Notes under the pieces: generated by a model
The model's database searches: none
What the model saw: the letters and a program-made list of their open reading frames with translations, nothing else
What the model was told of the DNA's origin: nothing
Made by a program: the position numbers and the translations under genes
NCBI GenBank assembly: GCA_009773645.1
Contig: WSYB01000026.1
Span: 1-50,898, forward strand
Length of the DNA: 50,898 nt
From: Geobacteraceae bacterium
GTDB taxonomy: Bacteria; Desulfobacterota; Desulfuromonadia; Geobacterales; Geobacteraceae
Reading direction: 5' to 3'
Part shown: positions 1 through 50,898 of the stretch, piece by piece
Layout of the letters: the number at the start of each line of letters is the position of its first letter
Numbering within the stretch: position 1 is the first letter of the stretch

Positions 1-1
1 C

Positions 2-733
2 GGTTATGGCGCCAAGACTGCCTATGCCTGGGCCAAGGACGCGGCAGGAAACGTTTCATCGAGTCTCTCTGCGTCGGTAACGATAACCGATGTCACCGCG
101 CCGACGGTTACCGCCTTCACCATGCCGGCGACGGCGACTTCTCTGACCGTTTCGGTGACGGCATTCACCGCCACTGACGCTGGCGGCGTCACCGGCTACC
201 TGATTACCGAAAGCGCCACCGCACCTCTTGTCGGTGACGCCGGTTGGACCGGCACTGTGCCGACCACTTTCACCTTCAGCGGTTATGGCGCCAGGACCGC
301 CTACGCCTGGGCTAAGGACACGGCAGGGAATGTATCGACCAGCATGAGTGCTGCGGTTACGATAACTGACGCCACCGCCCCGACGGTCACCGCCTTCAGC
401 ATGCCGGCTACGGCCACCTCGTTGACCGTTTCCGTTTCAAGCTTCACCGCCACTGACGCTGGCGGCGTCACCGGTTACCTGATCACGGAGAGCGCCACTG
501 CTCCTCTTGCCGGGGCCGCCGGCTGGGCCGGCACTGCACCGACCGCTTTCACATTCAGCGGTTATGGCGCCAAGGCCGCCTACGCCTGGGCCAAGGACGC
601 GGCAGGCAACGTTTCATCGAGTCTCTCCGCAACGGTAACGATAACCGACGTTACCGCCCCGACGGTCACCGCCTTCAGTATGCCGGCGACAGCCACCTCT
701 CTGACCGTCAATGTCACCAGCTTTACCGCGTGA
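2..733 (+). CDS. Large Ig-like/RCC1 repeat surface protein, fragment 1 (5' end outside window; frameshifted)
   Basis: The frame is open from the left edge, so the true start lies outside the window. The protein consists of near-identical Ig-like units of 93 residues, recognisable by GYLITESATAP, the FTFSGYG turn and AYAWAKDAAGNVS. Such units are usual in large secreted or surface proteins of Geobacter-type bacteria. The frame ends at TGA 731-733 inside the sequence FTA, where the next unit should continue with TDAGGVTGYLI. The downstream frame (711-3080) picks up the same unit later. I therefore read this piece, 711-3080 and 3053-4843 as one gene with two breaks. Exact function is unknown; adhesion or matrix roles would be a guess. 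Confidence 0.8.
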   Translation, partial: GYGAKTAYAWAKDAAGNVSSSLSASVTITDVTAPTVTAFTMPATATSLTVSVTAFTATDAGGVTGYLITESATAPLVGDAGWTGTVPTTFTFSGYGARTAYAWAKDTAGNVSTSMSAAVTITDATAPTVTAFSMPATATSLTVSVSSFTATDAGGVTGYLITESATAPLAGAAGWAGTAPTAFTFSGYGAKAAYAWAKDAAGNVSSSLSATVTITDVTAPTVTAFSMPATATSLTVNVTSFTA

Positions 734-1000
734 TGCCGGCTGGAGTGGCACTGTACCGACCACTTTCACGTTCAGCGGTTATGGCACCAAGACCGCCTAC
801 GCCTGGGCCAAGGATGCAGCAGGAAACGTCTCCGCCAGCTTGAGCGCCAATGTTACGATTAATGATGTTACCGCCCCGACGGTCACTGCCTTCACCATGC
901 CGGCGACAGCAACTTCGGTGACTGTACCGGTGGTCAGCTATACTGCCACCGATAACGTTGGCGTAACTGGCTATCTGATCACAGAGAGCGCCACCCCTCC
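2..1000 (+). repeat. Tandem 279-bp (93-residue) Ig-like coding repeat
   Basis: The sequence beginning ggttatggc recurs at 2, 281 and 560, exactly 279 bp apart, and again at 777. The last interval is only 217 bp, 62 bp short. The units are nearly identical in DNA, so they are a natural substrate for slippage, recombination or assembly collapse. Confidence 0.9.
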
Positions 1001-3080
1001 GGCAGCAGGTGATGCCGGCTGGGCCGGCACTGCACCGACCACTTTCACCTTCAGCTGCTCCGGTACCCGCGCCGCCTATGCCTGGGCCAAGGATGCGGTT
1101 GGGAATGTCTCCACCTCCTCGATTGCTACAGTGGTTATAAATCTGACTGCGAGCACTCTGGTTGTTTCAGGAGTTACCTCGCCGCGCTCTGCTGGTGCCG
1201 TCGGCAGCATAACCGTGACGGCGAAAGATATATGCGGCAATATCGCGACCGGTTACACGGGCACGGTCCATTTCACCACTACCGATCCCCAGGCAGTCCT
1301 GCCGGCGGATTACACGTTTGTGGCCGGAGATGCCGGTGTGCATACCTTTGCTTCCCTGGTAACTTTGAAAACCGTTGGCTTACACTCAGTCACAGCAACC
1401 GACATGGTTACCGCGGCAATCAACGGCACACAGTCCGGAATTACCGTTAAACCGACATCAGCGAGCACTCTGGTTGTCACAGGTATTGCATCGCCGCGAT
1501 TCTCCGGCACCGCCGGCAGTATATCCGTGACGGCCAAGGATGTGTACGGCAATACAGCAGATGGCTACAGAGGCACTGTGCATTTCACCAGTACCGATCC
1601 CCAGGCAATCCTGCCTGCAGACTATACCTTCGTTGCCGGTGATGCCGGCGTACATACATTTGTTTACCTGGTAACCCTGAAAACTGTTGGCACCCAGTCA
1701 ATCACCGTAACCGATACGGTTGCCCCATCAATCACCGGCATGCAATCCGGGATAGCAGTCAACACCGCACCAGTGGCGACACAAGCAGCACAAGTAGCGT
1801 CGGGGACTTATCACACCGTGGCGCTCAATACGGATGGCCATGTATTGACCTGGGGGAAAAATGATGCAGGCCAGCTGGGCATCGGTACTACTACCGACGT
1901 ATCCGCTCCCGTTGATGTCCCGGGCGTTTCCAATATCATCTCCATTGCGGCTGGCTATAACCACACGGTTGCCCTGAAAAATGACGGCACCGTGTGGACA
2001 TGGGGAGGCAATCGCTATGGCCAGCTCGGCAACGGTGCCACTACAAGCCAGAGCAGTCCGGCTCAAGTGCTGGGTCTTACCGGTATAACCGCCATAGCTG
2101 CCGGAGCGTACCATACGGTGGCATTAAAATCGGACGGGACAGTCTGGGCCTGGGGGGACAACGAGTACGGGCAGGTCGGTGACGGCAGCACCATCGCCAC
2201 CAGAACCGTGCCGGTTCAGGTGCAGGGGATAACCGGAGTTACTGCAGTTACAGCAGGCGGCTACCATTCTCTGTTCCTCAAGGGAGACGGGACCGTCTGG
2301 GGGTGCGGGGACAATAACTCCGGCCAGCTCGGCGACGGCTCGGTTCTCAGCCATAACGCGCCGGTACAGGCAGTCGGGTTGGACACCATGTCGGCGATCT
2401 GTGCCGGATTGGTGCACAGCATAGCTCTCAGAAGAGACGGCTCCGTCTGGACCTGGGGGGACAACAGTCGTGGCCAGCTCGGTGATGGTTCTGAGGCGGA
2501 TAGCATCTATCCCCACAGGTTACAGACGATTACTGACGCGACCGGGGTAGCCGGGGGAGATATTCACAGCACCGTTCTCAAGGGAGACGGCACCGTGTGG
2601 ACATGGGGAGGTAATAGTTACGGCCAGGTCGGTGATGGCACTACCGCTGACAGGTCTTCCCCGGCACAGGTGCAGGGGCTTTCCGGGGTTGTCGGTCTGG
2701 CTGGAGGGGGTAGCCATACAGTGGCCCTCATGGGAAACGGCACGATCTGGGCATGGGGAAACAACGCCTACGGTCAGCTCGGCGACGGTTACAACCTGTA
2801 CAAAAAGAATTACGTTCCGACGCAGGGTTTCACGGGCACCTCGGCCGTTGCGTCAGGCGCCAATCACAATGTGGCCGCCAAAACTGACGGTACGGTGTGG
2901 ACATGGGGGAAAAACGCATTCGGCCAGCTCGGCGACGGCACGTTGGCCAATAAATCAGCCCCACTGCTGGTAACAGGAATGTCCGGAATAATCACCGTTG
3001 CTGCAGGAGCAAACCATACGGTCGCACTGAAAGGGGATGGTACCGTCTGGGCTTGGGGAGCAAATGCTTCGGCCAGTTAG
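711..3080 (+). CDS. Large Ig-like/RCC1 repeat surface protein, fragment 2
   Basis: This is the middle of the broken repeat protein. The formal ATG at 711 is an artefact: real homology begins at DAGWSGT, about position 735. It holds the end of a damaged Ig-like unit, one more divergent unit, and then two related beta-rich units beginning STLVVSGVTSPRSAG and STLVVTGIASPRFSG (filamin/Ig-like, each with DPQA.LPADYTFVAGDAG). From about 1795 come RCC1 propeller units of the form VALKSDGTVWAWGDNEYGQ followed by LGDG. The frame ends at TAG 3078-3080 in the ninth RCC1 unit, because one base is missing between the Asn codon and FGQLGDG. RCC1 repeats form seven-bladed propellers used for protein binding; the ligand here is unknown. 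Confidence 0.8.
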   Translation: MSPALPRDAGWSGTVPTTFTFSGYGTKTAYAWAKDAAGNVSASLSANVTINDVTAPTVTAFTMPATATSVTVPVVSYTATDNVGVTGYLITESATPPAAGDAGWAGTAPTTFTFSCSGTRAAYAWAKDAVGNVSTSSIATVVINLTASTLVVSGVTSPRSAGAVGSITVTAKDICGNIATGYTGTVHFTTTDPQAVLPADYTFVAGDAGVHTFASLVTLKTVGLHSVTATDMVTAAINGTQSGITVKPTSASTLVVTGIASPRFSGTAGSISVTAKDVYGNTADGYRGTVHFTSTDPQAILPADYTFVAGDAGVHTFVYLVTLKTVGTQSITVTDTVAPSITGMQSGIAVNTAPVATQAAQVASGTYHTVALNTDGHVLTWGKNDAGQLGIGTTTDVSAPVDVPGVSNIISIAAGYNHTVALKNDGTVWTWGGNRYGQLGNGATTSQSSPAQVLGLTGITAIAAGAYHTVALKSDGTVWAWGDNEYGQVGDGSTIATRTVPVQVQGITGVTAVTAGGYHSLFLKGDGTVWGCGDNNSGQLGDGSVLSHNAPVQAVGLDTMSAICAGLVHSIALRRDGSVWTWGDNSRGQLGDGSEADSIYPHRLQTITDATGVAGGDIHSTVLKGDGTVWTWGGNSYGQVGDGTTADRSSPAQVQGLSGVVGLAGGGSHTVALMGNGTIWAWGNNAYGQLGDGYNLYKKNYVPTQGFTGTSAVASGANHNVAAKTDGTVWTWGKNAFGQLGDGTLANKSAPLLVTGMSGIITVAAGANHTVALKGDGTVWAWGANASAS

Positions 3081-3870
3081 GTGACGGATCTGTCACAGAC
3101 AGAAGCCTTCCTGTCCAGGTGCAGGGCCTCACCGGCGTTACGGCCATTGCCGCGGGAGACTATTTTACCCTGGCACTGAAATCGGACGGCAGTGTCTGGG
3201 CGTGGGGTTCAAACAGTTCCGGTCAGCTCGGCGACGGCACCACCGTCAACAGGGCTGCCCCGGGTATGGTGAGCGGCCTGTCAAGTGTATCTGCCATAGG
3301 CGCAGGATATCTGCACAGCATGGCCCTGCGAGCGGACGGGACGGTCTGGACCTGGGGGTACAACGGTTTCGGTCAGCTTGGTGACGGAACAACCATTCCC
3401 AAGAAAACTCCAATTCAAGCAAATTTAAGCCAGATAACCGCCATCGCAGCAGGGACTCATCATTCGCTGGCCCTCAAGTCTGACGGCACGATCTGGGCGT
3501 GGGGTTACAACGCTTCCGGACAGCTTGGCGACGGCACCATGTCAAACAGGAACACACCGGTGCAGGCTATCAGCATCTATGGTGTGTCCGCCATTGCCGC
3601 GGGAGCAAATCATTCGCTGGCCCTCATGGCGGATCGTTCGGTCTGGTCCTGGGGAGACAATTATTTCGGCCAGTTAGGCGACGGCACAAGCACCAATAAG
3701 GGCATACCCCAGCAGTTGGGGAGTTTTACAGCCATAACCGCTATCGCCGCTGGGGATAATCATTCCGTTGTCGTTAAGGATGACAGCTCGATCTGGATAT
3801 CAGGCAACAATGATTCCGGCCAGTTGGGTGACGGTACCCCCTATTCGCCCGGAATAGTGCCCACTGTCAT
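1795..3870 (+). repeat. Fourteen RCC1 propeller units
   Basis: Fourteen copies of the motif WGxNxxGQLGxG can be counted across the frameshift at about 3068. Fourteen equals two complete seven-bladed propellers, which supports the idea that the ancestral gene was intact and that the break is recent or artefactual. Confidence 0.85.
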
Positions 3871-4843
3871 TCTTGGAAATGACAACATCCCGCCTGTTAC
3901 CACCGCTTCACTGGGGGACGGTACATATAGCGGAGCCCAAACCGTTATGCTGATTGCAAATGAACCGGCCACAATCCATTTCACCCTGGACGGTACTACG
4001 CCCACCATAAATTCGGCGATTTACGGCGACCCGATCCCCCTTACGTCCTCAACTGTCCTTAAATATTTCGCCGTTGACCTGGCGGGGAATGTTGAATCCG
4101 TTAATACCCGGAGTTACACGATAACTTACCCAAATCCGCTCAACATTGTCGTGAGTGGCTCCGGCAGGGTAGACCTATCCATCGGAGGGAGTTGTTCCGG
4201 CAATTGCAGCCAGTTGATAGTGGCCGATTCTACGGTTATTCTCACTCCCGTTGCCAACACGGGTTCCGTCTTCGTGAACTGGACAGGATGTGATTCGGTG
4301 AATGGCCAGTTATGTTCGGTTGTAATGTCAGCAGCAAAATCTGTAACGGCAACGTTCAGTCCTGCCTATCCCCTCTCTGTCAACGTGGTGGAGAGCGGCA
4401 CGGTGAACCTTTCTACAGGGGGGAGTTGCACGGGTTACTGCACCCAGAACCTGCGCGCGGGGATTCAGGTGCTACTGACGGCTTCCGCCATCGCCACCGT
4501 CTTTGACGGATGGGCTGGCTGCGATAGTGTCAATGGCACTTCCTGTACGGTTACCATGAACGGAGCCCGCAACGTTACCGCCATTTTTGGCTATCTGGTC
4601 AAGTCATCCGTGATGGGTTACCTCCGTTTGCAGGATGCCTACAATGCAGCTCCGGACAACGGCGTACTACTGGTCAGGGCTGCGGACTTCAACGAAAACG
4701 TGGACCTGAATCGTAATGTTACCGTTACTCTGTCAGGGGGCTATGACAGAAGTTTTTCCACCATCATTGGCCAAAGCACGTTGCATGGCTTGCTGACAGT
4801 CAGTGCCGGCACGATTGTCGCGGATAATCTCGTCATACAATAA
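3053..4843 (+). CDS. Large Ig-like/RCC1 repeat surface protein, fragment 3 (C-terminus)
   Basis: This is the C-terminal part of the same broken gene; real homology starts at CFGQLGDGS near 3065. It completes RCC1 units 9-14. Then follows a chitobiase/beta-hexosaminidase C-terminal-like domain (about residues 285-360; TIHFTLDGTTPT and LKYFAVDLAGN are typical). Two repeats resembling the divergent InlB B-repeat come next, each with two Cys pairs (GGSCSGNCSQ...GCDSVNGQLCS and GGSCTGYCTQ...GCDSVNGTSCT), which suggests disulfides outside the cytoplasm. The last about 85 residues (YLVKSSVMGYLRLQDAY...) resemble the start of a beta-helix. No sorting motif is visible at the C-terminus. A terminator follows at 4872-4910. 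Confidence 0.8.
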   Translation: MGSKCFGQLGDGSVTDRSLPVQVQGLTGVTAIAAGDYFTLALKSDGSVWAWGSNSSGQLGDGTTVNRAAPGMVSGLSSVSAIGAGYLHSMALRADGTVWTWGYNGFGQLGDGTTIPKKTPIQANLSQITAIAAGTHHSLALKSDGTIWAWGYNASGQLGDGTMSNRNTPVQAISIYGVSAIAAGANHSLALMADRSVWSWGDNYFGQLGDGTSTNKGIPQQLGSFTAITAIAAGDNHSVVVKDDSSIWISGNNDSGQLGDGTPYSPGIVPTVILGNDNIPPVTTASLGDGTYSGAQTVMLIANEPATIHFTLDGTTPTINSAIYGDPIPLTSSTVLKYFAVDLAGNVESVNTRSYTITYPNPLNIVVSGSGRVDLSIGGSCSGNCSQLIVADSTVILTPVANTGSVFVNWTGCDSVNGQLCSVVMSAAKSVTATFSPAYPLSVNVVESGTVNLSTGGSCTGYCTQNLRAGIQVLLTASAIATVFDGWAGCDSVNGTSCTVTMNGARNVTAIFGYLVKSSVMGYLRLQDAYNAAPDNGVLLVRAADFNENVDLNRNVTVTLSGGYDRSFSTIIGQSTLHGLLTVSAGTIVADNLVIQ

Positions 4844-4871
4844 TAAATTTACAGCCGGTGGCGAAGAACCT

Positions 4872-4910
4872 ACCCCCATGTCGATAACATTGACAGAGGG
4901 GGTTTTTTTA
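4872..4910 (+). terminator. Rho-independent terminator after the repeat-protein gene
   Basis: Arms accccc-a-tgtc (4872-4882) and gaca-ga-gggggt (4892-4903) surround a 9-base loop and are followed by a run of T. It lies between the repeat gene and rph. Confidence 0.8.
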
Positions 4911-4950
4911 TATATAGATGTGCTTTCATCACGTTGTTAATGGGAGATTT

Positions 4951-5667
4951 ATGCGACTGGACGGCCGAAAGGCGGAAAACCTCAGAGATGTGCGAATTAC
5001 CGGAAACTACATCAAACATGCGGAGGGTTCTGTCCTCGTTGAATTCGGGGACACCAAGGTCATCTGTACTGCATCGGTTGAAGAGAGCGTCCCGCCGTTT
5101 CTGCGGGGAAAGGGGACCGGCTGGGTGACGGCGGAATACTCCATGCTCCCGAGAGCCACTCATACGCGCTCACAAAGGGAATCTTCGCGGGGCAAAGTTG
5201 GGGGGAGAACCCATGAGATCCAGCGTCTGATTGGCCGCTCCCTGCGTGCCGTCACAGACTTGACGCTTTTGGGTGAGCGGAGCATATATATTGATTGTGA
5301 TGTGATTCAGGCCGATGGAGGGACCCGTACCGCCTCCATAACCGGAGCGTATGTGGCACTGGTCGATGCCGTGCGTCGGCTCGAAGGTCAAGGGATCATA
5401 TCTGCATATCCGATTAAGGAGGCTGTGGCTGCCGTCAGCGTCGGTATGGTTGAGGGAGAAGCTCTGCTGGATCTGAATTACCAGGAGGACTCATCTGCCG
5501 AGGTGGATATGAACTTTGTAATGACCTCGTCGGACCGGTTCGTGGAGGTGCAGGGAACGGCGGAAACCAATCCTTTCACCATTGCGGAGATGGATGCCAT
5601 GCGCTCTCTCGCCATGTCGGGCATAAGAAGACTGTTTGCCATCCAGGCAGAGGCCTTGGGGCGATGA
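4951..5667 (+). CDS. rph: Ribonuclease PH
   Basis: Phosphorolytic 3'-5' exoribonuclease that trims tRNA 3' ends, using phosphate and releasing nucleoside diphosphates. The protein starts [17 protein letters not shown], contains [21 protein letters not shown] and [19 protein letters not shown] (the phosphate-site region of the family), and is 238 residues, the usual family length. An upstream ATG at 4918 is possible in frame, but the 4951 start has a gggag Shine-Dalgarno 4 bases away and gives the canonical N-terminus. It overlaps rdgB by ATGA, so the two are translationally coupled. The tRNA cluster just downstream fits its role but need not be co-transcribed. Confidence 0.97.
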
Positions 5668-6254
5668 AGGAGCTCATTGTCGCAACCGGCAACAGGGGGA
5701 AATTCCGTGAACTGGAACTCCTTCTGCAGGATGCCGTCGGGAGGCTGTTTTCCCTGGCAGACTTTCCCGAACTCGCGCCGGTTGTGGAAGACGGCGCTAC
5801 GTTTTCGGAAAATGCCGTTAAAAAAGCCAAGAGCGCGGCATTGGCAACCGGTAAGCCGGTAATTGCCGATGATTCGGGCCTTGTAGTAGATGCTCTCAAC
5901 GGCAGACCAGGTGTGCATTCGGCCCGTTTTGCCGGTGAGGAGTGCAGCGATGCGGAAAATAATGTAAAGCTTCTCAGGGAGCTGGCAGAAGTTCCTGCGG
6001 AGTGTCGAACTGCGGCTTTTCATTGTGTGATCGCCTTCTGCTTACCGGACGGCACTTGCCTGACTTTTGACGGCGAGCTGAAAGGGATCGTGATGAATGC
6101 GCCCAGAGGATCTGACGGCTTTGGTTATGACCCTCTTTTTCTTGTTCCTGAATATGGCCGGACCCTCGCCGAATTACCTCTGGATGTGAAAAACAGGATC
6201 AGCCATCGGGGGAAGGCCCTTGCCAAGTTAAAAACTTATCTGCTGGGTTTATGA
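5664..6254 (+). CDS. rdgB: XTP/dITP diphosphatase (RdgB/HAM1 family)
   Basis: House-cleaning enzyme that hydrolyses non-canonical purine triphosphates (dITP, XTP) to monophosphates and pyrophosphate, keeping deaminated bases out of DNA and RNA. Family motifs are in order: the N-terminal [12 protein letters not shown] substrate loop, [24 protein letters not shown] with acidic metal ligands, and near the C-terminus [11 protein letters not shown] and [10 protein letters not shown]. The 196-residue length is normal. The ATG overlaps the rph stop codon (ATGA at 5664-5667), so expression is coupled to rph. Confidence 0.97.
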
Positions 6255-6328
6255 GACTTGGATGTAATTCTGGTGAGGTGACTCTCTTTCCGCTTTTGGC
6301 TCAATGTCAGGCATCAGGATAAAAAAGC

Positions 6329-6357
6329 TTGCATACGGTTGTCTGCTGTGCTATAAA
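6329..6357 (+). promoter_or_regulatory. Sigma-70-type promoter for the tRNA-Pro cluster
   Basis: TTGCAT (6329-6334), a 17-base spacer and TATAAA (6352-6357) end 12 bases before tRNA-Pro. Position and spacing fit a strong vegetative promoter. Confidence 0.65.
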
Positions 6358-6369
6358 TTTTTTTTCCAT

Positions 6370-6448
<79 letters not shown>

Positions 6449-6488
6449 TTTTTGCCAGTTGCGATAAGTGCAATAATTGAGGACTGAT

Positions 6489-6506
6489 GCGTACGGAGAA
6501 GTACGC
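6489..6506. other. Hairpin in the Pro-Arg tRNA spacer
   Basis: GCGTAC-ggagaa-GTACGC is a perfect 6-bp stem in the centre of a longer, weakly inverted stretch (about 6452-6550) between tRNA-Pro and tRNA-Arg. The same GCGTAC/GTACGC core forms the centre of the MITE-like element at 35373-35550. It may be a processing signal or an old copy of a dispersed repeat. Confidence 0.5.
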
Positions 6507-6568
6507 TGCTGAAGTAAATAAGGTTGAAGCGCAACGCAAACCGGACTTTTTGTAAAGCCCTTAGATTT

Positions 6569-6645
<77 letters not shown>

Positions 6646-6658
6646 TTTTCCCGTTTAT

Positions 6659-6735
6659 GGTGGCTATGGTGAAGCGGTTAACACAAACGACTGTGACTCG
6701 TTCATACGTGGGTTCAAATCCCACTAGCCACCCCA
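6659..6735 (+). tRNA. tRNA-His (anticodon GTG)
   Basis: Acceptor gtggcta/tagccac with the extra G at -1 (6659) opposite C73, the hallmark of tRNA-His. Anticodon loop CTGTGAC gives GTG. CCA is encoded at 6733-6735. Confidence 0.95.
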
Positions 6736-6745
6736 TTTGAAAGCC

Positions 6746-6768
6746 AAGCCCCGCGATGAGCGGGGCTT
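6746..6768 (+). terminator. GC-rich hairpin between tRNA-His and tRNA-Leu
   Basis: aagccccgc-gatga-gcggggctt is a perfect 9-bp stem followed by a mixed T-rich stretch (gttgttattg). It could be a terminator for the Pro-Arg-His unit or only a processing structure; the T-tract is weak. Confidence 0.55.
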
Positions 6769-6791
6769 GTTGTTATTGTGAAGACAGAGTT

Positions 6792-6874
6792 GCGAGAGTG
6801 GCGGAACTGGCAGACGCACTGGACTTAGGATCCAGCGGGCAACCGTAGGGGTTCGACTCCCCTCTCTCGCACCA
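6792..6874 (+). tRNA. tRNA-Leu (anticodon TAG)
   Basis: Acceptor gcgagag/ctctcgc, anticodon loop CTTAGGA giving TAG, a class II variable arm (cgggcaaccgta) and T-loop GGTTCGACTCC. CCA encoded at 6872-6874. Confidence 0.94.
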
Positions 6875-6982
6875 GCCAACCCAAAATGAACTTATATAGA
6901 GTTTTCCCTCCAGCGAAAAGTCAATCCAATACAGCATCAACAACTACTGCCTGCAACATAATTACTATGAGAGAGGTTTGAA

Positions 6983-8287
6983 ATGCAGATTAAGGTAGAA
7001 ACGCTCAGCAAAGTGAAAAAAAGAATCAACTTTGAAATACCCGCTCCCCGTGTTGCATCGGAAATCGACAAGGTTTATGGTGAAATAAGGAAGCACGCTT
7101 CCATTAAGGGATTCAGAAAGGGGAAGGTCCCCCAGTCGGTTATTGAGAAAAATTTTAGCGGCAAAATGGAAGCGGATGTCTTGAAGAACCTGGTTAATGA
7201 GACCTATTTCAAGGCCCTCATGGATGAAAAGATTTTTCCCGTTTCGCACCCGGTTATTGAAACTGAGGATTTGACAATAGGCGAGTCGTTCAAATATTCC
7301 GCCACCGTGGAAGTGGTTCCCGAGATTGAGGTCAAGGACTTTATCGGCCTGGAAGTGAAAAAAGAACAGTATGTTCAGGATGAAGAGGTAATCAATCAGC
7401 GCTTGAAGGAAATGCAGGAGAGCATGGCGCAATTGAAGCCGGTCGAGGAAGAACGCCCTGCTGCCGCAGGTGATTTTGTGACCCTCGATTTTGCGGGCTT
7501 CGTGGACGGTGTTCCGTTTAATAACGGTGAGGCCACAGATCATCTCCTGGAACTCGGCTCCGGCAAGTTTATTCCTGGGTTTGAGGAGCAGATTGTCGGA
7601 ATGAAGGCCGGTGCGGAAGGGAACATTAAGGTGACTTTCCCTGAAAGCTACGGGAACAAGGATCTGGCCGGTAAAGAGGCAACTTTTGCCGTCAAGGTCA
7701 AAGAAATAAAGGTTAAGGAATTGCCTCCGCTTGACGACGATTTTGCTAAGGAATTCGGTGAATTTGATACCTTCAACCAGCTAAGGACAAAACTGGCGGA
7801 GATGCATGAAAGCCAGGAAAAAGAAAGGATCGAGACCGATTGCCGGGAGCGTCTTGTCAAGGCCCTTATTGAGAAAAATGACATTGAGATCCCGGAGGCA
7901 TTGTTAGAGAAACAGCTCCAGTTAATGCTCGGCAACGCTAAAAACAGACTTGCCTACCAAAAACTTACTTTAGAAATGATGGGCATGGACGATGAGAAGT
8001 ATAAATCCCAATTCAGGGATGTTGCCGAAACCAAGGTAAAGGGGTCTTTGCTGCTTGATGCCTTGGCCAGACAAGAGGGACTCAGGGTGGAAGACGGCGA
8101 TATTGAAGCAGAGATCAAGAAAATCGCAGAGCTGAACAACCAAGAGCTTGGGACAGTGAAAAATTATTTCGAGCAACAAAAGGATGCCAAGGAAAATCTC
8201 ATTGCCCAGCTTGCTGAAGATAAAGTAATTAAATTTTTAATCAGTAAAGCTCATGTCGTTGAGGTTTCTCGCGACGAAATCAAATGA
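6983..8287 (+). CDS. tig: Trigger factor (ribosome-associated chaperone/prolyl isomerase)
   Basis: Chaperone that docks at the ribosomal exit tunnel and folds nascent chains. The N-terminal ribosome-binding domain has the signature GFRKGKVP at residues 43-50. An FKBP-type PPIase domain follows at about 150-245 (GDFVTLDFAGFVDG, then FIPGFEEQIVGMKAG), and the helical C-terminal arms fill the rest. Length of 434 matches the family. The start has a gagagagg ribosome site 6 bases upstream. It heads the classical tig-clpP-clpX-lon series of folding and proteolysis genes, with a 31-bp gap to clpP. Confidence 0.98.
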   Translation: MQIKVETLSKVKKRINFEIPAPRVASEIDKVYGEIRKHASIKGFRKGKVPQSVIEKNFSGKMEADVLKNLVNETYFKALMDEKIFPVSHPVIETEDLTIGESFKYSATVEVVPEIEVKDFIGLEVKKEQYVQDEEVINQRLKEMQESMAQLKPVEEERPAAAGDFVTLDFAGFVDGVPFNNGEATDHLLELGSGKFIPGFEEQIVGMKAGAEGNIKVTFPESYGNKDLAGKEATFAVKVKEIKVKELPPLDDDFAKEFGEFDTFNQLRTKLAEMHESQEKERIETDCRERLVKALIEKNDIEIPEALLEKQLQLMLGNAKNRLAYQKLTLEMMGMDDEKYKSQFRDVAETKVKGSLLLDALARQEGLRVEDGDIEAEIKKIAELNNQELGTVKNYFEQQKDAKENLIAQLAEDKVIKFLISKAHVVEVSRDEIK

Positions 8288-8318
8288 TTCGGGCTTTATC
8301 TGAAATCCAGGAGGTGCC

Positions 8319-8918
8319 ATGCTTGTACCTATAGTAGTCGAACAGACCGGCAGGGGAGAGCGGTCCTACGACATATATTCAAGATTGCTGAAAGACAGGA
8401 TTATTTTTCTTGGCGGTACAATCGACGACAGCATCTCCAACCTGATTGTAGCCCAGCTCCTCTTCCTTGAGGCCGAAGATCCGGACAAGGATATACATCT
8501 CTACATTAATTCGCCGGGCGGGGTGGTTACCTCCGGCATGGCCATATACGACACTATGCAGTACATCAAGGCGCCGGTTTCTACCATCTGTGTCGGCCAG
8601 GCCGCTTCAATGGCAGCGTTACTCCTGGCCGGCGGTGAGAAGGGAAAACGTTTCGCCCTTACCCATTCAAGGATCATGATCCATCAGCCTCTCGGCGGGT
8701 TTCAGGGGCAGGCTACCGATATCCATATCCATGCTCAGGAAATCCTGCGCATGAAAAAGAAACTGAACGAACTTTTGGCTGCTCATACAGGGCAGTCGCT
8801 GGACAAGGTAGAGAGCGACACGGAGCGCGATTATTTTATGTCTAGCGCAGATGCCTGTAATTATGGTATTATTGATTCTGCAATAACAAGAAATGCCATA
8901 ACGGGGGGAGCTCGATGA
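8319..8918 (+). CDS. clpP: ATP-dependent Clp protease proteolytic subunit
   Basis: Serine protease that forms the double seven-membered barrel fed by ClpX/ClpA. The catalytic triad falls exactly at the numbering of the mature E. coli enzyme: Ser97 (GQAASMAA), His122 (MIHQP) and Asp171 (TERD). The propeptide seems minimal. A strong aggaggtg site precedes the ATG. The stop overlaps the clpX start (ATGA at 8915-8918), which couples synthesis of the protease and its unfoldase. Confidence 0.98.
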
Positions 8919-10168
8919 GTAGAAGAGACGATAGGTCCGATAACCTGATATGTTCCTTTTGCGGGAAGAGTCAGGATGAGGTGAAAAAGCTCATAGCAGG
9001 ACCTACTGTGTATATCTGCGACGAGTGCATCGAACTCTGTAACGACATAATTGCCGAGGAAACCAAGCTCGAAGAGGCCATAGGACCGGACGTAAAGAAG
9101 CTTCCCAAGCCCCATGAAATCAAGGAAGTCCTTGACGAATACGTCATTGGCCAGGATCGGGCCAAAAAGGTCTTGGCGGTCGCGGTTTATAATCATTACA
9201 AGCGGATTGAAGCGATGGGCAAGCCTAGCGATGTAGAGATGCAGAAGAGTAATATTCTGCTGCTCGGTCCCACCGGTTCAGGCAAAACCTTGTTGGCCCA
9301 AACACTTGCCAGGATTCTCAGGGTACCTTTTGCCATGGCCGACGCTACAAATCTTACCGAAGCCGGCTATGTCGGTGAGGATGTGGAAAATATCATCCTG
9401 AATCTGCTCCAGGCCGCCGATTATGATGTGGAGAGGGCACAAAAAGGCATTATATACATTGACGAGATAGATAAGATAGCCCGTAAATCCGATTCACCTT
9501 CCATAACCAGGGACGTATCCGGTGAAGGGGTGCAACAGGCGCTTCTGAAGATAATTGAGGGAACGGTGGCCAGTGTGCCGCCCAAAGGGGGGCGCAAACA
9601 TCCGCAGCAGGAATTTCTCAAGGTAGATACGACAAATATTCTCTTTGTATGCGGCGGCGCTTTTGCCGGCTTAGAAAATATCATCCAGCAGCGTATCGGG
9701 GTTAAAACCCTCGGGTTCGGCGCAGATGTGAAGAAGAAGGTGGAGAAAAGGGCGGGCGAACTCCTTACGGAAGTAACCCCTGAAGACTTACTTAAATTCG
9801 GGTTCATCCCGGAGTTCATCGGACGTCTTCCGGTTCTGGCCACCCTCTCCGAACTTGATGAGGAGGCAATGGTTCAGATACTGAAAGAGCCGAAAAATGC
9901 CTTGGTAAAACAGTATCAGAAACTTTTTGAGATGGAGCATGTGAAGCTGAAGTTTACCGACGGTTCCCTGGTGGCTGTTGCCAGAGAGGCCTTGAAGCGT
10001 AAGACCGGCGCCAGGGGGCTTCGCTCTATTCTGGAAAACGTTATGCTGGACATCATGTATGAAATTCCTTCGCAGACCATGGTCAAGGAAGTTGTAATCA
10101 GCGAAGAGGTAATCAATCGCAAGGAAAAACCAATAATCGTCTACGAGAACGTAGCGGAATCCGCCTGA
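8915..10168 (+). CDS. clpX: Clp protease ATPase subunit ClpX
   Basis: AAA+ unfoldase that delivers substrates to ClpP. It has an N-terminal C4 zinc-binding domain (Cys13, Cys16, Cys35, Cys38), Walker A GPTGSGKT, Walker [10 protein letters not shown], the pore/sensor region and the C-terminal EFIGRLPV and [10 protein letters not shown] segments. The ClpP-docking loop reads LGF rather than the E. coli IGF, a conservative change. Length 417 is normal. It overlaps clpP by four bases and is followed 11 bp later by lon. Confidence 0.98.
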
Positions 10169-10179
10169 CAGGACATAAA

Positions 10180-12597
10180 ATGGAAGCCAGTTTATACGAT
10201 AACGGTAAAAGGGGAGGGGATCTGCCAAGATTCCCTCTTCTGCCTTTAAGAGACATTGTAATTTTCCCGCATATGGTAGTCCCGCTGTTCGTCGGTCGGG
10301 AAAAATCTATTATGGCGCTGGAAGCAGCCATGAACAGCAATAAATACATTTTCCTTGCCACCCAGAAAAATGCCAAGACTGAAGATCCAAAGGAAGAAGA
10401 TGTTTATTCTGAAGGGACCATCAGTCAGATACTCCAGCTTTTAAAGCTTCCCGATGGTACCGTAAAAGTGCTGGTGGAGGGGAAAAGGCGCGGCACTATT
10501 GTTTCTTATTCGCCCCATCCTGATTACTTTCTGGCAGAGGTGGATGAAGTTGTGGAGAAAAACCTGGTGACGGTTGAGGTGGAGGCCCTTATGCGAGGGG
10601 TAATTTCCACTTTCGAAAGCTACGTCAAGCTGACGAAAACCGTACCTGCCGAGTTGTTGAGCACCATCACCGGTATTCCCGAGCCGGCCAGACTGGCGGA
10701 CAGCCTGGTCCCCCATGTGAATCTGAAAATATCGGATAAACAGGAACTCCTTGCCGACATAAATCCGGCCGGGCGCTTGGAAAGGCTGCTGGCGCTCATG
10801 GAGTCCGAGATTGAAATTCTGCAGATTGAAAAGAAAATCCGCACCCGTGTAAAAAAGCAGATGGAGAAAACCCAGAAGGAATATTATCTGAACGAACAGA
10901 TGAGGGCCATTCAGAAGGAACTGGGGGGGAAAGACGAGTTCAGGCAGGAACTACGCGAGCTTGAAGAAAAGGTTGAGAAGCAAAAACTCTCCAAAGAGGC
11001 CAAACAGAAGGCACTGGCTGAATTAAAGAAGCTGCGGCTGATGTCTCCCATGTCTGCAGAGGCGGCTGTGGCAAGAAATTATGTTGACTGGCTGGTTTCT
11101 CTCCCGTGGGGAAAATACACCACTGAAAAGCATGACATAAACGAGGCGGAGTCGGTATTGAACGCCGATCACTATGGTCTTGACAAGGTCAAGGAAAGAG
11201 TTCTGGAATATCTTTCGGTTAATACGCTGGTGAAAAAAATCAAGGGACCGATACTCTGTCTTGTAGGGCCTCCGGGGGTGGGGAAAACCTCTCTTGCCCG
11301 TTCCATTGCCCGGGCGACCGGAAGGACTTTTGTCAAGATGTCTCTTGGTGGAATGAGGGACGAAGCGGAGATCAGGGGGCACCGCCGCACTTATGTCGGC
11401 GCCATGCCTGGCAAGATCATCCATAACCTGAAAAAGGGGGGCAGCAACAACCCTGTGTTTCTGCTGGATGAAATTGACAAACTGAGCTCCGATTTCCGTG
11501 GTGATCCTGCGTCTGCACTGCTGGAGGTGCTCGATCCTGAGCAGAACATCTTGTTTAACGACCATTTTCTGGATGTGGATTATGACCTTTCCAGGGTCAT
11601 GTTTATCACTACGGCCAATTCGCTCTATTCCATACCCAGGCCCCTGCTGGACCGGTTGGAAGTGATCAAGCTGGACGGCTACACGGAAAATGAGAAGCTC
11701 AATATAGCCAGGCAATATCTGCTAAAGAAACAATTGATTGCCAATGGTTTGAAGGATAAGGATGTTACAATTACCGACAGGGCGATCCTTGAGATTATCC
11801 GCTTCTATACAAGAGAGGCCGGGGTTCGCAACCTGGAAAGAGAAATTGCCAACGTCTGCCGCAAAGTTGCTTACAGTATTGTAAAAGGGGCCAGGAAAAA
11901 ATTTGTTATCCAACCCAGACAAATCAGAGAATATCTCGGTGTTCAGAAATTTAAATTCGGCATAGTTGAAGATATGGATTCCATTGGAGTCGTTACTGGT
12001 CTGGCGTGGACCGAAGTGGGAGGAGATCTGCTGAACATTGAAGTGGCGATCCTTCCAGGTAAGGGCAAACTGACAATTACCGGCAAACTTGGCGATGTGA
12101 TGCAGGAATCAGCCCAGGCAGCCATGACCTATGTCCGCTCTCGATCCCAGATTTTAGGGCTGGATCGGGACTTTTATCAAAATATGGATATACATATTCA
12201 TGTGCCTGAAGGAGCAATTCCCAAAGACGGACCATCAGCAGGGATTACCATGGCGACGGCAATTACTTCGGCTCTCACCAGAAGAGCCGTGCGCCGTGAT
12301 ATCGCCATGACCGGCGAGATAACCTTGCGCGGGAGGGTGCTCCCTATCGGCGGACTGAAGGAAAAAATTCTGGCCGCAAGACGTGGTCAGATGAAGACCA
12401 TTCTTATCCCCAAGGACAATGAGAAAGATTTAGCTGCGGTGCCAAAGGAGATAACCTGTGGCTTGGAGATCCATCCGGTAAGCCATATGGATGAAGTTCT
12501 TTATTTTGCCCTCCTTGAGGCAATCGGTCTCGCTGAGAAATCTATAGACCTGGAGAGCCCGGCCAAATCGACGGATAATATTGTCACTGCCCATTAA
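10180..12597 (+). CDS. lon: ATP-dependent protease Lon
   Basis: AAA+ serine protease for damaged and regulatory proteins. N-terminal substrate-binding domain (about 15-210, beginning [23 protein letters not shown] without its first residues), coiled coil, AAA module with Walker [10 protein letters not shown] and Walker [10 protein letters not shown], and a protease domain with the Ser-Lys dyad Ser686 (KDGPSAG) and Lys729 (GGLKEKI). Spacing of the dyad (43 residues) equals that of E. coli Lon. Length 805 is typical. It ends the tig-clpPX-lon group; no convincing terminator is seen before the downstream tRNA promoter. Confidence 0.98.
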
Positions 12598-12623
12598 ATA
12601 AGGGCTCCAACAGCAAAAATAGC

Positions 12624-12653
12624 TTGACACTAAACGCTTTGCTCTGATATATA
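12624..12653 (+). promoter_or_regulatory. Sigma-70-type promoter for the Asp-Val-Asp tRNA cluster
   Basis: TTGACA (12624-12629), an 18-base spacer and TATATA (12648-12653). It lies just after lon and about 90 bases before the first tRNA-Asp. Confidence 0.7.
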
Positions 12654-12741
12654 CTACAGACTTTGAATTGAAAAGAAATGATTTAGTCCGTTTTTTGTTA
12701 AAGTATTTTGAATAATTTAATAAGCTGGCAGAATGAATTTG

Positions 12742-12818
<77 letters not shown>

Positions 12819-12824
12819 TTTTCA

Positions 12825-12900
12825 GGGCGAATAGCTCAGCTGGGAGAGCGCCAGCCTTACAAGCTGGATGTCACAGGTTCGATCCCTGTTTCGCCCACCA
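12825..12900 (+). tRNA. tRNA-Val (anticodon TAC)
   Basis: Acceptor gggcgaa/ttcgccc, anticodon loop CTTACAA giving TAC, T-loop GGTTCGATCCC, and encoded CCA at 12898-12900. It sits 6 bases after tRNA-Asp copy 1. Confidence 0.95.
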
Positions 12901-12906
12901 GAAATA

Positions 12907-12938
12907 AATCGGGAAGGGAATCTTTCCCGATTTTGATT
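12907..12938 (+). terminator. Terminator between tRNA-Val and the second tRNA-Asp
   Basis: aatcgggaag (12907-12916) pairs with ctttcccgatt (12922-12932), followed by tttgatttt. It would end transcripts of the first two tRNAs, at least partly. Confidence 0.7.
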
Positions 12939-12970
12939 TTGTTTGATGGTTTAAATGTGAATAGAGATGC

Positions 12971-13047
<77 letters not shown>

Positions 13048-13056
13048 AATATTAAC

Positions 13057-13089
13057 AAGGTCATGAATTATTCGTGGCCTTTTTAATTT
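13057..13089 (+). terminator. Terminator after the second tRNA-Asp
   Basis: aaggtca (13057-13063) pairs with tggcctt (13075-13081) with one G-T pair; the inner tgaa/ttcg bases extend the stem, and T-rich sequence follows. Confidence 0.65.
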
Positions 13090-13406
13090 TCAAGCATTAT
13101 CTGTGCATTTCCGCTTCTATCCACTGGTTTCTTTCCCTTTCCCTTGACTTCATAGAAGAAAATCGTTTATTCTGAATAAATATTAGTAATTTTATCAAAT
13201 AATGAGTTTTGCTGGTTGAAATTTGGAAAGGTCAGTAGTGTCGTCTAATTTCCGATTTCAGCCAGTTGACAGGAAATAATGAGCTGGTTGCCCGTTCGGA
13301 TTACAGGGGTAACGAAGATACGGTTAACTGCGAGAGAAAAAGGCTTTTGGGGCAATGGGCTCTAATTTAATGCAGAAGGTAGCTTGTCCTGGGAAAGGTT
13401 ATTGGG
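13090..13406. other. AT-rich intergenic stretch without a visible gene
   Basis: About 317 bases between the tRNA terminator and the glycosyltransferase. No good ORF or RNA gene is visible. A TTGACA at 13266-13271 has no convincing -10 box at normal spacing. The only clear signal is the ribosome site ggaaagg just before the TTG start at 13407. Confidence 0.4.
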
Positions 13407-14138
13407 TTGAAAGTTGTGGTAGTGATCCCGACGTATAATGAACGGGATAATATTGAAAAGCTTGCAAAAGAGGTGTTGGCCCAGGACAGAAGGATTCACA
13501 TTCTGATAGTCGATGATAATTCTCCTGACGGCACAGGGGCTTTAGCCGACATTCTGGCTGCTGCTAATAACAATATTCATGTTCTGCACCGTAGCGGTAA
13601 GCTTGGTTTGGGATCGGCGTACCGGCAAGGTTTCAGAATTGCCCTTGATATGGGGGCGGATTACGTGGTGGAGATGGATGCTGATTTTTCCCACGACCCT
13701 TCCGCCCTACCACGATTTTTTGAAAAGATGCAAGAATACGACCTTGTTATCGGTTCCCGCTACCTTAACGGAGTGAGTGTCGTGAACTGGCCTCTTAGGC
13801 GACTTATGCTAAGCTACTTTGCCAGCGTTTACACGAGGCTTATTACAGGCCTCAGGATTTCGGACTGTACAAGCGGTTACAAATGTTTCAGCAGAAATGT
13901 TTTAGAGGCCATTGACCTTAACAAAATTAAGTCTGATGGTTATTCTTTCCAGATCGAGATGAATTATCGTTGTATGGTTAAGGGGTTCCGGCTGGGAGAG
14001 ATTCCTATTATCTTTATTGACCGTCATGCCGGCTCATCGAAGATGTCAAAAAAGATTGTGCGTGAAGCGGTGATCATGGTCTGGAAGTTAAAGCTCGGTT
14101 CACTTTTCAGGAAACTTTTTTTGATGGGAGACAAATGA
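13407..14138 (+). CDS. Family 2 glycosyltransferase, polyprenol-phosphate mannosyltransferase type
   Basis: Predicted to move a sugar from a nucleotide donor to polyprenyl phosphate at the cytoplasmic face. The GT-A fold is clear: VVIPTYNERDNIEKL at the N-terminus, LIVDDNSPDGTG (Asp36-Asp37) and the metal-binding DAD (Asp91-Ala-Asp93) in EMDADFSHDP, followed by VIGSRYLNG and SDCTSGYKCFSR as in dolichyl-phosphate mannose synthases. There are no C-terminal membrane helices, so it is the short soluble form. Start is TTG at 13407 with ggaaagg upstream. ATGA overlap joins it to a small membrane protein. Donor and acceptor are not provable from sequence. Confidence 0.88.
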   Translation: MKVVVVIPTYNERDNIEKLAKEVLAQDRRIHILIVDDNSPDGTGALADILAAANNNIHVLHRSGKLGLGSAYRQGFRIALDMGADYVVEMDADFSHDPSALPRFFEKMQEYDLVIGSRYLNGVSVVNWPLRRLMLSYFASVYTRLITGLRISDCTSGYKCFSRNVLEAIDLNKIKSDGYSFQIEMNYRCMVKGFRLGEIPIIFIDRHAGSSKMSKKIVREAVIMVWKLKLGSLFRKLFLMGDK

Positions 14139-14320
14139 TAAACGAAGGCTGGGCGTTTTTCTGTGTGATAGGGTTTTGGGGATGGGTTCTTGCCACAGTG
14201 GGCTTCATTCTCAAAGCATTTCCAGCCAGCGGGGTATTTCACACGAGGTCTGCGACTCTGTGGGGTAGTAGTGTGGTTCTTTTTTACGTGATATGGGTTA
14301 TGGGAATGATTCATGCCTGA
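14135..14320 (+). CDS. Small two-helix membrane protein, unknown function
   Basis: A 61-residue protein with two hydrophobic segments (about residues 7-27 and 41-59) and little else. The start overlaps the glycosyltransferase stop codon (ATGA), which is good evidence that it is translated. Its position suggests it works with the glycosyltransferase or anchors the lipoprotein and cytochrome group downstream, but this is inference. I do not recognise the family. Confidence 0.7.
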   Translation: MINEGWAFFCVIGFWGWVLATVGFILKAFPASGVFHTRSATLWGSSVVLFYVIWVMGMIHA

Positions 14321-14326
14321 TATGGA

Positions 14327-15367
14327 GTGTATGGTTTGCTGCCCAGATTCCTTTTTGCTTTAATTTTTATAGTTATTTCAGGTTGCGCGGCTGTTGAACC
14401 TGTCCCCTTTCGCGATAATAAGGTGGACGCGGTCTGGCCGGCTCCTCCAAACCAGCCGCGAGTTAGATTTCTGCGGGAAATAAAGGGGCCTGATGAGATC
14501 ATTCCAGCCAAGGGTAAGGTGCAGCGATTTGTTGATCTGGTAACCGGTGAAAAAAGATCGATGATGGAGTTTGCTACCCCTTACGGCATTATTACAAATG
14601 GTGACTTTGTTATATATGTGGCCGATCCCTCTGCCGGTGTGGTCCATCGGTATGATCTGGCTAAACGAGATGTTACTTATATCGTGCAGGCCGGCGAGGA
14701 GTTCCTGACGAGCCCCGTCGGCGTTGCACTAGATCGTGAAGAAAACCTTTATGTCTCTGATTCGGTTAATGCCAAGGTTTACAAATTCAATAATAGCGGT
14801 GAGTTTATCCGTGAGCTTAAGGGGACGGAGGATTTTCAACGCCCTGCGGGCATCGCCATAAACAGTCGCAGTGAAAAATTTGTTGTCGATGTATTGGCGC
14901 AGAAATTGTATGTTTTCGATAAGGATGATGGCTTTGTCAGGGATTTTCCCAAGGTGCAGAGCGGTGAAGAGATGAATTCCCCCTCGAACGTGGCCATCGA
15001 CCATTTGGACAACGTTTATGTGACCGACTCGATGAACTTTATGGTAAGGGTCTACGACCACGAAGGCAACCTGAAAAATAATGTCGGTGGAATCGGGGAT
15101 GTACCCGGTTTTTTCGCGAGACCCAAGGGGGTGGCCCTGGACAGCAACCAGCACATCTATGTGGTTGACGCCAACCATGACAATTTCCAGATATTCGACC
15201 AGGAGGGGAGACTACTCCTTTTTATCGGTAAGAACGGCGTGGGGCCAGGGGAGTTTTACCTGCCCAGTGGAATATGTATCGACAAGCACGACCGGATATT
15301 CATTACCGATACATTCAACCACCGTATTCAGATATTTCAGTATTTAAAAGAAGGTGGCAAGCAATGA
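14327..15367 (+). CDS. NHL-repeat beta-propeller lipoprotein
   Basis: Secreted lipoprotein: hydrophobic signal followed by a lipobox ending in ISGC. The rest is a propeller of NHL-like blades, each of the form PVGVALDREENLYVSDSVNAK or PSGICIDKHDRIFITDTFNHR, about six blades. NHL propellers bind proteins or other ligands. The GTG at 14327 opens the frame, but the ggag site (14324-14327) is better placed for TTG at 14336, so the protein may begin MLPRFLF. It overlaps the next gene by ATGA, linking it to the multiheme cytochromes, where it might hold or dock them. Function unproven. Confidence 0.85.
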   Translation: MYGLLPRFLFALIFIVISGCAAVEPVPFRDNKVDAVWPAPPNQPRVRFLREIKGPDEIIPAKGKVQRFVDLVTGEKRSMMEFATPYGIITNGDFVIYVADPSAGVVHRYDLAKRDVTYIVQAGEEFLTSPVGVALDREENLYVSDSVNAKVYKFNNSGEFIRELKGTEDFQRPAGIAINSRSEKFVVDVLAQKLYVFDKDDGFVRDFPKVQSGEEMNSPSNVAIDHLDNVYVTDSMNFMVRVYDHEGNLKNNVGGIGDVPGFFARPKGVALDSNQHIYVVDANHDNFQIFDQEGRLLLFIGKNGVGPGEFYLPSGICIDKHDRIFITDTFNHRIQIFQYLKEGGKQ

Positions 15368-16158
15368 GTAAAGCACTCATAGTAACGGCAGCCATTGTAT
15401 CCGGTCTTTTATGTGCAGTTTGCTCCCTTGCCGCCGGGCCCAAAATTTCAGATATCGTGACCGGCGGCAATAAGCATAATCTCTCTTCGCTGAATAAAAA
15501 TGTCACATATCAGGCGCAGCCTGTCGCATCACCTGGAGACGAGCATAATACGGAGATATGCATCTTCTGCCACACCCCCCATCATTCCAACCAGCAGGGC
15601 CCTCTCTGGAACAGGAGTGATACTACCACTACTTTTGGAAGGTACTCCTCTGCGACACTCATAATTCGGAAAAACGCAGCGGCACAGTATGGTGAGCCTA
15701 CTGGTTCATCCCGGCTTTGTCTGAGCTGCCATGACGGAGTGACTGCTCTGGGTGTAGTGTTGAGTGAAGTCCTCCCTATAAATATGGGGCCAAATGACAG
15801 AATTACAGGCATTGCCCTGTTTGATGCGAACAAGATAAAAACCGGCCACCATCCGATTTCGTTTGTTTATAATGATGCGGTGCTCGGCGCAATACAGGCC
15901 GACCCTGTCAAGAGCTTACAAACCTATAGGTTGCCAACGCTTGCTGAGGTCAAACTTGATTCGAGTACCCAGATGCAGTGCACTACCTGTCATAACCCGC
16001 ACCAGAACCAGTCAACCGAAGAGGCCTATATTACTCCCCCTAATGTGGGGAGAAAAATTGCCCCGTTCTGGGTTTATGGGGCCACGGGAAGTGCCGTTTC
16101 AGACCGTGACACCGTCTGCCTGAATTGCCATAACTTGACGATTACGCCGTTCCCGTGA
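15364..16158 (+). CDS. Tetraheme c-type cytochrome with doubled CXXCH-type motifs
   Basis: Exported (signal peptide residues 1-25, ending SLAAG). Four heme sites CIFCH, CLSCH, CTTCH and CLNCH, the first and third followed by xPH as in the doubled-CXXCH family. The last heme lies only nine residues from the C-terminus. The start at 15364 overlaps the NHL lipoprotein stop (ATGA); a longer frame from 15274 would only read through that gene. Likely an electron carrier in the periplasm or at the outer surface. First of three consecutive multiheme proteins. Confidence 0.9.
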   Translation: MSKALIVTAAIVSGLLCAVCSLAAGPKISDIVTGGNKHNLSSLNKNVTYQAQPVASPGDEHNTEICIFCHTPHHSNQQGPLWNRSDTTTTFGRYSSATLIIRKNAAAQYGEPTGSSRLCLSCHDGVTALGVVLSEVLPINMGPNDRITGIALFDANKIKTGHHPISFVYNDAVLGAIQADPVKSLQTYRLPTLAEVKLDSSTQMQCTTCHNPHQNQSTEEAYITPPNVGRKIAPFWVYGATGSAVSDRDTVCLNCHNLTITPFP

Positions 16159-16192
16159 CCTTAACCTATTTATTTATAAGGAAAGAACAGGT

Positions 16193-17269
16193 ATGGTACT
16201 GAAGCAGGCTTTTCTTATCGTGTTTCTATGTGGATTTCCCTTTTCAGTCATGGCTGCTTCCCCTAATATCCCACCTCATCTTGACAGGCAAAAACTTGTT
16301 TACGGATGCGGGAGTTGCCATGTGGGTTTTAATTTCAGATCGGGCGGCGGGACCAATGGTTGTCTCAACTGCCATGGGAATTCTTCTAAAGTTATTAGGG
16401 GATTGGTTTCTGCAGGTGTTGAGATAAAGAATATTGAGTCTGAATTTAAAAAGACCTACCGCCATCCTACCCTTGAGGTTAGCGGCGTTCATTCAAGCAA
16501 AGAAGAGTTGCCGGAAACCAATCCAAGGGCGCCCCGTCACGCCGATTGTGCAGACTGTCATGATCCCCATCTTGTTTCTCCGGCCAACAGATTTGCCGGC
16601 ATCAAAGGCAAAAGAATAGGGAACATTATGGCCGATATCACCAATGAGTATGAACTCTGTTACAGATGCCATGCGGAAAGTGCCAACCTCCCCGGACGCT
16701 TTTCCAACAAACGGGCGGAACTATCAATGAACAATCCGTCCTTCCATCCGGTGGAAGGAGAAGGCAAAAACAGTGTGGTTATCAGCCTTTTGAAGCCATA
16801 CAAGGAAAAGAAGGTAAATCCTGCTGATATCTCCATCATACAATGCGGAGACTGCCACGGAAGCGATTCCCCTTCCTCCCCAAAAGGTCCGCATGGTTCC
16901 AATTACCCATATATACTGGCGGATAATTATTCGACCAGGGATAACGAGCCTGAAAGCGTTTATGCCTATGCATTATGTTATCGCTGTCATAACCGTGCCA
17001 GCATATTGGGTAACGAGAGCTTCAAGTTTCATTCACTTCATATTCAGGGCAAGGGCAACGGCGCAGTGGCCGTGGGCGGGACTTCCTGTCATACCTGCCA
17101 CAATTCTCACGGCAGCACTGAATACAAATACTTAATCAAGTTCGACCCGGAGGTGGTCTCGCCGAATTCCAAGGGTATGCTTAAATTCGTGGAAAAAGGT
17201 GTATCCTCCTTTCGCGGCGAATGTTACCTTTCCTGCCACGGAGTGGACCACAGTCCAAAGAGTTACTGA
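16193..17269 (+). CDS. Octaheme-type c cytochrome (seven CXXCH plus one CX3CH)
   Basis: Exported (signal peptide ending VMAAS). Heme motifs in order: CGSCH, CLNCH, CADCH, CYRCH, CGDCH, CYRCH and CHTCH, and near the C-terminus CYLSCH, which has three residues between the cysteines. Several extra His residues could serve as distal ligands, including the xPH after CADCH. The gene is 34 bp after the tetraheme cytochrome and 22 bp before the next one, so the three are probably one transcript. Its neighbours suggest a periplasmic or surface electron-transfer chain; partners are inferred. Confidence 0.9.
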   Translation: MVLKQAFLIVFLCGFPFSVMAASPNIPPHLDRQKLVYGCGSCHVGFNFRSGGGTNGCLNCHGNSSKVIRGLVSAGVEIKNIESEFKKTYRHPTLEVSGVHSSKEELPETNPRAPRHADCADCHDPHLVSPANRFAGIKGKRIGNIMADITNEYELCYRCHAESANLPGRFSNKRAELSMNNPSFHPVEGEGKNSVVISLLKPYKEKKVNPADISIIQCGDCHGSDSPSSPKGPHGSNYPYILADNYSTRDNEPESVYAYALCYRCHNRASILGNESFKFHSLHIQGKGNGAVAVGGTSCHTCHNSHGSTEYKYLIKFDPEVVSPNSKGMLKFVEKGVSSFRGECYLSCHGVDHSPKSY

Positions 17270-17291
17270 TTTCTTGTTCCGGAGGGGAAAT

Positions 17292-17714
17292 ATGCGGGGA
17301 TTGCTTTTCGTTTTTGCTATGCTGTTAACGATGCCAAGTACCGGCCGGGCCGAGGATGCTGCTTCCCCTCCGGCAGAAAAAATCAACCCTCACGGCGACA
17401 AGGGGAAATGCGAGATTTGTCACGTGGCGTCGGAGGAGGACCTCAACAGTTGGTTTACCTTCAGCTCTACAAAAAAGAAGCTACATAAGGACTTTAATGC
17501 CCTTTGCCGGCAATGTCATGGGGTTGAATTTGGACACGGGATAGGTAAGCCGACCAAGATGAACCTCGAAGCTCTGCCGATGGATGCGGAGGGCAAGATC
17601 GCCTGTGCCGTAACCTGCCACAATGTGCATGTGAAAAACGGCGACCCTGAACAGGCTCGTTATTATTTGAGACTTTCCAAAGATAGACTCTGTCTTTCCT
17701 GTCACAAAAAATAA
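17292..17714 (+). CDS. Small multiheme c-type cytochrome (three CXXCH plus one CX3CH)
   Basis: A 140-residue exported protein (signal peptide to about GRAED). Sites are CEICH, CRQCH, CAVTCH (three residues between Cys) and CLSCH at the extreme C-terminus, followed only by two lysines. The true start is ATG 17292 after a strong ggagggg site; the longer frame from 17199 runs inside the previous gene. The CX3CH motif repeats the oddity in the preceding cytochrome. A strong terminator (17742-17778) closes the cytochrome operon. Confidence 0.88.
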   Translation: MRGLLFVFAMLLTMPSTGRAEDAASPPAEKINPHGDKGKCEICHVASEEDLNSWFTFSSTKKKLHKDFNALCRQCHGVEFGHGIGKPTKMNLEALPMDAEGKIACAVTCHNVHVKNGDPEQARYYLRLSKDRLCLSCHKK

Positions 17715-17741
17715 GAGCTTTCTTTGTTGGGCTTATTGATT

Positions 17742-17778
17742 AAAAACCACAGGCTTTGCGCCTGTGGTTTTTGTGTTT
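17742..17778 (+). terminator. Strong rho-independent terminator after the cytochrome operon
   Basis: aaaaaccacaggc (17742-17754) and gcctgtggttttt (17760-17772) form a perfect 13-bp stem with a five-base loop, followed by gtgtttt. It separates the cytochromes from the secretion operon. Confidence 0.9.
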
Positions 17779-17813
17779 TAATTTCCCGGTATTTATGTTA
17801 AAAATAACAAGTT

Positions 17814-19022
17814 ATGGCCATATACACCTGTAAACTAGGCTCATCCGACGGCAGGATTGTTGAAAAGGAGTTTGAAGCTGTTAACGGGGCAACGCTACGG
17901 CAAAGCCTCGAGGAACAGGGGTATTTTGTTTTTGAATTAAAGAAGAAACCCTTGCAGTTCCTTTGGGAAAAGGGGGTTGCGCGCCGTAAGGTGGACAATA
18001 GGGAACTTCTCACCTTTAATCAGGAACTGCTGGTTCTCATAAAAGCCGGGCTTCCCATAGTGCAGGCATTGGACACTATCCTGGAACGGGTTGAAAAGGG
18101 AAAGCTGCCTGAAATATTGCGTAATATCAGGGAAGACGTTAAGGGAGGGGCCGCACTTTCCGATGCTTTTGAAAAGTATCCCGGCGCTTTCTCCCATCTT
18201 TACATCGCGTCAATTCGCGCAGGTGAAAGGACCGGTGATCTGCCGCAGACCATCAAGCGCTATATAGCTTTTATCAAGATGACCGAAGGGTTTAGAAAGA
18301 AGGTTTTGTCCGCACTTTTTTATCCGGCCATCCTCCTTGCCGTTGCAACTGTTGCCGTCACACTGCTGCTCGTCTATGTCGTTCCAACCTTTAGCCAGAT
18401 ATACGCCGGCGCGGGCTCTCAGCTCCCCGTGCCGACCCAGATGCTGATTGCCTTTACCACCATGCTCCGAAAATATTTACTGGTCTTCATCGGTATACTC
18501 TTTGCCGCTGTAGTTCTGTTCAGACGCTGGAGTACCACCGAGAGAGGGCGTTTCCTGGTTGACGGTTTTAAATTAAAAGCCCCTTTCGTCGGGAAACTTA
18601 TGACTGAATATGCCGTTGCCGGCTTTACCAGGACACTCGCAACCGTCCTGGCGGGCGGGATACCGATCGTCGAATCCCTGAGGATGTCGGTTGGCACCCT
18701 CAATAACAAGGTGCTGGAGCGTAAGCTTTTAGAGGCGGTCACCCGGGTGGAGGAGGGTACCAGCCTTTCTACTGCGCTGGAAAGTGTTCAAATGATGCCT
18801 CCGCTGGCCCTGCGAATGCTGGGAGTTGGGGAAACTACCGGCTCATTGGAGGAAATGCTGCGAGATATTTCGGAGTATTTCGAAGAGGAGATAGACAGGC
18901 ACCTGCACATTTTAACCACAGCCATTGAGCCTGCCATAATGGTGTTCATGGGGGTCGTTATCGGAGTCATTATTATAACTATGTATCTTCCGGTTTTCAA
19001 AATTGCCGGAACTGTAGGCTAG
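17814..19022 (+). CDS. Type II secretion/type IV pilus inner-membrane platform protein (GspF/PilC family)
   Basis: Polytopic inner-membrane protein at the base of pseudopilus assembly machines. The family pattern is clear: two repeated cytoplasmic domains, the first with FNQELLVLIKAGLPIVQALD, the second with FTRTLATVLAGGIPIVESLR, each followed by a GERTG/GETTGSLEEML motif, with membrane helices at about 165-190, 215-235 and 370-395. Length 402 is normal. It is the first gene of a run to 26956 with small gaps or overlaps, so it probably heads the operon. No good ribosome site is seen before ATG 17814. Confidence 0.95.
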   Translation: MAIYTCKLGSSDGRIVEKEFEAVNGATLRQSLEEQGYFVFELKKKPLQFLWEKGVARRKVDNRELLTFNQELLVLIKAGLPIVQALDTILERVEKGKLPEILRNIREDVKGGAALSDAFEKYPGAFSHLYIASIRAGERTGDLPQTIKRYIAFIKMTEGFRKKVLSALFYPAILLAVATVAVTLLLVYVVPTFSQIYAGAGSQLPVPTQMLIAFTTMLRKYLLVFIGILFAAVVLFRRWSTTERGRFLVDGFKLKAPFVGKLMTEYAVAGFTRTLATVLAGGIPIVESLRMSVGTLNNKVLERKLLEAVTRVEEGTSLSTALESVQMMPPLALRMLGVGETTGSLEEMLRDISEYFEEEIDRHLHILTTAIEPAIMVFMGVVIGVIIITMYLPVFKIAGTVG

Positions 19023-19032
19023 AAGGAAAACT

Positions 19033-20754
19033 ATGAGTCGGACATTTACACGAAAAAAACTCGGCGATATTCTGGTTGCACGAGGCGATTTGACCCCGTC
19101 GCAACTCATCTATGCCATAGACAAGCTGAAGACAACCAGTGAGCGTTTCGGAGAGATTTGCAAGGTCGACGGGCTGATTTCAGAAGAAGCCTTGTCCCGG
19201 GCTCTGGCCGAACAGTTTGGGATGGAATATATTGATCTTCAGGGATTCAAGCCGGATGAAGCCATTTTGTATTCACTTCCCCCCGATGTCATGTACCGCT
19301 ATCATTTTGTTCCCCTTGAGCAACAGGGAGAAGCCTTGGTGGTGGCCATTTCCGATCCGACGGATGTGGTTAAGCTTGATGAGCTTGAACTGCTGCTTGA
19401 CAGACCCGTCATATTCAAGATCGCGACAAGCTCGCAGATAACCCATATATTAAAGAAAGGGGAAGGGACCAGCCGCGTTCTTAAAGAGGTTTCCGAAGAT
19501 TTCATGCTCCAGTTGGTGACGGAAACCGAAAAGGGTGAAGAGGTTCTGTCGGTTGAAAAAGTCACTGCCGACACCAGTCCGATTATCAAGCTGGTGAATT
19601 CCACTATACTGGACGCCCTCAGCAGGCGGGCCAGTGATATCCACATCGAAACCGCCCAGGAAGGGGTTATCATCAAATACAGGATCGACGGCGTGTTGTA
19701 TAAGGCAACCGAACCGATCGACCTGCATTTTCAGGGACCGATCATTTCCCGACTTAAGGTCATGAGCGAACTGGATATTTCCGAGCGGCGCATCCCACAG
19801 GACGGCAGATTCAAGGTCAGGATAAATGAAAAATCCATAGACTTTCGCGTCTCGATAATGCCCAGCGCCTTCGGTGAGGATGCCGTTATCCGTATTCTCG
19901 ATAAAGAGAGTATCGCCACCGACCTGAAAGGGCTGACTCTTGACACCCTTGGCATGGCCCCCAGGGAAATCAAACGTTTTCGCAAAATGATCAGAGAACC
20001 TTACGGAATGGTCCTGGTTACAGGCCCCACCGGATCGGGTAAGACCACCACGCTGTATGGAGCGCTTACGGAAATTCACACCGGTGAAGAAAAGATCATA
20101 ACCATTGAGGATCCGGTAGAATACCTTTTACGGGGCATCGTTCAGATACCGGTCAACGAGAAAAAAGGGTTGACCTTTGCCCGCGGACTTCGTTCCATAC
20201 TCAGGCATGACCCCGACAAGATAATGGTCGGTGAAATAAGGGATCCGGAAACGGCCCAGATCGCCGTTCAGTCCGCTCTTACCGGGCATCTGGTCTTCAC
20301 GACCGTTCATGCCAATAACGTTTTTGATGTTCTCGGGCGCTTTACTCACATGGGGATCGATCCATACAATTTTGTTTCGTGTCTGAATTGCGTCATGGCG
20401 CAGCGGCTGGTACGCAAGATCTGCCCAAAATGCAAGTTTCCTGTTATACTCTCCGATGAAACCCTGATGGAATCGGCAATTGATCCCGAAAAATGCCGCG
20501 ACGTAACCTTCTATGATGCAAAGGGATGCGACGATTGCAACGGCACCGGTTATCGCGGCAGGGCAGCCATAGTCGAGCTGTTGGATTTGAACGATGAAAT
20601 CCGTGAACTTATCATTGCCAAGTCGTCGGTTGCCCAGCTGAAAAAAGCCGCAAGGGAAGCTGGAACTGTTTTCCTGCGTGAATCGGCGGTGGAAAAGGTC
20701 TTTGCCGGTGATACGACGCTGCGGGAGATAAACCGCGTCACCTTTGTGGAATAA
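19033..20754 (+). CDS. Type II secretion/type IV pilus assembly ATPase (GspE/PilB family)
   Basis: Hexameric cytoplasmic ATPase that powers pseudopilus assembly. N-terminal MshEN-type domain (LGDILVARGDLTPSQL), then the ATPase core with Walker [11 protein letters not shown] (Lys337), Asp-box IITIEDPVEY, Walker B IMVGEIRDPETA and His-box LTGHLVFTTVHAN. A tetracysteine zinc motif (CPKC near 464-467 and CDDC near 499-502) is typical of GspE/PilB. MshEN domains in other proteins bind cyclic di-GMP; whether this one does is unknown. It lies 10 bp after the platform gene. Confidence 0.95.
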   Translation: MSRTFTRKKLGDILVARGDLTPSQLIYAIDKLKTTSERFGEICKVDGLISEEALSRALAEQFGMEYIDLQGFKPDEAILYSLPPDVMYRYHFVPLEQQGEALVVAISDPTDVVKLDELELLLDRPVIFKIATSSQITHILKKGEGTSRVLKEVSEDFMLQLVTETEKGEEVLSVEKVTADTSPIIKLVNSTILDALSRRASDIHIETAQEGVIIKYRIDGVLYKATEPIDLHFQGPIISRLKVMSELDISERRIPQDGRFKVRINEKSIDFRVSIMPSAFGEDAVIRILDKESIATDLKGLTLDTLGMAPREIKRFRKMIREPYGMVLVTGPTGSGKTTTLYGALTEIHTGEEKIITIEDPVEYLLRGIVQIPVNEKKGLTFARGLRSILRHDPDKIMVGEIRDPETAQIAVQSALTGHLVFTTVHANNVFDVLGRFTHMGIDPYNFVSCLNCVMAQRLVRKICPKCKFPVILSDETLMESAIDPEKCRDVTFYDAKGCDDCNGTGYRGRAAIVELLDLNDEIRELIIAKSSVAQLKKAAREAGTVFLRESAVEKVFAGDTTLREINRVTFVE

Positions 20755-20773
20755 ATCCAGTTCAACGTTCGAG

Positions 20774-20842
20774 GTTCTACGTTCAAGGTTAAATCAACAC
20801 CCGGAACCTTAAACGTAGAACGTAGAACGTAGAACGTAGAAC
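20774..20842. repeat. Heptamer-repeat palindrome between the ATPase and PilM-like genes
   Basis: Left arm gttctacgttcaaggtt (20774-20790) is the inverse of aaccttaaacgtagaac (20805-20821) with one mismatch. The right arm runs into four tandem copies of gtagaac (20815-20842). The element starts 19 bases after the ATPase stop codon. It can form a stem-loop but lacks a T-tract, so it need not terminate the operon. Confidence 0.85.
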
Positions 20843-20852
20843 GAGAAGATAT

Positions 20853-21779
20853 ATGCTATTTGCCAAGAAAGCGCTGGGGATTGAAATAAGCCAGGAAGGG
20901 GTGAAGATGGCCCTTGTAGGGGGGAAACGGGATTTGCTCAGCCTGGATGCCTACGGCGCCGCCCCGTTTCCTGCCGATACGGTCAAGTTTTCCCTCAGGG
21001 AAGCAAACATCCATAATCCGGCAGCCTTTGTTGCCGGCATCCGTGAGACCTATCTCAAGCTTCTGACAAGCACTGTGCGCGCATCCGTATCGCTCCCGGA
21101 TTCCATTGGAAGGGTGATGCTGATGGATCTGGAGACGAGATTCAAGAGCAAGGCCGAAGGTGCCGACATAATCCGCTGGAAACTGAAGAAGAGTTTCCCT
21201 TTCGATATAAATGAGGCCCATTTGGATTACCAGGTGTTACGGGAAAATGATTCCGGTGAAATTTCCGCGCTTGTTTCGCTCATTTCCCGGCAGGTGTTGA
21301 ACCAGTATGAAGATCTGTTTGCGGAAGCAGGGCTTCAGCCGAATCGTATAGATTTTACGACCTTTAACCTCTTTAACCTCTTTAGCAAGCGTCTGGAACT
21401 GGCCGAAAACGCCGCCGTAATGATCTGCTATGGGGAAGTGATCAGCATTATGATATTTTACGGTGGGACATTGGAGTTTTATCGCACCAAAGACATTCCC
21501 GGCGGCATGATTGAGGCTAATCGGGTTTTTCGGGAGATAAGCAACTCGCTTTTGGTTTACGGTGACAGGCATCCCGGACATTCAATGCAGGAGGTATTTT
21601 GCATCGCATATAACGAAGATGCCGAGGCTTTTAGCGCTGTTGTCACGGAGGCGACGGGTCTTGAGCCGGTTCTGCTCGATGTGGAACGGATTGTTGCCCG
21701 GAAAAACGGTTTTGCCGCAGACAGAAAGACCCTGCATACTTTGACTGCCGCTCTGGGCGCTGCCATAAGGAATCTTTGA
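20853..21779 (+). CDS. PilM-type actin-like protein of the secretion operon
   Basis: Probable cytoplasmic actin-fold protein that links the ATPase to the inner-membrane PilN/PilO proteins. The N-terminus LFAKKALGIEISQEGVKMAL matches the first beta-hairpin of PilM/GspL-like proteins, and WKLKKSFPFDINEAHLDYQV is a typical PilM segment. 308 residues, somewhat short but in range. The heptamer palindrome lies directly upstream. The stop overlaps the next start (TGATG). Assignment rests on fold-like motifs and gene order. Confidence 0.85.
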   Translation: MLFAKKALGIEISQEGVKMALVGGKRDLLSLDAYGAAPFPADTVKFSLREANIHNPAAFVAGIRETYLKLLTSTVRASVSLPDSIGRVMLMDLETRFKSKAEGADIIRWKLKKSFPFDINEAHLDYQVLRENDSGEISALVSLISRQVLNQYEDLFAEAGLQPNRIDFTTFNLFNLFSKRLELAENAAVMICYGEVISIMIFYGGTLEFYRTKDIPGGMIEANRVFREISNSLLVYGDRHPGHSMQEVFCIAYNEDAEAFSAVVTEATGLEPVLLDVERIVARKNGFAADRKTLHTLTAALGAAIRNL

Positions 21780-22315
21780 TGCAACTGAAGATAAATCTGG
21801 CGACAAAAACTTACATCAACACGCAGCAGCTTAATTGGTCCATTGTTGCGGCTGTTGCCCTGTTAGGTCTCATGCTCTTTCTCAATGTCAGGGATATCGC
21901 CACCAACGCCGGCGAAATAAAACGTGTGGCCAAGGAAATTGCGGTGCTGACAGGGAAATCCGCGGGTGAGAAGGGGGTGTCGGAACAGGAGTATCAGGCT
22001 ATTTTGGCCCGAATCAGGTTTGCCAATAGTATAATAGACAAGAAGACATTTAACTGGCTGACTCTTCTGGACCAACTGGAAAGCAGTGTCCCTGACGGCA
22101 TTGCCCTTACCTCCATCGAGCCCGTTCAGAAGGAATCGGCATTGAAGCTTACCGGTTCTGCCAGGAACTTCAACAACCTGAGAAGTTTCATGGAAAATCT
22201 GGAAAATTCAAAATCGTTTACCGAGGTCTACCTTGTGAGCCAGGCAGAGACCAAGGTTGGAGCAACCCAGAAGGGAATCACATTCAATATTACCTGTAAG
22301 GCAGGTATTAAATGA
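21779..22315 (+). CDS. PilN-type inner-membrane protein
   Basis: Short cytoplasmic N-terminus with INLATKTYINTQQLN, close to the PilN motif that binds PilM, then one membrane helix (about 24-41) and a periplasmic ferredoxin-like domain (LDQLESSVPDGIALTSIEP is typical). 178 residues. The ATG at 21779 overlaps the previous stop (TGATG) and is preceded by aagga; a TTG at 21776 is less likely. Expected partner of the PilM-type and PilO-type neighbours. Confidence 0.88.
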   Translation: MQLKINLATKTYINTQQLNWSIVAAVALLGLMLFLNVRDIATNAGEIKRVAKEIAVLTGKSAGEKGVSEQEYQAILARIRFANSIIDKKTFNWLTLLDQLESSVPDGIALTSIEPVQKESALKLTGSARNFNNLRSFMENLENSKSFTEVYLVSQAETKVGATQKGITFNITCKAGIK

Positions 22316-22863
22316 ATATCAAGTTTATCGAGGATTTATTCAAGGCGCGTCGGAAGTCTTTCCTTGTCATACTTGTTTTGGCGCTGGTTGATACCGGGCT
22401 TTACATCTATGCTTCCGCATATCAGACGCCGCATCTTGCAGCTTTGCAGAACGAATGGTTTGAAAAAAGGAGGCTTGCCGGTGGTGGTGTCGCCCAGGAC
22501 GCGGCGACCGTGTATCGGCAAGGGACTAAAGATCTGGCAGCCTGGAATGCAAGGATTTTTTCGAAAAAGGAGTTTGCCCGTTTTGTCGGCGAATTGTTTG
22601 AAGCCGCAGCCAATAACGCCCTGACCGTGGGAGGGGTGACTTACAAACCTGAGCCGATCAAGGATGAGAAGAATCTGCTCGCTTTTTCCATCGTCTTTAA
22701 TGTGTCCGGCAAATATGCGGCGGTGAAGAGTTTTATAGCGGACCTTGCGCGGCTGCGGGAAATAGTGATCATCGAAAATATTGCTTTGAACAACAGCAAG
22801 CTGACGGAAGAATCTGTGAGTATGAAGCTGCAGTTGACCGCGTATTTCAGGATGGAGGGGTGA
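22312..22863 (+). CDS. PilO-type inner-membrane protein
   Basis: One N-terminal membrane helix (about 17-35), a short coiled segment and a periplasmic ferredoxin-like domain with LLAFSIVFNVSGKYAAVKSF and LRLxxx-like IVIIENIALN segments, as in PilO/GspM. 183 residues. It overlaps the PilN-type gene by ATGA, and the next gene by TGATG. Together these proteins should form the alignment complex between the platform and the secretin. Confidence 0.85.
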   Translation: MNIKFIEDLFKARRKSFLVILVLALVDTGLYIYASAYQTPHLAALQNEWFEKRRLAGGGVAQDAATVYRQGTKDLAAWNARIFSKKEFARFVGELFEAAANNALTVGGVTYKPEPIKDEKNLLAFSIVFNVSGKYAAVKSFIADLARLREIVIIENIALNNSKLTEESVSMKLQLTAYFRMEG

Positions 22864-23477
22864 TGAACCGGCAAAAATTGATCCTCTCCGTCCTTCTGGT
22901 GCTCTTGGTCATTGTTTCCATTTACAGTTACCTGCGCTTACCGAGGCAGAAGACCGTAGAGAGGCTTACGTACACTTCCGGTGCGCCTTCCCAAGGCCGC
23001 AAAGCGGGGACTCCGGCAATAGGAGTGGACGACAAAAAGCTTCATCTTGAACTGCTGGACAGAGAACAGCCCCGTTTTTCCGGTTTTCGGCGCAACATTT
23101 TCATGCCGATTTTCCATGAAGAGGTGAAAGCCCTCCCTCCACCACCGCCTGCGCCACCTGGCAGGCCTGTTCTTCCTCCGCCTCCACCTGCTCCACCCGT
23201 CACAGCACCCCCTGCGACGATTGCTGAACCCACTCCGGTGCAGAAGGATATGGCGAAGTTTACATTTCTCGGCTTTTTAAAGAAAGACAACAAAAAGACC
23301 ATATTCCTTTCCAGCAATAACGAAATATTTCTGGTGAAAAAGGGTGACCTGATAACAGGGAAATATGAGGTTGCAAACATTACCGACGATGCACTGACCA
23401 TCAGTCTCCTTGCCGAAGGAGGGGAGATTGTCATACCCCTGGTGGAAAACAAGACTCTCAGCGCGCCGAGAAAATAA
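22863..23477 (+). CDS. PilP/GspC-like periplasmic linker protein with proline-rich spacer
   Basis: N-terminal membrane helix (about 5-22), then a spacer with a proline-rich stretch at about 90-125, and a C-terminal beta-domain (KFTFLGFLKKDNKKTIFLS, VKKGDLITGKYEVANI) that resembles the HR/pilotin-type domain of GspC and PilP, which binds the secretin. Such spacers usually bridge the periplasm. ATG 22863 overlaps the PilO stop; a GTG at 22860 is also in frame. The assignment is from position and domain shape rather than strong sequence identity. Confidence 0.75.
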   Translation: MNRQKLILSVLLVLLVIVSIYSYLRLPRQKTVERLTYTSGAPSQGRKAGTPAIGVDDKKLHLELLDREQPRFSGFRRNIFMPIFHEEVKALPPPPPAPPGRPVLPPPPPAPPVTAPPATIAEPTPVQKDMAKFTFLGFLKKDNKKTIFLSSNNEIFLVKKGDLITGKYEVANITDDALTISLLAEGGEIVIPLVENKTLSAPRK

Positions 23478-23554
23478 AGGATTTTGTTTTTGTAGTGATG
23501 CATTGTGGTAGTCGCATAGTAAGTGCGTCCCTGCTATTCAAGGAGAGATTACGA

Positions 23555-25990
23555 ATGCAACTTATAGGAAAGACAACTTTGTTGATCTGCATGCTGACCC
23601 TCCTGGCCGGCTGTGCCGGGAGTCTTTCAGCCTTCAACAAGGCGGAAAAGATGGAGCGCGAAGGGAATTATGATGAGGCGGTGCTGAAGTATGCCGAGGC
23701 GGCTGCGGCGAATCCCGACGTCGGCGAGTACCGGATGCGGTTTTTAAAAGCCAGCGAAGCTGCTGCCAAGGTTCATCTCAAAAAGGGTGACGATTTTCTG
23801 GCCGAGAAGAAATACGATGACGCCCTGCGGGAGTACCAGACGGCGTTTGCCCTGGACACGTCCCTTGACCGTGCCAGACAGCAGTCCGACCTGGTCATAA
23901 GGCTCAGGAATTCTCTGTTTTATTTCCAGGAAGGGGAGGCGTTGGAAAAGGACCGCAAGCCCCGAGAGGCGCTCCATTCCTACAGGAAGGCACTTGAGTT
24001 CAACCCCGACAACAAAGAGGCGAAGGAAGCCGTGGATAGGCTTGTGAAAAGCAGACGGACAAAGCTGGACGGCGCCGAGCTGAACCTGAAATCGACCAAG
24101 CCGGTCACCCTTAAATTCAAGGATGCGAAGATCAAGGAAATTTTCAATATCCTTTCCCAACTCTCGGGGATCAATTTCATCTTTGACGAGGGGTTAAAGG
24201 ACCAGAATGTGAGCATCTATCTGGAGAATGCCACGTTCCAGCAGGCGCTTGATATCCTCACCGGCATCAACAAGCTGGGAAAAAAGGTGCTGAACGAAAG
24301 CACCATCATCATCTACCCGAAGAACCCGGAAAAGACCAAACAGTATGAGGAGCTCTTTGTCCAGACCTTCTACCTGAGCAAGCTGGATGCCAAAAAGGCG
24401 GTAAACCTGATCCGGACCATGCTGCAGGTCAAGAAGATTTACGTGAACGAGGAGAATAACGCCCTCGTCATCCGTGACACGCCTGACGTGATAGAGGTGG
24501 CCAGGAAGATACTGGAGGCGAATGATGTCCCCGATGCCGAGGTGCTGCTGGAGGTAGAGGTAATCGAACTCTCCAAGAATAACAAAGAGGCATTCGGGCT
24601 TGCCCTTTCCCAATACAGCGTTTCCCTCAACACCTTGACCCCGCAAGGCTCATTTTTCTCTCCGAGCTTTACCACAACTACTCCAAAAGACAGCACAGCG
24701 GCAACCGCGGCCAATCTGCTTCAGGTATTTAGCAAGAAAGGGTTCAGCGGTTTCATGACGGTGCCGAGCGCCACTTACAATTTTGGCAAGACCCTCGCCA
24801 ATGGGGAGACCCTCGCCAGTCCAAAGATCCGGGTGAAAAACCGGGAGAAGGCAAAGTTTAATTTTGGCACCAGGGTCCCCATCACCACTACATCGTCCCC
24901 CACCGGCGGCGGCGTCAGCGTCAACGTGCAGTACGTTGACGTTGGTACAAAAGTAAACGCGGAGCCGACCATTCAGCTCAACAACGAGGTTACCATAAAA
25001 CTGAGCCTGGAGGTCAGCTCTATCCTGCAAAGGGAAACTGTAGGCGGGACAGACAGCGCCACGACGGTAGTTACCATAGGGACCCGCAACCTTGATACGG
25101 TTCTGAGCCTTAAGGATGGGGAGACAAGCATCATCGGCGGCCTTATCCAGGACCTTAAAACCAAGAGCAAGAGTAAAATCTTTCTCCTTGGCGACATCCC
25201 GCTTATAGGTTCGCTCCTGTCAAGCAATGACAACAGCAATGACAAGACCGAACTGGTGCTGGCCATCACCCCCCGGATCGTCCGCGGGATAACCGTTCCT
25301 GAGCTGGATGTGGCGGCCTTCTGGTCAGGTAAGGAAGATGAGCCGTCTTCCGCCAAGCCTTATTCATCCTTTATCCAGGAACCTGAACTCGTCCAGCCGC
25401 CGTCCTCCACACCACCTTCGGAACCGGGTGTTTCAGCCGCGCCGCCTGCCGCTGCGGTGCCTTCCGCGCCTGCAGCTCCATCAACCGGCGCCCCGCCGCC
25501 TTCCCAGGCGCCACCTGCTGCCGGAACTCCTCAGGCCCAGGCGCCGGTGCCGGTTCCTCCCCCCCAGCAGCCCATCAGCAGGGCTTTGGTTAATATAACG
25601 GCGCCGAAGTCAGTCAAGGTTAACGACCAATTCACCGTTGAAATAAAGGCTTCCGATGTGAGCAACCTGTATAACGCCCCTTTTATTCTGGTCTATGATC
25701 CGATTTTTCTCGATTTTGTGGGGGCAGCAGAAGGGAGTTTTTTAAAACAGGACGGGAAGCCAACTTCATTTCGCACAACCGTTGACAAAAATACCGGCCA
25801 GGTAACCATCGCTCTCAACAGGGTCGGCGATGTCGGCGGGGTAAGCGGCGCGGGCACGCTTTTGACTGCAACTTTAAAGGCCAGGAACAAGGGACCGGCG
25901 AGTTTTGGATTTATGGGGGTCAACTTTACCGACCCGGCAGGCAAACCACTGGACGCCGTTCCGTATAACGCCGTCGTTGAGGTGCAATAG
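23555..25990 (+). CDS. Secretin lipoprotein with N-terminal TPR-like region and C-terminal cohesin domain
   Basis: Outer-membrane channel of the secretion system. Signal peptide with lipobox LLAGC (Cys20), TPR-like repeats (about 24-165), N-domains (about 170-330; LKFKDAKIKEIFNILSQLSG, LVIRDTPDVIEVARKIL) and the secretin core (about 335-585) with the signature GDIPLIGSLLSS and LVLAITPRIV. A Pro/Ala-rich linker (about 600-673) then leads to a cohesin-like domain (about 675-811; VNDQFTVEIKASDVSNL, LVYDPIFLDFVGA, GAGTLLTATLKA). The start at 23555 has aaggagag upstream. The cohesin tail is unusual for a secretin and suggests a docking partner. The operon resembles, from memory, the atypical OxpG-type system of G. 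sulfurreducens. Confidence 0.93.
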   Translation: MQLIGKTTLLICMLTLLAGCAGSLSAFNKAEKMEREGNYDEAVLKYAEAAAANPDVGEYRMRFLKASEAAAKVHLKKGDDFLAEKKYDDALREYQTAFALDTSLDRARQQSDLVIRLRNSLFYFQEGEALEKDRKPREALHSYRKALEFNPDNKEAKEAVDRLVKSRRTKLDGAELNLKSTKPVTLKFKDAKIKEIFNILSQLSGINFIFDEGLKDQNVSIYLENATFQQALDILTGINKLGKKVLNESTIIIYPKNPEKTKQYEELFVQTFYLSKLDAKKAVNLIRTMLQVKKIYVNEENNALVIRDTPDVIEVARKILEANDVPDAEVLLEVEVIELSKNNKEAFGLALSQYSVSLNTLTPQGSFFSPSFTTTTPKDSTAATAANLLQVFSKKGFSGFMTVPSATYNFGKTLANGETLASPKIRVKNREKAKFNFGTRVPITTTSSPTGGGVSVNVQYVDVGTKVNAEPTIQLNNEVTIKLSLEVSSILQRETVGGTDSATTVVTIGTRNLDTVLSLKDGETSIIGGLIQDLKTKSKSKIFLLGDIPLIGSLLSSNDNSNDKTELVLAITPRIVRGITVPELDVAAFWSGKEDEPSSAKPYSSFIQEPELVQPPSSTPPSEPGVSAAPPAAAVPSAPAAPSTGAPPPSQAPPAAGTPQAQAPVPVPPPQQPISRALVNITAPKSVKVNDQFTVEIKASDVSNLYNAPFILVYDPIFLDFVGAAEGSFLKQDGKPTSFRTTVDKNTGQVTIALNRVGDVGGVSGAGTLLTATLKARNKGPASFGFMGVNFTDPAGKPLDAVPYNAVVEVQ

Positions 25991-26014
25991 CCGGGATAGT
26001 ATGCCGGTCAATCC

Positions 26015-26509
26015 ATGAAGATGATACGAGTAAATAACAGAGGGATCACTATTGTCGAACTGGTCGTGACCATGGCCATTCTTACCATCCTGGCTTCGCT
26101 GATTCTGCCGTCGGCACAGATGACGGCCAGGAGGGTGAAGGAGATCGAGCTCAGGAGGAACCTGAGAATAATCCGCACTGCCATCGACGATTTCAAAAAG
26201 TATTATGATAAGGCGATTTTCGATAAGAAAATCATGGATGTGGTGAACAAATCGGGGTATCCTGAGTCTTTGCAGCTGCTGGTTGACGGGTACGACTTCG
26301 GGGGGGCTTTGAAGGAAAAGAAAAAGTTTCTCCGCAGAATCCCCACGGATCCCTTCACCCCCTCCAAGCCTGGGGAGGAGCCGGAGTGGGGACTCCGGGC
26401 CTATGCCGACGAGCCTGACACCACAACTTGGGGGGGCGAGGATGTGTATGACGTGTATTCCTTGAGCGAAGGAACGGCCATTGATGGAACCAAATACAAG
26501 GAGTGGTAA
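26015..26509 (+). CDS. Type II secretion pseudopilin (first)
   Basis: Type IV pilin-like N-terminus: a short positive leader, then cleavage expected after Gly in NNRG|ITIVELVVTMAIL, with the conserved Glu at +5 and the hydrophobic helix. The globular part contains FLRRIPTDPFTP, WGLRAYADEPD and DVYDVYSLSEG, typical of GspG-like major pseudopilins with their C-terminal calcium-loop region. 164 residues. It lies 24 bp after the secretin. The substitution of Ile-Thr for the usual Phe-Thr at the cleavage site is still acceptable to prepilin peptidases. No prepilin peptidase is present in the window. Confidence 0.9.
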   Translation: MKMIRVNNRGITIVELVVTMAILTILASLILPSAQMTARRVKEIELRRNLRIIRTAIDDFKKYYDKAIFDKKIMDVVNKSGYPESLQLLVDGYDFGGALKEKKKFLRRIPTDPFTPSKPGEEPEWGLRAYADEPDTTTWGGEDVYDVYSLSEGTAIDGTKYKEW

Positions 26510-26542
26510 ACGGCTGCCGTTTATTTTAGAGTGAGATAATTG

Positions 26543-26956
26543 ATGCTGAAAAGGCTTTTAAGAAAACAGAAGGGGTTTACCCTGATAGAGCTGATGATCG
26601 TCATGACCATCATCGGCATTCTTGCCTCCATAGCCGTTCCCAACTACAAATGGGGGATCATCAAGGCGAAAGAAGCCGTGCTCCGGGAGGACCTGTACAA
26701 TCTCCGCAATGTCCTGGACCAGTTTTACGCCGATCAGGGGAAATTTCCCGATTCGCTCCAGGAACTGGTTGAGAAGCAGTACCTGCGAGATATCCCCAAA
26801 GACCCTTTTACCGGCAAGAATGACACATGGGTGGTTTTGCCCCCCATTAACCTTGGACAGATGGTAACCGAGGAAAGAGGAATCGGTAATGTCTATGATG
26901 TGCACAGCGGTTCCAATCTGGTGGGTTCAAATACTGTCCCTTATAATGAATGGTGA
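26543..26956 (+). CDS. Type II secretion pseudopilin (second, GspG-like)
   Basis: Canonical prepilin signal KQKG|FTLIELMIVMTIIGILASIAVP followed by a GspG-like body: DLYNLRNVLDQFYADQGKFP, LVEKQYLRDIPKDPFTG and VYDVHSGS. 137 residues. Start chosen at ATG 26543; a TTG at 26540 is in frame. Shares the pattern xDPFTx...VYDVxS with the first pseudopilin, so the pair probably arose by duplication. It ends the secretion operon before an intergenic hairpin and ftsE. Confidence 0.92.
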   Translation: MLKRLLRKQKGFTLIELMIVMTIIGILASIAVPNYKWGIIKAKEAVLREDLYNLRNVLDQFYADQGKFPDSLQELVEKQYLRDIPKDPFTGKNDTWVVLPPINLGQMVTEERGIGNVYDVHSGSNLVGSNTVPYNEW

Positions 26957-27014
26957 TGCAGGTTGGTGGAGAGGCTGCCCTTCCTGTGAGCATCCGGAAC
27001 AGGTTTCCTGCATC
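26955..27014. other. Inverted repeat between the second pseudopilin and ftsE
   Basis: gatgcagg (26955-26962) and cctgcatc (27007-27014) are perfect inverse copies enclosing a further cctgt/acagg pair. No T-tract. It may be an mRNA structure separating the secretion and division operons. Confidence 0.4.
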
Positions 27015-27053
27015 CAGCAATAGAGACAAAGAGACGTTTATGAGGCCTGTGTA

Positions 27054-27725
27054 ATGGTTCAGCTCCATAATGTTTTTATGTCGTATCAGCGCGACGTGGC
27101 CGCGCTCAACGGCATAAATCTCACAATCCCCAAAGGGGATTTTGTTTTTATAACCGGCGTATCGGGCGCCGGGAAATCGACACTTCTCAAACTCCTTTAC
27201 GGGGCTTTGCAACCTTCCCGTGGACAGGTTGTCGTTGACGGTCAGAATGTCACCAGGCTTTCCCGTGCGCAGATACCTTACCTGCGCCGAAATATTGGAG
27301 TGGTGTTCCAGGATTTCAAGCTCCTTCCCAACCGTACTGTCCTGGAGAATGTGGCGATAACCCTGGAAGTGCTCGGGTGGGGAAAAAAGGATATCGGCAA
27401 GAAAGTTTATCATATCCTGAAACAGTTGGGGCTGGAGCACAAGATTAACTCCACTCCATTGCGGCTTTCCGGTGGTGAACAACAGCGGGTTGCGTTGGCG
27501 CGGGCGCTGGTTAACGACCCGAAGATACTCCTGGCTGACGAGCCGACCGGGAACCTGGACGAAGAGAACAAGGAGCAGATTCTTGCCATTTTCAAGGAGG
27601 CCAACATTCGCGGAACAACGGTGCTGGTTGCCACCCATGACCGGCGACTGACCGAAAACTGCCACAGGAGGATGGTCGTCCTGGAAAAGGGCCAGGTAGT
27701 GGAGGATTCCGATGTCCCGCAATAA
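27054..27725 (+). CDS. ftsE: Cell division ATP-binding protein FtsE
   Basis: ABC-type ATPase that with FtsX controls peptidoglycan hydrolysis at the septum. Walker A GVSGAGKST (35-43), Q-loop VFQDFKLLPNRTV, signature LSGGEQQRVALARAL, Walker B ILLADEPTGNLD and switch His in ATHD. The motif HNVFMSY at the N-terminus is typical of FtsE. 223 residues. It overlaps ftsX by 14 bp, the usual arrangement. Confidence 0.96.
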   Translation: MVQLHNVFMSYQRDVAALNGINLTIPKGDFVFITGVSGAGKSTLLKLLYGALQPSRGQVVVDGQNVTRLSRAQIPYLRRNIGVVFQDFKLLPNRTVLENVAITLEVLGWGKKDIGKKVYHILKQLGLEHKINSTPLRLSGGEQQRVALARALVNDPKILLADEPTGNLDEENKEQILAIFKEANIRGTTVLVATHDRRLTENCHRRMVVLEKGQVVEDSDVPQ

Positions 27726-28656
27726 ACCGGCTAAAAGGCCCAGGCTGACCAATGAAGGGTTTCTGGGTAGGTTGAACTTCTTTTTCGCCAGGGCGCTCAT
27801 TAATATCAGACAGAATATCTTTATCCATCTGGTGACCATCGGCACCATCGCCATCGCCCTCCTTATCATATCCCTTTTCCTTCTGGTTTATGTAAATCTT
27901 GAAGGGGCTGCGGATGTTTGGAGCAACAGAGTTCAGGTAACGGCGTACTTCGAACGAGAGCTGAACCAGCAGGAAATAACGACGCTTAAGACCGGGATTC
28001 TTGCCTTGTCGGGAACCGACAAGGTGGCTTATGTTGCCAGGGAAGAGGCGGTCAAACGGTTCCGGGCCAGATTGAAAGGGCAGGAATCTCTACTTGACGG
28101 GGTGACTGCCGATGTGTTGCCTGCGTCGATAGAGATCAATCTGAAAAGCGGCAGCCGCAGCAGTGAAGCCATCGAAGCCTATGTCGTCCGTTTGAAGAAG
28201 ATTCCGGGGATAAGTGAGGTGCAGTATGGTGAGGAATGGGTCAAACGTTTCACTGCCTTCATGAACTTTATGCGCCTTGTGGGTGCGCTCTTGGGGGGCT
28301 TTCTGCTTCTGGCGGTGGTTTTTATCGTATCCAACACCATCAAACTGACCATATATGCCAGAAAGGATGAACTGGAACTCCTGAGCCTGGTGGGCGCCAC
28401 CAGATTTTTCATCAAGGCGCCGTTCTTAATCGAAGGTATTTTCCAGGGAGCTCTCGGTGCGCTTTTGTCCCTTCTCGTTCTCACCGCCTGTTACTTCGGG
28501 TTTCTTCATAACGCGGGCAATTTCGTGAGCTTCAATCCGGCCAGCGTCGGCCTGTCATTTCTCCCCGTTACCCATCTGGCCGGTGTTTTTTTCGGGGGGG
28601 TCTGTCTTGGCTTCCTGGGCAGTCTTACATCCCTGAAGCGTTTCATAAACGTATAG
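27712..28656 (+). CDS. ftsX: Cell division protein FtsX
   Basis: Membrane partner of FtsE. Long cytoplasmic N-terminus, first helix at about 40-62 (LVTIGTIAIALLIISLF), an extracytoplasmic loop (about 65-190), then three helices in the C-terminal FtsX-type permease domain (LLGGFLLLAVVFIVSNTIKL, then LELLSLVGATRFFIKAPFL with the typical GA.R.FI motif). 314 residues. The extracytoplasmic loop would activate the EnvC-type protein encoded next, two bases downstream. Confidence 0.95.
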   Translation: MSRNKPAKRPRLTNEGFLGRLNFFFARALINIRQNIFIHLVTIGTIAIALLIISLFLLVYVNLEGAADVWSNRVQVTAYFERELNQQEITTLKTGILALSGTDKVAYVAREEAVKRFRARLKGQESLLDGVTADVLPASIEINLKSGSRSSEAIEAYVVRLKKIPGISEVQYGEEWVKRFTAFMNFMRLVGALLGGFLLLAVVFIVSNTIKLTIYARKDELELLSLVGATRFFIKAPFLIEGIFQGALGALLSLLVLTACYFGFLHNAGNFVSFNPASVGLSFLPVTHLAGVFFGGVCLGFLGSLTSLKRFINV

Positions 28657-28658
28657 AC

Positions 28659-29843
28659 ATGGTCCGAATTACGGTATTTATCATAGCATTTGTTTCCTGC
28701 CTGGCCTCCGAACCCCGTTGCGCGGACGTAAAAGAGGAACTGCAGGATATCAATAAGGAGATTAAGGAGAAAAAACTCCTCCTGAAAAAGACGAGGAAGG
28801 TCGAAACCAAGGTCAGCGGCGATCTGGAAAAGATTGAAAAGAGCCTGCACGAAAAGGAGGCAAACCTCGATTCTCTAGGGCGGGACCTGAAAGGGGTGGA
28901 GACCACCCTGGAACGCACTCAGAACGAAATTGAGGTGGTCAAAGTGGAGGCCGAGCGCAAGAAACAGCAGATAAGTCGGCGTCTGGCCTCACTTTACAAA
29001 GCCGGAGAAGCCGGCCCCGTTCGCATGTTCTTTTCTTCGGAATCTTTTCCGCAGATGACGGAAAACCTGCGCTACATGAATTCCGTACTGCAAAACGACA
29101 GAAAGTTGTTTGCCGACTACAATACAAAGATTGAGCGGCTTGGGGTGCTCAAGGGGACCCTTGAGAAGGATGCGGCGCGTAAGGAGAAGATCAAGGCGGG
29201 CATCGAGGTGAAGAAACAGGAGATTGAGGAGGAAAAGAAGAAAAAGGCCGCCCATCTCATCAAGATCAGGGAAGACAAAAAAAGTTACCAGGCATCGCTC
29301 AAAGAACTGGAAGCCAACGCCAGAAGACTTCAGGCAATGGTGGAAAGGCTTGAAGCAAAAAGCAGAAAGAGTTATAGTAAAAAGATCGAAAATAAATCCG
29401 GTGTGGGAGCCGATCATTCCCTCCCCGCTATCCCGAATAAAGGCTTCGGTGCCCAGAAGGGGCGGCTTGCCATACCGGTTAAGGGTGAAATTATCGGAAC
29501 GTTTGGCCGGCACAAACACCCCGAATTCAATTCCTACACCGTCAGTAACGGAATTTCCATTGCTGCCCCGGCCGGGACCGATATCCATTCGGTTTACGAG
29601 GGTCAGGTCATATTTGCCGACTATTTTAAAGGTTACGGGAATATGGTTATAGTGGACCATGGCGGCGGTTTTTTCAGCCTGTACGGGCATGCGGCGAAGA
29701 TTGTGAAAAAGGTTGGGGCGACTGTTGCCAGAAATGATGTGGTGGCCAGTGTCGGTGAGGTCGATTCGACCAGAGGCCCCATGGTGTATTTTGAGATCAG
29801 GTATCAGGGAAAGCCGGTTGACCCGACGCAGTGGTTCCGTTAA
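28659..29843 (+). CDS. EnvC-type murein hydrolase activator (degenerate M23 domain)
   Basis: Exported protein with a long coiled coil (about 25-250, many Lys/Glu heptads) and a C-terminal LytM/M23 domain (about 270-394). The zinc ligands of active M23 enzymes appear lost: where HxxxD is expected the protein reads NGISIAAP, and the last ligand is replaced in VYFEIRYQG. The same loss occurs in E. coli EnvC, which activates amidases rather than cutting itself. Immediate position after ftsEX supports this role. A heptamer-repeat hairpin follows 4 bp after the stop. Confidence 0.9.
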   Translation: MVRITVFIIAFVSCLASEPRCADVKEELQDINKEIKEKKLLLKKTRKVETKVSGDLEKIEKSLHEKEANLDSLGRDLKGVETTLERTQNEIEVVKVEAERKKQQISRRLASLYKAGEAGPVRMFFSSESFPQMTENLRYMNSVLQNDRKLFADYNTKIERLGVLKGTLEKDAARKEKIKAGIEVKKQEIEEEKKKKAAHLIKIREDKKSYQASLKELEANARRLQAMVERLEAKSRKSYSKKIENKSGVGADHSLPAIPNKGFGAQKGRLAIPVKGEIIGTFGRHKHPEFNSYTVSNGISIAAPAGTDIHSVYEGQVIFADYFKGYGNMVIVDHGGGFFSLYGHAAKIVKKVGATVARNDVVASVGEVDSTRGPMVYFEIRYQGKPVDPTQWFR

Positions 29844-29847
29844 AGGC

Positions 29848-29909
29848 GTGAAGGGTGAAGTGTGAAAAGTGAAAAAAGCTTTTTTCACCCTTCACTTTTC
29901 ACCTTTCAC
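29848..29909. repeat. Inverted heptamer repeat of the GTGAANN type
   Basis: The left arm is four heptamers gtgaagg, gtgaagt, gtgaaaa, gtgaaaa plus aa (29848-29877). The right arm (29880-29909), read in reverse complement, is gtgaaag, gtgaaaa, gtgaagg, gtgaaaa plus aa. The centre is gc. The two 30-base arms fold into a long hairpin ending next to T-rich sequence; it begins 5 bases after the EnvC-type stop codon and may act as a terminator. Confidence 0.85.
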
Positions 29910-29922
29910 ATGAAATCAGTGA

Positions 29923-29950
29923 CATAGAACATAGAACATAGAACATAGAA
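29923..29950. repeat. Four tandem heptamers catagaa before the CtpA-type gene
   Basis: catagaa is repeated four times without interruption, directly after the GTGAANN palindrome and 15 bases before the gggagg ribosome site of the protease gene. It resembles gtagaac at 20815 with one change per unit. Confidence 0.9.
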
Positions 29951-29973
29951 CAACGATTCATTAGGGAGGCAAG

Positions 29974-31308
29974 ATGTTCAAAAGTAACAGAGGCAAGAAG
30001 ATAGCCCTGCTGGTAGCAGTGGCCACCCTGCTGGCGGTTTTTGTCGGGGTGGGAACCCAGCGCAGGTGCGCCGCGCAGGGTGGGAATGATTATGAGTCCA
30101 TAGAACTTTTCACCGATGTCCTTTCCATAGTGAAGAAAAGCTACGTGGAAGAGGTGGATACAAAAAAACTCATCTACGGCGCCATCAACGGCATGCTGGC
30201 CTCTCTGGACCCGCACAGTTCTTTCATGCCTCCTGAAACGTACAAGGAGATGAAGATAGAAACCAAGGGTTCCTTTGGCGGACTGGGAATAGAAATATCC
30301 ATCAAAGACGGCCTTCTGACGGTTATTTCTCCCATCGAAGACACTCCCGCTTTCAAGGCAGGGATAAAGGCCGGTGACCAGATTCTGAAAATCGACGAGA
30401 AGTTCACCAAGGATCTGAGCATAATGGATGCGGTCAAGCGCATGAGGGGCCCCAAGGGAACCAAGGTGACCCTTACCATCATGCGCGATGGATTGGATAA
30501 ACCCAAGGAATTTCCTCTGGTACGGGATATCATCCAGGTAAAAAGCGTTAAATTCAAGACACTGGATGAAGGATACGGTTATGTGAGGATAGCGCAGTTT
30601 CAGGAGAAAACCGATGACGACCTGGACAAGGCGCTTGCTGCCCTGAGGGAAGAAAGCGGCGGTAAACTGCACGGACTGGTGCTTGATCTGCGCAACGATC
30701 CGGGCGGCCTTCTGGACCAGGCAGTCAGGGTGGCGGAACATTTCGTCGATGAAGACCAGCTTATAGTCTATACCGAAGGGCGCGAAAAGGATTCCAAAAT
30801 GAAGTTCACCTCCCGGAAAGGTGACAAAGAACCGCATTATCCCATCGTGGTACTGATAAACGGCGGCAGCGCAAGCGCCTCCGAGATAGTGGCAGGCGCC
30901 CTGCAGGACCATAAGCGGGCCGTTGTCATGGGAACCCAGAGTTTCGGCAAGGGGTCGGTCCAAACCATTATTCCGCTTTCCGACAATTCCGGATTGCGTC
31001 TTACCACTGCCCGGTATTTTACTCCCAGCGGGCGTTCCATACAGGCCAAAGGGATTACCCCGGATATCACGGTGGAAAAAATCGATCTCCCTGCATCGGA
31101 GAAGAAAGAAACCATGCACATCCGCGAAAAGGACCTGGAGAATCACTTTGAAACAGAAGGAAAGGGAAAGGACACAGCCGAGGAAAAGAAGAGTGAGAAG
31201 CAGCCACGTTACAAGACAGACGAACAGGTCAAGGGGGACTACCAGATACTCAGGGCGCTTGATCTGCTCAAAGGCTGGGATATCCTGAAGAAAGTTACCG
31301 CCGGGTAA
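29974..31308 (+). CDS. C-terminal processing peptidase (S41 family, CtpA type)
   Basis: Periplasmic serine protease. Signal anchor (about 9-27), an N-terminal helical part, a PDZ domain (about 100-180; GGLGIEISIKDGLLTVISP and AGIKAGDQILKIDEK), and the protease core. The Ser-Lys dyad is Ser301 (GGSASASEI) and Lys326 (FGKGS); their 25-residue spacing equals that of E. coli Tsp. A charged C-terminal tail follows. Such proteases often trim peptidoglycan hydrolases or their regulators, which fits the EnvC-type and YibQ-type neighbours. gggagg lies just upstream of the start. Confidence 0.95.
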   Translation: MFKSNRGKKIALLVAVATLLAVFVGVGTQRRCAAQGGNDYESIELFTDVLSIVKKSYVEEVDTKKLIYGAINGMLASLDPHSSFMPPETYKEMKIETKGSFGGLGIEISIKDGLLTVISPIEDTPAFKAGIKAGDQILKIDEKFTKDLSIMDAVKRMRGPKGTKVTLTIMRDGLDKPKEFPLVRDIIQVKSVKFKTLDEGYGYVRIAQFQEKTDDDLDKALAALREESGGKLHGLVLDLRNDPGGLLDQAVRVAEHFVDEDQLIVYTEGREKDSKMKFTSRKGDKEPHYPIVVLINGGSASASEIVAGALQDHKRAVVMGTQSFGKGSVQTIIPLSDNSGLRLTTARYFTPSGRSIQAKGITPDITVEKIDLPASEKKETMHIREKDLENHFETEGKGKDTAEEKKSEKQPRYKTDEQVKGDYQILRALDLLKGWDILKKVTAG

Positions 31309-31341
31309 CTTTCGAGACAAAAACGACGATAAAGCTCACGG

Positions 31342-31359
31342 GGGGGGAGAAATCCCCCC
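31342..31359 (+). terminator. G/C hairpin after the CtpA-type gene
   Basis: A run of G (31340-31347) pairs with six C (31354-31359) around the loop agaaat. Only a weak T-rich tail (attattt) follows. Confidence 0.5.
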
Positions 31360-31419
31360 ATTATTTGAAATGCTGCGAGAAATATCGGGACCATATCTGC
31401 GAAAATTGAAAATTTTTCA

Positions 31420-31448
31420 TTGACTAAAAAATTTTTTGTGAGTATAAA
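31420..31448 (+). promoter_or_regulatory. Sigma-70-type promoter of the SARP-like regulator
   Basis: TTGACT (31420-31425), 17-base spacer and TATAAA (31443-31448). Transcription would begin near 31455, which makes the in-frame TTG at 31455 an unlikely start codon and favours ATG 31491. Confidence 0.7.
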
Positions 31449-31490
31449 AATATCTTGTCATACGCAAGTGGTGAACTTCCAAACAGAACA

Positions 31491-32135
31491 ATGAGGCCTG
31501 GCGTGGCTAGGGCAAAGAGTGCAAAAAAAACCGAAGAAGTCGAGAAACTGGCAGTTCACGCCTTCGGGGGCCTTTCCTTTTATTATCATGATTCCCCGAT
31601 TACCATAACCTGGGAAAGCCAGAAAGCACGGCTGCTGTTCTGCTCTTTGCTCGTTACCTATGACCAGTGGGTTCACCGCGATAAACTTATTGAGATCCTC
31701 TGGCCCGGGTGCGATGTCGGCGCCGGGGCAAACAATTTTAAGACAACCTTGAGCCGCCTGAGAAAATCTTTTACCGGCGCCAGCACAATCAACCCCATCA
31801 TAACCCAGGGTGAAGCGATAAGGATCGATTCTGCCATCATCTCTCTCGATGTGAGTCAGTTCCGTCACAACGCCACCTCCGGAATCAAGATGTACGCCAG
31901 GGGCGAGGCCAAAACCGCCAGGCAGTGCCTGGAAGCTGCCCAGGACATTTACACGGCCGAATTTCTTCCGGAAGAACCATTCAATCAATTCCTGACGGCC
32001 GAACGGGCCGAACTCGAGGAACTCAACTCTTCCGTCATAAGAACACTGCAAAAGATCTATCAGCAGCAAGGGAATCATGACGCCCTCGAAGCCATTCTGT
32101 TTCTGAAAAGAAGTCCGATCCCAGAGCCCGCCTGA
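31491..32135 (+). CDS. SARP-type transcriptional regulator (winged helix plus BTAD domain)
   Basis: OmpR-like winged helix (about 25-105) in which WESQKARLLFCSLL and HRDKLIEILWPGCD followed by NNFKTTLSRLRK match the DNA-binding part of SARP activators, then a bacterial transcriptional activator (BTAD) TPR-like domain (about 115-205; ISLDVSQFRH, GEAKTARQCLEAAQDIYTAEFLP). No receiver domain. The frame opens at TTG 31455, but the promoter at 31420-31448 favours ATG 31491 (GTG 31503 with gagg upstream is also possible). It stands just upstream of two exported proteins and may regulate them or the secretion genes; targets are unknown. Confidence 0.85.
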   Translation: MRPGVARAKSAKKTEEVEKLAVHAFGGLSFYYHDSPITITWESQKARLLFCSLLVTYDQWVHRDKLIEILWPGCDVGAGANNFKTTLSRLRKSFTGASTINPIITQGEAIRIDSAIISLDVSQFRHNATSGIKMYARGEAKTARQCLEAAQDIYTAEFLPEEPFNQFLTAERAELEELNSSVIRTLQKIYQQQGNHDALEAILFLKRSPIPEPA

Positions 32136-32263
32136 TACTGTTCTTTTACAGGCCGGGTAACATGAATACCCCGCCAGCTCTCCCCCCCATCCTCACTATT
32201 GATTTACTTTTTTTTACGCATAATTTATAGTAATATATCTTCTGCATTCGGAGGCGTGTTCAA

Positions 32264-33736
32264 ATGATAAGACACATTTGGTTGACGGCGGTTCTTTCTT
32301 TTCTGGTTGCTGCAATCCTCGGTTGCGGTGGCGGTGGTGGCGGTGGCGGCACACCTGCGGCGGCTGTGACGGTAAGCGGCGTAGCGTCAAAGGGGCCGAT
32401 CAGTGGCGGGACGGTAAAGGTATTCGCCATAACAAACGGTGCAAAAGGAGCACAATTAGGCTCTACGGGGACAACCAGTACGGACGGAAACGGGACCTAC
32501 AGCATAAACATCGGATCTTACACCGGTCCCGTTCTCATCGAGGTAACCGGCGGCACTTACAAGGATGAGACGAATCCGTCAGGCAACCCCGTTACTCTTA
32601 CGACGACGCTCCGCGCAGCCCTTTCCAATGTCACTGGGAATGTTTCCACTGCGGTTACACCCCTGACTGAGCTAGCCGTGCAAAAAGCAGGGTCAAGCCT
32701 GACTGCCGCCACCATTGATTCGGCAAATAATCTGGTTTCCAGCCTGTTCCAGGTGGACATCATCAATACCATGCCGGTGGATGCTACGGTTACTCCCTCA
32801 GCGGGAGTTACCAGTGCGCAGAAGGACTATGCCCTGGCCTTGGCTGCTATTTCCCAGTACATGAAAACAAACAGCAAAGATTTAACTACGGTACTAACCA
32901 CGGACTTCGCTATTCAATCCGATAATACGGCAATCTTGACGAATTTCACGAACGCAAAAAACGATTTTATTGCCGGCGTCAACATCAAGGTTCCACTACC
33001 ATCAACTTCAATAAGTGTGCTGGCCTCTAAAACCAACGCCCTTGCGAACGGTACCAGCAAGATTACCCTCTCGGCAAATATTACGGCGCCGGTAGTGGGC
33101 GTAAATGATGTTACCTTTACAATTACTTCCGGAACGGCCACATTTCCCAATGGCTTGACAACCGCAACCGTCGCCAGAACAAACAGCGCAGCTACAATTG
33201 ATATAACGAGCACCGCCTTTGGTTCGGTGACCATAACCGCTTCCTATAACGGGATCACATCCGCACCTGTCACCATCAATTTCCCTCAGCCGGCAACCGC
33301 GGAAGTATCCATCGCACTTACACGCTCAATTTCCCAACTCACCGAACTTCTCTTTAAGGTGAGAAACGATCCAGCAAATAGTGCCGGCTTTGTTTCAAAT
33401 ACTATTGTGGATACCGCTTTTGGTTCCCCAGCAGATATAAATATGGATACGGCTCAAGTAGTTCCATTTACAGCTTTAAATCTGGGAAGGAAATCACTAT
33501 CTATCACAGGCTTTACTGTCACTGCCGACAAACCGCTTTTCCTGTTTAAGTATACAGTCGCAGCTGGTTTGCCCTTGTTTACCGTTAGTCCTGATGGGAT
33601 TGTTGCTTCAACTTTTAATCCGCTGACTAGCGTAGACCCTGTAGCAAATCCCTCTTTCCCCGTGAATCCACCGCTGACCCCATCCGACTTTACCGTGACG
33701 GTCACGTTCAAGGATGCGCAGGGGAATACGCTTTAA
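32264..33736 (+). CDS. Secreted lipoprotein with Gly-rich linker and Ig-like domains
   Basis: Lipobox AAILGC followed by a run of eight Gly, typical of surface-exposed Geobacter lipoproteins. The first domain (about 35-130; VSGVASKGPISGGTVKVFAI, STDGNGTYSINIGSYTGPVL) is a carboxypeptidase-regulatory-like beta domain. An alpha-rich region (about 130-245) follows, then a Big_1-type Ig domain (about 245-345; VLASKTNALANGTSKITLSA). The last about 140 residues are beta-rich and unrecognised; they might be a divergent cohesin-like fold. 490 residues. A cgga-gg site precedes ATG 32264, and a terminator follows. No enzyme motif. Confidence 0.82.
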   Translation: MIRHIWLTAVLSFLVAAILGCGGGGGGGGTPAAAVTVSGVASKGPISGGTVKVFAITNGAKGAQLGSTGTTSTDGNGTYSINIGSYTGPVLIEVTGGTYKDETNPSGNPVTLTTTLRAALSNVTGNVSTAVTPLTELAVQKAGSSLTAATIDSANNLVSSLFQVDIINTMPVDATVTPSAGVTSAQKDYALALAAISQYMKTNSKDLTTVLTTDFAIQSDNTAILTNFTNAKNDFIAGVNIKVPLPSTSISVLASKTNALANGTSKITLSANITAPVVGVNDVTFTITSGTATFPNGLTTATVARTNSAATIDITSTAFGSVTITASYNGITSAPVTINFPQPATAEVSIALTRSISQLTELLFKVRNDPANSAGFVSNTIVDTAFGSPADINMDTAQVVPFTALNLGRKSLSITGFTVTADKPLFLFKYTVAAGLPLFTVSPDGIVASTFNPLTSVDPVANPSFPVNPPLTPSDFTVTVTFKDAQGNTL

Positions 33737-33749
33737 AAGACTCCAAAGT

Positions 33750-33790
33750 AACGGGCCGGGGAGAATTTTTTTCCGGTCCGTTTTGTTTTT
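33750..33790 (+). terminator. Rho-independent terminator after the lipoprotein
   Basis: aacgggccgg (33750-33759) pairs with ccggtccgtt (33773-33782), one G-T pair, followed by ttttgttttt. It separates the lipoprotein from the cohesin-dockerin gene. Confidence 0.85.
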
Positions 33791-33880
33791 GGATTTTATC
33801 GGTAAACTTTAAATGGCAATAGGTCGGGTTTCTCGTCCAAACCCGGCCGTGACCATTACAACACCGGAGGTAATATTTAC

Positions 33881-35296
33881 ATGAGAACCCCGCTCAAAAA
33901 TCTATTTCTTATGTTAGCTTTGTTGTCACTTCAAGCGACCGCGGCATTCGGTGCCCAGATTTCCGTCTCCCCGTCAGGCGGTAAAACCGGTAATATCTTT
34001 GTTGTGCAGGGGATCAACCTGACAAATATTGCAGGGTTCAAGATTACCGTTAAGTACGATACGTCAAAGCTCGCCAAACCCAAGGTGACCGAGGGGAGCC
34101 TCATCAGCGGCGCGATGATGGTGCAGAACACCGCTATTCCCGGTTCAGTTATAATTGCGGCCGCCACCACTACGCCAATAAACGGTTCCGGTCCGATTGC
34201 CACCTTGACTTTTGAACGTATCGGGAGTTCTTCCGGCGGGATCCTTTCCATTACGCCAGAACTGACCACCGCAGATCTAAAAAATCTCTCCGACGTGGGA
34301 GCAGAAATAAGCGACTCCGGTGGAGAACAGACTGCGGGAACAATGCTCACTGATAAGACCGGCGACAAGACTGGCGATAAGACCGGCGATAAGACCGGTG
34401 ATAAGACCGGTGGCCCGACCGGCGGCACGACATGGCTGGGAAGCGTTACCTTGCCTACGGAAGGCGACATGAAAGAGGAAAAGCCGAAGGAGGAAGCTCC
34501 CTCTGCCCCCATGGGTAGTGAACCGAGAAGGGAAGAGACGGCGGCAGTTGTCGGTGAAACTGAAGTCGCTCGACTGAGCGAGGAAACCAAGCAACCGGCA
34601 GCCGCTTCTGAAAAGAAATATGTTGCACACAAAAGCGTTCAGAATCGTTTCAAAGAGTTTAAAGGGGAACAAACCCCGAAATCCCTGACGGCCCTATTTG
34701 AGATGGGCGTTATGCCGGGCATCAGGCAGGAGCCCGCAATCGTCCTTTCCGACGGCAAATCCAAGGTAAAGGTCTTTATCGAATCCCCTCCGACCGCGAA
34801 AGAGGCCCCCAATTTCGCGCTGAAGGGAGCAAAACTCATATCGTTGAAGACGGAGGGGAAATCGTGGGTTGTCGAGGCGTTGCCCAAGGAGAAGGTAAAC
34901 GTTGCAACCATAACGGTGCTGCAGGACGGCACTATGACCGAGATTCAGCTGACCGTTGCACAGCCTCTCGATCCGGCTGCAATTAAAGGCGGCCTGCTTG
35001 ATGAAGCATCGTTCAATCTTTTCATCAAGGAACGTGGTACTGAAAAAGCTCCCAAGTTTGACCTGAACGGCGACGGGGTGAGGGACTACTTAGACGATTA
35101 CATTTTTACCGCAAATTATATGGTAAAGAACGAAGTGAAGAAAAAGCCAAAAGAAGAGCCAAAGGCGAAAGAAGTGCCGAAGTTAAAAGAAGGGCCGAAG
35201 TTAAAAGAAGAACCGAAGTTAAAAGAAGAACCGAAGACGAAAGGCGAGCCGAAGTTGAAGCAAAAGGACGTGCCAAAAACCGAACTCAAAAAATGA
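33881..35296 (+). CDS. Exported protein with cohesin domain and dockerin-like EF-hand
   Basis: Signal peptide ending AAFGA (about residue 25). N-terminal cohesin-like domain (about 26-145; ISVSPSGGKTGNIFVVQGIN, FKITVKYDTSKL, GPIATLTFERI), close in style to the tail of the secretin. A low-complexity (DKTG)5 linker (about 158-178), a mid region (about 250-370) of beta structure, and then a complete calcium-loop FDLNGDGVRDYLDD with ligands at Asp394, Asn396, Asp398 and Asp405, like one half of a dockerin. A lysine-rich tail built from repeats of PKLKEE ends the protein. The combination suggests it binds cohesins, perhaps the secretin's. 471 residues; ends at a strong terminator. Confidence 0.85.
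   Translation: MRTPLKNLFLMLALLSLQATAAFGAQISVSPSGGKTGNIFVVQGINLTNIAGFKITVKYDTSKLAKPKVTEGSLISGAMMVQNTAIPGSVIIAAATTTPINGSGPIATLTFERIGSSSGGILSITPELTTADLKNLSDVGAEISDSGGEQTAGTMLTDKTGDKTGDKTGDKTGDKTGGPTGGTTWLGSVTLPTEGDMKEEKPKEEAPSAPMGSEPRREETAAVVGETEVARLSEETKQPAAASEKKYVAHKSVQNRFKEFKGEQTPKSLTALFEMGVMPGIRQEPAIVLSDGKSKVKVFIESPPTAKEAPNFALKGAKLISLKTEGKSWVVEALPKEKVNVATITVLQDGTMTEIQLTVAQPLDPAAIKGGLLDEASFNLFIKERGTEKAPKFDLNGDGVRDYLDDYIFTANYMVKNEVKKKPKEEPKAKEVPKLKEGPKLKEEPKLKEEPKTKGEPKLKQKDVPKTELKK
34352..34411 (+). repeat. Five 12-bp in-frame repeats coding for DKTG
   Basis: gataagaccggc and close variants repeat five times inside the cohesin-dockerin gene, coding a flexible linker. The unit length is divisible by three, so copy number can vary without frameshift. 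Confidence 0.9.
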
Positions 35297-35321
35297 TCAC
35301 ACCTTGAACCCAACTTTCAGG

Positions 35322-35356
35322 GCCACCTTCGGCAAAGTCGAAGGTGGCTTTTTTTT
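35322..35356 (+). terminator. Rho-independent terminator after the cohesin-dockerin gene
   Basis: gccaccttcg (35322-35331) and cgaaggtggc (35339-35348) form a perfect 10-bp stem with a 7-base loop and eight T. Confidence 0.93.
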
Positions 35357-35372
35357 GGAATTTCCCCTCATT

Positions 35373-35550
35373 AGTTTCCATCCGGTAAGTCCGGATGAGA
35401 AACTATTGGTTTCCAGATTGGAAACGAGGATTTTTTTGTCCTGGCAAGGAAATCAAGGGGTTGTGCGGAGGCGTACATCGGTACGCCGCACAAACAAGCC
35501 CGCAGATTGACACCGCCAGGGCGAAAAAAGACCGTTTCCGGATGGAAACT
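35373..35550. mobile_element. MITE-like element with 13-bp terminal inverted repeats
   Basis: A 178-bp non-coding unit with perfect inverted ends agtttccatccgg (35373-35385) and ccggatggaaact (35538-35550), flanked on both sides by CATT (35369-35372 and 35551-35554), a possible target duplication. Inside are several small palindromes of the type GTTTCC...GGAAAC and a long central stem, ttgtgc-gga-ggcgtac (35461-35476) with gtacgcc-gcacaa (35481-35493). Shorter matches such as cctggc/gccagg (35440-35445 and about 35514-35519) make the whole unit an imperfect inverted repeat. No transposase is coded. It fills most of the 343-base gap between the cohesin-dockerin gene and the YibQ-type gene. Confidence 0.65.
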
Positions 35551-35639
35551 CATTAAATAATCCGCTTTCCACCCAGTTCCGGTGTATGATATATAAAGTT
35601 AAGCCCTGCGGTTGAGTCACTATTTCTGGGAGGGAACTT

Positions 35640-36581
35640 TTGGCTAAGCGAAAAAAGACCACCAATAGCAGAAAAATTCAGGGGGGCAAGCGGCCTTTGG
35701 TCGCCCTCCTGATTACCATAATATTAATCGTTCTGGCGTTTTATCTGCTGGAAACGCTGCAAAAAGCCATGGAGGAAAAGCCGGTTGTGAAACCTGGGGC
35801 CATAGGGAGATACAAGCTGCCGCCCAGGGTCGAAGACCGATCTGCGGTACATCAGCCTTATACTACGCTGACTGTAACCCCACCGGCAAGGTATCCGAAA
35901 ATAAAGCGGCCGACCGGACCCGGTACCGTGGCGATCATCGTGGACGACATGGGGAGCAACATTCAGGAGGCCAGGGCGCTCATGGGGATAAACGTCCCCA
36001 TAACCTTTTCCCTTATCCCCGGCCTGCCGAAGGTGAAGGAGGTGGCTGAGGCGGCCCATGGCAAGGGGGTCCAGGTAATGGTCCATATGCCGATGGAGCC
36101 CAAGGGGTATCCGCAGCAGCGGATGGAAAAAAGCGGCCTCCTGCTGGGCCAGGAGAACGAAGAGATTAAAAGGAGGGTGAGAGGCTATCTTCAGACCATT
36201 CCCCATGCAGTTGGCGCCAATAACCACATGGGGTCGCAGTTTACCGAGGATGAAGAGAAGATGGGGGCCGTATTCAACGTGTTGAAGGAAAGGGGGTTCT
36301 TCTTCATCGACAGCAGGACCAGCCCGAAATCGGTGGGGTACGCCCTCGCCCGCGCCGTGGGGATTGAGACGGCGTCCAGGAACGTGTTTCTGGATAATGA
36401 CCAGCAGGTGGGCGCCGTCAAGGCCCAGCTTGGGCAACTGGCCGGCATGGCCAGAAAACGGGGGAGCGCCATCGGCATCTGTCATCCCCACAGGGCGACC
36501 ATTCAGGCGCTTGCGGCTGAACTGCCGGTTTTACAGAAAGAGGGGATAACGTTTGTCTATGCTTCGGAACTGGTGAGGTGA
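35640..36581 (+). CDS. Divergent polysaccharide deacetylase family protein (YibQ/DUF610 type)
   Basis: N-terminal membrane anchor (about 20-42), a short linker and a NodB-like fold (about 95-313): VAIIVDDMGSN, PITFSLIPGLP, VQVMVHMPMEP, NNHMGSQFTED, GFFFIDSRTS and AIGICHPH are the family motifs. In E. coli yibQ stands beside envC; here the EnvC-type gene is only a few genes upstream. The enzyme activity of this family is not established to my knowledge. Start is TTG 35640, supported by gggaggga. The stop is followed at once by a heptamer-repeat palindrome. Confidence 0.9.
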   Translation: MAKRKKTTNSRKIQGGKRPLVALLITIILIVLAFYLLETLQKAMEEKPVVKPGAIGRYKLPPRVEDRSAVHQPYTTLTVTPPARYPKIKRPTGPGTVAIIVDDMGSNIQEARALMGINVPITFSLIPGLPKVKEVAEAAHGKGVQVMVHMPMEPKGYPQQRMEKSGLLLGQENEEIKRRVRGYLQTIPHAVGANNHMGSQFTEDEEKMGAVFNVLKERGFFFIDSRTSPKSVGYALARAVGIETASRNVFLDNDQQVGAVKAQLGQLAGMARKRGSAIGICHPHRATIQALAAELPVLQKEGITFVYASELVR

Positions 36582-36584
36582 AGC

Positions 36585-36658
36585 GGGATTCGGGATTCGG
36601 GATTCGGGAAGCGTAACGGCCTTTTACAGTTCCCGGTTCCCGGCCTTTACGCTTCCCG
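36585..36658. repeat. Heptamer-repeat palindrome between convergent genes
   Basis: Three copies of gggattc and one gggaagc (36585-36612) continue into cgggaagcgtaacggcc, whose inverse ggcctttacgcttcccg lies at 36642-36658 with one mismatch. ttcccgg repeats twice (36630-36643) in the right half. It begins 4 bases after the YibQ-type stop and covers the last codons of the ParA-like gene on the other strand, so it may work as a terminator for both. Confidence 0.85.
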
Positions 36659-38050
36659 GTCCCCGATTTGCTCTCCGATGTGCTTTTTTAATCTGTTGAA
36701 GTTCCTATAGTTCTCTTCCAGGAGGATGGCCTCAGGCTCCTGGGGATTAACGGGATGCACGAAAAGAAAGCCGTCCCGAAGGCTCTCGCCGAAGCCCGCC
36801 AGGGTTTCGGACATGAGGGTGAAAAGTTTGCTCCGTTCCCTGCTTAAAAGCCCCCCCTCATATTCCCTCAATTTATAATGTTTTTTCGACTGCCGGGAGC
36901 CTTTCAGGTCGAACTGGCTGAACTCCACCTCTGCGCCGTTTCCGTTTTCCATCGGCCGAAAGACAAAGGACGATTCCTTTGTGGAATCCTTCAGGATGTG
37001 CCACGTGGGGTCATCGGCAGTGAACCCGTTGTCGAGATTGTAAATGGAAGAGAGGAGAAAACCGAAGAAGCATTCTTCTTCGAGAAAGCCGCTGGCGCCC
37101 CCGTCGGAGGTCTCGAAGTAGTAGGAGGCGGTGCCGGTCGGTTCTTTCAAGAGCGGGCGCTTGCAGAAGAGGCAGTCGGGTTTGAGGCCGGTGAGCCGTG
37201 CAAAAAAGGCTTCCTTCTTGCGGCCGTTTTCCGCGGTGAGCCATTGCCGGAACAGGAGCGAACGGGGTTCGGCGGTTTTTTCCATCTCTTCCGTGACCAA
37301 TGAGGCCAGCCTGAAAAACTGGCCGTGCACGTCGGTGCCGCGCGCATGGGTAAGGACCGGGTAGACTCTTCCGGCCGGATTGGTATTGAGACTCTCCACC
37401 TTCGGGCTTTTGGAAATATGGACATCAAGGCACCGGTAGCCGCGGTTTATGGCGTACGACTTAAGGAGGGTCCGCTGGTCCCGGAACATCCCTTCATATT
37501 TGATTCTTGAATCGATCAGGCATGGGATAAGGGCGAGGCTCTTTTTGTCGAGTCCTCTCCTGTCGAAAAGCTCGAAGATGTTGCGGCAGTTTTCCAGGGA
37601 GGCCATGTCCTTGACCGGGATGATAACCCGGTCTGCTGCGTAGAGGGCGTTTTCGGTCAGGGCATCCAGGTCCGGCCTGGTGTCGATGATGAGGATGCCG
37701 GGTATCTGTGAGAGTGCCAGAAGACGCGCCAGCAACATCGGCATTTTGATGGAATGCTTCAGATCGGTGAGCGCCGTGGATGAAGGGATGTAGTTGACGC
37801 CGTACTGACCGGTATGAAGGAGCTCGCTGCCGGGTGTTTCAAGGAGAAGATCGGCCACATTCCCCTTGAGCTTTTGCCCCTTGATTTCGAACATCTTATC
37901 GACGGTGAAGTGGTTGTCGAAGGAAAAGATCGACACCGGCAGGTCTTCGTTGAGCGCCTTGAGGAAGATGGCGAGGTTGGTTGCGAGGGTGGTCTTGCCC
38001 ACGCCACCCTTTTCGGACGATATCGTAACGACATAGGGATAATCTTGCAT
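36647..38050 (-). CDS. ParA/MinD-like ATPase with long C-terminal extension
   Basis: Cytoplasmic deviant Walker A ATPase: YVVTISSEKGGVGKTTLATN at the N-terminus, then ILIIDTRPDLDALTENAL for the switch region. The NTPase part covers about 1-255. The remaining about 210 residues hold a CXXC pair (DCLFCKRP) and an unrecognised domain, so the protein is not a plain MinD or ParA and no ParB gene adjoins it. ATG 38050 is chosen because longer versions (to 38191) translate the heptamer repeat. It is the only complete minus-strand gene and diverges from xseA. Cargo unknown. Confidence 0.85.
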   Translation of the reverse strand: MQDYPYVVTISSEKGGVGKTTLATNLAIFLKALNEDLPVSIFSFDNHFTVDKMFEIKGQKLKGNVADLLLETPGSELLHTGQYGVNYIPSSTALTDLKHSIKMPMLLARLLALSQIPGILIIDTRPDLDALTENALYAADRVIIPVKDMASLENCRNIFELFDRRGLDKKSLALIPCLIDSRIKYEGMFRDQRTLLKSYAINRGYRCLDVHISKSPKVESLNTNPAGRVYPVLTHARGTDVHGQFFRLASLVTEEMEKTAEPRSLLFRQWLTAENGRKKEAFFARLTGLKPDCLFCKRPLLKEPTGTASYYFETSDGGASGFLEEECFFGFLLSSIYNLDNGFTADDPTWHILKDSTKESSFVFRPMENGNGAEVEFSQFDLKGSRQSKKHYKLREYEGGLLSRERSKLFTLMSETLAGFGESLRDGFLFVHPVNPQEPEAILLEENYRNFNRLKKHIGEQIGDREA

Positions 38051-38121
38051 GGGGAGTATAGTAATATGAATCGTCCCCATGGTCAACCGGTTTGACACGG
38101 CAGACGGGGTGTGGTAAAAAC

Positions 38122-38142
38122 GGGAAGCGGGAAGCGGGAAGC
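38122..38142. repeat. Three tandem gggaagc heptamers between the ParA-like gene and xseA
   Basis: gggaagc is repeated three times in the 149-bp divergent intergenic region. The same heptamer occurs ten times at 44413 and once at 36606. Confidence 0.92.
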
Positions 38143-38199
38143 GCATTTGAAAATCTGAACGCAGGATGTCGTTCGCCGCACGGCATTTCAAGGATAAAC

Positions 38200-39549
38200 G
38201 TGGAGCTTTTTGCCGAAAAGAGAATATTGACGGTGAGCCAGCTCACCTCCCTGATCAGGGGCGTGCTGGAGGAGAACTTCGAGCATGTCTGGGTGGAGGG
38301 TGAGACGTCCAATCTTTCCATGCCGGTCTCCGGTCACCTTTACTTTACCCTGAAGGATGCCGGGGCGCAGCTCCGCTGCGTCATGTTCCGGGCCTCGGCC
38401 CGGGCACTCAGGTTCAAACCGTCGGACGGGATGGGACTGATCGTGCGCGGAAGGCTGTCGGTGTACGAACAGCGGGGTGAATACCAGCTTATCGTGGAAT
38501 ATATGGAGCCGTTGGGGGTCGGGGCGCTCCAGATGGCCTTCATCCAGCTGAAGGAACGTCTTGCCGGGGAGGGGCTTTTCGACGAGTCACACAAAAAGCC
38601 GATTCCGCAGCTTCCCCAGCGGATAGGGATCGTGACGTCCGTCACCGGGGCTGCGATCCACGATATGCTTAACGTGCTGAACCGCCGCTTTGCAAACGTG
38701 GAGATTCTCATTACCCCGGTGAAGGTGCAGGGTGAGGGGGCGGCTGAGGAGATAGCCGCGGCCATCCGGGATTTTAACCGCTACAAAGAGATAGACGTAA
38801 TGATAGTCGGACGCGGCGGCGGCTCTCTGGAAGACCTCTGGGCCTTTAACGAAGAGGTGGTGGTGCGGGCCATCTACAACTCGCGAATACCGGTTATCTC
38901 CGCGGTCGGGCATGAGGTGGACTTTACCATCGCCGATTTTGTGGCCGACCTGCGTGCTCCCACCCCTTCAGCCGCGGCTGAACTCGTGGTGAAAAGCAAG
39001 ACCGAACTGGCAGCCGAAGTGGAAGCCCTCTCCCACAGGCTTGTCCAGGGGATCAGGCACCGTCTGGCGGGGGTTGACGCCCGGCTTTTCAGTCTGCTAC
39101 GTTCCCTCAGGGAGCCGTCCATGCTTCTGGGGCATCTCGGCCAGCGGGTCGACGACCTTCTGGGGCGGCTCGATCTCGCCATGCAGAACGGGATGTCGCG
39201 GAGAAAAGAACGGCTGGCCTTTCTCTTGAACAACCTGCGGTTGACAAACCCTGCGCTTCTCGTGGAGCGCGGCAGGGATATGCTGGCTTCGCTGTCGGCA
39301 AGGGGAGAAAAGGGGGTCCGGCGTATCGTGGAGAGGTGTCATGAAACAGCGGCCGTGGATTCAGCCAGATTGCATGCCCTTTCGCCTCTTTTGACGCTGG
39401 CCCGCGGTTACAGCATCGTGCGGAAACTCCCCGAAATGAAGGTGATCAAGGAAAGCAGCCGGATTGAAAGAGGAGACCGCCTGGAATTGACCTTTCACAG
39501 CGGAAGCGCCCTCTGTATCGTTGAGGAGAAGAAACAAGCCGGAAGCTGA
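38200..39549 (+). CDS. xseA: Exodeoxyribonuclease VII large subunit
   Basis: Catalytic subunit of the single-strand-specific exonuclease that works from both ends. N-terminal OB-fold domain ([30 protein letters not shown]) and the conserved core: [59 protein letters not shown], with a long coiled coil after it and the C-terminal [10 protein letters not shown]. 449 residues. The start is GTG 38200 with aagga 6 bases upstream, because the longer frame to 38092 reads through the heptamer repeat. xseB follows 95 bp downstream. Confidence 0.96.
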
Positions 39550-39574
39550 AAGCTCAAAGCAAGTACAGAGCTTT
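39543..39574. repeat. Degenerate heptamer hairpin at the xseA stop codon
   Basis: aagctga, aagctca and aagcaag are three related heptamers (39543-39563) that include the xseA stop. aaagctc (39549-39555) pairs with gagcttt (39568-39574). Looks like a worn member of the heptamer class seen elsewhere in the window. Confidence 0.5.
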
Positions 39575-39644
39575 ATGCAATCCTTGACTGATGTACGTTA
39601 ACCTGTATAATAACTTTTCACTTTTTGCCTGGGGAAGAATTTTT

Positions 39645-39881
39645 ATGGCGGCTGAAAAATTTGAAACATCGCTGAAAAAACTGGAAGAGGTGGTTAAGAA
39701 ACTGGAAGGGGGCGAGCTTTCCCTGGAGGATTCTCTCAAGGCCTTTGAAGAAGGGGTGAAGCACGCTGCTTTCTGCTCCCGCAAGCTCGATGAGGCGGAG
39801 CGGCGGGTGGAGCTCCTCCTGAAACAGAAGGACGGCAGCTTTGTCAAAGAGGAATTCCGGTTGGAGGATGATCAAGGTTAA
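39645..39881 (+). CDS. xseB: Exodeoxyribonuclease VII small subunit
   Basis: A 78-residue helical hairpin protein that binds the XseA coiled coil. FETSLKKLEEVVKKLEGGEL and LEDSLKAFEEGVKHAAFCSR are the family signature. ATG 39645 is chosen over the longer frame from 39591 because ggggaag lies 7 bases upstream and the length becomes standard. Its stop codon touches the first aagggca heptamer of the next repeat. Confidence 0.95.
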   Translation: MAAEKFETSLKKLEEVVKKLEGGELSLEDSLKAFEEGVKHAAFCSRKLDEAERRVELLLKQKDGSFVKEEFRLEDDQG

Positions 39882-39970
39882 GGGCAAAGGGCAAAGGGCA
39901 AAGGGCAAAGGGCAAAGGGCAAAAAGTTTTTGTGGTTTTTCCCCTTAGCCTTTCGCCTTTAGCCCTTAGC
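39880..39970. repeat. Six aagggca heptamers with a degenerate inverted arm
   Basis: aagggca repeats six times (39880-39921), starting in the xseB stop codon. The right side (39943-39970) has four heptamers ccttagc, ctttcgc, ctttagc, ccttagc, which are variants of the inverse unit (GCNAARG). The two arms fold back on each other with mismatches around aaagttttt, and the element ends 26 bases before ispA. Confidence 0.9.
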
Positions 39971-39996
39971 CTATTTATTTATAAAGTGAGACCGTC

Positions 39997-40890
39997 ATGG
40001 ACCTGAAAAAATATCTAAGAGAACGTTGCAAGCTGGTGGACGAGGCGCTCGACAGGTTTCTCCCCATGGAGGATGAGCTTCCCGTTTCCCTGCACAAGGC
40101 AATGCGCTACTCGGTTTTTGCCGGCGGGAAGAGGGTCAGACCGATTCTCATGCTGGCCGCCTGCGAAGCGGCAGGAGGGGATATAGCCCTTGCCCTGCCC
40201 GCGGCCTGTGCCATGGAGATGATACATACCTATTCCCTGATCCACGATGATCTTCCGGCCATGGACGACGATGATTTTCGGCGCGGCAAACCGACCAACC
40301 ACAAGGTGTTCGGCGAGGCTGTCGCCATTCTGGCGGGGGACGCCCTTTTGACCGAGGCGTTCATCCTGATGAGCAGGCCGGAACATACCGCAAAGGTCGA
40401 TTCGGCGGCGCTCCTCTCAGTGATCGACGAGATCGCGCGTTGTGCCGGTTCCCGTGGGATGGTGGGAGGGCAGGTGGTGGATATGGAGAGCGAGGGGCGG
40501 ACGGACATAGATTTTGCCATGGTGCAATACATCCATACCCACAAGACCGGGGCGCTGATCAAGGCCTCCGTGAAGGCGGGCGCCATTCTCGGCGGCGCAG
40601 ACAAGGCGGGGGTTGACGCCATTACCCGATACGGGGAAGCGGTAGGGCTTGCCTTCCAGATTGCCGACGATATCCTGGATATAGAGGGAACTACGGAGGA
40701 GATCGGCAAGGATGCAGGGAGCGATGAGGCCAGGGGAAAGGCCACGTATCCGGCGGTCATAGGTATCCGTCAATCGAAGGAGCGGGCCGGAGAACTGGTT
40801 GACCTGGCTCTGGAGGCCTTGTCGGTCTTTGACGAGAAGGCGGAGCCCTTGAGGGAAATCGCGAAGTATATCGTTTACCGGAAGTCATGA
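39997..40890 (+). CDS. ispA: Farnesyl (polyprenyl) diphosphate synthase
   Basis: Head-to-tail prenyltransferase making C15 (or similar) diphosphates from IPP and DMAPP. First aspartate-rich motif DDLPAMDDDD (Asp84 onward) with the insertion between the aspartates typical of bacterial FPP synthases, second motif DDILD (Asp224 onward), plus GGKRVRPIL and GQVVDM. 297 residues. dxs follows after an 87-bp gap that contains a hairpin repeat, so two steps of isoprenoid supply are clustered. Product chain length is inferred. Confidence 0.95.
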   Translation: MDLKKYLRERCKLVDEALDRFLPMEDELPVSLHKAMRYSVFAGGKRVRPILMLAACEAAGGDIALALPAACAMEMIHTYSLIHDDLPAMDDDDFRRGKPTNHKVFGEAVAILAGDALLTEAFILMSRPEHTAKVDSAALLSVIDEIARCAGSRGMVGGQVVDMESEGRTDIDFAMVQYIHTHKTGALIKASVKAGAILGGADKAGVDAITRYGEAVGLAFQIADDILDIEGTTEEIGKDAGSDEARGKATYPAVIGIRQSKERAGELVDLALEALSVFDEKAEPLREIAKYIVYRKS

Positions 40891-40909
40891 AAATACGTGA
40901 AAGGTTTGC

Positions 40910-40955
40910 CACAGAGACACGGAAAAAGGTTTTAGCCTTTCTCCGTGTCTCTGTG
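40910..40955. repeat. Inverted repeat of the cacagagacacgg type before dxs
   Basis: cacagagacacggaaaaagg (40910-40929) and its near-perfect inverse cctttctccgtgtctctgtg (40936-40955) form a 20-bp stem with a 6-base loop. The stem can be read as rough heptamers (gccacag agacacg). It ends 22 bases before the dxs start and could be a terminator or attenuator for ispA. Confidence 0.85.
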
Positions 40956-40977
40956 CCTCCGTGGCAGGTTTAATGAT

Positions 40978-42855
40978 ATGGGAAGAATACTCGATAAGAT
41001 CGAATCACCAAAGGATATAAAAGGACTCCCGTTAAAGGAACTGGAAATCCTGGCGGCGGAGCTGCGCGAGGAGATCATCGCCACATGCGCGGCCAACGGC
41101 GGCCATCTTGCCCCGAGTCTCGGAGTAGTGGAGCTGACCATAGCCCTCCATCGGGTTTTTGAATCGCCCCGCGACAAAATTGTCTGGGATGTGGGGCACC
41201 AGGCTTACGCCCATAAGCTTTTGACCGGCCGGAAGGGGACGTTCAGAACGCTGCGCACCCAGGGAGGGATAAGCGGTTTCCCCAAGCGGGCCGAATCCCC
41301 CCATGACGTCTTCGATGTGGGGCATTCCTCCACCTCCATTTCGGCTGCGCTCGGTTTTGCGGTGGGAAGGGATCTGCATAAGGAGAACAACAAGGTCATT
41401 GCCGTGATCGGTGACGGTTCCATGACCGGAGGCCTGGCCTTCGAGGGGTTGAACCATGCGGGACACCTGAACAAGGACCTGGTGGTGATTTTAAACGATA
41501 ACGAGATGTCCATTGCCGAAAACGTGGGAGCGCTTTCCAATTTCCTCTCCCGCTCCATCACGAACGAATTCGTGCATAAGATAAAGAAGGATCTGGAGGG
41601 CTTTCTGGAAGGGCTTGACGGCCTGGGGCGCGGAGTCTTGAATGTCGCCAAGCGTGCAGAAGAGTCCCTGAAGGGGCTCTTTACTCCGGGGATGCTCTTT
41701 GAGGCATTCGGTTTTGAGTACGTGGGCCCTATCGACGGTCACAACATGGACCTGCTCCTGAATACCCTGGAAAACGTCAAACGCTTTGACGACGCGGTCC
41801 TGATCCATGTTCTGACCAAAAAAGGAAAGGGGTATGCACCTGCCGAGCAAAATCCCTCACTCTTCCACGGGGTCGGACCGTTTGAGGTGAAGAGCGGCAA
41901 GGTATTGAAGGGAAAGGGAGGTGGAGCTTCCTATACGGCGGTATTTGGTGAGGCTGTCAAGAAAATAGCAGCGGAAGACGAAAAGGTGGTGGCCATTACA
42001 GCGGCCATGCCCGACGGTACCGGTCTTTCCCCCTTTGCCCGGGAATTCCCGGCACGGTTCTTTGACGTGGGTATTGCCGAGCAGCATGGGGTGACCTTTG
42101 CGGCCGGCCTTGCGGCCGAAGGGTTCAAACCGGTATTTGCCGTCTATTCCTCATTTCTGCAAAGGGCTTATGACCAGGTCTTCCACGACGTCTGCCTGCA
42201 GAATCTCCCGGTCACATTCGCCATTGACCGGGCCGGGGTTGTGGGGAGCGACGGCCCGACCCACCACGGGGTGTTCGACCTCTCATACTTGCGCCATCTC
42301 CCCAACATGACGCTGATGGCGCCGAAGGATGAGAATGAACTGCAGCATATGCTCCTGACCGCCATCGAGCACCAGGGACCTGCGGCGATCCGTTACCCGC
42401 GCGGCAACGGCTACGGAGTCCCCCTCGATCAAAGTTTCAGAGCACTCCCCATCGGTCAGGGTGAGGTGTTGCGTGACGGCGGGGACGGCGCAATACTCGC
42501 GGTTGGCACCATGGTCTATCCGGCCTTGGAGGCGGCGGGAAGTCTGGCCCTGGAGGGAATTGAGCTGACGGTGGTAAACGCCCGCTTCATAAAGCCCCTG
42601 GACAGGGAGTTGATTCTTTCCATGGCCGGGAAGGCCGGCAGGCTCTTCACCGTTGAGGAGAATGCCCTGCAAGGGGGGTTCGGCACGGCGGTGCTGGAGT
42701 TGCTGGAAGAGGAGGAACTGGCTGATGTAACGGTCGTCCGTTTCGGGTTCCCCGACATATTTATCGAACAGGGGGAGCAGCCGGAGCTGCGGGCGATGTA
42801 CGAACTTGACGCGGCCGGAATCGCCGGGAGGATAAAGAAGTCGATGGGGAAATAG
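40978..42855 (+). CDS. dxs: 1-deoxy-D-xylulose-5-phosphate synthase
   Basis: Thiamine diphosphate enzyme that joins pyruvate and glyceraldehyde 3-phosphate in the first step of the MEP pathway. Motifs in order: [35 protein letters not shown] for the cofactor, [14 protein letters not shown], and the transketolase-like [18 protein letters not shown]. 625 residues, a standard length. ATG 40978 gives the usual start MGRILDKI; a longer frame from 40945 reads into the hairpin. A J-domain fragment follows in the same frame after the stop. Confidence 0.96.
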
Positions 42856-42891
42856 AGCCGGGGAAACCCCAAGAGCCGTCACCGGGAACTG

Positions 42892-43089
42892 GTGAAGCTC
42901 TATCACCCGGACAGAGGGGAGGAGCACGATCCGGAGCGGATAAAGCTGGTGAACGCCGCCTATAAAATACTCCTCGCTTACACTGAAAATTACCGCTTCT
43001 CCTTTTCCGAGGAGGAATTTTACGAACAAAGCCCCGAAGAGCGGCTGCGCCGCCAGTTCGGGGGCGACCCGTTGTGGGGAAGCAGGTAG
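42892..43089 (+). CDS. Truncated J-domain (DnaJ-like) protein or remnant
   Basis: Contains the HPD tripeptide (42904-42912) and half of helix II plus helix III of a J-domain: YHPDRGEEHDPERIKLVNAAYKI is the match (shown only in part here). Reading backward in frame gives SRHREL, also J-like, up to the dxs stop codon at 42853-42855, with no ATG. The only codon usable as a start is GTG 42892, which would remove helix I and most of helix II. So this is either a decayed gene or one read in a way I cannot see. About 65 residues. Confidence 0.5.
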   Translation: MKLYHPDRGEEHDPERIKLVNAAYKILLAYTENYRFSFSEEEFYEQSPEERLRRQFGGDPLWGSR

Positions 43090-43139
43090 TTCCTGTCCCG
43101 GTCGGACCTCCTGATCAGAACAAAAGCCGTGAGGCGTGA

Positions 43140-44408
43140 ATGACAAACAAAATCTCTTACATCTCCGCAGTTTCCTCTCTTCTCCTTTTCATCCTTTTCG
43201 TTTCGGTTTGCCCGGCCTCTGCCAATGACCCGTTTCTGCTGAATGACTATGCCCTGGAACTTCTGAAAAGGGGTGAACACGAAAAGGCCCTGGAACAGCT
43301 GCAGAAGGCGTACAGCCTTTTCCCCTATAATGAGACGCTCCGGAAGAACCTGGCCGAAGTTTACACGTTTGTCGGCCAGCGGCGGATGGAGAAGGGTCTC
43401 TTCGATGAGGCGGCGGCCAACTTTGACAATGCCCGGGAGCTTTTCCCCGACGACACCAGATACGGTGTCTTGCGGGGGATCGCCCTCTATTCGGGAAAGC
43501 ATTATGATGCGGCGGCCTATGAATTCGAGCGCGCACGGAATATCGTGGGCGATACGGTTGACCTCCTCTACTATCTGGGGCGGGTTTACTACGATACCGG
43601 CAACCTGACCGGCGCCCTTGAGGTGTGGGACAAGGCGCTCACCATGGCCCCCTCGAACAAGATGATACGAGAGCTGGCGGACAAGTCGCGCCGGGAGCTG
43701 GCGGTGGAATCCCGTATGGACAAGGGGTACAGCTCAAGGTTTGTGGTCTCCTACGATACCGAAGTGAAGTCGGACCTGGCCGACGGGATACTGGCGACCC
43801 TGGAAGACGCTTACAATAGTGTCGGCTCGGACCTTGCTTACTTTCCCATTGCCCGCATACCGGTGCTTCTCTATACGAAAAAGGATTACCGGAGCGTCAC
43901 CACGAGCCCCGAATGGTCCGGCGGCCTTTATGACGGCAAGATCCGCCTTCCCATCGGTGGGGCAAGCGAACTTACGCCTCTCCTCAAGGGGGTGCTGTTT
44001 CATGAGTATACCCACGTTGTCGTCCATGAGCTGACAAACGGTAACTGTCCCACCTGGCTGAACGAAGGATTGGCGGAATTTGAGGAGAGGAAGGTATTTA
44101 ACCCCCCCATGGCTGAGCTGGGGAAAGCGGCAAAGCAGAAAGGCTTTCTGTCTTTTAAGGCGCTTGAAGGCTCCTTTGCCTCCCTTAGTGTCAGGGAAGC
44201 CACACTCGCCTATCAACAGAGTTATGCCATGGTGAATTTCATGATTTCCACCTACGGCTGGTATAAGGTGAAGGATATTCTGGTTAATCTCGGGAACAGG
44301 ATGCCGATTGAAACCGCCATGGCAAAGGCACTGGAGGATTTCAGCCTGAACTATGGCAGTGTGGAGCAGGAGTGGCAGGAGTATATGAAAAAGGAGTTCG
44401 GGAGATAG
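43140..44408 (+). CDS. Exported TPR protein with MA-like metallopeptidase (gluzincin) domain
   Basis: Signal peptide (about 1-29). TPR repeats (about 33-190) of the form ALELLKRGEHEKALEQLQKA and LYYLGRVYYDTGNLTGALEVWDKAL. C-terminal domain (about 200-400) with the zinc motif HEYTH (His288, Glu289, His292) and a third ligand likely Glu309 in NEGLAEFEE, the MA-type gluzincin pattern; LAYQQSYAMVNFMISTYGW is also typical of these putative peptidases. 422 residues. Activity and substrate are unproven. Followed by ten tandem heptamers. Confidence 0.88.
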   Translation: MTNKISYISAVSSLLLFILFVSVCPASANDPFLLNDYALELLKRGEHEKALEQLQKAYSLFPYNETLRKNLAEVYTFVGQRRMEKGLFDEAAANFDNARELFPDDTRYGVLRGIALYSGKHYDAAAYEFERARNIVGDTVDLLYYLGRVYYDTGNLTGALEVWDKALTMAPSNKMIRELADKSRRELAVESRMDKGYSSRFVVSYDTEVKSDLADGILATLEDAYNSVGSDLAYFPIARIPVLLYTKKDYRSVTTSPEWSGGLYDGKIRLPIGGASELTPLLKGVLFHEYTHVVVHELTNGNCPTWLNEGLAEFEERKVFNPPMAELGKAAKQKGFLSFKALEGSFASLSVREATLAYQQSYAMVNFMISTYGWYKVKDILVNLGNRMPIETAMAKALEDFSLNYGSVEQEWQEYMKKEFGR

Positions 44409-44412
44409 AAGC

Positions 44413-44482
44413 GGGAAGCGGGAAGCGGGAAGCGGGAAGCGGGAAGCGGGAAGCGGGAAGCGGGAAGCGGGAAGCGGGAAGC
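44413..44482. repeat. Ten perfect tandem gggaagc heptamers
   Basis: gggaagc is repeated ten times without a mismatch over 70 bp, starting 5 bases after the gluzincin stop codon and ending about 32 bases before the promoter of the Rrf2 gene. It is followed by ggggctttttt. The largest heptamer array in the window. The minus-strand frames through it (PLPASRF repeats) are not genes. Confidence 0.97.
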
Positions 44483-44513
44483 GGGGCTTTTTTGGATAAA
44501 TGCAATTTTCCGC

Positions 44514-44542
44514 TTGACAGCGGGGAGCTTAGCGGTTAAATT
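44514..44542 (+). promoter_or_regulatory. Promoter of the Rrf2-type regulator
   Basis: TTGACA (44514-44519), 17-base spacer and TAAATT (44537-44542). Confidence 0.65.
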
Positions 44543-44544
44543 TA

Positions 44545-44562
44545 AGACTAATTCGGTCCGAA
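44545..44562. promoter_or_regulatory. Candidate operator upstream of the Rrf2 gene
   Basis: AGACTAATTCGGTCC (44545-44559) lies just after the -10 box, where repression would be expected. It overlaps the perfect palindrome TTCGG-t-CCGAA (44552-44562). A related 15-base sequence stands upstream of cydA at 45003-45017 (11 of 15 identical). Confidence 0.45.
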
Positions 44563-44572
44563 AGGTATGGTT

Positions 44573-44974
44573 ATGATGGAACTTACCCGCAAGGGTGAAT
44601 ATGCAATCAGAGGAGTTATTTATCTGGCCCGGCTGCCCCAGGGGAAGGTGGCGCTCATCAGCGAGATAGCAGAGGCCACCAGGGTGCCGCAGACCTTTCT
44701 TGCCAAGATATTTCAGAGTTTTGCAAAACTCGGACTGGTCAATTCGTATCGCGGGACGGGGGGAGGCTTTGTGCTGGGGCGCCCCGCCGCGAAGATTTCC
44801 CTGCGGGAAGTTGTTGAGGCTGTGGAAGGCCCTATCATGCCTAACCGATGCCTCATGGATGAAGGGACGTGCGAGTTTGGGGAAACATGCATGGTACACC
44901 CTGTCTGGAGGAAGGTGCAGAGTCAGGTTGAGCAGATACTTGACAGCGTAACCATTGAGGAACTGACCAAGTAA
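44573..44974 (+). CDS. Rrf2-family transcriptional regulator with Fe-S type cysteines
   Basis: Winged-helix regulator: MELTRKGEYAIRGVIYLA and VPQTFLAKIFQSFAKLGLVNS are the recognition part, and GTGGGFVLGRP the wing. Three cysteines, Cys93, Cys100 and Cys106 (CX6CX5C), resemble the [Fe-S] ligands of IscR-type members, so it may sense iron-sulfur status, oxygen or redox stress. Start taken at ATG 44573 (gaaagg 7 bases upstream); ATG 44567 and 44576 are also in frame. Not followed by isc genes but by cydAB, 150 bp away, suggesting control of the oxidase. Confidence 0.92.
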   Translation: MMELTRKGEYAIRGVIYLARLPQGKVALISEIAEATRVPQTFLAKIFQSFAKLGLVNSYRGTGGGFVLGRPAAKISLREVVEAVEGPIMPNRCLMDEGTCEFGETCMVHPVWRKVQSQVEQILDSVTIEELTK

Positions 44975-45002
44975 AGGCAGGGATTTTTTTTGTCCGCAAA
45001 TG

Positions 45003-45017
45003 GGACTGAATTGGTCC
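45003..45017. promoter_or_regulatory. Candidate operator upstream of cydA
   Basis: GGACTGAATTGGTCC is a dyad (GGAC/GTCC arms) and matches the site at 44545-44559 in 11 of 15 positions. It lies about 108 bases before cydA. Confidence 0.45.
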
Positions 45018-45124
45018 TGTTAGCTGCGGCTAATGGTGTGGTAAAATGTGTAAAGATTATGCACTGGGGCGACAACCTCGTTGAGCCTGAGTACGATAAA
45101 ACCAACCAAGGGGAGGAAGAGTAA

Positions 45125-46468
45125 ATGGATGTTTTAACCCTCAGCAGACTACAGTTTGCGGTCACAAGCATGTTCCACTTCATCTTTGTGCCGCTCACAC
45201 TGGGTCTTTCCATGATGGTGGCCTACATGGAAACCCGCTATGTCGCAAGCGGCAATGAGCTTTATCTCAAGATGGCCAAGTTCTGGGGGAAGTTGTTTCT
45301 CATAAACTTTGCCCTCGGAGTCGTGACCGGCATTACCCTGGAATTCCAGTTCGGCATGAACTGGGCCGAGTATTCCAAGTACGTGGGTGACATCTTCGGC
45401 GCGCCGCTGGCCATTGAGGCTACGGTGGCATTCTTTCTCGAGTCTGTATTTATCGGTGTCTGGATCTTCGGCTGGAACAAGGTTTCAAAAAAAATGCACG
45501 CCGTCTCCATCTGGATCGTGGCGTTCGCCACAAACCTTTCCGCACTCTGGATACTGCTGGCCAACGGCTGGATGCAGCATCCGGTCGGTTACGTTCTGAG
45601 GAACGGCAGGGCGGAAATGGTCGATTTTCTGGCTATGGTCACCAATCCCTACGGCCTCTTGAAGTTCGGACATCAGATTGTCTCAGGCTATACAGTTGCG
45701 GCCTTCTTTGTGATGGGGGTGTCTGCCTGGCATCTCTTGAGAAAGAACAGGCCCGATTTTTTTATCACCTCTTTCAAGATGGCCGCAACCTTCGGCCTGG
45801 TTTCGACTCTCCTCGTAGCGGCAATTGGTGACTTCCACGCGGTGGAGGTGGCCAAGACCCAGCCGGCCAAGTTTGCGGCCATGGAGTCGATTTGGGAAAC
45901 CAAGCATGGGGTGGGGCTGAACCTGTTCCTCTTACCCGATGAGAAGAGGGAATGTAACGCCATAGAGCGTCTCTGCATTCCCAACATGGTGAGCATGCTG
46001 GCATTCCATACCCCGAACGCCGAAATAAAGGGGCTCAAGGATATTCCCAAATCGGAGCGCCCCCCGGTTAGCCCGGTTTTCTACAGTTTCAGGGTCATGG
46101 TCGGCCTTGGCACGCTGTTCATCCTGCTTTCCCTTGTTGCGGTGTTTCTTTCCCGGAAAGGGAAACTGGAAAACTATCCCCTGTTCCTCAAACTCTTGGT
46201 ATTCGCCATTCCGCTCCCCTACATCGCCAACCAGCTCGGCTGGATCGTGGCTGAGGTTGGGCGCCAACCCTGGATCGTCTACGGTGTGCTGAAGACTTCG
46301 GATGCGGTCTCCAAGGCCATCAGCACACCCCAGGTCATCGGTTCGCTTGTCGGCTTTACCCTTCTCTATGGTGTGCTTGGCTTCGTGGACATCTACCTGT
46401 TGGCCAAGTTTGCACGAAAAGGGCCGGATGACGATCTTTCAGCAATCATTAAACCGACAAGGAAATAA
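45125..46468 (+). CDS. cydA: Cytochrome bd-type quinol oxidase subunit I
   Basis: Heme-carrying subunit of a bd-type terminal oxidase that reduces oxygen with quinol. Expected axial ligands are visible: His18 (SMFHFIF), His183 (KFGHQIVSG) and Met325 (FRVMVGLG). The motif GWIVAEVGRQPWIVYG is also typical. At 447 residues it is the short form without the extended Q-loop, as in cyanide-insensitive-type enzymes. In a mostly anaerobic Geobacter-like cell it would help survive or use traces of oxygen. cydB follows 31 bp later. Confidence 0.96.
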   Translation: MDVLTLSRLQFAVTSMFHFIFVPLTLGLSMMVAYMETRYVASGNELYLKMAKFWGKLFLINFALGVVTGITLEFQFGMNWAEYSKYVGDIFGAPLAIEATVAFFLESVFIGVWIFGWNKVSKKMHAVSIWIVAFATNLSALWILLANGWMQHPVGYVLRNGRAEMVDFLAMVTNPYGLLKFGHQIVSGYTVAAFFVMGVSAWHLLRKNRPDFFITSFKMAATFGLVSTLLVAAIGDFHAVEVAKTQPAKFAAMESIWETKHGVGLNLFLLPDEKRECNAIERLCIPNMVSMLAFHTPNAEIKGLKDIPKSERPPVSPVFYSFRVMVGLGTLFILLSLVAVFLSRKGKLENYPLFLKLLVFAIPLPYIANQLGWIVAEVGRQPWIVYGVLKTSDAVSKAISTPQVIGSLVGFTLLYGVLGFVDIYLLAKFARKGPDDDLSAIIKPTRK

Positions 46469-46499
46469 ACATCAAGTTGTATACAGGAGGAGGCGAGCA

Positions 46500-47528
46500 A
46501 TGGAATTACAGATAATCTGGTTTGTTCTTTGGTCAGTATTGTGGGCCGTTTACTTCATGCTCGACGGCTTTGTGCTGGGCAGCGGCATGTTGCATGTTTT
46601 TCTCGGTAAAAATGATGGGGAAAGACGGGTATTCATCAACACCATCGGACCGGTCTGGGACGGCAACGAGGTCTGGCTGATCACGGCCGGCGGCGCCACG
46701 TTCGCAGCCTTCCCCACAACCTATGCGCTGATGTTCAGTTATCTCTACACGGCCTTGCTGCTGCTCCTGTTCGCACTCATTGTCAGGGGAGTGTCCTATG
46801 AATTCAGAGGCAAGGAGGACGGTGCCCTTTGGAAGAAAACGTGGGATATTGCCATACTTGTGAGCAGTTTTCTCCCGGCGCTCCTCTTCGGGGTTGCCTT
46901 CGGCAACATTTTTGCCGGTTTTCCCATGGATGCGGCAGGATATCACGGTTCGCTCATTTATCTCCTTAACCCATACGGCCTGTTGACCGGCATTCTGTTT
47001 GTGCTCCTCTTTCTGGTCCACGGCGCACTTTACCTTGAGGTTAAGACCGTCGGAGACCTGAGCCGGCGTGCCGGCGCCGCTGCCGATAAGCTCTGGCCTG
47101 CACTCCTTGTGGTGGCGGTTGCGTTCCTGGGTTATACGAAATTTGCCACCAAGCTCTACGACAACTACTTCAGCGCTCCTTACCTCCTGGTCATACCGCT
47201 TTTGGCCGTAGCTGCCCTGCTCGGGATCAGGATATTCTCCGCTAAAGGGAAGCCCCTTGCGGCCTTTGCCGCTTCGTGCGTCACCATCCTCATGGTGGTA
47301 TTCACCGGCGTCATCGGGCTGTTCCCGAACCTTATTCCCTCCAACATTGACCCGGCATACAGCCTGACTATCTTCAACTCCTCCTCCAGCCCCTACACTT
47401 TGAAGATCATGACCGTAGTTGCGTTCATATTCGTGCCGATTGTGATCGCCTATAAAATCTGGGTCTACCGGGTTTTTCGGGGGAAGGTAACGGTAGAGGA
47501 GGTTCTGGAGGACAGGGGAGCCTATTAA
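46500..47528 (+). CDS. cydB: Cytochrome bd-type quinol oxidase subunit II
   Basis: Second membrane subunit of the oxidase: FMLDGFVLGSGMLHVFLG and GPVWDGNEVWLITAGGATFAAFP (only part quoted) are the CydB signatures, with nine or so membrane helices. 342 residues. ATG 46500 follows a strong caggaggagg site; a longer frame from 46302 merely overlaps cydA. No cydX-like or cydCD genes are seen in the window. A terminator at 47572-47609 ends the unit. Confidence 0.96.
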   Translation: MELQIIWFVLWSVLWAVYFMLDGFVLGSGMLHVFLGKNDGERRVFINTIGPVWDGNEVWLITAGGATFAAFPTTYALMFSYLYTALLLLLFALIVRGVSYEFRGKEDGALWKKTWDIAILVSSFLPALLFGVAFGNIFAGFPMDAAGYHGSLIYLLNPYGLLTGILFVLLFLVHGALYLEVKTVGDLSRRAGAAADKLWPALLVVAVAFLGYTKFATKLYDNYFSAPYLLVIPLLAVAALLGIRIFSAKGKPLAAFAASCVTILMVVFTGVIGLFPNLIPSNIDPAYSLTIFNSSSSPYTLKIMTVVAFIFVPIVIAYKIWVYRVFRGKVTVEEVLEDRGAY

Positions 47529-47571
47529 TGCCTGACGTCGCCTGATCGTTGCCGAATGATGGTAGCAGAGG

Positions 47572-47609
47572 AACAGGGGATCGGCTGCAAACGCCAATCC
47601 CCTGTTTTT
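47572..47609 (+). terminator. Rho-independent terminator after cydB
   Basis: aacaggggat (47572-47581) and atcccctgtt (47597-47606) form a perfect 10-bp stem followed by T. Confidence 0.92.
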
Positions 47610-47721
47610 ATTACGCTTCCTGGAGGCCGGGACGTTTTTTGTTTTGTATTTGACACTTCCCTGTATGAAGGTATAGTTCAACATATATGAGTCTTCGGCA
47701 TTTCCGGGACGGGAACATTCT

Positions 47722-48129
47722 ATGGATGAAAAGGTTAATGACTGGGTAAAAATATCGGAATACGCACTGGAAACCGCACAGGTTATGCTCCGGACGGAGA
47801 AGTACCTCTATGTCGGCTTCATGTGCCATCAGGCCATAGAACGGGTACTCAAGGGCTATTACCTGCTGGCAATAAATACCACTCCTCCCAGGACCGGTAA
47901 CTTGAGACTTCTTGCACAAGAATCAGGGTTGCATTCCCGGTTTTCCGAAGAGCAGATAAGCTTTCTGTTGGTGCTGGAAACGCTCAGCGAAGAAATCCGC
48001 CATCCCGAGTTTAAGGATGAGATTTCAGGCCTTATCGACCGGAAAAGATCCAAGGAAATGATAAGCTCCGCCCGGGAACTCCATGCATGGATTAGAGACA
48101 CTATCGAGATAAAGGCCAACAGTTCATAA
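47722..48129 (+). CDS. HEPN domain protein without a visible nucleotidyltransferase partner
   Basis: All-helical 135-residue protein of the HEPN class: WVKISEYALETAQVMLRTEKYLYVGF and CHQAIERVLKGYYL match the first half, LRLLAQESGL and HPEFKDEISG the second. HEPN proteins are often toxins or accessory parts paired with an MNT nucleotidyltransferase antitoxin, but no MNT gene lies on either side. The RX4-6H motif of RNase-active HEPNs is not clear. It stands alone between cydB and a chemoreceptor. Confidence 0.85.
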   Translation: MDEKVNDWVKISEYALETAQVMLRTEKYLYVGFMCHQAIERVLKGYYLLAINTTPPRTGNLRLLAQESGLHSRFSEEQISFLLVLETLSEEIRHPEFKDEISGLIDRKRSKEMISSARELHAWIRDTIEIKANSS

Positions 48130-48457
48130 CCGCATGTCATAATTTCCCCTTTACTCCTTCTCACCGAAATCCCTCCATCGTTTCCGTTTTCTCTCGCAGC
48201 ACAAAATCTCGTAAAAAACAGCAGAAATAGTAATAAATTAATTAAGTTTTTGTCAAAGCATCCGAAAGAAGTTAATCACACGATATATTCATATGTTTAT
48301 GCCAACGGAGGCAGGCTCCTTCTTTTTTGCGCAAAGGGGGATTCTGCCTTTTTGCGTTTTAGGGAACGAAACCAGGAATATGCCCCGCTTTGACAAAGCT
48401 GCAAGCGGGTATGGACCTTAAGTCAAATTGGCGTAGTGCTTACAAGGAGAAAAAGTG
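48130..48457. other. Structured intergenic region upstream of the chemoreceptor
   Basis: No gene is seen in about 328 bases. It has several possible hairpins: ggag-gcagg-ctcc followed by ttctttttt near 48306-48330, gcgcaaag... against cctttttgcg near 48330-48358, and cccgc...gcggg enclosing gctttg-a-caaagc near 48383-48408. I looked for a cyclic-di-GMP (GEMM) riboswitch and did not find its conserved parts. A promoter probably lies here but I cannot place it. Confidence 0.4.
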
Positions 48458-49240
48458 ATGAAGATACGAGTATTGGAAAATTTGAAAATCAGAAGCAAGT
48501 TTGCGGTCATAATAGTTTCTCTGGTCGTGCCGATTGCGATTCTGCTTTATCTGCTTGTGGCGGAAAAGAACATTGCCATAAATTTTGCACGACAGGAGAT
48601 GAGCGGAGATCGCTATCTCCGGCCACTGCGCACCCTTCTCGAACATATTCCACGATACAGGATGGCCGCAGGCACAGCGTCAGAGCAGGCCGTAAGGGAA
48701 AAAGTCAACAAAGGGATTACGGAGCTTGAAAACTCGGAAAAAGAGTTGGGAGCAGCCCTAAAGACAAGCGAAAAATATTCCGACTTGGTCAAAGGGTGGA
48801 AAAGCATGGAGGGCAATGCGGGGAAAAAAGAGGCGTACGCGGAGGCGTTGTTGGGAGTACAGGCGCTCATTTCAAAAGTCGGGGATACGTCTAATCTCAT
48901 ACTCGACCCCGACCTGGACAGTTATTACGCCATGGATGCAACCCTGCTCAAGCTTCCTGCCATCCAGGACATTCTCTACCAGATGGTGTTTCTGGGGAGG
49001 GAGGCATTGCAAAAACAGTCGATCACGGCCGACGAAAAAACCCAATTTGTTGTGCTTTTAGGACAGTTGCGGTTTAATGCCGGAGAATTGAAGAGGGGGA
49101 TGGGGGTTGCCTTTGCCAACAATCGGGCAGGTAAGGGCACTCCTGGACGATGTCATTGCCGCCTCCGACAAAGTAGCCGAAGCAATCGAGAAGAAGATAA
49201 CCGTTGGGGAGCGGACGGGCATCGATGCGGCGGTGTTTGA
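48458..49240 (+). CDS. Methyl-accepting chemotaxis protein, N-terminal fragment (frameshifted)
   Basis: Sensory half of a chemoreceptor: membrane helix (about 15-36; [20 protein letters not shown]) then a helical ligand-binding region typical of four-helix-bundle receptors. The frame slips between about 49115 and 49140, after GMGVAFAN, so the rest to TAG at 49240 is spurious. The downstream frame 49107-50411 carries the second membrane helix and signalling domain. Together 48458-50411 fit one receptor of about 650 residues with one surplus base. ATG 48458 has aaggag 8 bases upstream. Confidence 0.85.
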
Positions 49241-50411
49241 GGCACTCTGCGCTACGGCACTGGACAAAAGCTTCACCATGTGGGACCAGACGATCAGCGA
49301 ACTCGACACGCTCCTCAATAACAGGATCGCCGGCTTTATGCACAAGAAAGTCGTCACCATATGCCTGGTCAGCCTCATTCTCCTTGTCAGCTTTATTATT
49401 TCCGTATCTATCATTACCGGTATAACCGGATCACTGGCGCTGGTCGTAACTTCCCTCGATGCGGTCGCCGATGGCGACCTGAGTGTTTCAATCAACGTGG
49501 ACAAAAAAGACGAGATCGGAACGCTGTGCCGTGCCCTGAATACAACGGTCGGATCCATCCGGGATGTGGTGCAGCAGACATCCAGATTTTCGGAAGAGGT
49601 TGCCGATGCGGCGAATACGGTAGGAAAGGGGGCTCAACAGACGGCTACGGAAGTTGAGAGCCAGGCGGTCCAAACCGGTCAGGCGGCGACAGCCGTGGAA
49701 GAAATGAGCCATACAATAATAGAGATAGCAAAGGGGGCGGCGGCGGCATCGCAGACATCGGAAAAAGCCATAGACACGGCAGTGGCTGGGAAAGGAGCAG
49801 CAGACAGCGCCGTTGCCGCCATAGGGAAAATACAGGATTCAACAAATGCCCTTGCCAGCATGATACGCAAACTCAATGAGAGTACGACGGAAATAGGCGC
49901 AATTCTCACTGTTATTGAGGATATTGCCGACCAGACCAATCTCCTTGCATTAAATGCCGCCATTGAGGCGGCAAGGGCCGGTGAACAGGGGCGCGGATTT
50001 GCGGTCGTCGCGGATGAAGTCAGGGCGCTGGCGGAAAAAACGGTAAAAGCGACAGCCGAAATCTCCAGGCGCATCGAAGCGGTCCAGGCGGACTCGACCA
50101 GAACGGCGGATACCATGGGCACGGCCGCCGAAGAGGTGGGAAGTGCGACCGGGCATGTCAGGGACCTTGAGAAGTCCTTTGGAGAAATCGTTGAAAAAGT
50201 TCAGAGTGTCAATGACCAGATTGCCCATATCGCAACAGCAATCAACGAGCAGTCTGCCGTGTCATCCGAGGTCGCACAGAGTATCGAACAGACGTCATCT
50301 GCGGCGCACACCGTCGAAGGAGTCACAAGAGAGGTGCTCGGAACCGTCGAAGGACTCATCGGAACTGCGGAAAAGCTTGTCAACGTCACCACACGATTCA
50401 AGCTCGGATAG
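49107..50411 (+). CDS. Methyl-accepting chemotaxis protein, C-terminal fragment (frameshifted)
   Basis: Continuation of the broken chemoreceptor in another frame; meaningful sequence starts at [16 protein letters not shown]. Second membrane helix ([20 protein letters not shown]), HAMP domain (about 95-145) and a cytoplasmic signalling domain with the highly conserved hairpin [20 protein letters not shown] and [17 protein letters not shown], which binds CheA and CheW. The formal TTG at 49107 is not a real start. Methylation sites cannot be fixed by eye. No che genes are in the window. Confidence 0.88.
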
Positions 50412-50464
50412 CCTCATCTACGATTGCGGTCCGCCGCAATGAGCCGTGCAACAGATGAAAAGGG

Positions 50465-50498
50465 CCCTGCATGCAATTGCTGCTGCAGGGTCTTATTC
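50465..50498 (+). terminator. Terminator after the chemoreceptor
   Basis: ccctgca (50465-50471) pairs with tgcaggg (50484-50490) and is followed by tcttattctt. Confidence 0.65.
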
Positions 50499-50608
50499 TT
50501 TCTATCTTCTAGGTGCATCATTGCCATTATAGTGGTGCCGGTACGCTTCATTCAAGGGCGGAAGATCCTGTAGGCCGCTAAATCCCGGCATAACAGTTTA
50601 GTTCAATA

Positions 50609-50636
50609 AAAAAGGGCGCACCGCGGCGCCCTTTTT
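50609..50636. terminator. Bidirectional terminator at the 3' end of the DUF1207-like gene
   Basis: aaaaagggcgc-accgcg-gcgcccttttt is a perfect 11-bp stem with A and T tails, able to stop transcripts from either side. It lies 11 bases after the minus-strand stop codon at 50648. Confidence 0.9.
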
Positions 50637-50647
50637 CGCGTATCTGC

Positions 50648-50898
50648 TCAAAACGAAACGTTGATACCCGCACCGTAGTACTCTGCCCGTAGTTTATAGA
50701 ACTGGCCGAAGGGCAAATTGCCGTGGAAATATTCACCGAAAATCTGAATGGCCCGTTTTTCGGTATAGGGGCTGCGGATGTTGATACCGGCTTTGGCGTT
50801 TACGTCGAGGTTCCAGTCGGTTTCCTCCCAGGCATGGCACAGGACGCTGGCGAACGGGTGCACCGTTGGCCTGTAGACCGTCTTCGTGCTCAGATAAT
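50648..50898 (-). CDS. Outer-membrane protein, DUF1207-like, C-terminal part (start outside window)
   Basis: The minus-strand frame is open to the right edge, so only the last about 83 residues are seen. They read like the end of a beta-barrel: VNAKAGINIRSP, AIQIFGEYFHGNLPFGQFYK and the terminal YYGAGINVSF with Phe as last residue, the usual outer-membrane insertion signal. The segment with FGEYFHG and PFGQFY resembles the DUF1207 family as I recall it. Function unknown. The bidirectional terminator follows. Confidence 0.75.
   Translation of the reverse strand, partial: YLSTKTVYRPTVHPFASVLCHAWEETDWNLDVNAKAGINIRSPYTEKRAIQIFGEYFHGNLPFGQFYKLRAEYYGAGINVSF

Follow-up and report, generated by a model that had tools for sequence, protein, structure and literature searches.

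A Cohesin-Tailed Secretin in an Atypical Type II Secretion Locus of Geobacter Relatives and a Possible Cohesin–Dockerin Relay Mounted on It

Introduction

How type II secretion systems (T2SSs) recognize their folded substrates is an old question that still awaits an answer. A locus from a Geobacteraceae bacterium (Desulfobacterota; Desulfuromonadia; Geobacterales) raises it in a specific form, namely what a cohesin at the end of a secretin would be there to dock. The DNA analyzed here, hereafter the window, is the whole stretch of 50,898 nucleotides at positions 1 to 50,898 of contig WSYB01000026.1 (assembly GCA_009773645.1). The original prediction described one of its genes as a secretin with a TPR-like N-terminus and, after a Pro/Ala linker, a C-terminal cohesin, for which it proposed a docking function.

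Results

The Secretin Ends in a Cohesin

The preferred start of the secretin ORF at 23495–25990 is the ATG at 23555, which has AAGGAG just upstream and yields the lipoprotein signal MQLIGKTTLLICMLTLLAGC (Table 1). Pfam searches with the 831-residue ORF product revealed STN (E 2.2e-7), Secretin_N (E 7.1e-11), and Secretin (E 1.6e-37, residues 436 to 597), that is, the PF00263 core together with its N domains, and the predicted TPR-like N-terminus was recovered as TPR_2 (E 2.7e-12). The protein shares the STN and secretin domains and the pore with the GspD and PilQ secretins. However, it differs from both in its N-terminal TPRs and terminal cohesin, and it scores far under the corresponding equivalog cut-offs (169 versus 351 bits for GspD, TIGR02517; 151 versus 284 bits for PilQ).

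The assignment of the C-terminal region after the Pro/Ala linker as a cohesin is borne out by Pfam, profile searches, fold prediction, and structural matches. The Pfam Cohesin model matched residues 699 to 801 of the 831-residue ORF with an E value of 9e-11 and 42.6 bits, against a cut-off of 24.1. Searched against PDB sequences at E ≤ 1, a profile of 34 tails ranked 34 cohesin structures (a few labeled by their parent protein) ahead of four non-cohesins (E 0.14 to 0.82), for a total of 38 matches; a single tail in phmmer gave weak cohesin matches, the best at E 0.086. AlphaFold predicted the tail alone (139 residues, 25571–25987) as all-β with a mean pLDDT of 95.9, and the nine main strands, as we grouped them, form a jelly-roll fold like that of solved cohesins. 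By title, the best 50 Foldseek matches are cohesins or cohesin-bearing scaffoldin pieces, as are the best 50 VIA-align matches, which run from Z 18.4 (5nrk_A) to Z 12.6 (rank 50); 2o4e, among the structural matches, is titled only “protein-protein interaction module.” The best 50 VIA-align rows rule out, as to fold, the alternative of an ordinary Ig domain. Chance or an assembly oddity is likewise ruled out, because 114 of the 146 genomes in a class-wide sample match the tail profile. Thus, that the secretin carries a true cohesin is as good as certain. Strands 8, 3, 6, and 5, which we take to be the canonical dockerin-binding face of a cohesin, are not significantly more conserved in the tail than the other face (p 0.73 within the order, 0.07 outside it).

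Table 1. Features of the window and the basis of their assignment
Feature	Coordinates	Strand	Basis
T2SS inner-membrane protein F	17814..19022	+	PF00482 E 2.6e-55
T2SS/T4P ATPase, GspE/PilB-like, with MshEN domain	19033..20754	+	Domain and family models
PilM-like protein	20853..21779	+	PF11104
PilN-like protein	21776..22315	+	PF05137
PilO-like protein	22312..22863	+	PF04350
Probable PilP/GspC-like protein, Pro-rich linker	22860..23477	+	Position; conserved in relatives
Secretin gene with C-terminal cohesin	23555..25990	+	ORF open from GTG 23495
Lipoprotein signal peptide, lipobox LAGC at its end	23555..23614	+	Sequence
TPR region (approximate extent)	23624..24040	+	Pfam TPR_2 E 2.7e-12 and weaker TPR models
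STN and Secretin_N domains	24170..24538	+	Pfam
Secretin core	24800..25285	+	PF00263 E 1.6e-37
Pro/Ala-rich linker, 75 residues	25346..25570	+	Sequence
Cohesin domain	25571..25987	+	Pfam, profile search, predicted structure, structural matches
Pseudopilin	26015..26509	+	N_methyl
Pseudopilin, GspG-like	26540..26956	+	Family models
FtsE, FtsX, M23 peptidase, S41 protease; conserved neighbors that identify the locus	27054..31308	+	Pfam; relatives
Coh2: signal-peptide-like start, cohesin, linker, β domain, dockerin-like module	33881..35296	+	Pfam, AlphaFold, alignment
Coh2 cohesin	33956..34309	+	PF00963 24.7 bits (cut-off 24.1); VIA Z 15.0
Coh2 β-rich domain	34619..34954	+	AlphaFold model
Coh2 dockerin-like module; of its two calcium loops, the second (DLNGDGVRDYLD) is intact and the first is degenerate	34976..35143	+	Alignment, profile, AlphaFold
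Polysaccharide deacetylase	35640..36581	+	Neighbor of S41 at many loci from outside the order, at which no Coh2 was found

The Surrounding Genes Encode an Atypical T2SS

The E, F, secretin, and pseudopilin genes lie in one cluster, as in a T2SS, and the gene order from F to the S41 protease is unchanged in 20 regions from relatives, contig ends excepted (L053 and L056). The protein encoded just upstream of the secretin, which we list as PilP/GspC-like, matched no Pfam family above the cut-off. OmpB secretion by the Pul system is said to have its primary report in a 2006 paper by Mehta. By gene content and published description, the window system is probably the atypical “Pul/Oxp” T2SS of Geobacter relatives. 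Excerpts of one account (PMC3543383) describe Pul as required for OmpB secretion in G. sulfurreducens and place it close to genes for cell division, an arrangement given for Geobacter genomes. Pul/Oxp of G. sulfurreducens is a T2SS with pseudopilins in this setting, and the window has FtsEX after its secretion genes, which fits; the same excerpts mention neither cohesin nor dockerin.

Directly upstream of the secretion genes, the region 14327–17269 holds genes for an NHL-repeat-like protein and for two c-type cytochromes with multiple haems (CXXCH), and a relative of the third of these genes is found in 14 of the 20 regions. This recurrence hints that the locus may be connected with extracellular electron transfer. 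An ORF of 171 residues with three CXXCH motifs (17199–17714) overlaps the final stretch of the 358-residue cytochrome and looks like a separate small frame or remnant, because the seven-haem protein of relatives has about the same length as the latter. Farther upstream, the ORFs at 711–3080 and 3053–4843 overlap in different frames and both carry RCC1 repeats; they may be parts of a single frameshifted gene. A BTAD-domain (SARP-like) regulator is encoded at 31455–32135, between the genes for the S41 protease and Coh2, and also in L050, L057, and L058.

The Tail Is Widespread across the Class

A PF00963 search of the genome from which the window derives gave two matches at E ≤ 0.001, and PF00963 was matched in 51 of 58 relatives. 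Across the class, the genomes that match the tail profile represent 49 of 60 genera and, by row count, comprise 64 of the 72 sampled within the order and 50 of the 74 sampled beyond it. In 20 of 20 loci outside the order, which were chosen from tail-bearing genomes and one of which (L272) is only 8 kb long, the tail is on the secretin and the same pseudopilin follows.

Within the order, the tail has decayed in genus g4, in which neither Coh2 (see below) nor dockerins were detected: the tail is out of frame in G003, and in G013 it is mostly deleted, with an out-of-frame remnant. These frame disruptions may be draft-assembly errors. G040 encodes a secretin that lacks the tail, and its genome has one weak dockerin match. 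Among the tail-less genomes, the secretin was shown to be intact only in G013 and G040; G025, G026, and G050 gave no secretin match at threshold, G048 gave a distant match only, the secretin of G033 is in pieces, and G087, G096, G122, G128, and G133 lie outside the secretin check.

Some genomes have more than one secretin. L284 and L288 (G046 and G075) contain two copies ∼8 to 10 kb apart, one cohesin-tailed and one with a Pro-rich end only, and in G083 cohesin-tailed secretins are encoded at two sites far from each other (L290 and L291). The Pul system of Pelobacter carbinolicus is described as duplicated in excerpts of PMC3543383.

A Second Cohesin Protein Carries a Dockerin-Like Module

About 8 kb downstream of the secretin gene lies the gene for a second, adaptor-like cohesin protein, Coh2, whose C-terminal module is preceded by a β domain, an arrangement of cohesin and C-terminal dockerin-like module that resembles those of cellulosomes. 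The AlphaFold model shows a low-confidence linker and, at the C-terminal module, two helices around the calcium loop DLNGDGVRDYLD. A type I dockerin has two DxNxDGxxDxxD loops, and the window Coh2 has one, its first loop being degenerate; that first loop is retained in some relatives (e.g., L039 and L072). In an unpicked set of 32 Coh2 ORFs from relatives, a strict pattern of the DxNxDGxxDxxD type occurs in 28 and a near form in two more, and it is absent from the remaining two (a fragment and an ORF cut by a contig end). A profile of 31 Coh2 modules (A3) found as its best PDB match the cellulosomal dockerin 2y3n_B (E 8e-4), followed by EF-hand proteins. The near-invariance of the calcium ligands in A3 is partly by construction, since its 30 nonwindow rows were picked by the motif and two of the 32 ORFs (L067 and L073) were dropped for lacking it. 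PF00404 at E ≤ 0.5 matches four of 29 Coh2 family members and finds nothing in the C-terminus of the window copy. Because there is no Pfam call in the window copy, we refer to the module as dockerin-like rather than as a formal member of the family.

Coh2 is present in 44 of the 58 relatives, all 44 of which have a PF00963 match at a second place; as read from the rows, these second-place matches are mostly in ORFs of ∼650 to 1,040 residues. It lies on the same contig as the tail, at most ∼11 kb away, in 22 of the 44, and many of the other assemblies are draft. The higher count of 14 among 20 fetched regions is biased, as the first 12 regions were picked for two neighboring cohesins, and the 22 of 44 is the unbiased figure. 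A cohesin tail persists in seven of the 14 relatives without Coh2; in one of the seven it is out of frame. In G010 and G029, a Coh2 relative lacks both the cohesin and the dockerin, and the secretin tail is retained. No Coh2 relative was found beside the tail in the 20 loci outside the order, including the one that spans only 8 kb. In a structure search with Coh2, cohesins filled the list and the β domain was barely covered among the matches listed, so its likeness to a cellulosomal X module is one of position only.

Dockerins End Other Proteins of the Same Genomes

A dockerin profile built from five proteins of the window's own genome gave ten matches in that genome, two of which, when scanned, proved to be Ig/cadherin-repeat proteins. 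A multicopper oxidase of the same genome also ends in a dockerin, at a marginal PF00404 score (23.0 bits, just above the cut-off of 22.9). Searched against solved dockerins, the exoprotein dockerin profile (A1) gave weak matches to 2y3n_B, 4uyp_B, and 4uyq_B (E 0.005 to 0.008). The dockerin forms the extreme C-terminus in 29 of 30 loci, taken one per genome, the exception being L093.

Dockerin-ended oxidases were found in G009, G018, G028, and G036, and also in records of Geotalea toluenoxydans, of Pelotalea chapellei, and of two MAGs. The latter four are a minority: of 80 oxidase loci, 78 contain the oxidase motif (L161 and L228 do not), and a dockerin is present on four of these 78 (L149, L150, L151, and L153). 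L151 possibly comes from the species of G018, and two loci (L212 and L216) run off their contigs. The oxidases of the Geobacter genus g9 are ruled out as carriers, with no dockerin on any of 11 multicopper oxidase ORFs from three genomes. By analogy with these, OmpB, the proven substrate, may be without a dockerin. Excerpts of PMC6199725 also refer to dockerin, cupredoxin, and laccase domains in Geobacter genes.

A Possible Relay on the Secretin, Weighed against Its Rivals

The presence in the same bacteria of a cohesin-tailed secretin and of plug-bearing partner proteins suggests that docking of secreted proteins is built into this machinery. As its form we tentatively propose a two-tier cohesin–dockerin relay mounted on the secretin. 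The 12 to 15 secretin copies would carry a ring of cohesins, which we infer to lie near the periplasmic mouth of the pore. The Coh2 dockerin would plug into a secretin cohesin, and the Coh2 cohesin would in turn hold dockerin-ended exoproteins (Ig-repeat proteins and the multicopper oxidase), so that these clients would be concentrated at the gate or kept attached after export. In solved GspD structures the secretin C-termini are on the periplasmic side, which favors a gathering of clients before export, and surface tethering would require the tail or Coh2 to be outside. A 2007 study by Qian, cited in the context of OmpB, reportedly deals with surface exposure. Excerpts of PMC5566968 describe OmpB as outer-membrane associated; retention is, in view of this and of that surface exposure, a real alternative.

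The presence of Coh2 and of exoprotein dockerins is tightly linked. Among the 58 relatives, 40 have both, 12 have neither, four have Coh2 only, and two have the dockerin only (p 1.6e-7), and the corresponding counts after collapse to 25 genera are 19, 4, 1, and 1 (p 0.002). These and the other p values given here are optimistic, since related species share ancestry and are not independent. The relay would fit this tight Coh2–dockerin link, the weaker association of either with the tail, and the lack of both Coh2 modules in G010 and G029. A very tight cohesin–dockerin bond could be an obstacle to export, which counts against the relay. So do the tails kept in relatives without Coh2, the conservation of the two cohesin faces, the small share of oxidases with a dockerin, and the degenerate first calcium loop of the window Coh2.

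The tail may instead act independently of dockerins, as a structural ring, in contact with the outer membrane or peptidoglycan, or with some other class-wide partner, the dockerin proteins then forming an unrelated adhesion system. We consider this somewhat unlikely as an account of the tail overall, yet it draws on what is seen outside the order, where 50 of the 74 sampled genomes are tailed and dockerins are scarce: A1 matches one of 74 genomes, Pfam finds a dockerin in ten of 50 tail-bearing and two of 24 tail-less genomes, and the combined searches give 11 of 50 versus two of 24 (p 0.20). Because the tail is common there while dockerins are scarce and no Coh2 adjoins it in the 20 loci, it must have some role without these partners; and since the tails of that set (27 sequences) share conserved motifs of their own, among them LYSAP, GYKQG, and NFR, they likely bind another ligand. 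Within the order, however, loss or frameshift of the tail coincides with near-absence of dockerins, and Coh2 never occurs without another cohesin in the 58 relatives, both of which argue against an independent role.

Direct binding of dockerin-ended exoproteins by the secretin cohesin, with Coh2 as a separate soluble or surface scaffold, is in our view unlikely. It would account for the dockerins at the extreme C-termini of the Ig-repeat proteins and the multicopper oxidase, and for their distribution in the order sample, in which A1 matches 54 of 64 tail-bearing genomes versus one of eight tail-less genomes (p 9e-5). With PF00404 added, the counts become 58 of 64 versus one of eight; we give both because some PF00404 matches may be EF-hand proteins, namely those in G035, G038, and G041 (L128 and L135 were read so). 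Against direct binding, dockerins are more weakly associated with PF00963 cohesins generally (p 0.014) than with Coh2, and G010 and G029 retain the tail without detected dockerins. These two belong to a set of five cohesin-bearing genomes, with G003, G011, and G046, that gave no match in any of three dockerin searches. Head-to-tail polymerization of Coh2 through its own cohesin and dockerin, with the secretin tail merely capping or anchoring the chain, is suggested by the presence of both modules on one polypeptide but is improbable, as the pairing of cohesins and dockerins in cellulosomes generally keeps a scaffoldin from self-binding.

The docking function of the original prediction is therefore upheld in part. 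The dockerin-like end in the same locus, the dockerin-ended proteins in the same genomes, and their joint presence and absence speak for it, and on sequence grounds dockerin docking is probable in the Geobacter relatives; the scarcity of dockerins outside the order and the 11 g9 oxidases without one speak against it.

Discussion

The window system shares the cohesin fold and dockerin-ended clients with the scaffoldins and anchoring scaffoldins (types I and II) of cellulosomes, and the proposed relay can be likened to a scaffoldin/anchor pair, here known from sequences and models. Unlike in the cellulosome, the cohesin is on the secretin of a Gram-negative secretion system, one per chain, and the clients scanned here include no cellulases. 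Cohesins outside the cellulosome have precedents. The first Foldseek match of the tail is such a cohesin (2xdh, Archaeoglobus fulgidus), and the cohesin/dockerin adhesins of ANME and of the sulfate reducers associated with them are likewise noncellulosomal; in the main text of the two papers on the latter, the terms “secretin” and “type II secretion” are absent. Even on its own, the tail extends a core component of the secretion machinery class-wide, and we found no description of a cohesin-tailed secretin in the literature searched. An earlier notice is possible, most likely in Peer et al. 2009, and protein databases may well display the secretin–cohesin domain pair automatically.

Substrate sorting by dockerin is an attractive possibility. 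Its full form, in which a C-terminal dockerin would be a sorting tag, read by an adaptor scaffoldin on the secretin cohesin ring that delivers or retains the exoprotein, we regard as doubtful. If true, T2SS substrate choice would be a plug-and-socket code at the outer-membrane gate, and recognition would become amenable to in vitro assays on small soluble domains, in nonpathogenic metal-reducing bacteria. It would also account for the retention of surface oxidases and adhesins at the site of metal reduction.

The Big_1 lipoprotein at 32264–33733 found no support as a third cohesin protein, with a best E value of 0.014 (database size set to 1). Relatives of this lipoprotein adjoin further ORFs that combine cohesin and dockerin matches in L077 (G034:C3) and L078 (G056:C6).
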